Source of the DNA: Odiellus spinosus
Taxonomy: Eukaryota > Arthropoda > Arachnida > Opiliones > Phalangiidae
Direction: 5' to 3'
Assembly (NCBI GenBank): GCA_963920705.1
Contig: OY987227.1
Span: forward strand, 12,875,602-12,939,601
Length of the DNA: 64,000 bases
Shown: piece by piece, positions 1 through 64,000 of the stretch
How the letters are laid out: each line of letters begins with the position of its first letter
Numbering within the stretch: position 1 is the stretch's first letter
The notes under the pieces: generated by a model
What the model saw: only the letters and a program-made list of their open reading frames with translations
Databases searched by the model: none
Told to the model about the DNA's origin: nothing
Program-made: the position numbers and the translations under genes

Positions 1-116
1 AACCTCCTACATTTTGGAAAAAAAAATCATCTGTCATTGTCATTGAAGAAACACCCAAGCGAATGTAAGATCCTCTGAGTCAAACTCCTCGAAGCTATGA
101 CGTCAATGACAGTGAC

Positions 117-154
<38 letters not shown>

Positions 155-164
155 AATGTAGGGG
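1..164. repeat. Hairpin (MITE-like) repeat with poly-T tract, possibly cut by the window edge
   Basis: The first 46 bases (starting AACCTCCTACATTT) are complementary, imperfectly, to the segment ending at about 164 (AAATGTAGGGGTT on the + strand). Both arms share a TGTCATTGTCATTGA-like block, and the right arm carries about 30 T residues at 121-150. This is the shape of a short non-autonomous inverted-repeat element. The left end coincides with the window start, so the true terminus and target duplication cannot be judged. Confidence 0.45.
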
Positions 165-2870
165 TTCCATCGGTTCAATTCAAATCCCTTTAAACTTTCA
201 TAATTTAATATAAACTTTAAAAATTTATTTAACTAGCTTCCAGAACTTATGACTGATTTTCAGAACCAGTAGTTAATGAATTTAGGTAACTTCTGTTACC
301 ATTTAAAAGTTAACGCATTAAGGCTGTAGTAAAGAATACGCGCACTTTGTGCTATTGTAATCTTAAATAAAACCGCAAATTCAAATTTTCATAATTTATT
401 ACAAAATTTAAAAAATATTCACAAAGTTTCAGACTAATTTTCAAAATCAGTAGTTAATTAAAGGTAATTTTTGTCAAACATTATTACACCCTTTAAATTA
501 TTACAACGAAACTCGTTAAATTAGTATTATTACTCGTCCATTATGATTGTTTTAATTATTGTCTTTCATCGCCCCTTTACAAAAAACCAAATCGACGGGG
601 TGGTTTACCTTTGCTTAATTAAGATTTAATTAAAGGACGGTGTAGATTGTATTAAACGGGAAATGGATCATTAGTTTTCGAACTAGTTATATTAAGTTTC
701 GTCGTGAGTTAATCCGAGGTTTTCCGTCTCTATATCTGCCATGAGAGTAATTAGATAAAGAACAAAATCCGATAATTTGACCGGTACTGTTTTATTTCGA
801 AGGCAAAAGTGTCCCAATTCGTATTAGAAAATCTCCATCACGGGGCGGATGAAGTTTCTGTAAAATGATACTCGGGCTAGTTGATAATTTTTTCTTCTTC
901 TTCATCTTATTTTCAAAGTTATCATTCCGCAGATAGAAGATTTTTAACCCAAAATACCAAATTGGTTGAGCATTTATCCGGGCGCTATGGGAAAATTTTT
1001 CGCGGCCTCCAATTTTATCAACTATCTTAATTTTTTATTTCCCAGAACCATTTTCAATCTTATTAATTATAAAAGAAAGACAGATTTGTTTTTCGTATAA
1101 ACACAAGATAAAATTTTATCCATTTTAAGTTATGAATGACATTTTACTTTATCATGGTCGCCAGAACTCCCTAGATTCGAATGATTTGGCAACGAAGTTA
1201 TTTTAGTGGGCCTCAAATCGTTCTAATTTTCAAAATAACGCTCTTTTTTATTCGTAGTCAGCTTAAATATTTAATGTTTTAAGAAATTGGTTTTAAAGCT
1301 TATACATCTTGATCTTAGGCTTAACCTTTCGAAGAGCTTAAAAAAATAGACTTCCTCTAAGGATTTCTGGTAATAATGTGGTGAATCTATTCCCGGTTTA
1401 CTTGGTTTAGTGAATATATATGTTTTGGGTTGAAACAATGGATAAATATATCATTTGCCTGTTAAAAATGTTTCCAGACAAACTTTTGGCTTTAAAAACG
1501 TGTTTTTATTTTCTCAACCCGTGAAATTACGATTACTTTCGCTATGAAATTTACACGACCTCCGTAAGAAAAAGGTTAAAATGTTAAAAGAATATTGGAA
1601 AGTCACGTTGTGATTTAATTTTTTTTTTTTATTTCTTATAAATAAACTTGGAAGAAAGCAAACGTAATCATAACCACAAATTTATAACAGCAAAAATATA
1701 GAAACGATATATATGTATTTTATCATATTGAGGTGCGTAATTCATAACTCGTGAAATGGCCGGTGGTTTCGGTTTTCTAGTTTTCTATTGCCGCGAAAAT
1801 AAGTTCAGACAGAATACTCTTTATAGACCTTTTTTACCCCTCATGTTCTGGTTTTCTGGCGTAAAATAAAAGCCCAATTCCTAGTATATCTTCAAGGGTA
1901 CACACCCCTCGTTATAAAGTTGAAGTAGGGGAGTCGGCCTCGGGGATATGTACCTTAAGAATCACTCGGAGATTTCATCGTACACGATAATAGGTGCCCC
2001 ACCTATGATTTAGAAGTCAAATCATTGATTTGATAGCCAGCTCTCGTTTAATATTTGCTGAAATATCTGACTGTCTGTGACTATATTTTTATAGTGACCT
2101 ATTGACCCCGTCTTGCAGAAGAAGGGCAGTTATAACATTTTTTTTGGAAAGGCGAAAGCGTGGCCCAGCGTCAGATATGTTAAGGGGAGAACATTTTCTT
2201 CTGAGCTTTTCCGACTCGAGACAAGTGACCCCTCGGGCGATGAAGACTACCCTCAGCCAAAAATTCCTTAGCGTTCATTTTCCAAATTTTATATACTTTA
2301 CCACTGGTAAAAACAAAGTTATTAGTCTATGGTCATCTGCTGCGTTACAACTTACAGAGGGGTCTAGTGTACAAGGAGTCGGCACAACGTATTATTTCCC
2401 TATTCGAATTAATACAGCCGAGGGCAGGGTGTTTCTGATTCCCTATATGTAAGGGCTGAGCGCCAGTGACCATACAGAAGCTTAGCCTAACTCGGGACTA
2501 GCCTGGTATGAAATTCATTTGAAATAATTATTTCAAATAGATAATTATTCGGGGATTTTTCGCTGTTTATTTTTACAACTGCAGTTGAGAAAAATGATTT
2601 CTATTATATGAAATACATTGAAAATTGAAATGGATATTAAGTCGTCAATATCCTGAAAATTAGCAAAATCTCGGTTTAAGGCTAAGTTGTCTAGATAACG
2701 TTTAAAATTTAATTAAACGCCGACTTTTGAAAATCTTCGTGTTGCAATTTATTATATTTTAGTGCGTTATATTGAAATTTAAAATACCCGACTGTTTCAA
2801 AGTGAAAACGGATGAAAAGCTACCATCCAAAAAATGGTCATCAGTTAACTCTACTCAAAGCTCGCGCCCA
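165..2870. other. Intergenic region without a recognisable gene
   Basis: AT-rich DNA upstream of PDCL. The one longer frame, at 2102-2452 (+), has no domain, no splice context and no coding-like composition that I can recognise. I see no RNA gene. A 5' UTR exon of PDCL could lie near the right edge but is not visible. Confidence 0.5.
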
Positions 2871-2988
2871 TAAAGTCTTTGTATCACGTGACCAAAGGTT
2901 TCCCGCCAATTTCCACGCTACGGTAAAGCCATCTATTGGAAAGTATTAGAAGCTGAAATGTAAACAAAGCGCAGAAGCAACGACAACG
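2871..2988 (+). promoter_or_regulatory. Candidate PDCL promoter region with E-box
   Basis: A palindromic CACGTG E-box (2885-2890, in the context TCACGTGAC) lies about 100 bases upstream of the PDCL start codon. The start sits in ACAACGATGGCG, a reasonable initiation context. The transcription start is not defined; the assignment is by position and motif only. Confidence 0.35.
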
Positions 2989-4597
2989 ATGGCGACGTTG
3001 GATGACAAATTGTTAGGGGAGAAGACCCATTATTATTGTAGTAGTAGCGAGGATGAAAAAGATTCGGAAGATGAAGAAGAACCCGAAGAATGCCAAGCTT
3101 CGGCGAAACCTCAATCTAGTAAACAAACTACCTTCATTCCCGAACCTGAAATACGAGATTGGGAAGGATCATCTGTCAATGTAAGTGAGGACTTGGCCAG
3201 ACAACTCCCTTTTCCTTCAAATTCCCAGTTTCCCCGCCCTCTCTATGTGTGCTCTATATGATGGTGATGACAATCAAAGGCAAGATGAGAAAATGTACCG
3301 TTTCCCGCACCGGTTTCCTTCCTAATCGTGTCCCTTCCACTTCCACGCTTTTTCCATCATTTGGGGCTTTAATAGAGGCCCTAGCGTTTCCTTATTTGCT
3401 TTAGGGATAATTCCCAGTGTAAAATAAAGCTACAGTATATCGCTTCATTTTGTTTTCAAAGACCGGACCCAAGGGCGTTTTGAAAGACTGGCAACGCTTT
3501 AAACAACTCGAAAACCAGAAGAAAGAAGAGGAGGAAACTGAAAGATTAGCTTTAATGAAGAAATTATCACTGACATGTCGATCTCACGTATGAATTTAGG
3601 ATTTTGTTCAATCGTTGGGTTCATATTAAATACGTATCCTCTAATCTTGGCACTGTAGAAAGATGAGGAGAAGCTTAAACAGGAGGAAGATAAAATTGAC
3701 CAAGAAATTCAAAGCCTACTTCATGACGAATTTCTAAATCAGTATATGCAAAAAAGAATGCAAGAGATGATGCAACAAGTCGTTGCTCAGTAGGTTGCAT
3801 TTAATTCCATTTTAAGCATACCTTTTTGAGTTTAGTTTTGAAAGTTTTATTCTGGATGTAGACCTAAATACGGTTCCTTGATAGTCCTTGCTTCTGGCCA
3901 AGAGTTCCTTGATGCCATTGATAAAGAGAAAAAAGGAACGACCGTGATTATTCACATCTACGCCGATGTTAGAAATTTTTCTCCCTAAAACTAGCAAAGT
4001 CTTAGTTTGAAATGGGTTTTTATTAATATTTATTTACGTTCAAAATTAAGGCGTTAGAAAGCTGCAAAGCCATGAATGGTTGCCTAAAATGTTTGGCCCA
4101 GGAATATCCGCAAGTTAAATTTTGCTGCCTTGATGCAAATTCCGCAGGCATGAGCAAACAATTTGTTAGTATTATTTTTTATTTTTTTTTAATCAATTGA
4201 GGGCAATTTTTAAAGTTTAATTATTAATGTAATCTTAGGAGAAAAGTGGCGTTCCCGCTCTCCTCATTTACCGAAAGTAAGAAAAGGTTTATGATCACCT
4301 TTCTTCCCCTCTTTCCATTACTAAAAAGTAAAAAACAATTATTTTTAAAGTGGAAATTTGATTGGCAACTTTGTCCGATTATCCGACGAATTAGGCGACG
4401 ATTTTTTTGCTACCGACGTTGAAAATTACTTAGTAGAGTGAGTGTTTTAGTCATTTGATAATAGTTTCACTTCTATTTAATGCCTTTAAATTTACGAATG
4501 TAATTATTTTAGACATGGAATGCTTCCCGATCAAAGTTTGGTTCCTGTACTGGTTCAATCTGATAAAAATGACGATAGTGATTTTGATGTTGAATAA
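2989..4597 (+). CDS. PDCL: Phosducin-like protein 1 (PDCL / PhLP1), 8 exons, 292 aa
   Basis: Exons: 2989-3180, 3462-3587, 3659-3789, 3862-3967, 4051-4164, 4239-4276, 4351-4437, 4513-4597; all introns are GT-AG and phases agree. The protein begins MATLDDKLLGEKTHYY, followed by an acidic serine-rich stretch, as in animal PDCL. Next come the G-beta/gamma-binding helix motif (TGPKGVLKDWQRFKQLE), a charged helical region, and a thioredoxin-like domain from about residue 145 (YGSLIVLASGQEFLDAID, EYPQVKFC, GVPALLIY, LIGNFVRLSDELGDDF). It ends in an acidic DDSDFDVE tail. PhLP1 is a co-chaperone that works with the CCT chaperonin to fold G-beta and assemble G-beta/gamma dimers in the cytosol. The length matches the family. 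The third exon reads into a stop unless the donor GTAGGT at 3790 is used, which restores the conserved QPKYGSL junction. Start chosen from homology to the conserved N terminus. Confidence 0.95.
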
Positions 4598-4644
4598 GTA
4601 CAATTCCCGACAAATGATTTGAAACGATTATCGCTTCAAACACT

Positions 4645-4671
4645 AATAAAAAAAAGTTGCCCATAAATAAA
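4645..4671 (+). terminator. Polyadenylation signals of PDCL
   Basis: Two AATAAA hexamers at 4645-4650 and 4666-4671 lie 48-75 bases after the PDCL stop codon. Confidence 0.6.
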
Positions 4672-5470
4672 AATAACCATGACTGTTTTGTTAGTGAAGT
4701 AACAAAGGAAAAAACAAAGCCACCACTATTTCATAATATAATTGTACTGGTAAAAGTTTGATACAAAGATTTGAGAAAATAACAACAAAAATGATGAACA
4801 AACCCGCTATTGTTACCTGCATTTTTGTACCAAGAAAATAGAAACATAACGGCATTGTACAAATTGTACTATTCTCCCTCTCTCATATTTTTGTACTACC
4901 ATTTTTTTCCTCGACATCTAATCTATTCGTAAACGCGAACGTCGTGGGGAAAAAATATTTATTTCAGTCATTGCGTCATTTTTGGACCAATTTCTTCAAC
5001 CACTGAACCCATAATGTCATTTTTATCATGTTTCTATATTTAATATTATGTGTATCATACAAAGTAACTCGTGATTCTATCGATAAAATGATTTATACGC
5101 TCGATCACCCGCGATCTTATTATAAAATGTAAGATTTGAACCTACAACAAAATAATAAAAATCTCCGCTTGAAGTAAAAACTAGTTTGCTCCGTAATTTA
5201 ACCAATATCGAGAAAATTTTAATTTTAAAACATTTTGCGTCTTCTACAGGAAGAATAAACTGAAACCCAAATAATTTGATCAATTATTTCAATAAGAAAG
5301 TAAATTTGAACTTGGTTTAGGCTTAGTGAAGGGCTTATATTATAATGAAGTGACTAACGAACCAATCTGAGGCTAGAGTCTGAAAGCTATTTGAAAAACG
5401 TTTATTTAATAAACTGTTTTTCTTAACTATGCTATGGCAGTCTTTTAATTTAATATTATTAGAAGTTACG
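4672..5470. other. Intergenic spacer, nothing recognised
   Basis: About 800 bases of AT-rich sequence between PDCL and the MITE at 5471. Short open frames here have no support from composition, splice sites or domains. Confidence 0.5.
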
Positions 5471-5612
5471 GTAGGATTATAGTTTACCTAACTTACTTTA
5501 AAAATATTTGGGGTGGAAAAATATTTTTTAACTATTGTTTTTTTAACTCCCCATGGTCTAATTAGTCAGAAAAAAGTGTTTGTTGGGTAAGTTAGGTAAA
5601 CTATAATCCTAC
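5471..5612. mobile_element. 142-bp MITE with 26-bp perfect terminal inverted repeats
   Basis: The left arm GTAGGATTATAG... (5471-5496) is exactly repeated in inverse at 5587-5612 (...CTATAATCCTAC). The interior is AT-rich and non-coding. No clear target-site duplication is visible, so the superfamily is open. It lies between the 3' ends of PDCL and the zinc-finger gene. Confidence 0.8.
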
Positions 5613-5763
5613 ATCTATGTAAAGAAACAAAATACTTCATTTCTGCAAATATTATCCCTTTACCTTTAGTAAAAAAACGAATGAAAAGTAAATTCAGTCA
5701 AATTTATACAAAAACATTTATATTTTTATTTTTTTTTTTAATTTGAGAGAAGCTTTTATAATT

Positions 5764-5769
5764 TTTATT
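5764..5769 (-). terminator. Polyadenylation signal of the zinc-finger gene
   Basis: AATAAA on the minus strand (TTTATT on +) lies 16-21 bases past the stop codon of the C2H2 gene. It is very close to the stop, so a short 3' UTR or another downstream signal is possible. Confidence 0.4.
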
Positions 5770-5784
5770 ACAATAAATTATAAT

Positions 5785-8700
5785 CTACAATATTTGATAA
5801 GTAGGGTAAGGGAGACAATAATTTGTAACATCCATTTGTTGACTCTGACCAGGATCTTCCAATATACTATCGACTTTATCTTGTATTTTATCGTGGCTAG
5901 CCATATGTTTTCTCAGTTCTTGCTTTTCGAAGAAACGTTTGGGGCATAATTCGCAGAAGTGCGGTCGATTATTGCCATGGCGCTTCATGTGTTTCAACAT
6001 GTTTGCGTGGAAGGTGAAGGTTTTCGAGCAATACGTGCACTTGTTAGGTTTAATTCCTGCAATTAGATATAAAGTTAATTAACCAAAGGTTGAATGAAGT
6101 CTGAAAGATTTTGCAATGATTCCAAATTCAGAGACTCTTCGACGTACGAGGGGAACATTAAAAAGTTTTACTAGTGGATTAATGCTATTAAAACTAAATA
6201 TATAGAAAAATCATTTGGTGTTGGGTTGCATTCTCCCTTTAAAGGGATACTAGACTCTGGAAACAATTTGTAATCAATTTAGATTTAAAATATGCATAAA
6301 ATCATTATCAAAACTCGTAATAAAGGTTTTGTATTAATTTCCTGTTAATTATCAAAGTTGCAACTCAAGTTTTCTCAAGAATTTTTCCTAAAACAGACTT
6401 GTGAGTCTAATTAACTGTAAAATAGAACGAAATCTTTATTGCGAGGTTTTATACGGTTTTAATGCATATTTTTGTAATTCAAATAGATTACAGGGTTGCC
6501 ACAGGTCAGGGAAAACGGAAAAGTCAGGGAATTTGAAAATGAACTAAAAACGTCAGGGAATTTTACGCGGATAAGATTTGAAGCTGACCGTGTCAGTTGT
6601 ATAGATTAGAACAAAGATATGCGTACAAATGTTATTGAAAATATTTATAAGTAATATAAAAATAAAAGGTTAAAAATTGGGTAGTATTAGCTGAAACGGT
6701 CAGGGAAAATAGTTGGAAAAGGTCAGGGAAAAACCTGGAAAAGTCAGGGAATTTGAATCTGAAAAAAACTGTGGCAACCCTGGAAATAGCTCGTTATCGA
6801 AGTCAAGTATCCCTTTATTTGACAATGAACAAACTCAACTAAAATCTCAGTCTAGTCTCACCTAGATGAATGTTTTTGTGACCACGGAGGTGTGTGTATG
6901 ATCTGAACGTTCTATCGCAGTCCTTGCATTTAAAAGGACGAGCGTCAGTGTGCATTATTTCGTGACTTCTGAGTTGACTGCTGGTATAATATAGTTTCCC
7001 GCACTGACCACATTGAAACTTCTTTTCCCACTTTCCCAAATGAATTTTGAGACGGTGACGCTTCAAAGTATGATAGCTTCCGAACCAAGTATGGCAGTCT
7101 TTACATTCGTGCTTTTTCTCGCCCTAAAAATAATGGCTCTTAAGTAATTTAATCGCTGTATCAATCAGACATTGATTCTTACAGTATGAGTAACTTGATG
7201 ATTTCTCAGCGAACTTTTACTGGCCATTCTCTTTCCGCAATTTTCACCTATTTTGCAAAATATTTATGTAAACTTTATAAATGTCTCTCTAATCTTAGTA
7301 GAACCAATAACTAACGAACAATACATTTTCTAACAAACTTTGGCTAAGCCTAAAATAATTCAATTTACAAATGAATATCTCCGCCGGGCCTTCTTGGTGT
7401 TTCGATTCCTGATGAACTTTAAATCCAGTGAGAGACACGAAATGCTTCGGACAATGTTCGCAACTGTAGATTTTTTGCGAATTGGAGTGTTTGCTGGCAA
7501 TATGTTGATCCAAGCCTGGTTTGTACGCATACCTAAAACCATTGTTTTTTTTTAGTCTCTCATGATAAATAAGATTTTTTTTTTTTAATTTTTTTACGTT
7601 TTATCGCAGTGATTACATTTGTACTTTTTTCCTTTCCTATGTACATACTAAAGAAAAAAAACTTAAGGCATGTTCACAAACTCCCTTCATGAGCAGTCCT
7701 AAAGCTGAAACCTCATGCGAGAAAATTAAACCAATTTTGATCTTTTTGCACTTGAGAAGACAGAAAGACATATATACAGTAATCTTCCTGAGAGCCTTAG
7801 AACAGTCAAGTGAAAATTGGTTTTAAAGTTCAGTTTCTTTCACGAGTTTTTAGCTTCAATTTTTTCAATTTTTCACACTCTTGCGAATGTGCCTTTATAG
7901 ACTTATTAGTGTAACTTTAGGGTATAGACTATAAAGTAATATTGAAAAACCAAGTAGTTGGGAAGAACACAAGTAATTGGCCAACTACTCCCTACTGAAA
8001 AGAGTACCAAGTAAAATATACCATGTGATTTTCAAAGGAAGATTTCCATCTGAATGCTTTATTGCACGTTTTGCACATATATTCCTTTATATCTGCGTGG
8101 ATCTTCAAATGCATTTCGTAGGAATGCAATGATGCTAGAGTTTTATTGCACGTTTGGCACGTTAGACCCTTTCTGCGTAAATTAGGATTATTTTAAAATG
8201 AGAGAAAACAATTACAAATGAAAATTTAGTTTACTCTTTTTCCGGAATCTCTACAGGAGGTGGAGGAGGTGGTGGTCGTTTTGTTGGAGTTCGTTTTTTA
8301 GCCGCAGGCTTCCTTCCTTTGGTCGATGCCACAGGGGTTTTCTTTTCGTTCATAATCCTTAAACTGAGTTTCTCCAAAATTGCGAAATCACTGTCAGTTT
8401 CCTTCACTGATAATATACCGTCTGGATTAATTACAAATGGACTTATGTCCTCGAAAATGGTTATGTTATCTTTATTTTCGCCAAAATGTTCAATTTTAGG
8501 TTTTAATCTTTTGGTTGCACTCCTGGTGCGTGTTCCGACATTTTTGTTGGAATTGTTGTACTTTTCTTCAAAATCCTTCGTTAACAATTTTTAATTAGTC
8601 AAAGGGGGTTTAAATTTTTCGTTACTACGTTTCAAATTTACCTTCTGATCTTCCAAATCAGGTAAAATGACTGCCGGTGGAATAGGGTGGTCGAATGAGT

Positions 8701-8962
8701 TGCCATTACTTTTTTTGTTTATCTCTAAGAACTGATTGTAATGCTTTGGAGGTAACAATACTACAGGTCCTTTTAGATTTTGAATTTCAAACACCGTCGC
8801 ATTTGATAACATTAAACTAGAACTAGTTCCGCAGTTTAATGAGGGGATTCCCAATAAAAAGTCGGGTACATTAAATGAAGGGGTTCCAATTAAACTATTT
8901 AAGTCTGTCACGGCGGCTGGATCAGTAAAAATATCGGACTCCATTGACGTTAAGTGTTTCAA
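5785..8962 (-). CDS. C2H2 zinc-finger protein, ten fingers, 8 exons, about 541 aa
   Basis: Exons in order of transcription: 8962-8642, 8575-8235, 8172-8022, 7647-7598, 7532-7369, 7247-7183, 7123-6862, 6056-5785. The N-terminal half (exons 1-2) has no fingers; it is polar, with a basic run and a poly-proline stretch near its end. Ten C2H2 fingers follow, from CQTCNKTLASLHSYEMHLKIH to CELCPKRFFEKQELRKHMASH; several are split by introns, and one linker reads HTGEKKHEC. A short C-terminal tail ends YPTYQIL. It is probably a nuclear DNA-binding transcription factor; the target is unknown and I do not recognise an orthologue. No ZAD, BTB or SCAN domain is visible. An in-frame TAA lies in a 66-nt stretch (8641-8576) with GT..AG ends, read as an intron. 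Two candidate starts, codons 1 and 7 (MESDIF). Confidence 0.88.
6160..6242. mobile_element. Truncated end of the TTAA-flanked MITE family
   Basis: The stretch ending GGTTGCATTCTCCCTTTAA matches the right terminus of the elements at 47651 and 62681. The preceding CTAGTGGATTA resembles their subterminal sequence. The matching left end is absent, so this is a 5'-truncated relic inside the last intron of the zinc-finger gene. Confidence 0.55.
6241..6816. mobile_element. Inverted-repeat element in a zinc-finger gene intron, carrying a second element
   Basis: The left end AAAGGGATACTAGACT (6241-6256) and the right end AGTCAAGTATCCCTTT (6801-6816) are inverse complements at 15 of 16 positions. The interior contains a further inverted-repeat element (6491-6782), so the arrangement looks nested. 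No coding capacity. Confidence 0.5.
6491..6782. mobile_element. hAT-like MITE, ends CAGGGTTGCCACAG / CTGTGGCAACCCTG
   Basis: Perfect 14-bp terminal inverted repeats starting CAGGG bound 292 bp containing several copies of the motif GTCAGGGAA. CAG-initial termini are typical of hAT superfamily elements. An exact 8-bp target duplication is not evident, so the superfamily is an inference. It lies in the last intron of the zinc-finger gene. Confidence 0.6.
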
Positions 8963-11134
8963 TTTAAAGATTTAAGTTAAATTTCTTGCAGTACTACTGT
9001 ACTGAAGTAGAAACTATTCAAACTAGGCAAGTTATTTAAATAGATTACCATTTTGACCAAGGGTTAGATTGTAATTCATAATTATTACATCAAAAAAGAT
9101 AAGTATCCATAATTTGTCAGTAGATTTGAGTTAAATACTTTTACGTGAAATTAAACTATATTTATAACGCATTAATTTGATAATTTTATAATAAATTTTA
9201 ACATACGGTTCTATTAGGTTTTATTATAATCTTTCTCATTTTTATCAGTAGGAATTTTTTCAGTCAAAAACTTCATTTGCATAATACGCTCTTTAAACAA
9301 CTAGGTAGCTCATGACTTTTGCTGTCTGTCCGTAAGCGCGAAGTTGGTATTTAGGTCATTTGACAATCAATTTTATATTTTTTTGTACCTTTAAATATTA
9401 AAATAATTCTCCGTTTACGATACTTTAGGCTTAAAATATATTTATTTAACAATTACTTTTATCAACAAAATGAATCGATTTTAAATATTGCGCAAACCTA
9501 AGTAGTTTTGAATTTCCCCCTAGCATTGATTAAACCACGTGACACGATATTTTTTTGGGAGCTTCGAATTCTCATTGATAGATGGCGACAGCTCTTCCAA
9601 AATTGAACAAAAATTATCAGAGTAAAGAAAAACCCAGTTTCCGAACTTTCCATTTTCGGGAGTTTTGAATGGCTTCTGATTTTGACCGATCAGTCTAGTC
9701 TAGCTTTCTTAGCAATAGGAAAATATCAAACTTTTGTGTTAGAAAAATATTACACATTTTATTATAAATAAAGTAAATAATTAATTAATATAATGTAGCT
9801 ATAATTATATAAAAATTAATCGGTTTAAAGGCGGTTTCCTAAAGGTAATTATCAAAAAAAGATCTATTCTAATCAATCATTGGTTCTTAATTCTCATTTA
9901 TTAAATCCAAATCACAGTACAATTGCTCGTCGCGTTATAAGATTATGTGTTAATTTAAACGATATTTTCGTAATTGCAAATATTATAACTATAATAATTA
10001 GTGCCTAGTTGGGTTTTAAGTAGCTTTTAGTCAAAAAGGCGTGATAGATTTGGTGAGGGATGTTTCTGTCACGACTATTCGTGAAAGGTCAAAGTTCAAC
10101 CCCTATCCCTCGTTTAATAACAGTAGATTGTATACAAAACTTTTCCCCCTCTGTTCCTGACTGGCGCGCCGTAGAAAGAAATCGGTATGGTCCTAAAAAG
10201 GGGGCCAACAAAGCTGCTCTTTCTTTTACCAGCAAAAATAGATAGCGAAAGAGAAACGAAAAAAGTAGAAATACACCTGCCCTTCTAAAAACACGAACTT
10301 GTACGGCATAACTACGAAAATGGCTTTAACTTAACATAATGTTCTAACGCAACACTTAAAAAAAAAAAGAATAAAAGATATAGTTGAGTTCGCATTAGAA
10401 TCCCTATCAAAAGAACAAAAAAAAAAAAAAAAAAAAAAAAAATAACTGTTGGCCCCTTCCATTCATTTTAAGTCCATTCCAGCTAAGAGAAGCGAGATAT
10501 GTTTTGAAAAGAAAGTTTGTCTACTGAAAGGAGAGAGGTAATGTTTGAATCTCGTTCCTCGTAGTTTTAATCTGATTATAGCCGTAATTATTAAATTAAG
10601 TAAATTATGTTTTCATATGATAAATTATGTTAATTAGATTTGTATTTAAATTTGCGCAAAATGCTTGTTTAATCCTTGGTCATTATCTTAGAGAACAAAG
10701 GATTATTTAGCAACCCTTTAGGGATGCAAATTTCAAATCCACGAATTTGATGATTTTAAATTTTCTTTTGATCTTTCTGATTAATTTCTAGGACCCTTTC
10801 TTTAAAAACTATTCGGGGAGGGTCGCGAATGTTAAGATTTTATCATCTTGAAAATAAGAGGGAGGATACGTTCAGGTAAAAATCTGACCTCCCACTAACT
10901 GATGTAAGATTATACCCTGCCCTTTTTTCTTCCCTACAATCATGCTTGTTAGATTAGGCCTAATGCGGTTTAATTACTTGTAATTCGGTGTTTGGCTTTG
11001 TAAACTCTATCTTAGCGAGAGAAGATAACAAAATGTCTTTAACTAGATTTCTCACTTGTAAATGTTTGATACCTTGCTTTAGAAAAAGATGTCGTGTAAG
11101 CCCATGTTTTTATAAATCTGGTTTTAATAGTTTT
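8963..11134. other. Intergenic region between the zinc-finger and first ninjurin genes
   Basis: No gene recognised. The frame at 10060-10245 is unsupported. A CACGTG E-box at 9536-9541, in the context CCACGTGAC like that upstream of PDCL, may mark the distal promoter or 5' UTR exon of the zinc-finger gene transcribed to the left. Poly-A tracts lie near 10366 and 10420-10441. Confidence 0.4.
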
Positions 11135-11218
11135 TTAAAGGGAGTATAAAGCTCTGGCCAAAGGTGAAAGGCATAGCTTTAGCAAACGATTTTTCGTTTT
11201 GGTTTATACTCCCTTTAA
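11135..11218. mobile_element. Very short TTAA-flanked inverted-repeat element (76 bp plus TTAA duplications)
   Basis: TTAA at 11135-11138 and 11215-11218 flank a 76-bp unit whose ends AGGGAGTATAAA / TTTATACTCCCT are perfect 12-bp inverted repeats. The termini resemble those of the larger TTAA-flanked elements at 47651 and 62681, which suggests the same mobilising activity. Confidence 0.6.
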
Positions 11219-11405
11219 GCGAGTTAAAAATGTTTGTTGGCTTAAAATGACACGAGTTTTGCGAAGGGGCAAATATGGTTAAAAATTCATTTTAGAGTTT
11301 AAATTTTTTCCTAAACAGCAATTGATAGTTAAAGCCAACATATATTTTATCTCGCGTGTGGACTTTAAAATGGGTTTGTTCTTTTGTCTTAATTGTGACG
11401 TTCAG

Positions 11406-14400
11406 CGAGACGCTATGGATTCGAGTAAAGCCGAAGACGTGTCGAATCGATTTCCATGCTCGGGCAATGGAGAGGGCAGGATGGACTTCAATATCTACGC
11501 AACCCGCAAGACAGTGGCACAAGGGATGATGGACATTGCCCTCTTCACTTCCAACGCGTCTCAATTGAAATATTTATTGATTCATGGCATCGACGACCAA
11601 CATTTTGTAATTAGCGTCACTTTAGTCGGAATCTCATTGACTATGCAGGTTTGAAAGCCACTTTTATTTTCTGGACTGCGTTAGGTTTTGTTGATTAGAG
11701 TACAGACTTTTTATAGTTTTGTTATGAAATTTTAGTAGTTTTAAGGCGCTTGGTACAAGTCCCCTAATCTTCGTCATTGTTTATGATAATTAAAAAAAAA
11801 AAAAAAAAAAAAAAATTAAAAGCATGTCATTTACATGTTTTTAAAAGCTTTGAATTAGTTTTTAAAATATATAAAAATATTTCCCAAGAAGAATCAGTCT
11901 CCCATCCTTAAATCATATATTATAAACTGGTCAATTTCGTGATTATTTTGATGATGTCTCGCCATTATTTGGATTATATGTTATCTTATAATACTTTGTG
12001 TTCTATTTAGTAAAACCAGATTATCCTTCGACTTCCTATAGTTAATCCAGATTAACCTCGGACTACCTATAGGTTATCTAGATTAGTCTCAAACCTCCCA
12101 TAGTTAATCCAGATTAATCTCCGAATTCATATAGTTAAACCAAATTAGTGTCAAACTTTCTATAGTTCATCCAGATTAGTTTCATACTTTGAATTACTTT
12201 CTATATTTAATCCGACTAATCCTCGGACTTCCTATAGTTAATCCGACTAATCCTCGGACTTCTTATAGTTAATCCAGATTATCCTATGTTTAATATAATT
12301 AATCTAAATTATCCTGACATTGTCAGTCTTCGTAGTTCATCAATAATAGTCAGATTATCCTCTGACTTATTATAATTTATCCAAATTATTTCTCAACTCC
12401 ATCCTTACAAATTTGTTCTCGCTATCTCCTAACCCAAATTTACAAATTAATAACAGAATCGTTCCTTTGTGAAAGCAATTAATCATAGTTAAACATTACC
12501 AAACTCCCGAATGTTTCGTTCCTGCTTTGTCCATATTTTTCTAAAGATCACTTCCTCCTTATAGCCCTTATAAAAATAGCCCTAACTTATAAACGTCGTC
12601 AGTCGCACAAAGAGTGTCATTGTATTTGTGGACGAATTTTTCCGCAGTGTCAATCTGATCGAGTTTCCAATACAAGGCGTCAATTGCCTAAATCCCTTTT
12701 TAGCGGCAAGGATGTTATTTAATATTTAACGATATTGGCATTAGACAAAGTGGAGTTCTGTAGCCAATGCTGAAGCTGAACGTGTAGGCGGTCCATCTAC
12801 CCAGAAACAAAAAAAAAAAAAAAAAAAAAAAATCGGACGAGGGTGCGGTTCCTTATCCTATATATATTGTTAATCCCACTCATCGAAATTAAAAAAAAGC
12901 TCTTCTCTGAAAACATCCTCTCCTTATAATTAACAATGGAAACCCTTTTATTAAACGTTAATTTCCTCGTACGGTAACTAATTACCGAAATTAATTGCGA
13001 ATTTAAAATTGCGCTAAGGTTTATTTTCCCGAATTAATTTTAAGCTATCGTCCTACGCTATAAAATGAAATAATCGCGATTTTTCGGACTCTCCCATTAT
13101 CTATTCTAAGATTTATCCGAGAAACTTTAAGCCTAATTTATATCGAAAAGGCGTAAAGCGTAGCTAATTATCTATCAAAGCTGTAAAATGGTTGTCGTGG
13201 TACAATATTTAGGTTAAATCTTTTGATACCTGTAAAAAAATAAATTTATCCAGAAAGAAAATCATACAAACTCCGTCAAAAAATGTGGCTTATTAGAGCT
13301 ATAGTCAAAACAGAAAATCGTGCCAATCCTAAATTATTATAGGAGCTAAATGTGTTTCGTTTGATCGTTTCTTCATATGCGTTTTCAAAACTTGAAAGGG
13401 CGAGTTTGAAGGAGCGAGAAGAAAATCGTGAACATACTCCATTTGCGCAATCATTAGAATCGTGATCGTCTTAGAATGTTCAGAACAAATAATCTCGGCT
13501 TTCTTTTCTTAATCTCCCCTTTTGTTTTAAGAAGTTAACGCTTCGAAAATGAGTTATTTCGAGTTTTTTTTACACTAATTGCGCGAATAAATAAATGAGA
13601 GGTTATATAAGTAATCTTAGGTAAACGGTTTTGGGGAATGTTCGTGTATAGTGACCTTTTAGTTAATTACATCACGTGATTAAACAAGCCTCTGAAAGAA
13701 CTTGGTCGTACGTGTCTGCTTATGGTTTTGAAAGCAACATGGTACGCTGGCTTGCACGTGAAGAGTTATAAAAACTCTGATAAATTTAGCTCCATTTTAA
13801 CTCTCATTTTTACACAGAACTATATATCATAAGGGCCTATGTAAGTCTATTGTTAATAGACAATATTGCGAGTTTTGAGAGATTCCTGCTTCAGTATCTT
13901 CTTCCAAGACTGCAACTGCCTATAGATAGTACCATCACTATTTCTCCGATTCCATTTTGCTTCGCTTTTTTTTATTGTCAAAGTTTGCATGTCTCTTTCC
14001 ATCATGGCATGGATCCTTTTCCTTTGATTCTCTTCTATTAACGCGTCTTTTATTTATAATACATTCCCCGTAGAAAAAAAAGAGACGTGTTGATCTTTCA
14101 ACCCTCTCGCTAAGAGAGAATCACGACGAGTTTAATCACGAATTCCCTCTCAACTCTTTAGATTCTTTTGAATAGATTTGCCAAGGGAAAAAAAATCCAA
14201 ATAAAAGTCTTAGTTCTCACTATTCTTTACGCCTTTAAACTTGATTTTCTTCATTTGATACGCCGTTATTTATATTTTTAAATTATTTTGATAACGGTAT
14301 AATTTTTATTTGAAAACAATACTTGTTGAAGCATTTCCCGATTCTTTTTTTTTTCAAAAAAAAAAATTTCATCAGATCGTGGTGGGTGTTCTTCTCATTT

Positions 14401-14863
14401 TTTTGGGTCGTTTTAATCTGAACGCTCTGAACGAACAACGCAAAGCCGATTTCCTGAACAACGCGGTTATTGTCGTCGTGTTCTTGATCACTGTCGTCAA
14501 TGTTCTCATTTCCGCTTTTGGATCCGGTAAATGTTTGATCCACCGACCCAGCGTTGCCAGATTTAAAAATTCCTAAGCTATATCGTTCCAAACGATATAA
14601 TTAAATCGATTTTACCCTTCTGGTAGCGATATCTATGGCAACGCTGTCCCGACCCCGACTTCCCTTTTATTCTGTACAGTTTTTCCGATTCCGATTTAGG
14701 AGCCCCTGACCCCGACTCGACCTCCGGGAACACTCAGTGGATTTTCGGTAGCAAAGATAAAACCCGATACGAAAGATCGGCCATTCTCATTCCTCCAGCC
14801 GCCAATTGTAGCCAGGATCTTTTGGGTCATCAATCGACCATCAGCGATTTACTGTTCTTCTGA
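11406..14863 (+). CDS. Ninjurin-domain protein, first of three (3 visible exons)
   Basis: Exons: 11406-11648, 14376-14526, 14700-14863. The first ATG in the visible 5' exon is at 11415; an upstream 5' exon cannot be excluded. The domain begins MDFNIYATRKTVAQGMMDIA and continues with NASQLK, a hydrophobic segment ending in the phase-0 intron after SLTMQ, then IVVGVLLIFLGRFNLN and DFLNN with a second membrane helix ending NVLISAFG. This is the full ninjurin core: an extracellular amphipathic helix and two transmembrane helices. Ninjurins are small plasma-membrane adhesion proteins; vertebrate NINJ1 oligomerises to rupture the membrane in lytic cell death. Two C termini are possible: splicing at 14527 adds a 55-residue cytosolic tail ending SDLLFF, while reading through gives a short tail with a stop at 14574-14576. 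The lysine within ATRKTV matches the Lys-rich position of NINJ1. Confidence 0.9.
12001..12400. repeat. Degenerate tandem repeat, unit about 38 bp
   Basis: About ten diverged copies of a unit built around TTCCTATAGTTAATCCAGAT plus a TTA(A/T)CCTCGGAC block. It lies in the large first intron of the ninjurin gene. No coding or RNA function is apparent. Confidence 0.7.
12401..14375. other. Remainder of the first ninjurin intron
   Basis: Intronic AT-rich sequence with poly-A tracts (11790-11813 upstream and 12810-12831). Nothing else recognised; the frame at 13850-14041 has no support. Confidence 0.5.
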
Positions 14864-15041
14864 GTTCAATTTGCAAGCTTGGGGTTTTTTTTCTTTATCA
14901 CTTAATTATTATATAAGTACTTAATCTCTTCAATTTTAATCCCCATTAGAATATTGGGTCATATTTTAATTAATGATTGTTGTGATCGTGTTGGGCTTGA
15001 TTGTTAAATTCCATAAACTGCGTATTTGTATTATCGTGAGT

Positions 15042-15049
15042 GAATAAAC
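15042..15049 (+). terminator. Polyadenylation signal of the first ninjurin gene
   Basis: An AATAAA within GTGAATAAACG lies about 180 bases past the stop at 14863. Confidence 0.5.
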
Positions 15050-16536
15050 GTTATTTACTCGATATATTCTTTATGATAATAAACATCGATTTTAACTTAA
15101 TTTGTGTTGATCAATTTTTACTGAATTTTTAATATCCACACTTTTGTAAAGATTAGCAAAGTCAAGAACCAAGAAAGTTACAGAGGAAAGAAATTTGAAA
15201 CTATTTTAAATAAAGTTTGAATATTTTCGGTTTTGATTTTTTCTTTTTTCTTTCGTTCCAGTGTTAATTTAAGAGCAACGGTTCTAGGACGTTACAGCTC
15301 TTGTTAAAATTAATTAAATAAGGTACATATTCGATTGAAGAACTCAAACACCCAGATACTATTTAAAGCTACGTAAACTAGGCATACAGCTGAATTAAAA
15401 TTATATTGTAAAATGTTTGGTGGAGAAATTAGAAAATTCTATATTTAAATCTTACATACGGACTACAGTGTCTTAAAATAGCTCTGGACACCCGCCACAA
15501 AACATATCAATTCTTTATTAAGTAGACCAAAGATAGACCAAATTAATACAGCCGTAGGGAATACGAAAGAATGAAGCCATTTCAAGCAGCACACACAATA
15601 CTACCAATGTCGCGCCTGCGTACTAAAAAGTTTGTAGATACTCGTAGTTCAAGAGGAGTTGGCAATGATAGCAAAGCGCTGGAAGTTTTTGATATAACCC
15701 GAAGAATATCTATTCCTTCCAGTAAGTAGTTTCAGCAAAGTCAAAACTAAGTTTCCCTATATCTCTGTTCGTAAAGATAAAGAGCGTATCATCGAGCTTG
15801 TAATACCAAAATGTTGACCTCTAAGATTGAATAGCCGAATTCTACCTTACGCACCTGCTCTCTTTTATAGCTTCTTATAAGTTTTTGGCATCTTCTTTTG
15901 TTAGATGAGGTTAGAGCACGCGGACCACGGTCTAACGCCCAGTCGCGTGGTCTGTCGACCCGGGACGAGGTAGGGAAAAATAGGGGGTTAACTTTGACCT
16001 TTTCCCCTTTTGTAGGAAGCGTAGCGTATATCGGGTCAGTCTGGCAAACCTGCGAAATCATTTAAATGCGATGTAAAGGGGAAGTAGGGACCATTATGCC
16101 CCGATTTATAGGACACACCCGAAAATGGGGGAAAGTAAAGGGGAACCCCTATATTTAGGACAAAGAGTGATCGCCTCTTTGTTTTAGACTTTTAGCCGCG
16201 CATTTTATACAAAAAAGTTTTTTCTAAAACACCCTCTCACTTTCTATACGCATTATTTATTTATAATAAAGCTTTTCGTAAACAAAATCTATCAATAACT
16301 TTGGACGAAATACGAAAACTTGAAAGTATTTGACAATATTCGCACGGAACCTTGATAAGTCAGGGACTCGGCGATTTTCAAAATGGGGTCAAAAGGTCAT
16401 GAATTTACAAAATTCCAACAAAAGTCAAAATCGCCAAATCTTATGAATTAGTTATATTCTTTATTTATATCTTGTTCTTTCACCTAAAAAGACCCAAAAT
16501 TATCAGGGATAATGGCGTAAATTGGTCAAACATAAC

Positions 16537-16569
<33 letters not shown>

Positions 16570-19000
16570 TGTGAGTTCAGAAGCAGGAAGGCGGTCTGGA
16601 TCTAGACTTATTTTTATCTTTTTTGGTAAAACCTGGAAAATTAAGATTTTTCAATCCTATAATTTCGTACGAACTCTGTTTGAGACTACTTTAAGTTTAA
16701 GGTAGATTTAAATCTAATGACTTAGTTTCTTTATGGAAATTATAAGCAATGCAGATTACAAGACTTCGGAATATATGGACATTTTCAGTGGTCAATAAAA
16801 TAATAATTTATTTTTTAATTGTTAATAACGAAACTGTAATCAATTTTACCTTGATTTTTCAACACGTACAAAGATTTGTTTAACTGTAGTTAAATTGAGC
16901 CTAGCCCTAGCTTCGGGCGCACTGACAAGTGTAGGTGGAGTAGACGGAACTGTAATACAATATTAGATTCAACCGAGAATCAGTAAAAAAATATCATAAT
17001 CAACTTCTCATCCTATTAATCCTTCCTTCCAAATAACAAAGAAATTTAATGACAGTAATTACGAAGAAAAAGTCTCGTGTGTTGGATAGAATTGATTACA
17101 TAAATATATTCAATGAATTTAATTCTCTTCCAGGCAATAATTCAGATTTTTGTCGTATGTAATTTTTGATATTCAAATTTCAGAACTTTTCCCTTCAGAT
17201 CTACTCCATATTCCAAAGGAAAGCTGGTGACCTATAGGGGGGGGGGGGTGAACCGTGTTGTAATAAGACGTAATAGCTGAAGAGTTTTCTTTGGGTGTGT
17301 CTAGTTTTCCTTTTGCTCTCAAAACGGAAAGGAACTTTGAGATTACTTTAGTCCTCTAACCTCAAGCTCGAACCCTTACGGTGACAATGAAGTAATGTTG
17401 AAGGAAGGAGAAAAAGCCCGCGAAGTTGGAGTTTAAAGATAACCATCCCTAACAGTTTTGTACGCATTAACACTAAGAAGTTGGATAGTATTTACTATCC
17501 TCGCAAGCGGTTTTCAACCTATTACGTTATCTAAAGAGTATTGATACGCCATGTTAAAACTTATAAGATATAAAAGTATTCCTCATATTGGAGTTTATTT
17601 GAGCTTTATCTTGGCTCGACGCCTTTTAGGAGTCTGTCGAGGTCGAGAGATGCGACTTATGGAATGTAGTGTAATAACTAAATTGGGGACGCTATGTCGC
17701 GTGATAGTAAAACCCCTCTTTATTTCTAATTAATAATTCTATAGTCAGAATCATTTTCAGTTGTCAGCGCGTACCAAACTATAGATTCTAACCTCTACGA
17801 AACAAAATCACACTATTCAGAGATAATCTTAGCCTTGTATCTGATGTAAACTAAAATTAGTTTCGATTATGTTCCGTTTTAAAGTTAGTTTATAAAATCT
17901 ATTTTTAATCCTATGATGTTTATCATTGCGTATTATTCCGCCTTATAGTTGGTTAGTTTGGAAATTACTCGCGAACGAAATATAGCTAATTATTCTATCT
18001 TGATTTGACAGCGCTTACAAACTTACGCCACACCGTTCTACCAATTATTTTTTAACATAGTGATAAAAGGGGACCACCTATGCCTGTGCTACTATCTCGT
18101 GTTGGGATAAATTTATAAAGGCAGGGCGAAATTCTCAGGGGAACTCTTAATTCCTCTTTCACTGGCTAGAAATTTGTATGAAAAAATGAAAATAATTAAC
18201 GCGCGGTTAAATCATTAAAATTAATAATGTTTCCATAAATTTAACCATTGTCATTTTATTTGATAGATTTTTTCATAATTAATTTAGACATAATTCGATT
18301 AAAATAGTATTCTTAAATTGTTTTTTAGAAGTTATTATTTATCTAAAATTGATCTAAATCTGTCGATCGATCAAACTTAGAACTAAACGACTTTTGGAGA
18401 AAAAAATACACGTCATTGGATTATTTTTGGTACCCCTCGATTTCTAGCCCCCTTTAGTTAACCTCTGTAAATTTGTAATTTAGGGAAAAACGAAAGGATA
18501 CGCGAACTGAAGATGAAAATATCGTGAGAAAGAGTGTTTTTAGGTCGGGTTCGAGATATTAAATTATGTAGCCGTCGTATTGTAAAAGTATATGGAATGA
18601 TTTACGAGTCAAAAAGGGGCCTCTACATTCTCGGAGAATAACTATAGGAGACGGACAGACGGCGAACGACTTTAGCCAGAGGTGGATCGCCGATATAAAG
18701 TTTAGCCCCGTACTTTCGGCGTCCGAAAAGATTCTCCATTGATCTTTTTAAACCGAGGAGGTTTGATCAAAGGGGGGAAACGAAGCTTCCCTGCAAGACA
18801 GAGCGAGTTGGGGTAAACTGTAGGAGAAACTCCGCATCTCCCACTTTATCTCAAACAAGACGAAGCCGAGAGTATATTCTATTTGTTTATCAACTTGAGG
18901 AGTTTAAGAGTGTAGGAAGTTTGTGGTATAAATCATTTTCTAGTTGTTCATAGTTGTTGGAAAGAGAAAAAGAGAAAACCTCGACCAATTAGCGACGCGA
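15050..19000. other. Intergenic region without a recognised gene
   Basis: AT-rich sequence with a long A tract (about 16540-16563) and a G run (about 17239-17248). Short open frames at 15789-16061, 16472-16705 and 17551-17733 show no domain, splice context or coding-like composition. Confidence 0.45.
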
Positions 19001-19029
19001 TTTTACTAGCATCCTCCTCCTTCGTCCTA

Positions 19030-19760
19030 TTATTTAGGCGTCAAGACGGGGCGTTGATATTATGTTCGAATCGCCGCTCGCGTTTGTGGGCCGTCCCCGA
19101 CGAAACTATGACGAGATTAGTTCCACCGGAAACGAAATTAATTCGACAAAGCGAGGCCAACGTTAAATTTTCCTCATCTTTCGCCGCTAAATCCGGCGGC
19201 GGGAAATTGGCGCGGGAATTAACGTGGGCCGCGGCGAGTGACGTAAGGCTCGGGGGGATCGTCCTAGGACAGCGACTTTCCGCCTCGCATCCACCACGGC
19301 GATCGAAAAGAACGCCGGCAGTTCGGCGGGGAACGGCGTTGGTAAGACGTCGACGAGCGAAACTCCCGTGCCTAGCACCAGTCGACAAAAGGAAAAGAAG
19401 ATCAAAAGTTCCAGGAACAAAGAAAAGGAAAAAGAATCCAAGGAACCCAAGGAATCGTCCAAAAACTCGGCTAAAACCTCCCACCACACCGAAGCGGCGT
19501 CCACTTCGGGTCCGAGTCATCAATCGGGGGCGGATGACGCCGCTTCTACCGCCGATGTCTTCGTGATAATGCCCAACGATAACCCCCGAACCAGTAGGAG
19601 CGAGAAAAACGAAATGTCAGAACTACATAGACCCAATAGTCCCACGACTGGTCACCCGTCTTCCGGTATGGGTTCCACGGCTTCCGGCGTCATCATGGCA
19701 CCCGTCGCCGATTGCGAACAACCCGACAAGGCCCTGTTGGAGCGAGAGGTACCGTAAATT
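19030..19760. other. CpG-rich island over the 5' exon of the second ninjurin gene
   Basis: Base composition changes abruptly here: frequent CG dinucleotides and about 50% or more G+C by eye, against roughly 33% around it. Several overlapping open frames on both strands result from the composition. It is best read as a promoter-proximal exon. Confidence 0.5.
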
Positions 19761-22700
19761 CGTTGATACTTTTGATATCCGATAACAAACAATACAAATT
19801 AGAGAACTATAACTTTATGGAAGATCCCCAATGCGTGGTTACGACTGTTTGTGAAATTTACTACAGTGGCTGAAGCGCGGCCTCGCTTTATTCATTGTCA
19901 CGTTGTCGTAAAGGCCGGCTTTCCCTTCTTAATTTGTTCACGAAATTAGGCCGATTGAAGCGATATAAGGGGAGTGAGAGATATACCAGTAAGCTGACGC
20001 TTAGAAAACCGTCCTTTACGTATTTTTCTATTAAATCTAGCACCCTGAATAAAACCAATTTTTTTCCTTAATTTTTCCCTATCTGAGATATCAGCGTAAC
20101 AGTATATCCTTGAAAAACAAGCTTAGAATCTAATCCGGAATGAGTTAGCCTGAGTTAACAATTTCTTACGCTTATTCTGACAATATTTATACAGTTTCTG
20201 AGCCGCACTTTACCTCGGGAAAATTCTATTTACAGCCACAAGTTCAAATTTCCAACTCAAACACTTGACAAAAATATCTGTGGTTATATATTTTATACAA
20301 GTGTTAGGCCTAGTTTTAGAAGGGAATCCTTAATTACGTTTGGCATTGGGCCATACCTGTTTTTCAAAATCGGAACTTCACTATTTTAAATGATATCATG
20401 ATGCATTAGCTAAAATATAGAATAGAAATTAAAGGGTGTTTTCTATAAAAAAAAAATGCTCAAAAACATTTAGAAAGCTATTTTTTCCACAAGGTAATAA
20501 AAGTAATATTTATTCAATGTCAAGTGAAATAAAATTTACACAACTAAACGAAACACATGTTTGAATATCCTAGAAAAAAACCGGTTCCATAATAACAGTA
20601 TATAATTTCTAAAGCTGCACGGTTGAAATAAATTCCAAAAATAAAAAACTTCCATCTGTGTGATAAAATACGGAATATTTCCTACATAACCAAGCTTCGA
20701 TTCATGACGGAGAAATAGCACCATATATTATATTTACATTGAAACCTAATTACTGTCAAAAGGGGAGACTGTCAACACTATATAAAAACCACTATAATCA
20801 CCATAAAATAGTAATTAAGAAGCCTGTAAAATAGTTAACTCTATTTTTTATTTTTTAACTTCATTTCCATCAAATGTCTGGCTTTAGTTATCATTGGATA
20901 AAAGTTCCCTACAGGTTAGTATAAACGTGTGTATTAAATGTTACCAACCAAAAACCCCCTCTTGTAATATAATTTATGCAGCGGATGCTACGAATTTCCG
21001 AATTCTATATTAATAATTAAACCAGTTTTTTTACTTGTTAATCATTTTAATTGTTGTGTATTCACAAGAAGCTTCTGGTACTCACCTGTTTTTGACATGT
21101 TAATTAAAATTGAAATCATGCAGTGATATATTTCAGCATGTACAGTTTCAAACAAGTCTTCTTTTTTATCTAAGACTTGTTACGTAAACTACTTGTTCAC
21201 GGTACGAATTTTGAAACCGTTTTGAATGTTAAAATTATTATTCAAGCTAGTAATTCCATTTTTTTGACAAATGATATTAGCGGTTGACCCCCAAAATGTT
21301 CAATTTGACCTTTAATCCAAAATGGTTTTAACGTATCTAGTGTGAACTCAGCTTTGAAATACATTATATCTGGTTTAGTTTTCTAAATAATGAAATCTCA
21401 AACTAATCTTGAGAAAATTTGAATTAAGTTTTTTTGGCATGTTAATTAGTTTTGCGAGTTTTTAAAATTTAAACGTCTGACGTAGCTAATAAAGATATTA
21501 TTCAATAGGGACCGCCCATAGTCATTGGTTCAGGTGGGCGTAAGCCGCCTAAACCGCCAATGGACGTTAACCTCTATGCAACGAAGAAAAGTGTGGCCCA
21601 AGGCATGATGGACATCGCTCTACTAACCGCCAACGCGTCCCAATTGAAATACGTTCTTAAAGAAGGCGATTCCAATCGATTTTATACTCTAAATATCGTT
21701 TGCATCAGTTTATCAATAGCCCTTCAGGTAATAATTATAAATTTAATCGTTTGATTTTCATTTACATATAATCTAAAATTTTGTAAGGCACCGGGACAAT
21801 TTGCAGGTTTTGGTCAAGGGGCAGACACTCTTGAGTTCGCTGTACACCCAAGTTCACTGAGTTCAACTTTAACAATGCGTTGAGTTTGAGCTTCAATAAA
21901 CTCTTTAGTTCAGCTTTGATAGTGCAAATGCTTCAAAACATTTGTATACCTATGTTCCGAAGTGTCTGCCCTTTAGGTTTTTGGGGCCCCTGCCCTAAAG
22001 AAACAGTCTGATATTCGACCAATTACAAAAGGAAATAAAAATTTTTTTTTAAGATATTTGGGAAGGGGGGGGGGGATTTGTGGGCCCCGAAAACGGGCCT
22101 GTATTTCTTCAGCTGGTATACATATTGGTTCTACATAATAGTTATTAATATTGTGGTTTTTCAATAATTATTATTTATTGCAAAAGGCTTAGGCGCTTCT
22201 ATACAGCAGGTAGTAATTACACTTTGTCCACAATCAGGTTTATTATTATCCAGTCCAAAGTTCTGAATCTTATATTACAAAGGGGAGAGTTATTGTTATT
22301 CTTTTTTCTCATGCCCAAAGGGTATTGAATTCGAAGAAGTGAGAACTAGTTTTTATGATGTCATTTGTTGGCTTCTTTCTGGGCTTGGTGTTTAGTATCA
22401 TTTTAGGTTGAAGAATAATTATGGATACGCCTACGCATTCTCTTAGCTTCCCTCAACGCTACAACTCCCATTTTTACTTGATGTCGTTGACACATCTGCA
22501 TCTAAAACAGGGGGTCGTCACTAAAACTACTTTTCATTATATCGTTCTAAAACTAAACTAAAAATACTTTCAATAACATCGCTTAGTAGAAAGGTTTTAC
22601 AAATTAACCGAGAAGTTTGAGAACTGCTCTTGAACTTGTAAAAAATTTAACATATATTATTGTACTATTCGCGACCGAAATGTCGTCTGCTATAGAAAAA

Positions 22701-23147
22701 TATGTATTATTTTTCAAAAGGGATAACACCTTATACCCTCTTCAGACGATACGTAATTAGCCGTGGTTTATTCAGATTTAACCGAGGTTTACGTAGCTTT
22801 CTCAGTTCAATAAACCTCAGTTAATTGTGTTAAATCTAATTAAACCAGCTAGTTACGCCTCGTCTGAAGAGGGTATTAGCAGGCGACGTTGCGGTCTCCT
22901 TGAATCTAAAAGTATGACTGTCGGATCACTTCTTAAAGGGCATATAGAGCCCATTATTAATAATGTTTTCCTTTTCTTTTACATCTAGGTTTTGGTGGGC
23001 TGCCTACTAATCGTAAACGGTCGATATAACATCAACATGAAGAATCAACAACCTCGCGCCGAGTTGATCAATAACCTTTCGATCATTGGTATATTTTTGA
23101 TCACGGTGGTGAACGTGTTCGTGTCGGCATTCGGGACTTCGCATTGA
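19242..23147 (+). CDS. Ninjurin-domain protein, second of three (3 visible exons, start unresolved)
   Basis: Exons: up to 19748 (open from 19242), 21509-21727, 22989-23147; introns GT-AG and phase 0. The first visible exon encodes a Lys/Ser/Glu-rich, probably disordered cytosolic N-terminal region (KEKEKESKEPKESSK...). It has no ATG between the upstream stop (19239) and 19569, so translation starts at 19569 (MPNDNPRT, about 184 aa in all), in an unseen upstream exon, or at a non-AUG codon. The core reads MDVNLYATKKSVAQGMMDIA, NASQLK, helix, VLVGCLLIVNGRYNIN, then NNLSIIGIFLITVVNVF and ends SAFGTSH. The KKS...NASQLK block is the signature of NINJ1-type proteins. The intron after IALQ is at the same position and phase as in the other two ninjurins here. 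The 5' exon sits in a GC-rich, CpG-rich stretch. Confidence 0.9.
22734..22875. mobile_element. Harbinger/Tourist-like MITE, 142 bp, TTA target duplication
   Basis: The termini TACCCTCTTCAGACGA and TCGTCTGAAGAGGGTA are near-perfect inverted repeats, flanked on both sides by TTA (22731-22733 and 22876-22878). A 3-bp TTA/TAA duplication is the hallmark of PIF/Harbinger elements. It is non-coding and lies in the intron before the last exon of the second ninjurin gene. Confidence 0.7.
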
Positions 23148-24429
23148 TTTTGGGCCATTGTCGTTGGAGCCTTTTTCAGCGACGCTCCGACGACATCCGG
23201 CCCGAACCATCCCCAATCTCCAGTCAATTTCGTCGCCCCGCCTGCCGCTGATTCCAATTCCCAGTGCCATTGTACTTGACCTTTTGACCCCCAAAGCCGC
23301 CTTCGCAGCAGCTTCGTGTCCGAGGTCCAAAAGACAGTGTTTAAAAAATAACTAGATTATGATCTGCTGTGTCCTTTAAAACCAATTTCACAATATATAA
23401 TATATAAATCTCTTCCCTTTTCTGTTTTCTCCAACTTTGGATGCCAATCAATTATTAAAATTGGTTCCCTTCCTGTCTCTATTCGGCCTTGTCAAATTTA
23501 TTCATTAGAAATTGGAGAAATTCCCGAGGCTGTATTTACATACTCGTGGCATTGCAATGAAAAGTAAAACCGACGTCATGCTAAAACAACCCCGCGAATT
23601 TTCACAATTTCTGAAGATTTTTATTCACGAGCTTATACTTTAAATTATGCAAACCTTTATTTCAAATCTTGGACCTGTAAAGCATAATCAAGCTATTTTT
23701 AAACATTGTCAATCAAAAGTGTTAAAATTATATATTAGAATTCAAACCGTGGGAAATATTAGCCTGAATAATCTTAACTATGTTTCAGACTAGTTTTTCC
23801 CGCAATTAAGATTTAAAAATCAACGAATTATCGTGAATAATTAGACCCAATTCAAATTTTGGGAAATTCCGATTCATTATTATTTAAAACTTTACCAAGC
23901 CATCGATGTTTCACGTATGAACTGAAATAACGAGGCGTTTTAAAATTAAAAGAAAAAGGGGTGTGATGATTTGAAAGGAGAAAAAGGTGTTTTATATCAT
24001 TATTATATATATAAAGAAAGACTGACGTAACTAAAATAGTGTCAGATATTATCAACCCGCGCGCTGTTTCGCTTGGGTGTTGTAGATTTTGTAGAATATT
24101 ATAATGAACATGGTGATGACGTTTTTTAAATTAAATAATCAGTACTGAAATTACTAATCTCCCAATCATATTCATATGATTTCTAACGAAATTATATTAA
24201 CCACGTCATACGTTATGGTTTCAAGCAATAAAATAAATGCGTGTATTGACATCATTCTAACCTAAAACCATTTCTAAAGGCTAAGATACACTTTATCTAT
24301 AACTTCGCCTTGTCTAAGGTTATCCTGAAATCGAGTAAAAAATTTACAACAACCCTATTTCCGCTTATAAATGTTTTAACTTCCGGTTTAAGTCGTTAAA
24401 TGTTTTTACTTAAAGTGAGGCTGTCACCA

Positions 24430-24460
<31 letters not shown>

Positions 24461-25704
24461 GACTATGCGTAATATTTTTTGTCTTAATCAAAACTTTACA
24501 TCTCTACGTTTTAAAGAAATTTCAAAATAGGTATACCAAATATATTCCGAACATACGAAACATATACCCGAATATGTTTAAACTTCCCCAAATAAGCTTT
24601 AATTGTATGAAAAGTCTACAAATATAATCATAAGTCTATTATTATAATAGACGTATGATATAATTCATAGACCTTAGAAAAATGGTGACATAATCATTTT
24701 AATTTTTTATAATTTAACCAACCCTTCTGTGTATGGTAAAAAGCTACACACTAAACTAACTTAGTATGGGTTTACCATTGTAATTACCGTCCTTTTTTAT
24801 CAATTGAAAGTTGTTAAACGGCATGAAAAGACCTAAAACTTTATTAGGTAAGCCTATATATTTGATTATAAAATTGTTGAAGTTAAGTTATGGTCGATGA
24901 ACATTTGAGTTTTTCCAATTACGCGCTGGTATAACCTACCCTGATAAATACTATTTGCAATAGAAAACAAACGTTATTTGAACAAGTAATCGATTTTAAA
25001 GCACCTTCGATATAGGGTAAACTTACATCAAGAACAAAAATTGAAACAAAAACATCACGAAATATCGAATCATTTTTCATGCGAGGCATTTTTGACGGAA
25101 AAGATAAAAACTGTGTCGCGCTACTTAAAAGTATCGACAATTGTACATAAGTGTGTAAAGCTATATATGTGGCGCTATTTGCTTTAAATATACATATACC
25201 GAGATTTTTTTATGTTGCGTCAAGAAATTAATACTCATACACTAACAGCAAACCCGTATCATAATGCAAAAGTAGCAAAAGTAAAAGTTATAGATCCGCA
25301 AAACATTTATTCCTTTCAAATTCAAGAAGAGTTAGAAATAACTTCTTTTATTCCATTGGTATTTAACATTGTGTATTCATCAGCCATAGCCTTTTGATGT
25401 AGTACAAATATCTCTCTCTCTCTCGAAAAAAAAATAGAAAGTGGCTGGCAGGTAAGAAGTCTGAAATGTCTTCACCAAGAATTCGATCTGTTTTCAGTGC
25501 TTAGATTTCAAACAATATTTTCTCTCGAAGTCTTACAGCGTATCGTACAACGATCGAAACACGTACAGGTATTGTTAAAATATAAAAGATTTGCAGTTTA
25601 ATTGCCTCTAATTATATCATTCGATTTTATTGATCTTTTTTTAAGCAAGCATCGCCTATATGTTTGATTCTCGTATTGAAATTGTGAAATGAGACATTTG
25701 AAAA
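23148..25704. other. Intergenic region between the second ninjurin and first pickpocket genes
   Basis: AT-rich; a T tract at about 24431-24455; short open frames without support. No RNA gene seen. Confidence 0.45.
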
Positions 25705-28700
25705 ATGATGGCTCGAAAGAAGGGAGATCGCCGAAGAATCGTTTCCACAGTGTCCGTTATTAACTCTTATTCCACAGTTTCCACTAGTCATGAAAGGGTC
25801 AAGACTGCTTGGAGTCAACAGGACAAGGGCCCCATTACACAAGGGGTGTGGAACTCGCGAAAAAGTTGCAAAAGTGAATTGTTAAAACGCTACGCTTCGT
25901 CCAGGTTTTTCCGGGTGACCCAAGGCATATTTTACTTGTTTTGTTTCGCCTTGTTTATGGCACAAGTCACCTCCATTTTGGAGTTATACTTGCAGTATCC
26001 GACGAGAATGGAAGTTTTCAATCATTACGATAACAAGATGATGGGACCGGCAGTCACAGTTAGCAATTTTAACGAGTGTGTGGTTTTATTATTTATATTT
26101 TCCATTTAATTTGAAATTTCTACTAATCAGATAAACTACACGTAAATGACATTGAAAAATTTGCTTATTATTATCGAAACTTTTCGATGGGTTAAATAAA
26201 CAATTCTTCAATGTCAGGTATAGTTCCTCTGTTAAATAAGATCATTTTCATTTTAATTCACTTTGGATTTTTAATTGGGTCATTATTGTAGTATGCGTAA
26301 AAGCAAACTTTGTAAGTTAAGACCCGATTTGTGCGAGAAGTTCAAAGGAATGGTAAGAATTTAAAATTAAGAACTTCATTGTTATTGATATTTTCATAAA
26401 TGCAATAACTAAACATAAGTATGCCAATCAAGCATAATTGTCGCGTCTTTTTTTACTTAATTATTGTACTTGTGATGTTTCCAATTACTTCCACGAATTT
26501 ACTATTTAAGCCTAATAATTTCACGTAGTATCTTTGGGACGCGGTCAAACCTTTCATTATGAGTACGGATTACGCGACTGTCATTCGAACTGGTCATCAG
26601 TTTGATCGTTTGGTGACGCATTGCGAAGCTAAGAAGAACTGTACTAAGTACGTTTCACCAAAATGAATACGGTTTTAAATTAAGTATAACAAAGAATATG
26701 ATTGACAAATGGACAGAGATTTGAAAACGTTCTTAAGCTATCGCTTCGGTACTTGCTTCGTACTTAACTGTAATGTTTCCGGCAACATGGTTGAACCCTT
26801 GATCGCCTACGACTTCAATAGTAAGTGCATAGTCATGCAACCCCTTAATTTAGCCTTCACATAACCAGGCTTGTTTATAATTGAATTCTCGCTTATCTTC
26901 TTCAGAATTGTACGAATTACACGTAGACTTCGAACCCAAGGAGTACATGACGCCCATTCGTAACTTGGAGGCGCGAGTGGCAGTCCATGATATGTACGAC
27001 CTACCTCTTATGTCATATCAGTCAGTGGTTATAGAACAAGGTTACATGTACAATGTGCAAGTTACAAAAGTAAGGTTGCGATTATACGTATATGATCAGG
27101 ATTATAAGAACCTGCTTTGGTTGGGAAGTGTGAAAGTGGCTTTACTACTAATTTTAAACTCTCTAGCAACAAAACTATTCATGTCACTAGCCTGTCGGTG
27201 AACTTCCTAGCTCGCTGTACTTCAATGTTTAGTCTGTGTTTTTGGTTTTTGATTTAACTTCTGGCACGGTAGTTAAAAGGGCCTAACTCTTGAGTATCAA
27301 ACGTGCTGCAGTCTCCCAATAACAACACCTAAAACAGTCCCTGAAGAAGTAGAGAGAAAATTGCTGAGTTTTGTTGTGAAGGAATTTTTGTACATCTCTA
27401 AATGGGGCTCTTGATATGACGTGTATGATTGTCTCGATTACAATTAAGTTTTCTTTCATTTAGTTTACTACCAATTTATTGCCATCGCCCTACCGTACGG
27501 CTTGTTTCAATTACAGAAAAGTTGCGAAGACGCTGCTTAGAAAATCTTTGACGGATCCACCTTTATCCCGAGCAGTAAGTTAATTTAAATCGAAATTAAA
27601 GTTATCACTTGCGAATGTTGGCATAATTAAAATTGTTTATTTAATAGGTATGTTTGTACGATTGTTACAAGAAAAATTCGCTCTCTGTTATGAACTGCAT
27701 TAACATAATTAAATCAAAGTATTTAATCGACGAACTAGATTTCAATCAAAAATGTCCAGAACAGAATGCAAACCATGACGGTAATTAAATTAATAAAAAT
27801 TAGCTTATATCAATTTAAATTTAAAATTTTCAGAAGCGATAGAGAGTAAATGTGAAACGTTATGCAAATTAGAATGCCAGTATGTTAATTTATTAGTTTT
27901 ACTTTATACGCGTGTTTAATTTAGACTAGGAGACTTACAGTTATTTTTGTGACAGTTCCACTTCATTTCAATATCAAGTTCTGAAAGCCCAATTGTCTTA
28001 CTTAACTGAACTAGCGGTAAGTCGAAGAAATCCCTCAAATCTCTGAAAATTAAACTAATTGATTTAATTTTGATTTAGGAATGGAATATGACTCGAGAAA
28101 CTGCGAAACAGCAAGGGTAATACCAGAAATAGATGAACCGAAATTATCAACGAGAGCTTAGATTGGGAAATGCATTTTATTTGGAGTGAATGGGGAGGGT
28201 AAGCACTGGGGGAATGGGCTTCCTCGGCCTCAATGAAATACCGAGGAGGATCTTGGGAAACTGATCGCCCCACGTAGCGACGGCTGCAAACCAAGCCAGG
28301 TGGCGCATTCAACGTTTCTCGGCTAGGCGAAATTCCGCGGGGGAGGGGGCTACAACTGTCGTCTAAGAGAGGGGAAACGGAGAACTTGCCTGTGGCCAAG
28401 GAGGATTAGACAAGGAGAAGAAATGTGGGGACGGCGCGGTTCCTACTGCGTAGGCCTAAACTCCCACTCTGGGAGAACGGGGGTAGAGACGTTTCGTGGT
28501 AAAATGTTGTCGCGTGGGTAAAACGAATCCTTTATGAGACGCGCTAGCTAGCGACCACGTGACAACAGTTTACCTCGAGAATTTCCTATCCCCCCTTTCC
28601 ACCCGAGTGGGAGGTTGGCTCTTCTCTCTCTAACTCAACGCAGCCCCACATTTCCTCTCCTTGTCTAATCCTCCTTGCTGTGGCGTTAGAGGAATAGCTC

Positions 28701-29070
28701 GTTGATAATTTCGGTTCATCTATTTCTGGTAATACTTTTTAAAAATACTTTATTTCACATCACAAAAAGACTAATTAAAATATTTGAATTTGATAGGAAA
28801 ATTCAATCTTTTGTTGTTGTGGAGTTCAAAACATTTTCGCACGTAATCAATACGGTCCTACCTCAACTTCAGGTAATTTTATTTAAAGTAAACCTAAAAA
28901 TAAACATTATCATTCAAATTAAACTTAAATATTTTTCCTCGTAGGGTGTGGAGGTTTTTGGCTACTTGGGAGGATATTTGGGAATCTTTCTCGGTCTCTC
29001 CTTGGTCTCCGTGCCCAAATACATACTGAAATTAGTAGTAAAAATCAAAAGACACGCCTCTACAAAATAA
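25705..29070 (+). CDS. Pickpocket-type DEG/ENaC sodium channel subunit, 12 exons, 469 aa
   Basis: Exons: 25705-26075, 26292-26352, 26529-26647, 26717-26820, 26906-27069, 27464-27574, 27648-27780, 27834-27879, 27956-28016, 28079-28116, 28797-28872, 28945-29070. After a basic cytosolic N terminus come TM1 (FYLFCFALFMAQ...) and the post-TM1 sequence YPTRMEV. The extracellular domain includes YLWDAVKPF, RFGTCFVLNC, a beta-strand block with ARVAVHDMYD, LLPSPYRTAC and the cysteine-rich region CLYDCYKK...CETLCKLEC. TM2 has the pore sequence GYLGGYLGIFLGLSLVSV with the G-L-S selectivity motif. Such channels form trimers in the plasma membrane and act in mechanosensation, chemosensation or fluid handling in insects. 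Unusually, the conserved first ectodomain cysteine (family PAVTxCN) is a serine (S120, PAVTVSNFN). The last but one intron holds a nested transposon pair that starts at its 5' splice site. No gene-specific symbol can be assigned. Confidence 0.93.
28124..28728. mobile_element. Outer inverted-repeat element in the pickpocket intron (605 bp, with insertion)
   Basis: Near-identical ends start CAGAAATAGATGAACC and read ...GGTTCATCTATTTCTG; the perfect inverted repeat is about 31-32 bp. The direct repeat GTAATAC occurs immediately outside both ends (28117-28123 and 28729-28735), a 7-bp duplication (the boundary is ambiguous by one base on each side). The left copy is the splice donor of exon 10. 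Internal sequence is much more GC-rich than its surroundings and has no transposase frame, so it is non-autonomous. It is hAT-like in its CAG ends, although hAT duplications are normally 8 bp. Confidence 0.82.
28397..28677. mobile_element. Inner inverted-repeat element inserted into the outer one (281 bp)
   Basis: Terminal inverted repeats of 34 bp with one mismatch, beginning CAAGGAGGATTAGACAAGG, bound a GC-rich interior that itself contains CTCCCACTC / GAGTGGGAG arms. The direct repeat CTGTGGC flanks it on both sides (28390-28396 and 28678-28684). It is therefore an independent insertion into the element at 28124-28728. Confidence 0.8.
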
Positions 29071-29158
29071 AAAATTAATTAATTTAAGTCAACTTAGTGG
29101 GATCTGGTAAAGGTGAAACGTTAACGTGGCTGTAAAAATGGAATCATTTCAATATTTC

Positions 29159-29164
29159 AATAAA
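29159..29164 (+). terminator. Polyadenylation signal of the first pickpocket gene
   Basis: AATAAA 89 bases past the stop codon at 29070. Confidence 0.6.
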
Positions 29165-30070
29165 GGTATAAACCTTGCGTTGGTGGAGTGTAGATGATGT
29201 ATCAAAAGTGGATTGTCCGGATGTAGGCTTGGGGTCATCCGAGGGGTCAGACACTTGCCTTTTTCGTGTACTGCATTTTGGTATTTTCAAGAGACTTTGT
29301 GATTTCCAAGCTAGTTTGGGATTTTAATTTAATTACATAGAGCCTTTAGAGATTTTGGTATTTTGGCCAAAGTATACTTAATTTTGGCAAGTGCCCGCCC
29401 CTTGGGATCATTGTTAAAAAATGAGTTGGATGATATAATCCCATTAAAGATATATCTACGATAAAATTCACTAGGTAAAGTAGCATTGAAAATTATAATA
29501 AAATCAATTCGTGACATATCCCTTAAACAATACAATTACGTATTGTTGCTAATTGACATCCAATTATCAAAGTTCATTGGAATTTAGTTATTCACCTTGA
29601 CACGAGTGATTTAATACCAAATAAACAAATAAAAGAACTTATAAAACTTGATAAGACAAACGTAACGTTATAATTACGGAGCTATTATTATATTTATCGT
29701 ATGCATATATCACAGCTGGCAAAGGGAAAAAATAAACTTTTCTGCCTTGGCTTCCCTCTCAAGTAAAGTTGATCGACTCCCATAAAGAAATGTACGTACT
29801 GCAGTGATCTACGATTATGGCAAATGAAGTAATCGACAGGGCAGTTCCTTTACCCTATTTTCGACTTTTATCATTTTGAATTTCGGATAAGATTAAATAT
29901 TATCGCGAGATATTAATCACAAATACCTATTTGGTTCGTATTATTCTGTCATTACTTCATTGCCCTGGAATATTTTTTAGATAGCTCGGTGCATCTCTTG
30001 TACGAATGATTCCAAGAAGACAGTAGAGAAGGTTTTACTAATAGTTAATTCAAATTACTAAATTATTCAA
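29165..30070. other. Intergenic spacer, presumed promoter of the third ninjurin gene
   Basis: About 900 AT-rich bases with no recognised gene or clear core promoter motif. Confidence 0.4.
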
Positions 30071-31252
30071 ATGAGTGATTTGGACGGATTAGTTAATTAT
30101 GGGGCGGAAACGGACGATGACTTGAGGAAGAGGAATCTTCCTCAGAACAAGAAAACATTTGACAACGAGAAACGTGAAATTGTTGCGGGTAAGAAACTTT
30201 CCTAGTCTTTTTTCTAACTTTATTTTAGGCCTACATGTCTACGCAAATATACTATAGTATTTCAACAATTTAATTTTGTTCTAAAATAACAAATTAGCAA
30301 TTATTCAAATTATTAAAAATGTACTGTTAATTGTCAAATGCACAAAAAATTGATCTGAACTTAATCAATATGTAGTAATGATGCATTTGAAATATTACGA
30401 TGCGTGTGAGATATAGCTTAGATTTCCCTGATTAAAAAAAAAAAAAAAATTTTTAGGGAATTAGCTGCTTATAATTTAAAATTATAACTTTAATGACATC
30501 ATGATATAAAAGATCATAATCTTTGGGTAGCATTTGTAGAAGTTCCTATCGAAAGTGGATCTGAAAACCCAGAACCAGAGGGTACCGAACTGACTACCAT
30601 AAAAGGAGACGAACTCGATCGCGAAATCTTTCCCGGAGAAGGTCAAAGGTCAAGGAGGGCATCATCTACAAAAGGAATTGGATCCTTTAAAGTAATCAAA
30701 GAAAAATTAAAAACTATATTTTGGATGATTTAAGCTAAACCTTTTCGATACAGAACAAAGATGACAAAGACAAGGAAACCGAAGAAGACGGTCAAACCGT
30801 TAGTTCCTTCGAGGGTGAAAGTATCTTTAGTCGTAGAATGATCATAGCTGGAGGTTTCCTTGACATCGCCCTTTTTACTACAAACTGCGAGCAGTTGAAA
30901 ACTATCCTAGAAATTGGAGAAGCGCATAAATTTTACGAAGTGGTTCTTGGTATGCTCATTACTTCCATGATACTTCAGGTATTGGAAAGCGGCAAACCTA
31001 ATTCACAAACATGAACTAATGCGACTTGTTATTGCGAATTAGGTGGGGGCAGGACTTACACTCTTTTTAGCCGGTTGTATTACGATTAAAAATCCAGATG
31101 ACAAGAAGAAATCGGACATCATGAATCATATAAGCATGGGACTTGTCGCCCTCATTACCATTGTCAATATCTTTATTACTAGTTTCACCGTTCAATCAGA
31201 ATTTATTACCAGATGTAAGAATGGTGACTTCAACGTGTTTAAAACGGATTAA
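30071..31252 (+). CDS. Divergent ninjurin-domain protein, third of three, 4 exons, 234 aa
   Basis: Exons: 30071-30188, 30540-30691, 30754-30978, 31043-31252; all phases agree and the ATG is the first in the model. An acidic, lysine-rich cytosolic N terminus of about 110 residues leads to SRRMIIAGGFLDIALFTTN, then EQLK, a hydrophobic stretch ending SMILQ, VGAGLTLFLAGCITIKN, and a second helix ending ALITIVNIFITSF with a short tail. The intron after SMILQ matches the other two ninjurins in position and phase. It differs from them in lacking the ATxK(S/T)VAQGMMDIA block: the Lys-Ser/Thr pair is replaced by Arg-Arg-Met, and NASQLK is NCEQLK. Whether it still supports adhesion or membrane rupture is unknown. 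Confidence 0.87.
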
Positions 31253-31274
31253 TTATCTGCTCATTTAAATATGT

Positions 31275-31320
31275 TTTATTAAGTTTTATTGAAATTATAA
31301 ATGTGATTCTATAAAATAAA
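31275..31320. terminator. Overlapping polyadenylation signals of convergent genes
   Basis: AATAAA on the + strand at 31315-31320 serves the third ninjurin gene (stop 31252). On the minus strand AATAAA occurs at 31290-31285 and 31280-31275, serving the second pickpocket gene (stop 31431-31429). Each signal lies inside the other gene's presumed 3' UTR. Confidence 0.55.
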
Positions 31321-31428
31321 TATACAAAACGTTTTAAAATTCGCGCCTAGGCTCGTAGTTTCCATGTTTACCGCGAGAGGTCCCATTGTCCCAAAACAGT
31401 TGAGAGTTGAGTCGTCTGCTTTCTGAAG

Positions 31429-33823
31429 TCAGAGAAGCGTGAGCCGGCTAGGTATCTTTGGTTCGGATGATGAAGTTTTTAAATTAATTATTTTATGAAA
31501 GTAAACGGTTATTTGAAGAAAGTAATGCGGAATTGAGATTAATGAAAGTCCAAGATAAAGTCCGAGGTAACCTCCTATATAGCCCCACATTTCGACAGCC
31601 TGTAATACGAGAAAAATAGAAGTGAAGCTCGGTTATTAGGCTTAGCGTCTGTTTCGGTCTTGTCTTTTAATGAACATAAACATTAAATACTCGAAATTGC
31701 GGTTCGACGGTGAAGATTTTGTGATTAAAGCTTTGAAAAGAAACTTCGACGTGGGATTGGATACGTCTACAAAGTTTGGTTAGTAATTTTTATAAATATT
31801 TTTAAATTTATTTAATATATAGTCATAACTTTTGTTATATCCCAAATGTTATTTGACACTAAAAAGATGGGTTAATCGCTTACCCATCAACCTCAGCTCG
31901 ACTTCGAGTTTCGTTCCATATCTGAAATGTGTTTTAATTATAATTTTCCACTGAAAACGTATAACAACACGTACTGATAGTTCTTTTAAGTACGGTAGCG
32001 TGGTTTTCATAAGTAGAACGTCGAAAGACGAAGACCTATCAATAAACAAAGTAGTTATAGTATATAAATTAAATCCAGTCCTCTCCAAATAAGCTTACCT
32101 ACACTCCCGGTGACATAAGAAATCACACGCCACTGAATCATCTGTAATATTTTAAAATTAAGATAAGTTTTAATTATTAACATTTGGCCTGAAGTTTAAG
32201 CCTGCTTGTAGCAAGATAAGTTAACGCTAAACTACATCGTATGACTTTACCGGAATTTCTCTTGTGCAATTTAGCATGGGGACACTTGTTGTTAAAATCT
32301 TCCTTAGTAATTGGACTAGTCGAGTTAATGATTTTAACGCAACCGAATGACATCATGGATATGTTCCTGTAACACTGGTTGAAGCAAACCTTGGAATATT
32401 CAAAGAATGACATTATATTCAATAATGTATAACAATATATGTAGTTAGATAAGTATACACCAGTACCGATCTTGATAGTGGTCCTTTATATCCATTTTTG
32501 ACAAATTCATCCATGTAGGCTCTGCAGCTTGTCTGGTACGGGGCGGGCAACAATATGGTTGTACTCTAAAATAGAGTGTAGTTGCTCAAAAAATCATATC
32601 TGCTTGAGAAATAGACCCCTCGAAAGGGTGACTTTAATTTAAATTGGATAGCAAATTACTTTTGTAACTTGAAAGACGTATTTTTTTCCTTGCTCGACGT
32701 TGATACTATCGACGTGCACTCGTGGCGCGTCGTAAGGATCGTGTACTGTCACTCTGGCTTCCGTTTTACGCAGAGGAGTTAGGTATTCTCCAGGTTCCAA
32801 ATTCAAATGAATTTCAAATATTTTTAGAAAAAATAGGATCATTTGTAATTGAAGCTATTTTACTAAAAGGTATAAGCTTTTAGCTGAAATAAATTTATTT
32901 ATTCGTGCCCTTGCGCTAAGGCTAAATCTGTCGAATTGAGACTTATAAAGAGACGTTGAAACTTAACTATTGTATTCCTTCGCTGTGACCTTCTCTCGTA
33001 ATTTCCCCGTGGTGTTACCTCCCACGGTGTAGCAGTTTCCAAAATGATAGGTTAGAAAGGATTCAACGTCCCTGATTTTTGATGTGGGTAGAAATACCAT
33101 TAATTTTAAATAGATCTTAAAAATTTATATTCAGATAAAGCTTAACTTTAAGCAGGCGTTTTTGGGTGCACAAAATGAAACTAGCTTATCGAACGAATGT
33201 CCAGATTGCACCACTTCTTCAAATTTTGAACTCATCATGAATGGTTCAACAGCATCCCATAGATACTATTTGCGTAATATTAAAGGGGGCTACTTTATGT
33301 AATTTTTACAAAACTACGGATAAAGCTAAGGCGGATTAATTTTAAAACTTTAATCATATGTAGTTCGTGAACTAATCACAAACGGGAATACCGTATACAT
33401 CAATTTTAAACTATAAAATACTTACATGTCCTTTGTACTTGCGGCACAAATCCATTCTTTTACGACACAGAGCGCTTTTACGAATGCTGTAGAAAGGAAA
33501 GAGAAATAAGATCGCGACGAATTGATTACTAATTCCTCATTGGTCGTAATCCAATCAGTTTTATACTCGTTATAGTTGCAGAAAGTAATAGCGGGTCCAC
33601 TCATTCCTTTGTCCCAACGATTCTCGACTTCCATTCGAGTCGGGTATTGAAAGAAATATTCTAATATAATATAAACTTGAAAGGCGAAACTTCCCACGCA
33701 AACGCAACCAAATAAGTACCGAATAAAACGATACATGCTGGGTTGATTATATTTGTTAGTAGTAGCGCGAACGGAACCGTATCGAAGATAAGTAACTCGG
33801 TTTCGTAATGGGATCTTCATCAT
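31429..33823 (-). CDS. Second pickpocket-type DEG/ENaC subunit, 12 exons, 443 aa, one non-canonical splice acceptor
   Basis: Exons in order of transcription: 33823-33567, 33486-33426, 33265-33147, 33071-32968, 32823-32660, 32565-32467, 32389-32251, 32141-32099, 32035-31975, 31921-31884, 31766-31691, 31599-31429. Features: TM1 (YLFGCVCVGSFAFQVYI...), YPTRMEVENRWDKG, PAITFCNYN with the conserved cysteine, YLWDAVEPFMM, YHFGNCYTV, ARVTVHDPYDAP, LLPAPYQTSC, CFNQC, CDFLCHREC, and TM2 GYIGGYLGLYLGLSLISI. Seven internal exons (61, 119, 104, 164, 61, 38 and 76 nt) match the + strand paralogue in length, and all phases agree. The fifth exon should start after AG at 32825-32824, but the sequence there is AA. 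Every exon is otherwise open, so this is a very young defect, a sequence error, or is bypassed by alternative splicing. An in-frame upstream exon (from 33907) could extend the N terminus. Confidence 0.85.
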
Positions 33824-33907
33824 CCCGTTAAGACTAATTCCATAAATTGCAAATCCAGTTAGAAAATCCAACGTCCCTCTGTCAATGGTGTACGCCCCGG
33901 TTTGAAG

Positions 33908-36600
33908 CTTGAAAGAAACTGATGTCTTAGGTTAGGTTTACAGGAGTTGATCCTAATCAATAGTTACTTACCGGTCCTAAAATGTTACCTTCAGTATCTT
34001 CAATGATATAATATAGGTACCGCCTACTTTATTCGAAGCTTTGGATCCCTTTAACGCTATGTTTGATATGTTTTTTAACGATTGTTTGATTGATTCCGAA
34101 AATCCAATGAAATCTATGCGTTGTCATTGTCAAAAATGTCCCTCTAGACTCAAGAGGTTTGAAAACTCAAAGTATAGGGTGTAACACCTTCGTGCAAAAT
34201 TACATTAAAGCGATTTTATTTTGTATACGTATATTGAGTTCGACTGCGACAAAGTTTATTAATAGCTTTAAAGAGCTTGTAAAAATGGTTGTTAAATCGA
34301 TTATTTTACCCTGAAAGGAAGTATAAATATCTGACCCAAGGTACAACTTCATATTCCTGCCACTACGTCTAACAAATGTTTTCCAAAATCAGTGCAAACC
34401 TTAAATAATCAGGGAAATTGCATGGTTTTCCAAATGTTTTATAAACCCAAAGTTAATATTAAACCAAAATTAAGTTTCCTTTTCACAACTACTTTAAAAG
34501 AAGAAACTTGTCGATGGGAGAGACACTATCATTTGTTTTCTAGTTTTAATTCTGTTGATTAATAATGGATTTATTATTGATTAATACTTTGCCAGTTGAT
34601 TGATGAGTTGAATCCCAAAAGCTCTGTCTTGATTAAATTAACAACGGACCTTATTTAACTAAAAATTAAATGAACTGGATCAATATAGAATGTAATTTTT
34701 AATGTCAAACTATCGAATTTATGTCTTCAAATATTAACGTGGTCCATTTAGGTTATAGAATTAATCTTGTTAGTAACTAATTCGGGAAAGAATATTCTTG
34801 TTTTACAACTCCCACTTGTCAATCCAATTTATTCGAGACCGCGTCTCACTTGGCAAAGAAGTTGAAGGCTAAAAGGACCCATTTTAAATTATGGGAATCG
34901 TGCCAATCGATAGGGGAATGGGGATTTCGCTTGGATAGACTAAGTTGAATTTAAATTATCATACCCCCAAGCTATGATTTCCGACAACGAAGTACTTTGG
35001 CGTCTGTTTCGACAGTATTTTTAATTAAATCTTTGTTTTATAATATGATTATTATAATTGTAAATCCTTTTAAAGTTTTAATTACTAAATAGGTAAAATT
35101 TTACGAGGGTCTTTCGATGAGATGCTCGGATTAAAATACGTATATATTAAAGGGATTTTATCACGATCCAGTCAAAGTTTTAAATCACTTTCATTGGGTA
35201 GGGGACATCAATTATATCGAGAAAGAAGAAAATATACGCTTCTACCCTATTGATCTTGAGAAATTTACAACTAAAACTTTATGCTTTCAAGTTTAAGTCG
35301 TCAGCCTGGTCCTAATTGTATATTATAGGGAATTCCATTGCTCTAGAGGAAGAGAACTCACTCTGAGAGCAAGTTTTATATTCCACTGGGTGACTCACAG
35401 CAGTAAAGCTCACCTTTTTGTATTCAACAGAGAAAATCAAGTGCTCGTGAGACTTTTTTCGTAGATTTTGATTGCGGAATGCAATATTTTTCCAATTTTA
35501 CATTCCACAGCTCGATACTCTTTAGTGAGCTAAGGCTAGAGCAGTTAGGTTTTCAGCGACATTAAGAGCACTCTGAGGATGATCCAGTTGAAATCGCTAA
35601 CCAAAATTTCATAATTCAAAAACCTGAGAAGTAATTAACGCCCGATAGCGTAACCCTCTGAGCAAGCTTTAAGTCTGACCGATTAATTTAAGATACTCTA
35701 ACGATTACAGTCAGTGCCCTTCTCCGCATAATGAGTGAATAAGTCCAAATTTAACGACAAGGAATCTATAGAAAAGTAATTATTCTCGGAAATGTCCTCT
35801 CCTCTTAAATTAAAGGAATAACGTGCTAAAAAATGGTGAAAATATCCCTTTAAAGAACGGAGGGCTTCTTGTGAATAAATTAGGTTCTTTTGTATACTTA
35901 GTTACATCGTTAGAAGTGACCTAATTTCAAATTTTGTTTTGCCAAATACACAAAATTGGAATTATCGCAGTATCAACACAAGTATTTACATATTTTATGA
36001 GCTACTCTTTTATTCCCGCGTTTCCACGTTCCGTCAACTGAATTGAATTCAATAGGATGAACGACGGGGAGAAATAGGTAACTGCGAAGAAGTTTTTCTT
36101 TCTTGACGACTTTCACAATATTACCTCTAAGCTCGTGAACACAAAATATAGGTTGGGAGATTTTGGAAATCGATATTTTTGCGAAAATGGATTAAGCGAT
36201 GATTAATTATTCTGATAATTCATATTTGGGTGAAAACATTTTTCGTTCGTTCCGATGAAATACTAAATTTCGAATTTTCTATAGAATTTCTCGGTAAACC
36301 TTTTAACAAGTTTTAATCCATGTACATTGTTTCTACATCAAAGTGGTCTCCAAAATTAATAATATATAGAATACCAACGATTCCACTGAAATTTCATCCT
36401 ACAATTCTAACAAAATGACAGTATGCTTTTTTTAAAAATAAATGCTAAGAATTAAAGGTGTGCTGATGGAATACGTGAACAATTTATTTCGGACTAAATT
36501 TTTCTGACAATAATTTCTATGACGTGAACAAATAGGACAGAAATATTTTCTCTTTCGAAATTTCAAATTTCTCTTATTACCAGTATTTTAAATTAATTTT
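33908..36600. other. Intergenic region left of the peptide precursor gene
   Basis: No gene recognised. A possible 5' exon donor (GTAAGT on the minus strand, 33971) suggests that transcription of the pickpocket gene starts upstream of 33972. The rest is AT-rich with no assignable features. Confidence 0.4.
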
Positions 36601-36654
36601 GAATACAAGAAATATTTTATGCGTTTTTCAATGTCGGTACAGGAACATTTAAAA

Positions 36655-37330
36655 CTATTTTTTTCAATACCATAATATTTTAAATTAATTTTTCAATACT
36701 GTAATATTTTAAATTCTTTTTTCAATACCGTAATATTTTAAATTATTTTTTATCATAATTTATTTAAATTATTTTAAAATTATCATAATCTATTTAAATT
36801 ATTTTCAAACTGATCACAATTTACTTAAATTATTTTTAAATTTATCATAATATATTTAAATTATTTTCAAACTGATCACAATTTACTTAAATTATTTTCA
36901 AATTGATCAATATTAACTTAAATTATTTTTAAATTTATCATAATTTAGTTAAATTATTTTCAAATTGATCATAATTTATTTAAATTATTTTCAAACTGAA
37001 CACAATTTACATAAATTATTTTCAAATTGATCATAACGTATTTAAATTATTTTTAAATTTATCATAATTTGTTTAAATTATTTTCAAATTGATCATAATT
37101 TATTAAAATTATTTTTAAATTTATAATAATTTATTTAAATTATTTTCAAATTGATCACAATTTATTTAAATTATTTTCAAATTGATCACAATTTATTTAA
37201 ATTATTTTAAAATTGATCATAATTTATTTAATTACCCTAATTATTTTTTAATTTACCAACATATTTTTAAATTAACCCTAATATTTTTTATTTACCATAA
37301 TTATTTTTTAATTTATTATAATTAATTTAA
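36655..37330. repeat. AT-rich tandem repeat, unit about 29-30 bp
   Basis: Diverged copies of TTTAAATTATTTTCAAATTG followed by ATCA(T/C)AATTTA, roughly 20 units, almost pure A+T apart from the TGATCA core. It lies downstream of the 3' end of the peptide precursor gene. Confidence 0.8.
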
Positions 37331-37779
37331 AATCATTTTTCAAATCGTAACTTTTCTTTAAATATACTTAATATTTTAAAATCCATTTATAACTCATTGA
37401 AAGAAGTAAAACCTCTTTACTGAGTTGATATTTGATCTATATATTATAACTAATGATTTGATATTTATATATATATATATTTAAGGACACTTGACATATG
37501 ATGGAAAACACATCTTATTAATTTTTTATATAATAATTACGTTAGAATTATTAATAATCATTATTATTTCTTGTTATAACCGTATTTTATTTATTGGTTT
37601 GTAAATATATTTTGCATTAATTTATATTTTATTAATAATTTTATTCCCACTTATACGTAACTCTTTAACTCTAGCATCATGTCGGTGTTTCTTTCTAAAA
37701 TAACTTATGTACTAGAAGAGGGTTCATACAGATCTCATTTTGAACAAAACATTGCGAGTATTTCAAACATTTGAACTAA

Positions 37780-38400
37780 AAATTGCCAGGAAATTAGTTT
37801 TAGACTAAAACTTACAAGGAAATTAGTTTTAGACTAAAAATTGCAGGGAAATTAGTTTTAGACTAAAATTGCAGGGAAATTAGTTTTGGACTAAAAATTG
37901 CCGGGAAATAGATTTAAACTAAAAATTACAGGGAAATTGCTTTTAGACTAAAATTGCAAGAACATTAGATTTAGCCACAAAATGCGGGAAAATTAGACTT
38001 CAGCTAAAAATTGTAGAGAAATTAAACTTTGACTAAAATGCAGATAAATTAGATTTGATCTAAAAATTGCAGATAAATTAGATTTGGTCTAAAAATTGCA
38101 GTAAAATTTTGACTAAAAATTATAGGGAAAATACATTTAGACCACCAATTGCAGCGAATTTAGTTTTAGACTAAAAATTCAAATAATAGCTTTTAGAAAT
38201 TTAAAGAAAATCAGTTTATTGTTCATTGAATTAAAATTGAATTGAATTTTGTTTTAAACTAAACATTTCAGTAAAATTCGTTCATTTTAAACTAAAAATT
38301 GCAGGAAAATTCGTTTATTTTAATCTAAAAGTTGCTGGGAAATTCGTATATTTTAAACTAAAAGTTGCTGGGAAATTCGTTTATTTTAAACAAAATATTG
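37780..38400. repeat. Tandem repeat, unit about 29-34 bp (ACTAAAAATTGCAGGGAAAT)
   Basis: Roughly 18 copies of a unit built on ACTAAAAATTGCAGGGAAAT plus TAGTTTTAG, becoming more diverged and longer to the right. It is distinct in sequence from the neighbouring 36.7-37.3 kb array. Confidence 0.78.
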
Positions 38401-38652
38401 CGGGGAATTTTATTTATTGTGGACTAAACATCTATGGTCGTAAATTAGTTATGCAGGGAATTTTCGCTATGATCTTCAAAATCAGCGTAATTAGTAAGGA
38501 ATAAATTTGGAAATACTTATGGAATTCATTCATTTTACAAGTCTTGTATGAACCCTGCTTAAAATAACGTTTTCCCTCCCAAATATATTATTGGCTTTTA
38601 AATGATTTGATTGATTATCGGTTTAATTTCGTTTTAAATCTTGACTCAATTT

Positions 38653-39984
38653 TTACTTTCCCAAGCCCGTGAGGGACCACGATGGGTCATACAAGGGTTT
38701 ATTGCGAGAAATTAGGCCTAGGTTGTAGCCTCCCGGTGAAGATGGTTTCCTGGCTCGTACGTATCCGCTGTATTCGCTATTGTGGTCTGGCGATTCTGGA
38801 AGGTAGAGGGGTGACCATTCCTCGGAACTAGACGCCGAATTGTCCGCGTACCTTCTGGGTTCGTCGCTTAAGCTGTGTCGAACTTCTTCGAAGAATCGCG
38901 TTAGGTTTTGAAGAGCCAAGGCTCCCAAATATGGGTTGGGATTTTTCAGGGTTACTTCCTCGTTTTCCGGCTCTTCGAAGTCGTCTTCCAAAGCTCCGCG
39001 TTTTCCCAGTCCTATGAACTTCCAGCCTGTTAGGCAAAATTTGAAAGGATGCTTGGAAAAGTCAGGGAAGATACGAAATGTACTTACCAGGGTCGTATCT
39101 GGGTCTGGGCGACCTCTTGACGACAGTAGCTATAAAAGACGGGTGCGGTTGAATTTGTCCCGCGATGATTCTAGCGTCAAAGTTTCGTTCTTGGTCCGTT
39201 ACGTCACTTCCGGGTGATTGTCGCTTTCCCAAACCCATGAACTTCATTCCGGGGTCGAATTTAGAGGGTTTTTTCCTCTTGTAACCGTCAAATTTGTAAT
39301 ACCCCCTTTTCACCATTTCCTCCTCCGTTACGATGTCGCTTCCGGTTCGCTGACGTTTACCCAAACCCATGAATTTCATGCCTGGATCATACTTGGAGGG
39401 CTTTTTTCGTTTCTGGTAATTTTCGTATTGAGAAGTATAGTCGGCCCCGCTTACATCCTCCGCGTCGTTGACGTCACTTCCGTGTTCCTGCCTCTTTCCT
39501 AAACCCATGAATTTCATGGCAGGGTCGAATTTCGATGGCTTCTTTCGTTTCTGATAGTTCTCGTATTGGGAAGGATAGTCGACCGTTTCTATTTGTACAT
39601 CGTCAGTTACGTCACTTCCGGATTCTTGCCTTTTCCCCAAACCCATAAACTTCATGGCCGGGTCGAATTTCGAGGGCTTTTTACGTTTTCCCAAACCCAT
39701 GAAATTGTAGGCAGGGTCAAACCTGGATCTACTGCCGCTCTTTTTCGAATTGAGGTATTTCAGAGGATATTCCGACACTCGATTTATAGCGTCTTCTTCG
39801 GCGTACACGACGTTATTTCCGGTCGATGACTGTCTTTTGCCCAATCCCTGGTACTTCAGTGCGGGATCGTATTTAGGCGCTCGTCGTTTCTCTACCGCTT
39901 CGTTCAATCTAGTCTCTTCCGCTTCATCGTAAGATTCCATTCCGTCTTTCGTTTTCGACGCTTCCTTGCTCTTAGACTCGGATC
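38653..39984 (-). CDS. Multi-copy amidated peptide precursor, exons 2 and 3 (residues 24-446)
   Basis: Exon 2 is 39984-39088, exon 3 is 39026-38653; donor GTAAGT and acceptor CACTTTAG/CTAACAG are good. With the signal-peptide exon at 61832-61763 the precursor has 446 residues. Eight copies of one peptide motif end in Gly-Leu-Gly-Lys-(Arg): at about residues 58-74 (APKYDPALKYQGLGKR), 106-124 (SRSRFDPAYNFMGLGKR), 125-142 and 171-188 (identical KKPSKFDPAMKFMGLGKR), 217-234 (KKPSKYDPGMKFMGLGKR), 261-278 (KKPSKFDPGMKFMGLGKR), 315-332 (SPRPRYDPGWKFIGLGKR) and 432-446 (KPLYDPSWSLTGLGK, then stop). Gly before the dibasic site predicts an amidated leucine. Spacers are acidic and repeat a YxSQYENYQ motif. 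Function is unknown: probably a secreted neuropeptide or hormone acting on a G-protein-coupled receptor. It is not allatostatin A (FGL-amide) nor insect tachykinin (FxGxR-amide). Confidence 0.88.
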
Positions 39985-42567
39985 CTAAAGTGAGAAACAA
40001 AATAATTTATTTTAGCCCCTTAATCAGTTCCTCGTGTCAGGCTAAATATCAAGTGATTTTTTTCAAAGTCTCTTGAGTTTTTGATCTATCATTCAAAATA
40101 AAATGTTGACACAAACATAGGGTAAACTTCCAAATTTCTACCCTTATGAGGTTACACGAAGACCAGACATCGTAATGTTAACGCTCTATAGGGCTAAATA
40201 TTCAAATGACCGCTGTTTCCGATAAAAGGGGTCACATACATATAAATCTCGAAGTAAATAATATCTTAAGCTTACTTTGTAAAACTTTTTCTTTAAATTT
40301 AAATTGGGGGAAAAAACGTGATCATATATGATTTCTAAGAATTCCCAAAAGCTATCTGAATATAATGTTTTTTTTATTTATCAGACGACCAGATTTTACT
40401 TTTTAATCTCTCGAGAGAGACGCTACCTTTTCCCAACATCTTTCGTATACGCGCTTACTTAAAAAAGCTCCAGTTTAAGATATCAAGGTTTCTCTCTACA
40501 TATCTATGAAAACAAATCAATGGCGTGAAGGGCAACCCTTTCCTCTTAAAAGTTGAATTCTCCGACTGTTACTTGTCGTATAATCTTTCCCCAAGTTATA
40601 AGCCATTTATACTCGAGTTCATGACCAGTTTCCTTCAGAGTTAAATGTTAGGCGGATTCATACATAATGTTACGTAATAAGGGAATAACCCTTGCATTTA
40701 GCTAACTTTGGAACTAGTGTATTTCTTGTATCCCATTCAGAGCCCCTCGCGTTAGGTCGTCGAAAGGTAAACTGAGATATACTCTATGGGAAAAATGTGG
40801 AAAAATATATTTATGCCACCAAAAAAAGAAAAATCAACATAATTCCGTATGTTAAGCTCCGATTCGTATAGGGGGACAGGTAAGGGACATAAGCCGAACT
40901 TTCGAGTCTACATCAGTCGTTTGAAATATTGGGCGGTTTTATATATAATGCGATTCCCAAGTCGATTTCAACTTTTGCTCGCTTGCTTGAAGTAAATATA
41001 TGTATATCTTTGAAATATTAGAATTGCTGTTTTATTCGGCTTAGTAGGTACACCAAAAGACCACTCTCACCAACTTAAGGCATGAAGAGTGCTCTTGCAT
41101 AACGTATTTCGATAACCATTCTCTTAACAATGTAAATAAGTACTGAAAATATACTTTAAACTATTTTTTATCGTGAAATTTAAATATTAACGTTTGTCTC
41201 TCAATCTACAATTTATTTTGAGTTAAATCATGAGAAAATGAATTGCAATTTAAATTTAAACTGAAAGGTTATAAAATTGGTTTTAAGTGCTAAAGTTTAT
41301 CAATTTGTTTCATCCATATATTCGTGTTAAATTAACCGTCTGAAATTGAAAAATAGGAAGCATTTTTTTTACTTCATAATATTTTTTAATTTACTTCTTA
41401 TTAAATAATAATTACAAACAAATATCAGTAGTTAGAAATAATTTTTTAAATAATTTTAAAAGTTTTAAGCTTCGCTATAATTATGGCTCTTTACTAAAAA
41501 TTGATTTCCGGTTAATTATTTGCGTGCCAATTATAATTATAATGTTGGAAAACTTCATTCACTCTTGACCTACATCCGTTTAATTGGACCATAATCACTC
41601 GTTATTGCCATATATAGTTGAGGATATAAATATTAAAGTGTTTAAAATCCATAGTGACGGTCGCTCCGCGCGATAAATTTCAAAATCCAATCAAGTGCTT
41701 CGAAATGTAGCCTAAAAACGTATAGGAAGGGCGTCACGAGCTCGAAATCCCGCCCACGACGGGTTCCTTGATTTAGGACAACAGATTCTATGGATTTATA
41801 TAGTGTAATTATCAATTTAGTACTATACTTTTTAACCAAAATAAAATAAGGGTCCGCTTCTTCTCAGAGCAAAGTGACTATATGACCTTTTCATTTCTTA
41901 TATATATACTATCAATTAGTAATTCAAGGCGTCGTTGTCATCGGAAGGAAATGATATATAGGAAATTAAGTAAAAAACTAGCGAAGTAATTGGCTTTTAG
42001 GACGATGACGGCGACTAACCGCCCCGTCCCCCCCTAAATGAAGTGGCCTTTTCGATAAGTCCAATCTTCTCAAATGTCTAATTTCCGGGGATCGGGGAAG
42101 AGGTATTTGTGTGGGCAACAGGGGATAAACCATATTCTAACTGCTCCTCTTCGATAATTATCGCCGAACGATTTTCAATGATTGATGTTATTCTATGTAT
42201 AGCTCCTGGAATTTCATCTCGCGGACGACGCGTGCGTGCAGTTTGATAAAGATCAAGTCTTAGTCCAGAATAAAATACCGTGCCCTCTATACTCTTGTTC
42301 AAAGGGAGTTGATAAACACTTTTTTTCCCCTTAGAGTTTTAACATTGTGTATCAATCCGCCTCAGCATTTCTCATTACGCCAACTCTTGCTCTTAAATAG
42401 GTTGACTTTTGCTTAGGAACTTAGAGATCTGCTAGAAGTTCATAAATGTTGAATTATTTTCTAAGATTAATTAATTTAATTAAGTATTTATTAAGGAGAA
42501 TTTGAAATATAACCTTCAAACATTACAAAGTTTCATCACTAGATTGAGACCACGAAGAAGAGGGTCT

Positions 42568-42665
42568 TAGACACGTTTTTGGTGTTTAAATTAATTTCTA
42601 ACGTTTGGTAAAATTTCTATAAAAGTAGATACATTTGGGCCAATCGTATTATTTCAGTCTCCAAA
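42568..42665. mobile_element. Relic of the TTAA hairpin element found at 60541
   Basis: ACACGTTTTTGGTGTTTAAA, then TTAATTTCT, GTTTGGTAAA and TATTATTTCAG, matches one arm of the element at 60541-60950 in the same order and spacing. The second arm is missing. Confidence 0.6.
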
Positions 42666-45600
42666 AATTATTTTAATTATTTTCCACCTTGGCACCGTGT
42701 GAATTTTTGGACCAAAGACTTAAATTTTATTCAGTTTTGCCTCCAACGCTTAGCTTTATAACTAATTCCTGACCTCTGACCATTTTGAAAGGTTTTAACC
42801 ATCCCCTCTAATATACTAAATCGGTTATTATACTCAAGAGACTGACCCTTTCAGATCAGTTTCGTAAGTAAAATCAAAACATATCTACAAATTTTGGTAC
42901 GGATCTTAAACATTTATCGGGGCGAGAGATGTGTAGTAATATTTGGGAAATATTGAATTATGTATTAAGACATTAGTTAGAAGGTCCATTTAAATTGATA
43001 GGGGTGAAAGGAGTCCCCAATCGAATAAATGCGAGAACTCTCACTGGATTTGGATTTTGACGTTCTAAATTAAAGGCGCGTCTCTTATCTCAGTCGGAAA
43101 TTTCAAATTTATCGACGAGTTCTCTCGTAAAGAAATGTGGAAGTTATACGTTTTGTAGATGATGGAATCTCGGAATTAAATGAACAGAACAATTAATATC
43201 AGTTCGAATTTCCAGCGCGTAGAAGCTTAGGCGGAAAGATACGCGTGTATTATCTTACAATAGAATTAAAAAAGCCCCAGAAAATCTACCGTAATTTGGA
43301 CTATTACATGGAAACGCAAAGGTTCGAAAAGTTAAGAGGTTAAGCTTAATATTTTAATTAATCTGAATATATTAAGTTCGGTAGTTCATACCTTTTATCT
43401 TTGATACGTATCTTAACTATAATTTAATTGCAGCCTTGAAAGGGACTTTGATTTCCATTTAAAAGGATTTTTTCTAAAGAAAAATAAGCTTCTTTTTAAG
43501 ATTCTAAAATTTCAACACACTTTAAATTCTAAATCCGAATTGCAAACTTTGATTTTTATTTATTCATGGATATACGATGTATTTTAAATATTAATATACA
43601 GTCACGTGATTATATACTTCTTTGCTCGTAATATTGGCGTCGCAATTAGCCGACCGACTTAGTTTTTAAATTAAGAATGGAAGGAAATTTGAATGGGTTT
43701 TAATTAAAATTGAAATATTTACGAATAACTATGGAATAACGTCATTCACTTTTATTAATTAATTAAAGAAAGGAGGGAATGCCTCGGGCCTGACTGGAAG
43801 TTTTAAAAGCTAATTAAGACCCTCTTTAAAATTAGCCTTTATTTCAGAAACCCATTTAGGACACTATAGTTAAGTGCATGAGGAAATAGGCCTATCATCT
43901 ATTACTTCAATTGTAAGAGGGGAATCAAGGGGGTAAAACACTCACTTCCATCTCTCTTCTTCGCGCCTGCGTTGTGGCTTTAGGGTATGTTGAATTATCC
44001 CCTTTTGAATGTTGCCTACCCCCTTTTTTATTACCGAATTGGCTTATTGAACAAAACCAACCAATACTAGGGTTTTGAAGTTCTATCTAATCAACTGATT
44101 CATTCAACAATAATTAATTATTATTTAGTACTATGTTGCAAAAAAAAAATATTTTGAAATCTAAGAAATTTTAGTGACATAGTCCTAGGTTGTCACAAAT
44201 AAAATAAAAACCAGAAAAACTAATAATTATAGCAATTTCAAACGGAAAGTTTGGCTGCAATCGAAAGATGGTGTTTATCCAAAAATAGATTTCCCAAAAG
44301 TCGATAGGATGTTTGAAATTCTATTGACTTTTGCTTGTACAAAGATAAATCCAATGTAAATAGCGTGAAGATTTGATGGGCTATGTTTTATTTTAAAGGG
44401 GTCTGGTTTAAAAGGTTCACTCGACGAAATGGCTTAGGTAAGGTTAGGTTAGTTTTTTAACTAGATTCATTTCCGTCGAATATTTGGGAGTCGATCAAAT
44501 GAACCCAAATCTACGAAATACTTTTGCAGTAATCGTCTTGCGAATGAAATATATACAATTTTTATTCTAAATTATACCACGCAGGAAAATATAATTTCTA
44601 TATCGAAAAACTATTCCATTTTTTGATTGAAAGAACGAATATTGGAATATGGATCTTTGAAAGTTTCAAAGTATATGAAATATTTATTTTTGGTTCGGAT
44701 AACGAGGATCTCTATCTCCCTCTCTCTATCATAAAGATCAAGTTCTGATAGTTTATACTTGAAAAACAACAGTAGTTATTGAAAATCAAAGAGATTTCCC
44801 GCAAAATTGCAGAGGAAAGCATTTTCTATTTTTTTTGGATGAGAGCTGAAAAAAGTATCTTTGTATACATATAATGAACCTCTTTTTGGTTGGAAATTTT
44901 TCGAGGATGCGTATTCGTATGCCCATTTTTTCCTTCTATTGTAACTCAAAAAGGAACCTAAATTAGCATAGAAAAATGAAAATCAAAATATCTTCAAAGA
45001 TGGTCAGTTTTATTATCAGCGAAAATTGAGCTATCATCTATTCCACGCGTAAAATACGTATATTTTTTGTTCTCCCTAAATATCTCAAAGATATATATTA
45101 CCCTAAATGAACCTTACATCATTTTAAAATTCGTTTTATATCACCAGGTTGTTTCTGAAAACTTGAAAGTTTAAATTAATTTGGGAATATTTTATAAAGG
45201 GCCTATTTTTAACACGGTTTTAACATTAGCTTTTCATTGCTAAAGCTCTTATGGCCGGACCATTTATTTTTCCTTTTTAAAGGCTTTTGCTGACGTAGCA
45301 TACATATACGCCGTTATAAAAACCCTTCTGTGTTTTTCTAAGTTTGCCGTGAAGTTTCAAAATAAGACCTTTTGAAACATTCCACTCGGATTTATCGTCT
45401 TCTTTTCTTCAAGTTTTAAAAATTATTGCGCGAGGGAAGGAATGAAATAAAAACCTAGAAATTAATTTTCGTTTAAACCAAAGTAGAGTTAATTGTTATT
45501 TTAATATTTAGAAAATTAGAAATATTTTTTTCGAGGGACAAAATTTTGTTAATTGACGAATTGAGAAACTCAACTAAAAATACTAGCTTCACGTACGCGT

Positions 45601-47650
45601 ACAGGATCTAATCACGATTTTTCAAGTTTCGGTTTCATTACTCATACTCGTTTTAATTTGGTTGATGATAAAAAAAATCTTGGTTCCATTCTAAATTCTA
45701 ATTAACAATAAATTTCAAAGAAAGAGATATCCAATTTTAAAATCTAACCCTACATATTGCCTCCCACTCTTTTTCCAATTCGTATTTTAGTGATTTGGCC
45801 GGAGAAAAACTAAAATATCAAATTCTTCCAAATATCATATTGCCGTAAAAGATTTCTAATTTTTTTTCTTTTCTTTCTACTTTCGATTAATTACGAAAAG
45901 TCTGTGATTTTTCGAGTTAATATAAAACTTTCTAGTAAGGGGTGGGGAAAAGCCACTTAACGAGTATTTTTCTAACATTTTATTATAAGCTTAACTTAAG
46001 CACAATATAATTAACTTTTTAAAAAAATTAAATGTGAACATGGTTAAAAGTTAAAAAAAAAAAAAAAAAAAAAAAAAACGGTATTATTTTAGGCCTAAAT
46101 TAAACGCTCTATAGAATAGTGTACTTGATATTGATCTAAAATTATTTTTGGTCTTATTACCTTATACTATAATCGTACCCAGATTTCAAAAGTACTTAGA
46201 AAATGTTAAATCTTATATGAAACCAATTAAAGTAGCTTTGGAAACTGCCTCTCATGAGCTGCAACTTAGGCTCATACTCTTATTTGACTTCAGTTGAATT
46301 TAATTCAAATCGAATTTCGTTTTAAAATTATAAAAAAATATCTCATCTTTATTATTTATTATTTTGATCCTGAGTTTATTTACTCGGGATTAAAGTACTA
46401 AATAATGAATATGGGATTCGTAAGAGCCCATCCTTTAAAAATTGATTGGCCCGGTTTTCAATTCACTGAAAACCATGGACTAACAATTGTAAGGTTTTAA
46501 CCTAATGGTTGTCAGCCCTACGATCGACTAAACAAATCACAAAAAAACAAATTACCACTCAAAAATTGGCCCCTCGCACAGGAACAAAATATGAGACTGA
46601 CATCCTGGAAATAAACCTGAAGTAACTTAAATGTATCCTCATGTCTCTATAGCTACTTAAACACTAGTGTATCCCAATCAATTTGAATCGATAAAATCAA
46701 ACCGATATTTAAATCGCTCGGAATCGTTTTAAAGGCCCTATCTGCTCTGAAATTTGCACCTTTAAACCCATTTTCCCTTATGCACACACTGTACAGTTGT
46801 CAACGTTGTCTGCTAAGCAAGAAGTCGACTTTAAAAGGGACTCTAAAAATTGCAGATATTCCCTTTAATCGCTATCTATTCACATATGATCGTCATCAAC
46901 CTATTTATTATAGTTTCATCTGTAGGTTGTTGAAGCCTAATCGGTGTGAAACTGGTTCCCAAAGCAGTTTCTAGAAATCGATTGAAATTGATTAAAATAA
47001 AAAACGGTTTCCCGTACACACGACTATTGCGAAACGTTTTGAAATAGTTTGAATCGATTTCGAGGCCTAGTATGAACGCGGATTATGAGTCACTGTTAAA
47101 ACGTAGTGAATCTCGACTCTAAGAACTAGAATGAAAGGCGCAGCTTATTGCTATAGTTTCCGTTTTCACCCAAGGTGAGGAGGGCGATGCTACCCAAAAA
47201 GTTTAAAAATAGGTTTTCTCTGTATCTGACCACGATTTTTCCCACATCTTCGAAATATCACGAATTTCGGTTTTAGCGAGTATACTCGATATATACTCTT
47301 GATAGTACTTTGATTCGACTCGTGTTCGATCAAGCGATCGAGGAGTGAAAGGGGGTGTGTGAAACTGGCGTTAATTATAATTGTGACTCTTCGTAAAATT
47401 CTAATCGAACGTGTCGAGGTTGGATCACGTATTATATAATCGCCGTATTAAGTAGGGGGCACGAGCTCGTTATAGGGCACAAACTTTATCTAATCTACAT
47501 TAAAAGTCAATTTTAGATTTCAGAACGCGCGAAGCTAGGCTCTGCTCAATATATATCTCTTATACTAAATCGTCAATTATACGAGATAGAAATTAAGGGT
47601 AGTGGGTGCCCGAAATACGTGCTCAAAGTGTCGTCTGTATTCTACCTTAA

Positions 47651-48038
47651 AGGGAGAATGCAACCTAACAACAAGTGTTTTTATCTATTCCTTGTTGTTT
47701 AAATAGGCCTAATCCACCAGTGAAAAGATTTACGAACAAATAATTAATTAGAAAAAAATTTAAAACTTACCCGGATAATAGCCTTAGCTGGATTTCCTCG
47801 CGTACAAGGTTTAGCGACCAATCGAACGCGATTGTAAGTCTAGTGGAGATCTCGCGTGAACGACGGCACTTTGCTCATTGTTCGCTAGACCTTACACCAA
47901 GGCGATTCGAGATCCAGATTTTCAGGGTAAGTTTTAAATTTATTTCTAGTTTAATATTTGTTTTGTAAACTTTTTATTGGTGGATTAGGCCTATTAAATC
48001 GATATAAAAATCACTTGTTATTAGGTTGCATTCTCCCT
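47651..48038. mobile_element. Hairpin MITE with TTAA target duplication, copy 1 (388 bp)
   Basis: TTAA (47647-47650 and 48039-48042) flanks 27-bp inverted repeats with one mismatch, beginning AGGGAGAATGCAACCTAA. The pairing continues inwards (AATTTAAAACTTACC against GGTAAGTTTTAAATTT and TAGCGACCAATCG against a related block), so the whole unit can fold into one long hairpin. TTAA duplication is typical of piggyBac-mobilised elements. No transposase frame. Confidence 0.82.
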
Positions 48039-48754
48039 TTAACAAATAACTCGTTGAAAAGTTCGATCTATCTACGAAACACAAGACGAGCAAATCAGAC
48101 AGCTGTTCAAATCAGAAGGTTTAATATGGCGCGAAATTCAGCTAGTGATGATGTCGTCGGTTTTTTTCCCGAATGGGTATTAATTATATACATACATATT
48201 TTTCATATTATTAAAGTGGAATTGAAAGTTAGAAAATGATACTTAAATTGCATTTGGTGTTCTTGAGATATCGGTAATAGCGTCACTTTAAAATTATGTA
48301 TAAAACCGCCTCAACCTTTCACATTCTACCGACTACTTTTGAACAAAAGTTCCAACGATAATGGTATACATTTTAAAATTGTGAAATAGCTTTTTTATGT
48401 AAATTTGAAAACAAGTTCTTCAATCGATCCTGTCGTTAAAAAATGTGATGAAGTTGGCAAAATTAAAACGTCCAAAGTATTTAAGCTGTCTTAAACGCCA
48501 ATCGACACCCTTTAGAAGCTGTAAATTGAGGTTGAGGATATAGTCTGTAATTGGGTCTTGGAGTTATAAGATATGGGAGACGCGGTCTGCTTTGCTATAA
48601 GCCGTACTTCCACGCGCAATTTGGTATGAGGGAGCAACTATAGGCTCTGCTTGATAGTTTAAAAATGTTTGACCATACAACATCGGACTCAGTAATTCTT
48701 AAACAAGTCGGCCTCTTTTGTATTGATTTTTTTTCTAAGTCTTAACTGAAAAGT

Positions 48755-49312
48755 TCATAACACTTGAATTTCAGTTCCAAATACTTGAATTTCAGTTCCA
48801 AATACTTGAATTTCAGTTTACAAATACTTGAATTTCAGTTTACAAATACTTGAATTTCAGTTTACAAATACTTGAATTTCAGTTTACAAATACTTGAATT
48901 TCAGTTTACAAATACTTGAATTTCAGTTTACAAATACTTGAATTTCAGTTTCCAAATACTTGAATTTCAGTTTACAAATACCTGAATTTCAGTTTACAAA
49001 TACTTGAATTTCAGTTTACAAATACTTGAATTTCAGTTTACAAATACTTGAATTTCAGTTTACAAATACTTGAATTTCAGTTCCAAATACTTGAATTTCA
49101 GTTCCAAATACTTGAATTTAAGTTCCAAATACTTGAATTTCAGTTCCAAATACTTAAATTTCAGTTCCAAATACTTGAATTTCAGTTCCAATATTTGAAT
49201 TCCAGTTCCAAATATTTTAATTCCAGTTCCAAATACTTGAATTTCAGTTCCAATATTTGAATTCCAGTTCCAAATATTTTAATTCCAGTTCCAAATACTC
49301 GAATTTCAGTTC
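48755..49312. repeat. Minisatellite, unit 20-21 bp (AATACTTGAATTTCAGTTTAC)
   Basis: Roughly 27 tandem copies. The left part is built of the 21-bp unit ending GTTTAC, the right part of the 20-bp unit ending GTTCC, with substitutions accumulating at the right end. The open frames here (for example 49048-49260) are read through the repeat and are not genes. Confidence 0.92.
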
Positions 49313-49394
49313 CAAAGGGATACTATTAGGCCTATTAGTATCTACTCCCTGTCAGTAGAAACTCCATCGTTTATGTGAAAATCCGGTCCTTATA

Positions 49395-50724
49395 TCATAC
49401 TAGCTGAAAGCCCGCCCTACGGGCGGGTTTCATCCAGTTGCTTCGGGCCTAATGAAATTGTATTAAAATCTGAGTTTCCACGCGCCTGCCATATGAAAAG
49501 AGGTGAAAAGGATTGAACAGTGTTATAATTTTATTGAAATTATAATAACTATTGAAATTATAATAACTATTGAAATTATCCCCATAGATGGCGTAAAAGT
49601 AATGAAATGAGCGAACGCGTAACCGCGTGGTTTATATATTAATGATTACTACTCCACATCTAAATCCTCCGTGGAAGTGGTGTTTATATTTGTAACGATA
49701 CCAAATCGAAGATTTAATTTTTCACTTAATTCTAATTTTTATTTTCATCTTTTTAAGGGCGGTCCTCTTCCTTTCCACCTTTTTTTCGGCGGCCATCTTG
49801 CTTTTCATGCGGCCATCTTACTTTTCATCTTTTTTCATGCGGCCATCTTACTTTTCATCTTTTTTCATGCGGCCATCTTACTTTTCATCTTTTTTCATGC
49901 GGCCATCTTACTTTTCATCTTTTTTCATGCGGCCATCTTACTTTTCATCTTTTTTAAGGCGGCCATCTTGCTTTTCATCTTTTTTCATGCTTCCATCTTA
50001 ATTTTCATTTTTTTTTCAGGCGGCCATCTTGCTTTTCATCTTTTTTCAGGCGTCCATCTAACTCTCATCTTTTTGCAGGCGGCCATCTTGATGTTCATCT
50101 TTTTCCGTTAGTTTAAAACGTTCCGTTTAAAATTTATTACCACTCCATTTTTAAATGCTCCCTGTAATGCTAAGCGGGGTTTTAATATATAAGACTACTA
50201 CTCCGCGTCTAACAATCCTCCGTGGGGAAAAAAAAAAAAGACCCTACACTATACAAATCATTATCAACCAATGGGAGGCCGGCGTTAAGGCGAGGCATCC
50301 CGCAACGGGATCCTCCTGAAACGACAGATTATCGTGTTAACGAACGGAAGCCTTTATCGAACTGGAATTTTTAACTTTAATTTTAATTTAAAAAGAGTAA
50401 AAAGCGGTACGAACCCCGATTAAATTTTATAATTTAAACTGAGCGGAGGCCTAACAGGAAGAAAATTAACGAAACACTGAAACGTTTGTAACGATACCAA
50501 ATCGAAGATTTAATTTTTCAATTAATTCTAATTTTAATTTAAAACGAACTACGAACCCAGATTAAATTTTGTTCCGTAGACGGCGTGTTTCTCCAAGAGC
50601 AATAAAATTAGCGAACTCGTGGGGGGCCGGAACGGCTCGGAATAAATTCCCCCGCGAAAAAACCAACCAACGAACGACGAACGAACGAACGAACGAACGT
50701 CGTGGTTTTTATATATAAGATATT
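49395..50724. mobile_element. Possible Helentron-type (rolling-circle) non-autonomous element
   Basis: Starts near CATACTAGCTGAAAGCCCG, followed by a strong short hairpin (CCCGCCCTACGGGCGGG), and ends near GTCGTGGTTTTTATATATAAG. It carries an internal minisatellite, repeated blocks (a segment starting AACGATACCAAATCGAAGAT occurs twice, near 49695 and 50491; CTCCGTGG occurs at about 49668 and 50218) and a GAAC microsatellite (about 50680-50698). A 5' hairpin plus an internal tandem array resembles Helitron/Helentron derivatives. The boundaries and class are inference. Confidence 0.4.
49798..50105. repeat. Minisatellite, unit 30 bp (ATGCGGCCATCTTACTTTTC)
   Basis: About ten copies of a 30-bp unit containing GCGGCCATCTTACTTTTCAT and a T run; the first six are nearly identical and the last four diverged. 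Because 30 is a multiple of three, it makes artefactual repetitive open frames on the + strand. Confidence 0.92.
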
Positions 50725-51716
50725 CTTCTTTCTTGCAATAAGGTGTGGTTGATTGAACTTTTGAGAGATAAGTCGCCACAGTCAATTATCTTAACACATT
50801 TAAATATTTTCAATATAGTTATATTCTCGAAGGATAGATCCCTGCAGGGTTTATATTTTGCAAAATATTACTGTTATAATATTAAAACATATTGTTATCC
50901 GTCGGTCATCGTTGTATTTATTTTTCATTTAAATTGTGGTCGAGCGAAATATTTGGAAAGTTTTTTTGTTTTTACATAATTCTTAGGTCTCTCGTCGCTT
51001 GAACTCTCGGGGGAAGATAGTCTTTAGTAGTCTTAACTTTTCAACCCGACAGTGTTTACGTTATTGCCATTGGCAGGGCTCATCGGTGTTATTACAAAAC
51101 TTTCAGGGATGGAAAATTATTCTATCAATTCATCCCCCTTCTCAATTTTCTAATTCTCTTAAGATAACCCCCCTTTCGCGACCAATTTATGCACGATCCT
51201 TCTCACAGAATTCGTTAATAAACTTGACTAATTATCTAAATTCTTAATAAGATTGGATATTATGGAAAGATATCAACGGCCTGGGGCTTATTAGATCTAA
51301 CCTATAGTACAAATGTTATAATACAATCTAAATTCTAGTTCAAGAGGATTTTTTTGATTATTTTCTCTATAAACATTATCAGAAATCTATAAAATTGAAC
51401 CCTTCTGCGTGGCGGAAGCTCTTAACTCAACGAAACATCATTTTTTCGTCGTGCCAAGCTGAAAAGTAACATTGAAATTTTATTAACTGCAAAATATAGT
51501 CGCGCTAGTAAAAATATCAATCCGTATAACTCCTTGTAATTATAAAAGGGGAGGAGCTTAGCGAGAAAATGTTGCTACCTACGTCATAGATCGTGATGGC
51601 ATAGCGCGTAGAATTCCACTTATTTCGTTACAAACGCTCAAATCCACACTTAATGATACGTGTGTAATGATTTGAAACTAGTGATTTCGGGACAAGTAAA
51701 GCCACAATTCAACAAG

Positions 51717-51905
51717 ATGCCTCATTTTCATGGTCGCTTGTAAGCTAAATTTTTACACGCTACACGCGAATATCTAAACGAAACAGATATTTCACGCGCA
51801 CGCTATAGCTTCGAGCTCTGCTAAATTACGAGCGAAAAAAATACGCTGGCAGTTTCTCCACGCTAGTTTTAGCGTACACGTGACCATGAAAACGGGGCTT
51901 AAGAT
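51717..51905. mobile_element. Degenerate inverted-repeat element
   Basis: TGCCTCATTTTCATGGTCGC on the left and the inverse of GACCATGAAAACGGGGCTTA on the right pair imperfectly, with further partial complementarity inwards (ACGCTA / TAGCGT blocks). It is probably an old MITE. Confidence 0.4.
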
Positions 51906-52409
51906 GACAAATTATTCTCTAAAACCAAGTATTTATTTTAGCGCGCGTCTGCGTAGATATCAGCCGTTTTTTTTTTTTTCATATTAAGACTAATCATACG
52001 CTGCTAGTTCGCGTGAACTTTAATGCATTCTTTAGTCAACGACATTAACATTACGAGCATTGGGAGTTAGAAACTTCTCGACTAATATTTTTTTGTTCAT
52101 TTTTGGCTCAACTTTTCTCATTAGATCAAATTATCTAGAAAAGAAGTATAACTCCTTCATATGTATGAAAACCCAAAAACTTTATATAATGGAACTTTGT
52201 GGATATAACGGAATGTCTCTCGAGAAATTGAATTCATAATTAGCTCCAAAATTGGCCCATAACTAAAAGACAAACAGTTCGTTTATGTAGAATTAGAGTA
52301 TATCTGGCCGAAATTGTAATGGAAAAACCTCACTTTCGTTTTGACGGCGAAGTGGCAAAGCGCGTTTTGACGTAATTAAAACGAAATATGATATATCCAG
52401 TAGTAGTAA

Positions 52410-52613
52410 TTGCTAAAAACGTATTATTTCTCCTATATTTTAATATGATTTTAGTGTTATTTCTCCTATATTTTAATATGATTTTAGTGTTATTTCTCCT
52501 ATATTTTAATATGATTTTAGTGTTATTTCTCCTATATTTTAATATGATTTTAGTGTTATTTCTCCTATATTTTAATATGATTTTAGTGTTATTTCTCCTA
52601 TATTTTACCATTT
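52410..52613. repeat. Minisatellite, unit 33 bp (TATTTCTCCTATATTTTAAT)
   Basis: Six nearly perfect tandem copies of a 33-bp unit (TATTTCTCCTATATTTTAAT plus ATGATTTTAGTGT). The frames on both strands (52330-52647 minus, 52388-52651 plus) are products of the 33-bp periodicity. The low divergence suggests a young or homogenised array. Confidence 0.93.
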
Positions 52614-54834
52614 CTACTATTTTTTCCTGTATTATTAGAGATTTCAACTAGATTTCCGTGTTATTTCTCCTTTACTTTCTCCGATTTTCCAATAAAATAT
52701 TCAAGACATTTCCCTGGTCACCTTAATTGCATCAATAAATATTCCTTGCCTGTAAAAGTCTGAAGAACGGTTTATCGGAAAGCGCTTTTCGAAACTTGAG
52801 CTGTCAACATCGAATAATAAACTCAGAGAAGGAAAGAGGTGGCGATATTATTGTTGATGTAAAAACCTCTTAATTTCCAACCCATTATTAAGACGAGGTG
52901 TCAATCAGTTGATTTTTAATAGCCTCCCCTTACTGAATTTTTCCACGTAGTTCGAGGTGGGAGGTTGCCATCAACTATGGTCGTCTGCTTAAAGCATAAT
53001 TCCGCTTTGAAATCATAGTTAAAAATTAAAGGGGTTCGAAAAAGACATATTCTGTCTCTTTCCCTAATCACACCCTTTTTCGCGACTGACACGCCATTTT
53101 TATTATTATTATTCCCTTCAATTAATTATGACTAACTTACAAATATATTAAAATATTTTAACTTTATTTAATTTCAAAAACAACCAAAACAAAAATTATA
53201 ATATCTTATAATCAGCTTTCTAATTTAGTCAGAAACGAAGCGGATAATATTTCGGGGGAAAACAAAAAATAATTAGAAACGGTGAAGATTTTAATTATTT
53301 TCTAATATATATTCAAAATGACCTCGAGGTCGAAAAGAGTTTTTTATTTTTAATTAATTAATCAAAATTCGTCGTCACTGAAATAATTTTGCTTCAGCTT
53401 AAGCACCAATCTTAAATAAAGATCCACGAAAATCTCCTAAAGTTCTAAAGAGTACTTGACTAAAATTAATATAGATTTTTTTGTTGTTTTTTTTGTGTTC
53501 ATCCTATGAAAAGTTAGTCGAAGTAGGAAGCGAGGGAGGCTTTGGTAACTCGTGACACTACGCATTCTTCTCCGTATTAGGGGCGTTCAAGAAGAAATTA
53601 ATAAAATGAATAATCAAACAGAGGGTGACTTTCCCGCAGGCCTGAGTGCCTACCACCCCCGCCCAGTTAGTGGTTTTTAACTAGCCATATTATAATCTCT
53701 AGCATATCCCAGCTGAGAGCTTTTCCCTTAAATTCTTTCTCTGATATATCCCACAAGAAACATATTGTTTAAAATTCTTTGGTTGGAGAGTTTTTATATG
53801 CCATTTTAAGATTTTTAACATTGTGTCCAGTAGAAGGGAAGGTTTGACTCGAGAATCACAATTAGCAGACGGTTCAATGGTTATTTTCCGGGGAAATGCG
53901 TAATAGGTTAATTTGAGTGAAAAAATTCTGATACCACCGTTTTAGTTCTTACAACAGCCTTTTCAAATCAATTCTTTAAGTAATTAGTTCTTTGAAAGTT
54001 TTTTTCGCAACGTTTCTATTATAGGCTTATCACTGGATAAACGCGCCAATTTACCTTTGCGGGATTTAAAGTTTGTTAACCTATGCCTATTTTAAAATCG
54101 ACCATAACGTTCAGGTCATTTGAACTTTAACGCCCTCGCGGTGTAAGCAGAAGTTCGCAACAAGGTATCAGGTTATTATTAAAACAGTCAGGCCGCGAAG
54201 CCCTTGTATGAAATTGGCTTTCATTCAAAATTTACGGATCGTTTATGACCAAGAGCCCCGAAAAACCGCTGTGGCTACAATATTGAATGAAATTAAGTTT
54301 ATTTTAAAGGGATGATAACAATTTGCGAATCAAATTAATTCGCGCGATCTAGCGTAGTAGTTGGTTTAAATTTTAGAATGAGCTTTACTAGAACATCACG
54401 CGATGTGATTGGATACGGCATCCGATTGGCCGTAATGGCCTGATCAGGAATAATGGAATTAGGCTCAAATTCCTCTAAAAAACTCTTTTCATTCTTCTTA
54501 TTGAAAAGAGACATATTTAAACACGAGTACAGTTAGGCCTAGCATAATTTTAAATTAAAGAAAAACTTCTCGCTGATTGGTTAAAAGTTTACATTAAATT
54601 GATTTGATGATTTTATTTAAAAATAATTCTAGTTTTTAATAATAATGTAGAAGGTATCTCCACGTATACGTACGCGTTCCAAGCACGATTACTAAACATT
54701 TCTACTTGTGAAGCCTATTTTTAAATTACAAATAAAATTATTATTCCCTTACAACCTCCCTTTATGGGGAAAAAATACTAATAAAGGCAGGGAGAAAGAA
54801 ATATGTCTAATAATATCAATGTACCTCTCGTAAT

Positions 54835-54876
<42 letters not shown>

Positions 54877-57258
54877 CATTCTATTGCTTCTAAGTCGTTA
54901 AACAAACTATATAAATATACCTCTTTATTTAATACATAGAGCCTTAAAATCCATTTGTGCTTTTCCCCTAGCGCAAAAATTGTAATAAAAAATGTTAAAG
55001 TGATGAGGTCAGCAGATTTTCATGAAAACCAAGTGGAATTTTAGTTCAATTTTGGAATGATCGCTAAAAATAATACAAAATGTGAATGACATATAAAAAA
55101 TTGCAACACCCATAGAAACATTATAATCGTCATTTTAGATCTTCTACGTCATCATTATGGTGACGTGGCTTTCATAGAGCAAACATTTGATTCTAAAGTT
55201 TGCTTTCGCGCCGTCTTTCTCTTGAAAATACTTAACCTAGATAGACTAATCTTTAATTTTAAATTTAAATTGTTAAACTAAAGCTGTAAAATTTGGAGTT
55301 AATGTTTTTAATAGTATGAAAAATTTAAAAAGTATAATTCGTAGGGCTTCGAAAACCAAATGGTGATAGCATCACTTTCTAGAAAAAATAGCAAAATTGC
55401 TCCTATAACTGCTTGCGGGACTCTTTTATGTAAGAAATATAATTTTGGTTCTTTTCCCGAATATAATAATGACCAAAAACGAACTTTAACCCTTTCATAT
55501 ACGCAAAGAAAAAAACTGGGTGCCAAATATTTATATAGAAAAAATCTTTTGAGAAAAAAAAGTTTAAACCTTTCTCGGAGTGAATATATATATATATGAC
55601 AGAACTTGGAGTTTATCGGTGCAAGGACTTATGGAAAGATTACGTTCAGTGCCGATACTCTGTAAAGTATTTTTTTGATATAGAAAAGAGATATCTAAGA
55701 AAAAGTTTCACTCTCTTTTAGGGTAAATGCTCAGTTATTATCCCAGATTTGAGATTATATCGTCCCGTTTTGATGATAGTCTTTATCATTATATTATTAA
55801 TAGTTTTTCCGACAGAACGGTGTAAGAACCCAGTAGTTATTACATTTCCAGCTCGTTTCTTCTCGGATTCTCTCTTTTCCGTACTTACATAATTGTAGGG
55901 TGTATACCTAGTTCTTATCGAACTTCTCCGAGGGCGTGATGAACACCACTTATTCCGCTTCTGTTGGAATGCGAAAAATTTTCTCACGGTGTTTTATCTC
56001 AAGAGCAGTTTACGAAAAAACCAAATCCGTGGCGGAAGGATAAAACGATATTAAACCTAGTAGGCCGAGTTTAAGACTTTAAAAGCGTTACTTGGATTGT
56101 ATGAAGTTACATTCACACACGGCCCCTTTTTTAAACCGCATTTCAATCTAATAATCTTTCGGGACAATCAGGGAAATTTAAGTTATTTGGAAATTCAGGG
56201 AAATATTGGAGGTATGAGTAAATATTTGCGCTAATGATTAGTAACAAGAGTATATGAAAATCCTTCCTAAGATTATAGATCTCGGTAAATCGCCGCAATT
56301 TAATCAGGTAAAGGAAAATGAAAATTCTCCCACCCAGCCCCATTCGCTGCGTTGATCTGTCTCTGATTTCGTATTAACCAATAGAATTACATATCGATAC
56401 TCTTAGGGAGTGTTTTAATATACTCTTGGTAGTAAAAAAATCGTAGCTCATCTATCTATTTAAAACCTAGAAGGAAAAAAAATGGTGTAACTTTTGAATA
56501 TATCAGGGAAAACTCATTGTAAAATCGTGCAAATAACAGAACAATTGCTTTTCTAAATGCTGTATGAACCCTGTCAAACATTTTTACAGCTCACCAAAAT
56601 ATTTAACAATTTAACCCCTTCAATTTATAGTTCGAACGCCGCTTAATTAAAATCCATTTTTCGATAACGGTTGTTTTTCTTACTCATTTCAAAATTCTAA
56701 AAATCATTAAAACATTTTTAAATGAATAAATAAAACGACAGAAACATTCATTACGCTTTAAAATATGCTTAAAACTTTGTTATTAAAGCTCATTAAAACG
56801 TTTTTCGTTAATTTACAAATAATTAACAAAATTGCGTCATTTTCAGACGGTTTTAAAAAATGGATAAAAATTATAGAAAATGTACAGTTAACCAAAGAGT
56901 GCGTTAAAATATTTCGCGCGCACCAACTGAACCCTAGAGGTCGCGCGAGTTTTAAGACGTTCTTGGATTAGCTGCAGATTTTCTGTAATTTTTATTAGAA
57001 AACTTTAGTCTTAGCTGGCTTAAATCGTAAATTATCCATGAATTAATGAGAAACCTTTGTTTCAGATGGATTTGTGCAATTTTTATCATTGCTAATCTAT
57101 TTAAACAATATTTTTCTCATCTTCATTATCCCTTTATGGTTTTCACTTGATACAAGTTTAAATTTTAGGTCCATTTAACTTTTTAACGCTTCTCCCAACT
57201 TGACATTATTATTTATCCCCTGGTTGGACTCTGCTCTCTGAGCACCATTGTACGTTGG

Positions 57259-57390
57259 TTAAAACACTTTTACAGGCGTTACTATAGAAAAAGCATTATT
57301 TAAAAATCTCCTGGAAGGTATTTTTCTCCTGAACTTTGAAGCACGAACGGTAGAACACTTTTACAGGCGCCAATATAGAAAATGCTTTAC
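57259..57390. repeat. Two-copy direct repeat, spacing 96 bp
   Basis: AACACTTTTACAGGCG followed by a TATAGAAAA.GC.TTA block occurs at about 57261 and again at about 57357. Only two copies; origin unknown. Confidence 0.5.
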
Positions 57391-60300
57391 TCTAAATTTA
57401 TTGAGCGAGGAGAGAAAAAGGCAATCACTTATTGTGCCCTGTTAGCAAAAAAGGTTTTAAACATGGCTTTTCTTAGTAGTTAATAAACGTTCTGACTGGA
57501 TTTTGCCACCCCTGCCAGTATGCAGTTTCAAAAATAGTAATAATAATAAAAAATAAAGTATCACAATGACAGAAAAGCAATAAATTATAAGAATAAAGAC
57601 AATATAATATAATTACACCCAAAATTAAATTGTGAATTAGGCACAAACCCCCCATAAAAAAATAAAGCCAACCGCGAACCTTATACAAGCGAGTCTTTAA
57701 AGGTCGAAACCAACGAGCCCGCTTTAACTTCGCTAGAAAGGGAGTTACATGAATTCACGTCTACTCGTTGGTTGACACCGTCCTTTAAAAAGGGTGGGTG
57801 CTCCGCGGCCTGTCCGCCTAAAATACATTACTATATTATTTTCTTGTCTAAATATCTTTTTAAATAAAACATTTTTGTCCGTATTCGTACAGGGTTAAAG
57901 TAACTCTTGGGTTCAAGGTCGTGGTGAGGGACGAGCTAACCCCGAAAAATCAAGTCTGGGTAAGTAGACTAAGCATATATACTTTAAAAATTCGCGAAAA
58001 AACTTCTTGGTTATTATATAAACAATTTTGAAAGCAAGAGATTTTTTTTTTTGTAACAGAAGCAAGAACAAAAATCAGATGAGAAAAGTCCAAATTCATA
58101 AAGTAAATTAGAATATAATTCCCAAATCATCTATTTGATCATTCTCGTAAAATTGTTAGGGATGAATACTAAATACTAGTCGCGTATTAAACATCTTCGT
58201 ACGTGTGTGGTTCCTCGTTTTATTCCTACATGTTTAGACTTTGAAGATGGTTAAATTTACATAAAATCGGAATCCAAGCCCAAAATTGTAGATAAAGCGA
58301 AGCCAAACTTAGGTTGGGACGGGCCTACCCGCTTCTAACCTGACGACGGGCCAGCGTGACGCGCCAAATGACAAGGTTTCCCAAACTCTCCCTCCACATT
58401 ATCTTTACATATCCTAGCCTCGTTAAAACGCTCGCTATTAATTACCAATTTGTTAGACGTACACTTGTAAGTTTGCTCTCATAATTACAGTCAATTCATT
58501 AAAGTTCCCCTTAGTAATATGTGACGCTTTCTTGTTACTCCGGCGATCATAGACGCGCGTTTAAGTACGCGTGAACTCGAGGTTTAAAGCGAGGTTTAAA
58601 GTCAGTTAATGGTATAAACATACGGCTTTATACGAGAAAGAGGGGGGGATTAGTTGGAAACCGTGGGAAACAACTTACATATACATCTTGATTTGTCAGC
58701 GCACGCGGAGCTACCTACCACCCTGTTAGTTATTAGAGAAATCGAAACTTACACCCGCCCGTTTCGGACTAATATATACATATTAAAACCAATTTAAACG
58801 CAACAATTGAGAAATTATTAAAATAGATGTGAAAATACTACACATAAATTAAGATCGAAACAGCCAAATTAGGCACGTCTAAAGAGGGTGTAATAGTGCT
58901 GAAAAAGTTGCAATAATTTGTTAATTAAATAGAGTGGAAAATATCACTTCGCCAATACCCAGTTACGTCTTTGAAAAGGACCTAAATTCTCGCATAAAAC
59001 TCGGTTTTAAAATGAGAATTTATATCCCTTTCAAACTTGTAATTGAGATATAGATTCGTACTCGTTATTTCTGTAACTCGCTTGCGTGTTTAAAGGGATA
59101 GTGTTAATGAATTTGGTTACAATTTGATTTCTCTAAAAATTAAAAAGTATTTTCTGTACTGTGCCATCTGTTAAGTAATTTGGGGTCTTACTATTTTATA
59201 AAATAATTCTCCAACTTTTCCTTAGTATAATTTAGGTGTTTTTTTAAATAATATTTATCACCAAATAATTTTTCCAATTTTCTATTAACTATGTTTTTAT
59301 GGAACTGTTATGAATATTTATTTCGGACGTCATACTCGTCAAATATTTACTTTGATTGTTTGTAAGTAATAAACTCCATTCTATGTTCTTGTAGGAAGAT
59401 ATTCTTTGAACTATTTTCGCGTGTATATCCTCTCTTTTGTAAAGAGACCGATTTTTTTCCACCTGTTGCCACTCTCTCTCCGTGTGTGACTCGATATCGT
59501 TCAAAATTTCGATTTCCAGTTCCACAACAGACGCGAAAAAAGTTCAAAACTAAGAGAGAGAAATATTCGCGTAATGACGTCTTTACTATCGCAGTATTTA
59601 TTTCTATCTTTCGCAATATATCCTTTAAACCATTGAACAGAGAATATCCTCTTCTAACAAAGCTCGAAAAACCGAAATAGGTCTCGTATATGGAACCAAT
59701 CTAGAAATCTAACGATGTATACGAAGTCCCTAATCATACAAATGATCTCGTTTTACAATCATTTGCTCAAATTGACCGCTGCGCTTTTTCCCAGTCTACT
59801 TAAAGCCTCTTTCACACAAGTGACTGTCATTTTTTAGCCGTTTTGGAAAGGTCAACTGTAAATATATTCTATCAAAATATTGATATATTAACTTGGAAGT
59901 TGATTTAAACATTTAAAACTGGTACTTTGAAAGATTTGTGAACGTAACTTAATTGTGTATCTGAGTCATGAAATATTATTTTACAGTGGTTTTACGAGAA
60001 TGTTCTTTAAAAACAGGGCTTTCAACAGGTCCATAAAATATCTAAATGTCCCTATTTTATTTCCAGATCCTATTTAACTCCCCAAAAAACCTAAATTCGT
60101 CGCTAAAGTATACATATTTTTAATAATTACAGGGAATGTCTGGATAGTCTGAATTTTTCCACTTTGTGTGGGTCCTTACAAATATATGTAGGAATGAATC
60201 ATTTCACAAACTTAATTCTTAGGATTTTGACGCGCTTCTGTTTTGAAAGATTGCGCCACGAACTCTTGTAAATGATAAGTGATGATAACGATTTCATTTT

Positions 60301-60540
60301 GTTTTTCATTGGTCCCAATCTTAGAATTTTGGTGCCTATTTTGTCCTATTTTTATGGTAAATCAGTGTACAGATCTCACGGAAGTGATTAACGCCTCGAT
60401 TTTTATTCACCATGGTCAATCAATTTTGTGTAAAGGATATTCGACAGAAGTTTCTAATTCTAACCATAGGCGCCGAATGAGCTGTGACCCAACCTGATAT
60501 TTGTCAGGTGCAAAAGTTGGAAAAATTATAAGACGTTTAA

Positions 60541-60950
60541 GGGAAACTTGGAGCTAAAAATTGAACAGCTTTTGAATTTATTTTCGTATTCGAGAATTGT
60601 TTCGGAATTTTTTCACACGTTTTTGGTGTTTAAATTAATTTCTGAAGTTTGGTAAATGAGAAAAATGAAATATAAATTCGGGTCAATCCTATTATTTCAG
60701 CCTTCAAGAGCGCTTGTCCTAACATTAAAGAAATAGGCCGACGTTTGACGCCTAAGATCTTGGTAGTCAAACGCCGGCCTTGTGATGGCTGAAATAATAT
60801 GATAGGGCTAGAATTTAAATTAATTTTTTTTTTAATTTTACCAAAACTTCAGAAATTAATTTAAACACCAAAAACGTCTCTAAAAATTTTCGAATACATT
60901 TTTTTTACATGTTGATTCCGAAAATAAATTCAAAAGCTCCAAGTTTCCCT
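60541..60950. mobile_element. Long hairpin MITE with TTAA flanks (410 bp)
   Basis: TTAA at 60537-60540 and 60951-60954 flank arms beginning (A)GGGAAACTTGGAGC. Pairing continues through AAGCTTTTGAATTTATTTTCG-like, TTTTTGGTGTTTAAATTAAT and AATCCTATTATTTCAGCC blocks. At the centre lies GCCGACGTTTGAC / GTCAAACGCCGGC. The TTAA and AGGG termini place it with the elements at 11139, 47651 and 62681. Confidence 0.75.
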
Positions 60951-61762
60951 TTAAAAACGTGAAAGTTTCGTCGTTGACTAAAGAATTCACTCGTGGACTA
61001 GCAGCATTTACTATAGAGGTCTTAGAAATGCACCCACTTAGAAATTGAAAATATCTTACATTTATGTACTGGTAATAATCTATATCTGACCTATATCTCT
61101 TCGCTCGATAAGGGTTAAGAACATCTTAAAAGTGTCATTTCTATGACACCTAACAACATGTTTAGTTTTCATTAGCTAAAACAACTATTGTTTATAGTTT
61201 CATTATTGATTAAAATTAACACCATTCACCTAACCTTTCTTCGAAAGTTCACATCACTATTCGAAAACCCATCATCTTTTAGGGATATTGCGCATTCTCG
61301 ACTCATTTTACAGTTACAAAGTTTCTAGTGTGAACGAGGATAAATATTAATGGTATTGAGTCACGACTTAGTGACATTTACTTCCCGCAAATGCTTGATA
61401 TTTAAATTCAAGACTCTAATAAATGATTGGTGTTTCGTATTCTGCAAAGGTTAAATTACATGTGTGTAGCTTAATAGGTTCTTGCTTGGACTTATAAACA
61501 CGTTTATTAGTAATTTTCTATGAAAATAGTTAGACCTATTAGTTGTCAATAATTTTAAGGATATTATGAATATACATTTAATATCAGCTGTTGTTTCATT
61601 TTACTTTTAATAAGAGAAGTTGTCTTTCAAAATCTCGTACAGGAAATTAACAAATACGAATATTTCTCCCAATATTAACTTCAAAATTTGATATAATTCC
61701 TCTTTTTATTTTAGAAGTGACTTATATTCTAACTTAGAATGGAAAATGAAATTTAGACTTAC

Positions 61763-61832
61763 CGTTTTCGCTTGCCAAAACGAAGCCTAAAAGAGCTAAC
61801 CATAACAAAAACGAACTTAGCCTAATTTCCAT
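61763..61832 (-). CDS. Signal-peptide exon (exon 1) of the peptide precursor
   Basis: ATG at 61832-61830 opens a 23-codon frame: MEIRLSS, then a leucine-rich hydrophobic core (FLLWLALLGFVLA), then SEN, a typical secretory signal peptide with likely cleavage after LA-S or nearby. It ends in phase 1 at a strong donor (G|GTAAGT). The peptide exon at 39984 begins in the matching phase after a good acceptor and has no start codon or signal of its own, so the two are joined here. It is the first ATG downstream of the candidate transcription start. The 21.8-kb separation makes the join an inference. Confidence 0.72.
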
Positions 61833-62011
61833 TATTAGGCTCGGACTTAATATTACGTTTGAAATAAAAAAAACTTATTTCGAAGTTTCTCTATATTCAA
61901 GTTTTTCTAAAGATAAACTACAGACCGATTTTTAACGGTTAGATCTACGTCACGATCGTCCCGTTGGAAAAGTTTCCTGGCTAGTTTTGAGAGAATAGCG
62001 TCCGAGCTTGG

Positions 62012-62065
62012 GAGTGAAGTATGGACGTGTGGCGATAGCACTTTTAAAAGCAAAGACTCCGCCCC
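62012..62065 (-). promoter_or_regulatory. Candidate core promoter of the peptide precursor gene
   Basis: On the minus strand a GC box (GGGGCGGAG, 62065-62057) and a TATA-like TTTTAAAA (62049-62042) lie upstream of an initiator-like TTCACTCC whose A is at 62015, about 33 bases from the TATA element. This would give a 5' UTR of about 183 nt with no upstream ATG before the signal-peptide exon. A TGACGT (CRE-like) motif lies within the UTR. Motif evidence only. Confidence 0.45.
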
Positions 62066-62680
62066 GAATGCTTCTCTCTCTGTTTCATCTTCCGCGCACG
62101 CGCCGTAACTCGTTTTTCGCACCGTGAGGGGAAGGGGCCCGTGTTGAAAGTACTTTAGAGTTACAGTATAATATAGCCCCCCCCCCCCTACGAAAAAAAT
62201 AAGTGAGAGTTGGGAAGAGATTGGAATATGTAATTTCACTCCTGGACTCCTTTGAATTTAGTCTTTTGATTTCAGCCGCTGCGGGTAGGAATAAACCGTC
62301 TCCGCTTTTCTCAAAATTAGGTCTAAGATATTTTATAGTTTTTAAAGGGCTAGTCTGATGCAATTTCACATTTTAGTCAAGAAGAGACTCTAATACCAGG
62401 GACCAGTCACTCAGATTAATAGGTGTACAGGCTATACCTTCGACTGTACTAAAGCGATTACGCGTAATCTTTAAAATCCCTGCTTTTGACAGCTCTAAAA
62501 TCATGTAGAGTTCTTTTCCAATTTTAGTTAAAATAAGGAATCGAGTAGAAGTCGCTTTTAAAGTAAATTTGAACTAAAATGAAGATAGTATTCCTAATAT
62601 TCATGAAGGTATTTGGGTAAAAGAACTCGCAAACATAGTTCGTAAAAACTTTTAATTTTCACTTTTCAGCTTTCCTTTAA

Positions 62681-63111
62681 AGGGATAATGCAACCTAACA
62701 ACAAGTGATTTTTTATCACTTCATTTTTGTTTAAATAGGCCTAATCCACTAGTGAAGCAATTTACGAACTAATATTAAACTAGAAATAAATTTAAAACTT
62801 ACCCGGAAAATACGCTTACCGGGATTTATGGAGATGTTGATTTTCTCGCTTATAAGATCTAGCGACCAATCGAATGCGATTGTAAGTATCGTGGAGATCT
62901 CGCGTGAACGACGGGCTTTTGCTCATTGGTCGCTAGAATACACGGAGGCAATTCAGGATCTCCATGAATCCCGCTAAGCCTATTTTTATGGTAAGTTTTA
63001 AATTTATTTCTAGTTTAATATTTGTTTTGTAAACTTTTTATTGGTGGATTAGGTGGATTTAAACAATAAGGAATCGATATAAAATCACTTGTTATTATGT
63101 TGTATTCTCCC
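62681..63111. mobile_element. Hairpin MITE with TTAA target duplication, copy 2 (431 bp)
   Basis: Same family as 47651-48038: flanked by TTAA (62677-62680 and 63112-63115), termini AGGGATAATGCAACC / ATTCTCCC, and the same internal ACTTACC / GGTAAGT and TAGCGACCAATCG blocks. It is diverged in the middle, where its arms (GGAGATGTTGATT against GATCTCCATGAATC) pair for longer. Confidence 0.8.
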
Positions 63112-63115
63112 TTTA

Positions 63116-64000
63116 AAATGTTAATTTAAAATAAATTGAGCGAGAGAAACCTTATTTTCCAAATTCTTTTTTCTTTCATTCCTTCAAATTCACTCGTTTT
63201 TTTCTATTCCATCTCTTTCGTTTACAAATTCGTTCCACTGAGTCTCAAAGTATCATCAGTAGGTTTTTTTCCTTCCACTTTTGCACGCACCATTTCTATT
63301 CGAACAAAGGCAAGAAGCTTGCGGGGTAAAACTACCTAAAAACCTTGGTTTCTCTTTCAATGTATCCCTGGGCCCAAAAATGAAGCTAGGCAAAAATATT
63401 TCTATATTTTTTTAAGTGGCCCGAAGGGACAAAATAATAGGAATATGTTTAGAATATACTCATCGTCAGTCAAATTCGGAAAAAAGATGTTTACCGTTGT
63501 TTTTTTATGGAGTTTAAAATCGAGTTTCACTACGCCGTAGTATCGTCAGTTCTGAAATATCCTTTTGGCATTTAGCGAAGGTGTCTTGGGCCTGGAAAAC
63601 TTTTCCAACTAGTTTTAGTTTTCCCCCGAAATCTTTTCACACTTGAAAATGAATTTGCAAAATGTATATATAAGGAATAACTCCCTCTTTAAGTTGAAGC
63701 GAAGTCACTTTCTATAGCGTTACTGTTGACTTTTTAGGTTTTTTTTGAATGATACACGAAAATAACCCGTTTCTCTTAAAGCTCAAGGATTTAGAAAAGG
63801 AACCTCCCCTCAAGAACTATTTGCTAATCGCATTTTATACGCAATAAGGTTTACCATTGTATATTATTCCGCTTAGACTTTCGCTACTATGCAAATTAGA
63901 GTGAAAAAAGATTTTGGGATGAAATTTTTCATTTTTTATTTGTTTGTTTGGAAGAAATAAAGCCAATTTAAACGGTTAAAATTAAGAATAAAGGGTTAGG
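63116..64000. other. Right-hand intergenic end, nothing recognised
   Basis: AT-rich sequence without a supported gene; the frame at 63136-63339 has no domain or splice context. Confidence 0.45.

Follow-up and report, generated by a model that had tools for sequence, protein, structure and literature searches.

To which neuropeptide family, if any, does a gene belong that encodes eight similar, apparently amidated peptides ending in Gly-Leu? The gene lies on the minus strand of a window of 64,000 nucleotides (C3:12875602-12939601 of a 443-Mb assembly with 286 contigs), and it is called the FxGL-amide gene here. It was found that the pattern [FY]DP-x5-GL-GK occurs eight times on this strand between window positions 39871 and 38656, with Arg as the next residue in seven copies and a stop codon in the last. 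Several copies, basic sites and an amidation Gly are thus all present (seven GKR and one GK-stop), as is generally the case in multi-copy amidated precursors. Such precursors are a well-known kind of gene, but the family itself fits none of those with which it was compared.

The precursor of 446 residues plus stop was obtained by splicing 61832-61763, 39984-39088 and 39026-38653 on the minus strand into three exons. This model reproduces the precursor length given by the sequence-only reading, and the eight copies that it had counted, the last ending in Gly-Lys-stop, were recovered on the spliced product. Both introns of the spliced model have a GTAAGT donor and an AG acceptor, with matching phases. 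The putative exon 1 (61763..61832) holds the start codon and a candidate signal peptide, MEIRLSSFLLWLALLGFVLAS(EN), and would end in phase 1 at its GTAAGT donor; judged by its splice signals (GTAAGT...CTTTAG), intron 1 would cover 21.8 kb (39985..61762). Exon 2 (39088..39984) encodes the propeptide together with copies 1-6 and the start of copy 7. Intron 2 (39027..39087; 61 bp, GTAAGT...AACAG, phase 1) lies inside copy 7, and for this reason only seven copies are visible in the unspliced window. The remainder of copy 7, a spacer of 102 residues and copy 8 up to Gly-Lys-stop are encoded by exon 3 (38653..39026), with TAA as the stop codon (38655-38653). Downstream of the gene, window positions 36647-38418 are filled with dense tandem arrays of several units, mainly 29-33 bp, and another dense array (22-bp unit, 26 times) was seen at 48762-49316. 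The window also contains two Ninjurin exons on the plus strand (11283-11654 and 30739-31014; Pfam E 9e-19 and 1.5e-14) and two exons of the amiloride-sensitive sodium channel type (ASC/pickpocket-like), one at 25702-26109 (plus strand), just below the Pfam cut-off, and one at 33422-33931 (minus strand).

For exon 1 the upstream minus strand within the window was scanned at five thresholds for a start codon, a hydrophobic stretch and a phase-1 donor. At the strictest threshold the candidate was the sole one in the window, with none in each of 20 Markov sequences and none on the opposite strand. At the second-strictest threshold the Markov sequences averaged 0.15 candidates, with 2 at most, and at the three loosest their mean count exceeded the observed count. 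The putative N-terminal signal peptide lies on a hydrophobic candidate exon in the correct phase, 21.8 kb upstream, which is not significant at the looser thresholds. As the strict threshold was chosen after the candidate had been seen, we infer, and do not take as established, that this hydrophobic start is joined to exon 2 across the 21.8 kb.

All copies lie on the minus strand. Copy 1 reads YDPALKYQGL-GKR (39833..39871) and copy 2 FDPAYNFMGL-GKR (39683..39721), followed by FDPAMKFMGL-GKR as both copy 3 (39629..39667) and copy 4 (39491..39529); these two are the pair that had been described as identical, and they do share the same protein sequence. Copies 5 and 6 are YDPGMKFMGL-GKR (39353..39391) and FDPGMKFMGL-GKR (39221..39259), copy 7, split by intron 2, is YDPGWKFIGL-GKR (38998..39097), and copy 8 is YDPSWSLTGL-GK-stop (38656..38691). 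The FxGL string is present in six of the eight, with copies 1 (YQGL) and 8 (LTGL) departing from it. In an alignment of the seven different predicted peptides D, P, G and L were the invariant positions. Amidated masses were computed for the predicted peptides, with [M+H]+ values such as 1467.75 (PSKFDPAMKFMGL-amide), 1155.57 and 1462.81. The spacers had been called acidic, which holds for three of the seven between copies (D/E:K/R of 7:5, 7:5 and 18:10, cleavage sites counted) and fails for the other four (4:6, 0:3, 5:9 and 4:6).

The motif never appeared in 20000 shuffled versions of the protein. Among the ten pairs formed by copies 2-6 (copies 1, 7 and 8 were left out), pN was 0-0.20 versus a pS of 0.46-1.11, ratios that are rough with 12 codons per copy. 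Copies 3 and 4 differ in 6 of 12 codons, and all of these differences are silent. Because pN is lower than pS and copies 3 and 4 differ silently, purifying selection on the peptide is indicated and not a young tandem repeat; copies 2-6 look selected at the peptide level.

Like allatostatin A (AST-A), the FxGL-amide gene encodes a multi-copy precursor with Gly-Lys-Arg sites and peptides ending in GL-amide. The rule for AST-A is a Phe at position -3. In contrast, the FxGL-amide precursor has Met, Gln, Ile or Thr at -3 in all eight copies and an aromatic residue at -4 in seven of them, and the C-terminal (Y/F)xFGL-amide of AST-A was found in none of the eight. The host has a separate AST-A gene at C14:2184869-2185770 on the minus strand, with 22 FGLG(K/R) copies, 19 of them RFAFGL, most at a period of 45 nt. 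This gene served as a positive control for the motif-scan method: scanning the 443-Mb genome for FGLGKR gave 65 matches (control 89), 19 of which fell in the single 0.9-kb array on C14. The Pfam family of allatostatins (PF05953) matched a 187-residue piece of the host AST-A with an E value of 4.7e-12, whereas the FxGL-amide precursor gave no match to it up to E 10. On the C-terminus, the Pfam result and the separate gene we rejected AST-A itself as the identity of the FxGL-amide gene. It might still be a divergent AST-A paralogue whose products are ligands for the AST-A receptor, as the GL-amide end and the GLGKR processing sites are common to both and a local alignment with a piece of the AST-A precursor reached E 1.3e-4 without composition correction. 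Such a paralogue, however, would have had the third-from-end Phe replaced in every copy, would have escaped the Pfam model that scores its relative in the same genome, and would stand beside an AST-A gene that is present with its 22 copies, and we consider it very improbable. A remote origin from AST-A is possible in view of the GL-amide end and the local match.

The sequence-only reading had also pointed to a partial resemblance to vertebrate tachykinins. The FxGL string of six copies is indeed shared with the FxGLM-amide peptides (vertebrate-type tachykinins, sialokinins and eledoisin), but the Met after Leu is missing and the amidation Gly stands in its place. An FxGLM-amide end was found in none of the eight copies, as the amidation Gly comes immediately after Leu in each, and the resemblance did not hold.

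Invertebrate tachykinins end in FxGxR-amide and have an F-x-G core, which is present in most copies of the FxGL-amide precursor, and they too come from multi-copy amidated precursors. The FxGL peptides differ from them in the upstream F/Y-D-P motif and in the terminal Arg, which precedes the amidation Gly in none of the eight copies. The same lack of Arg separates them from natalisins (FxxxR-amide), with which they share the organization in multi-copy amidated peptides. The tachykinin consensus is xPxxGFMGMR, and a DP motif is not known as a hallmark of tachykinins.

An Arg-amide precursor was found elsewhere in the genome, at C4:4507300-4510016 on the minus strand. It encodes nine peptides, five with FMPMR and one each with FLPSR, FMAMR, FFGMR and FFASR, and is of a mixed tachykinin/natalisin type (FxGxR plus FxPxR). 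Its model is incomplete, since a signal exon was looked for and not found, and a 120-residue piece of the precursor gave no match in Pfam. The mix resembles that of spider mite and tardigrades, for which PMC6880623 describes precursors with both tachykinins and natalisins. Scanning the genome for FxGxRGKR gave 44 matches (control 47), one of them within the C4 precursor, with 35 of the 44 places examined, and GFxGxRGKR gave six scattered matches (control 0). The natalisin motif FWxxR gave 38 matches (control 30) with no cluster, and no precursor was found among the four places examined. For FxPxR there were 143 matches (control 152); those listed clustered at the C4 gene (five matches) and in a series of identical repeats on C1.

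Additionally, the genome was queried with the Drosophila receptor TkR99D, which gave 115 matches. The two best-assigned receptors are both on C7: R1 (12.85-12.96 Mb) is 62% identical to TkR99D and 54% to Drosophila TkR86C, and R2 (19.77-19.82 Mb) is 48% identical to TkR99D and 53% to TkR86C. With pairwise identity to these references as the measure, they are best assigned as candidate receptors of the tachykinin and the natalisin type, R2 being the host receptor that is closer to TkR86C than to TkR99D. Besides the FxGL-amide gene, the genome thus contains a candidate receptor of each type and at least one gene for Arg-amide ligands.

These findings bear on the possibility that the FxGL-amide gene is a duplicated tachykinin/natalisin gene that lost its terminal Arg (FMGLR-amide to FMGL-amide) and still acts on a tachykinin or natalisin receptor of the host. 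The sequence xPAMKFMGL is like the tachykinin consensus up to its last residue, and two receptors stand against the one Arg-amide ligand gene found among the scan matches examined. In addition, ARPFAAML-amide is reported among the products of spider mite tachykinin precursors (PMC6880623). Against this, the defining Arg-amide is missing in all eight copies, their DP motif is not known from tachykinins, and the FxGxR (tachykinin-like) and FxPxR (natalisin-like) peptides of the C4 gene could serve both receptors. The best alignment of the two precursors had an uncorrected E value of 0.07, which is no meaningful similarity. Taken together, descent by loss of Arg seems unlikely to us. The stronger version, in which the FxGL-amide gene would be the genome's only tachykinin with its Arg lost, is weakened by the Arg-amide precursor at C4. 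By its predicted C-terminus the family is distinct from AST-A, tachykinin and natalisin; the earlier statement that it is neither AST-A nor tachykinin is thereby upheld, and both of these gene types lie elsewhere in the genome.

Searches beyond these families placed the precursor nowhere. HanSolin ends in GQPLRW-amide in most taxa, according to PMC7179676, and was rejected as an identity since this C-terminus is unlike FxGL-amide. In Pfam nothing in the FxGL-amide precursor was above the cut-off; below it were matches to DUF7015 (E 0.0015 and 0.012) and TRH (E 0.0045 and 0.051), which probably reflect a bias that repeats and basic sites introduce. No relative was found in the PDB at E ≤ 1. With exon 2 or a part of it as the query, the GTDB genomes gave 15 pattern matches, none of which was confirmed, and the IMG/VR viral collection gave no relative. 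In the host genome a 106-residue piece had three matches, all within the FxGL-amide gene. An FxGLGKR scan of the same genome, a method that needs intact codons within one exon, gave 67 matches (control 103), six of them in the FxGL-amide gene and seven in a 24-bp tandem array; the rest were single places or dispersed repeats, and neither another cluster nor a paralogue was detected. The array, at C7:10173210-10173373 on the minus strand, is a perfect, minisatellite-like tandem repeat that spells FxGLGKR seven times.

The sequence-only reading had assumed an insect host, which the genome did not support: the odorant-receptor family gave a single match, better classed as gustatory type, and cox1 lies directly beside cox2. 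A winged insect is expected to have Orco and many odorant receptors. The one genome match to PF02949, the odorant-receptor family, was above the cut-off (E 6.3e-8). This match lies in an intron-free frame of 403 residues at C15:11731779-11732501 on the plus strand, which scored better as the gustatory type (7tm_7, E 2.5e-13) than as PF02949 (E 6.6e-10). Insects and crustaceans normally have trnL2 between cox1 and cox2; on the mitochondrial contig (C286) cox1 is followed directly by cox2 and then by trnK-trnD, with no trnL between the two cox genes. On C17, between 1.1 and 4.4 Mb, sequences resembling cox1 occur in several places; they contain TGA codons and a few TAG stops and are probably nuclear copies of mitochondrial DNA. 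A scan for AKH, with a pattern that missed some Thr codons, gave one unconvincing match (control 4). The chemoreceptor and mitochondrial observations point to a chelicerate or a myriapod, which the host probably is. Against such a host speaks that the best PDB match of its USP/RXR ligand-binding domain was the USP chain 1z5x, from the whitefly Bemisia; we give this little weight, as no RXR of a chelicerate or myriapod is known to us from the PDB.

Based on these results we consider it likely that the locus encodes a genuine family of amidated multi-copy neuropeptides, probably lineage-restricted, that would act on a G-protein-coupled receptor. Our picture of the processing, the neuronal expression and the receptor of the FxGL-amide peptides is read from the gene's sequence. 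The precursor would be secreted and its signal peptide removed, after which prohormone convertases would cut at the KR, RR, KK and KRKK sites. After a carboxypeptidase had trimmed away the basic residues, the Gly left at the end would be converted into a C-terminal amide. The expected products are seven different peptides, each about 10 to 16 residues long, for example (PSK)FDPAMKFMGL-amide. They would most likely act through their amidated end on a class A G-protein-coupled receptor, with the invariant D, P, G and L as the likely residues that this receptor reads.

Most arthropod neuropeptide families are widely shared, and sampling of chelicerates and myriapods has been poorer. The family would probably be confined to one lineage among the non-insect arthropods; the searches for relatives covered prokaryote and viral collections and the host's own genome. 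A more far-reaching reading, to which we give somewhat less than even odds, is a family without a described relative, which arose within a chelicerate or myriapod lineage and supplies (F/Y)DPxxKFxGL-amide ligands to an orphan receptor of its own, beside the AST-A, tachykinin and natalisin systems. That the locus encodes a genuine neuropeptide family is compatible with this family having already been published as a chelicerate or myriapod neuropeptide, which would remove its novelty alone. Survey sequences of these groups, to one of which the host probably belongs, are often found in subscription papers and supplements. However, a search of the open-access literature (5.39 million papers) for the peptide motif gave nothing relevant, with subscription papers, supplements and eukaryote protein databases outside its scope, and earlier publication appears to us rather unlikely. 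The motifs of the host's other two peptide genes likewise gave no paper. Because neuropeptide sequences are often deposited in supplements and databases beyond this search, 'undescribed' is to be read as a probability and not as a result.

The FxGL-amide gene may represent a peptide signal that has not yet been described. As a single-copy gene with selected copies and an amidated peptide that fits no compared family, it would add a ligand for which a list of exact masses is ready, and it would bear on the origin of new peptide signals. Orphan receptors are the natural place to search for the partner of the FxGL-amides. If the ligand instead pairs with the tachykinin or natalisin receptor, this would mean a departure from the customary Arg-amide terminus.
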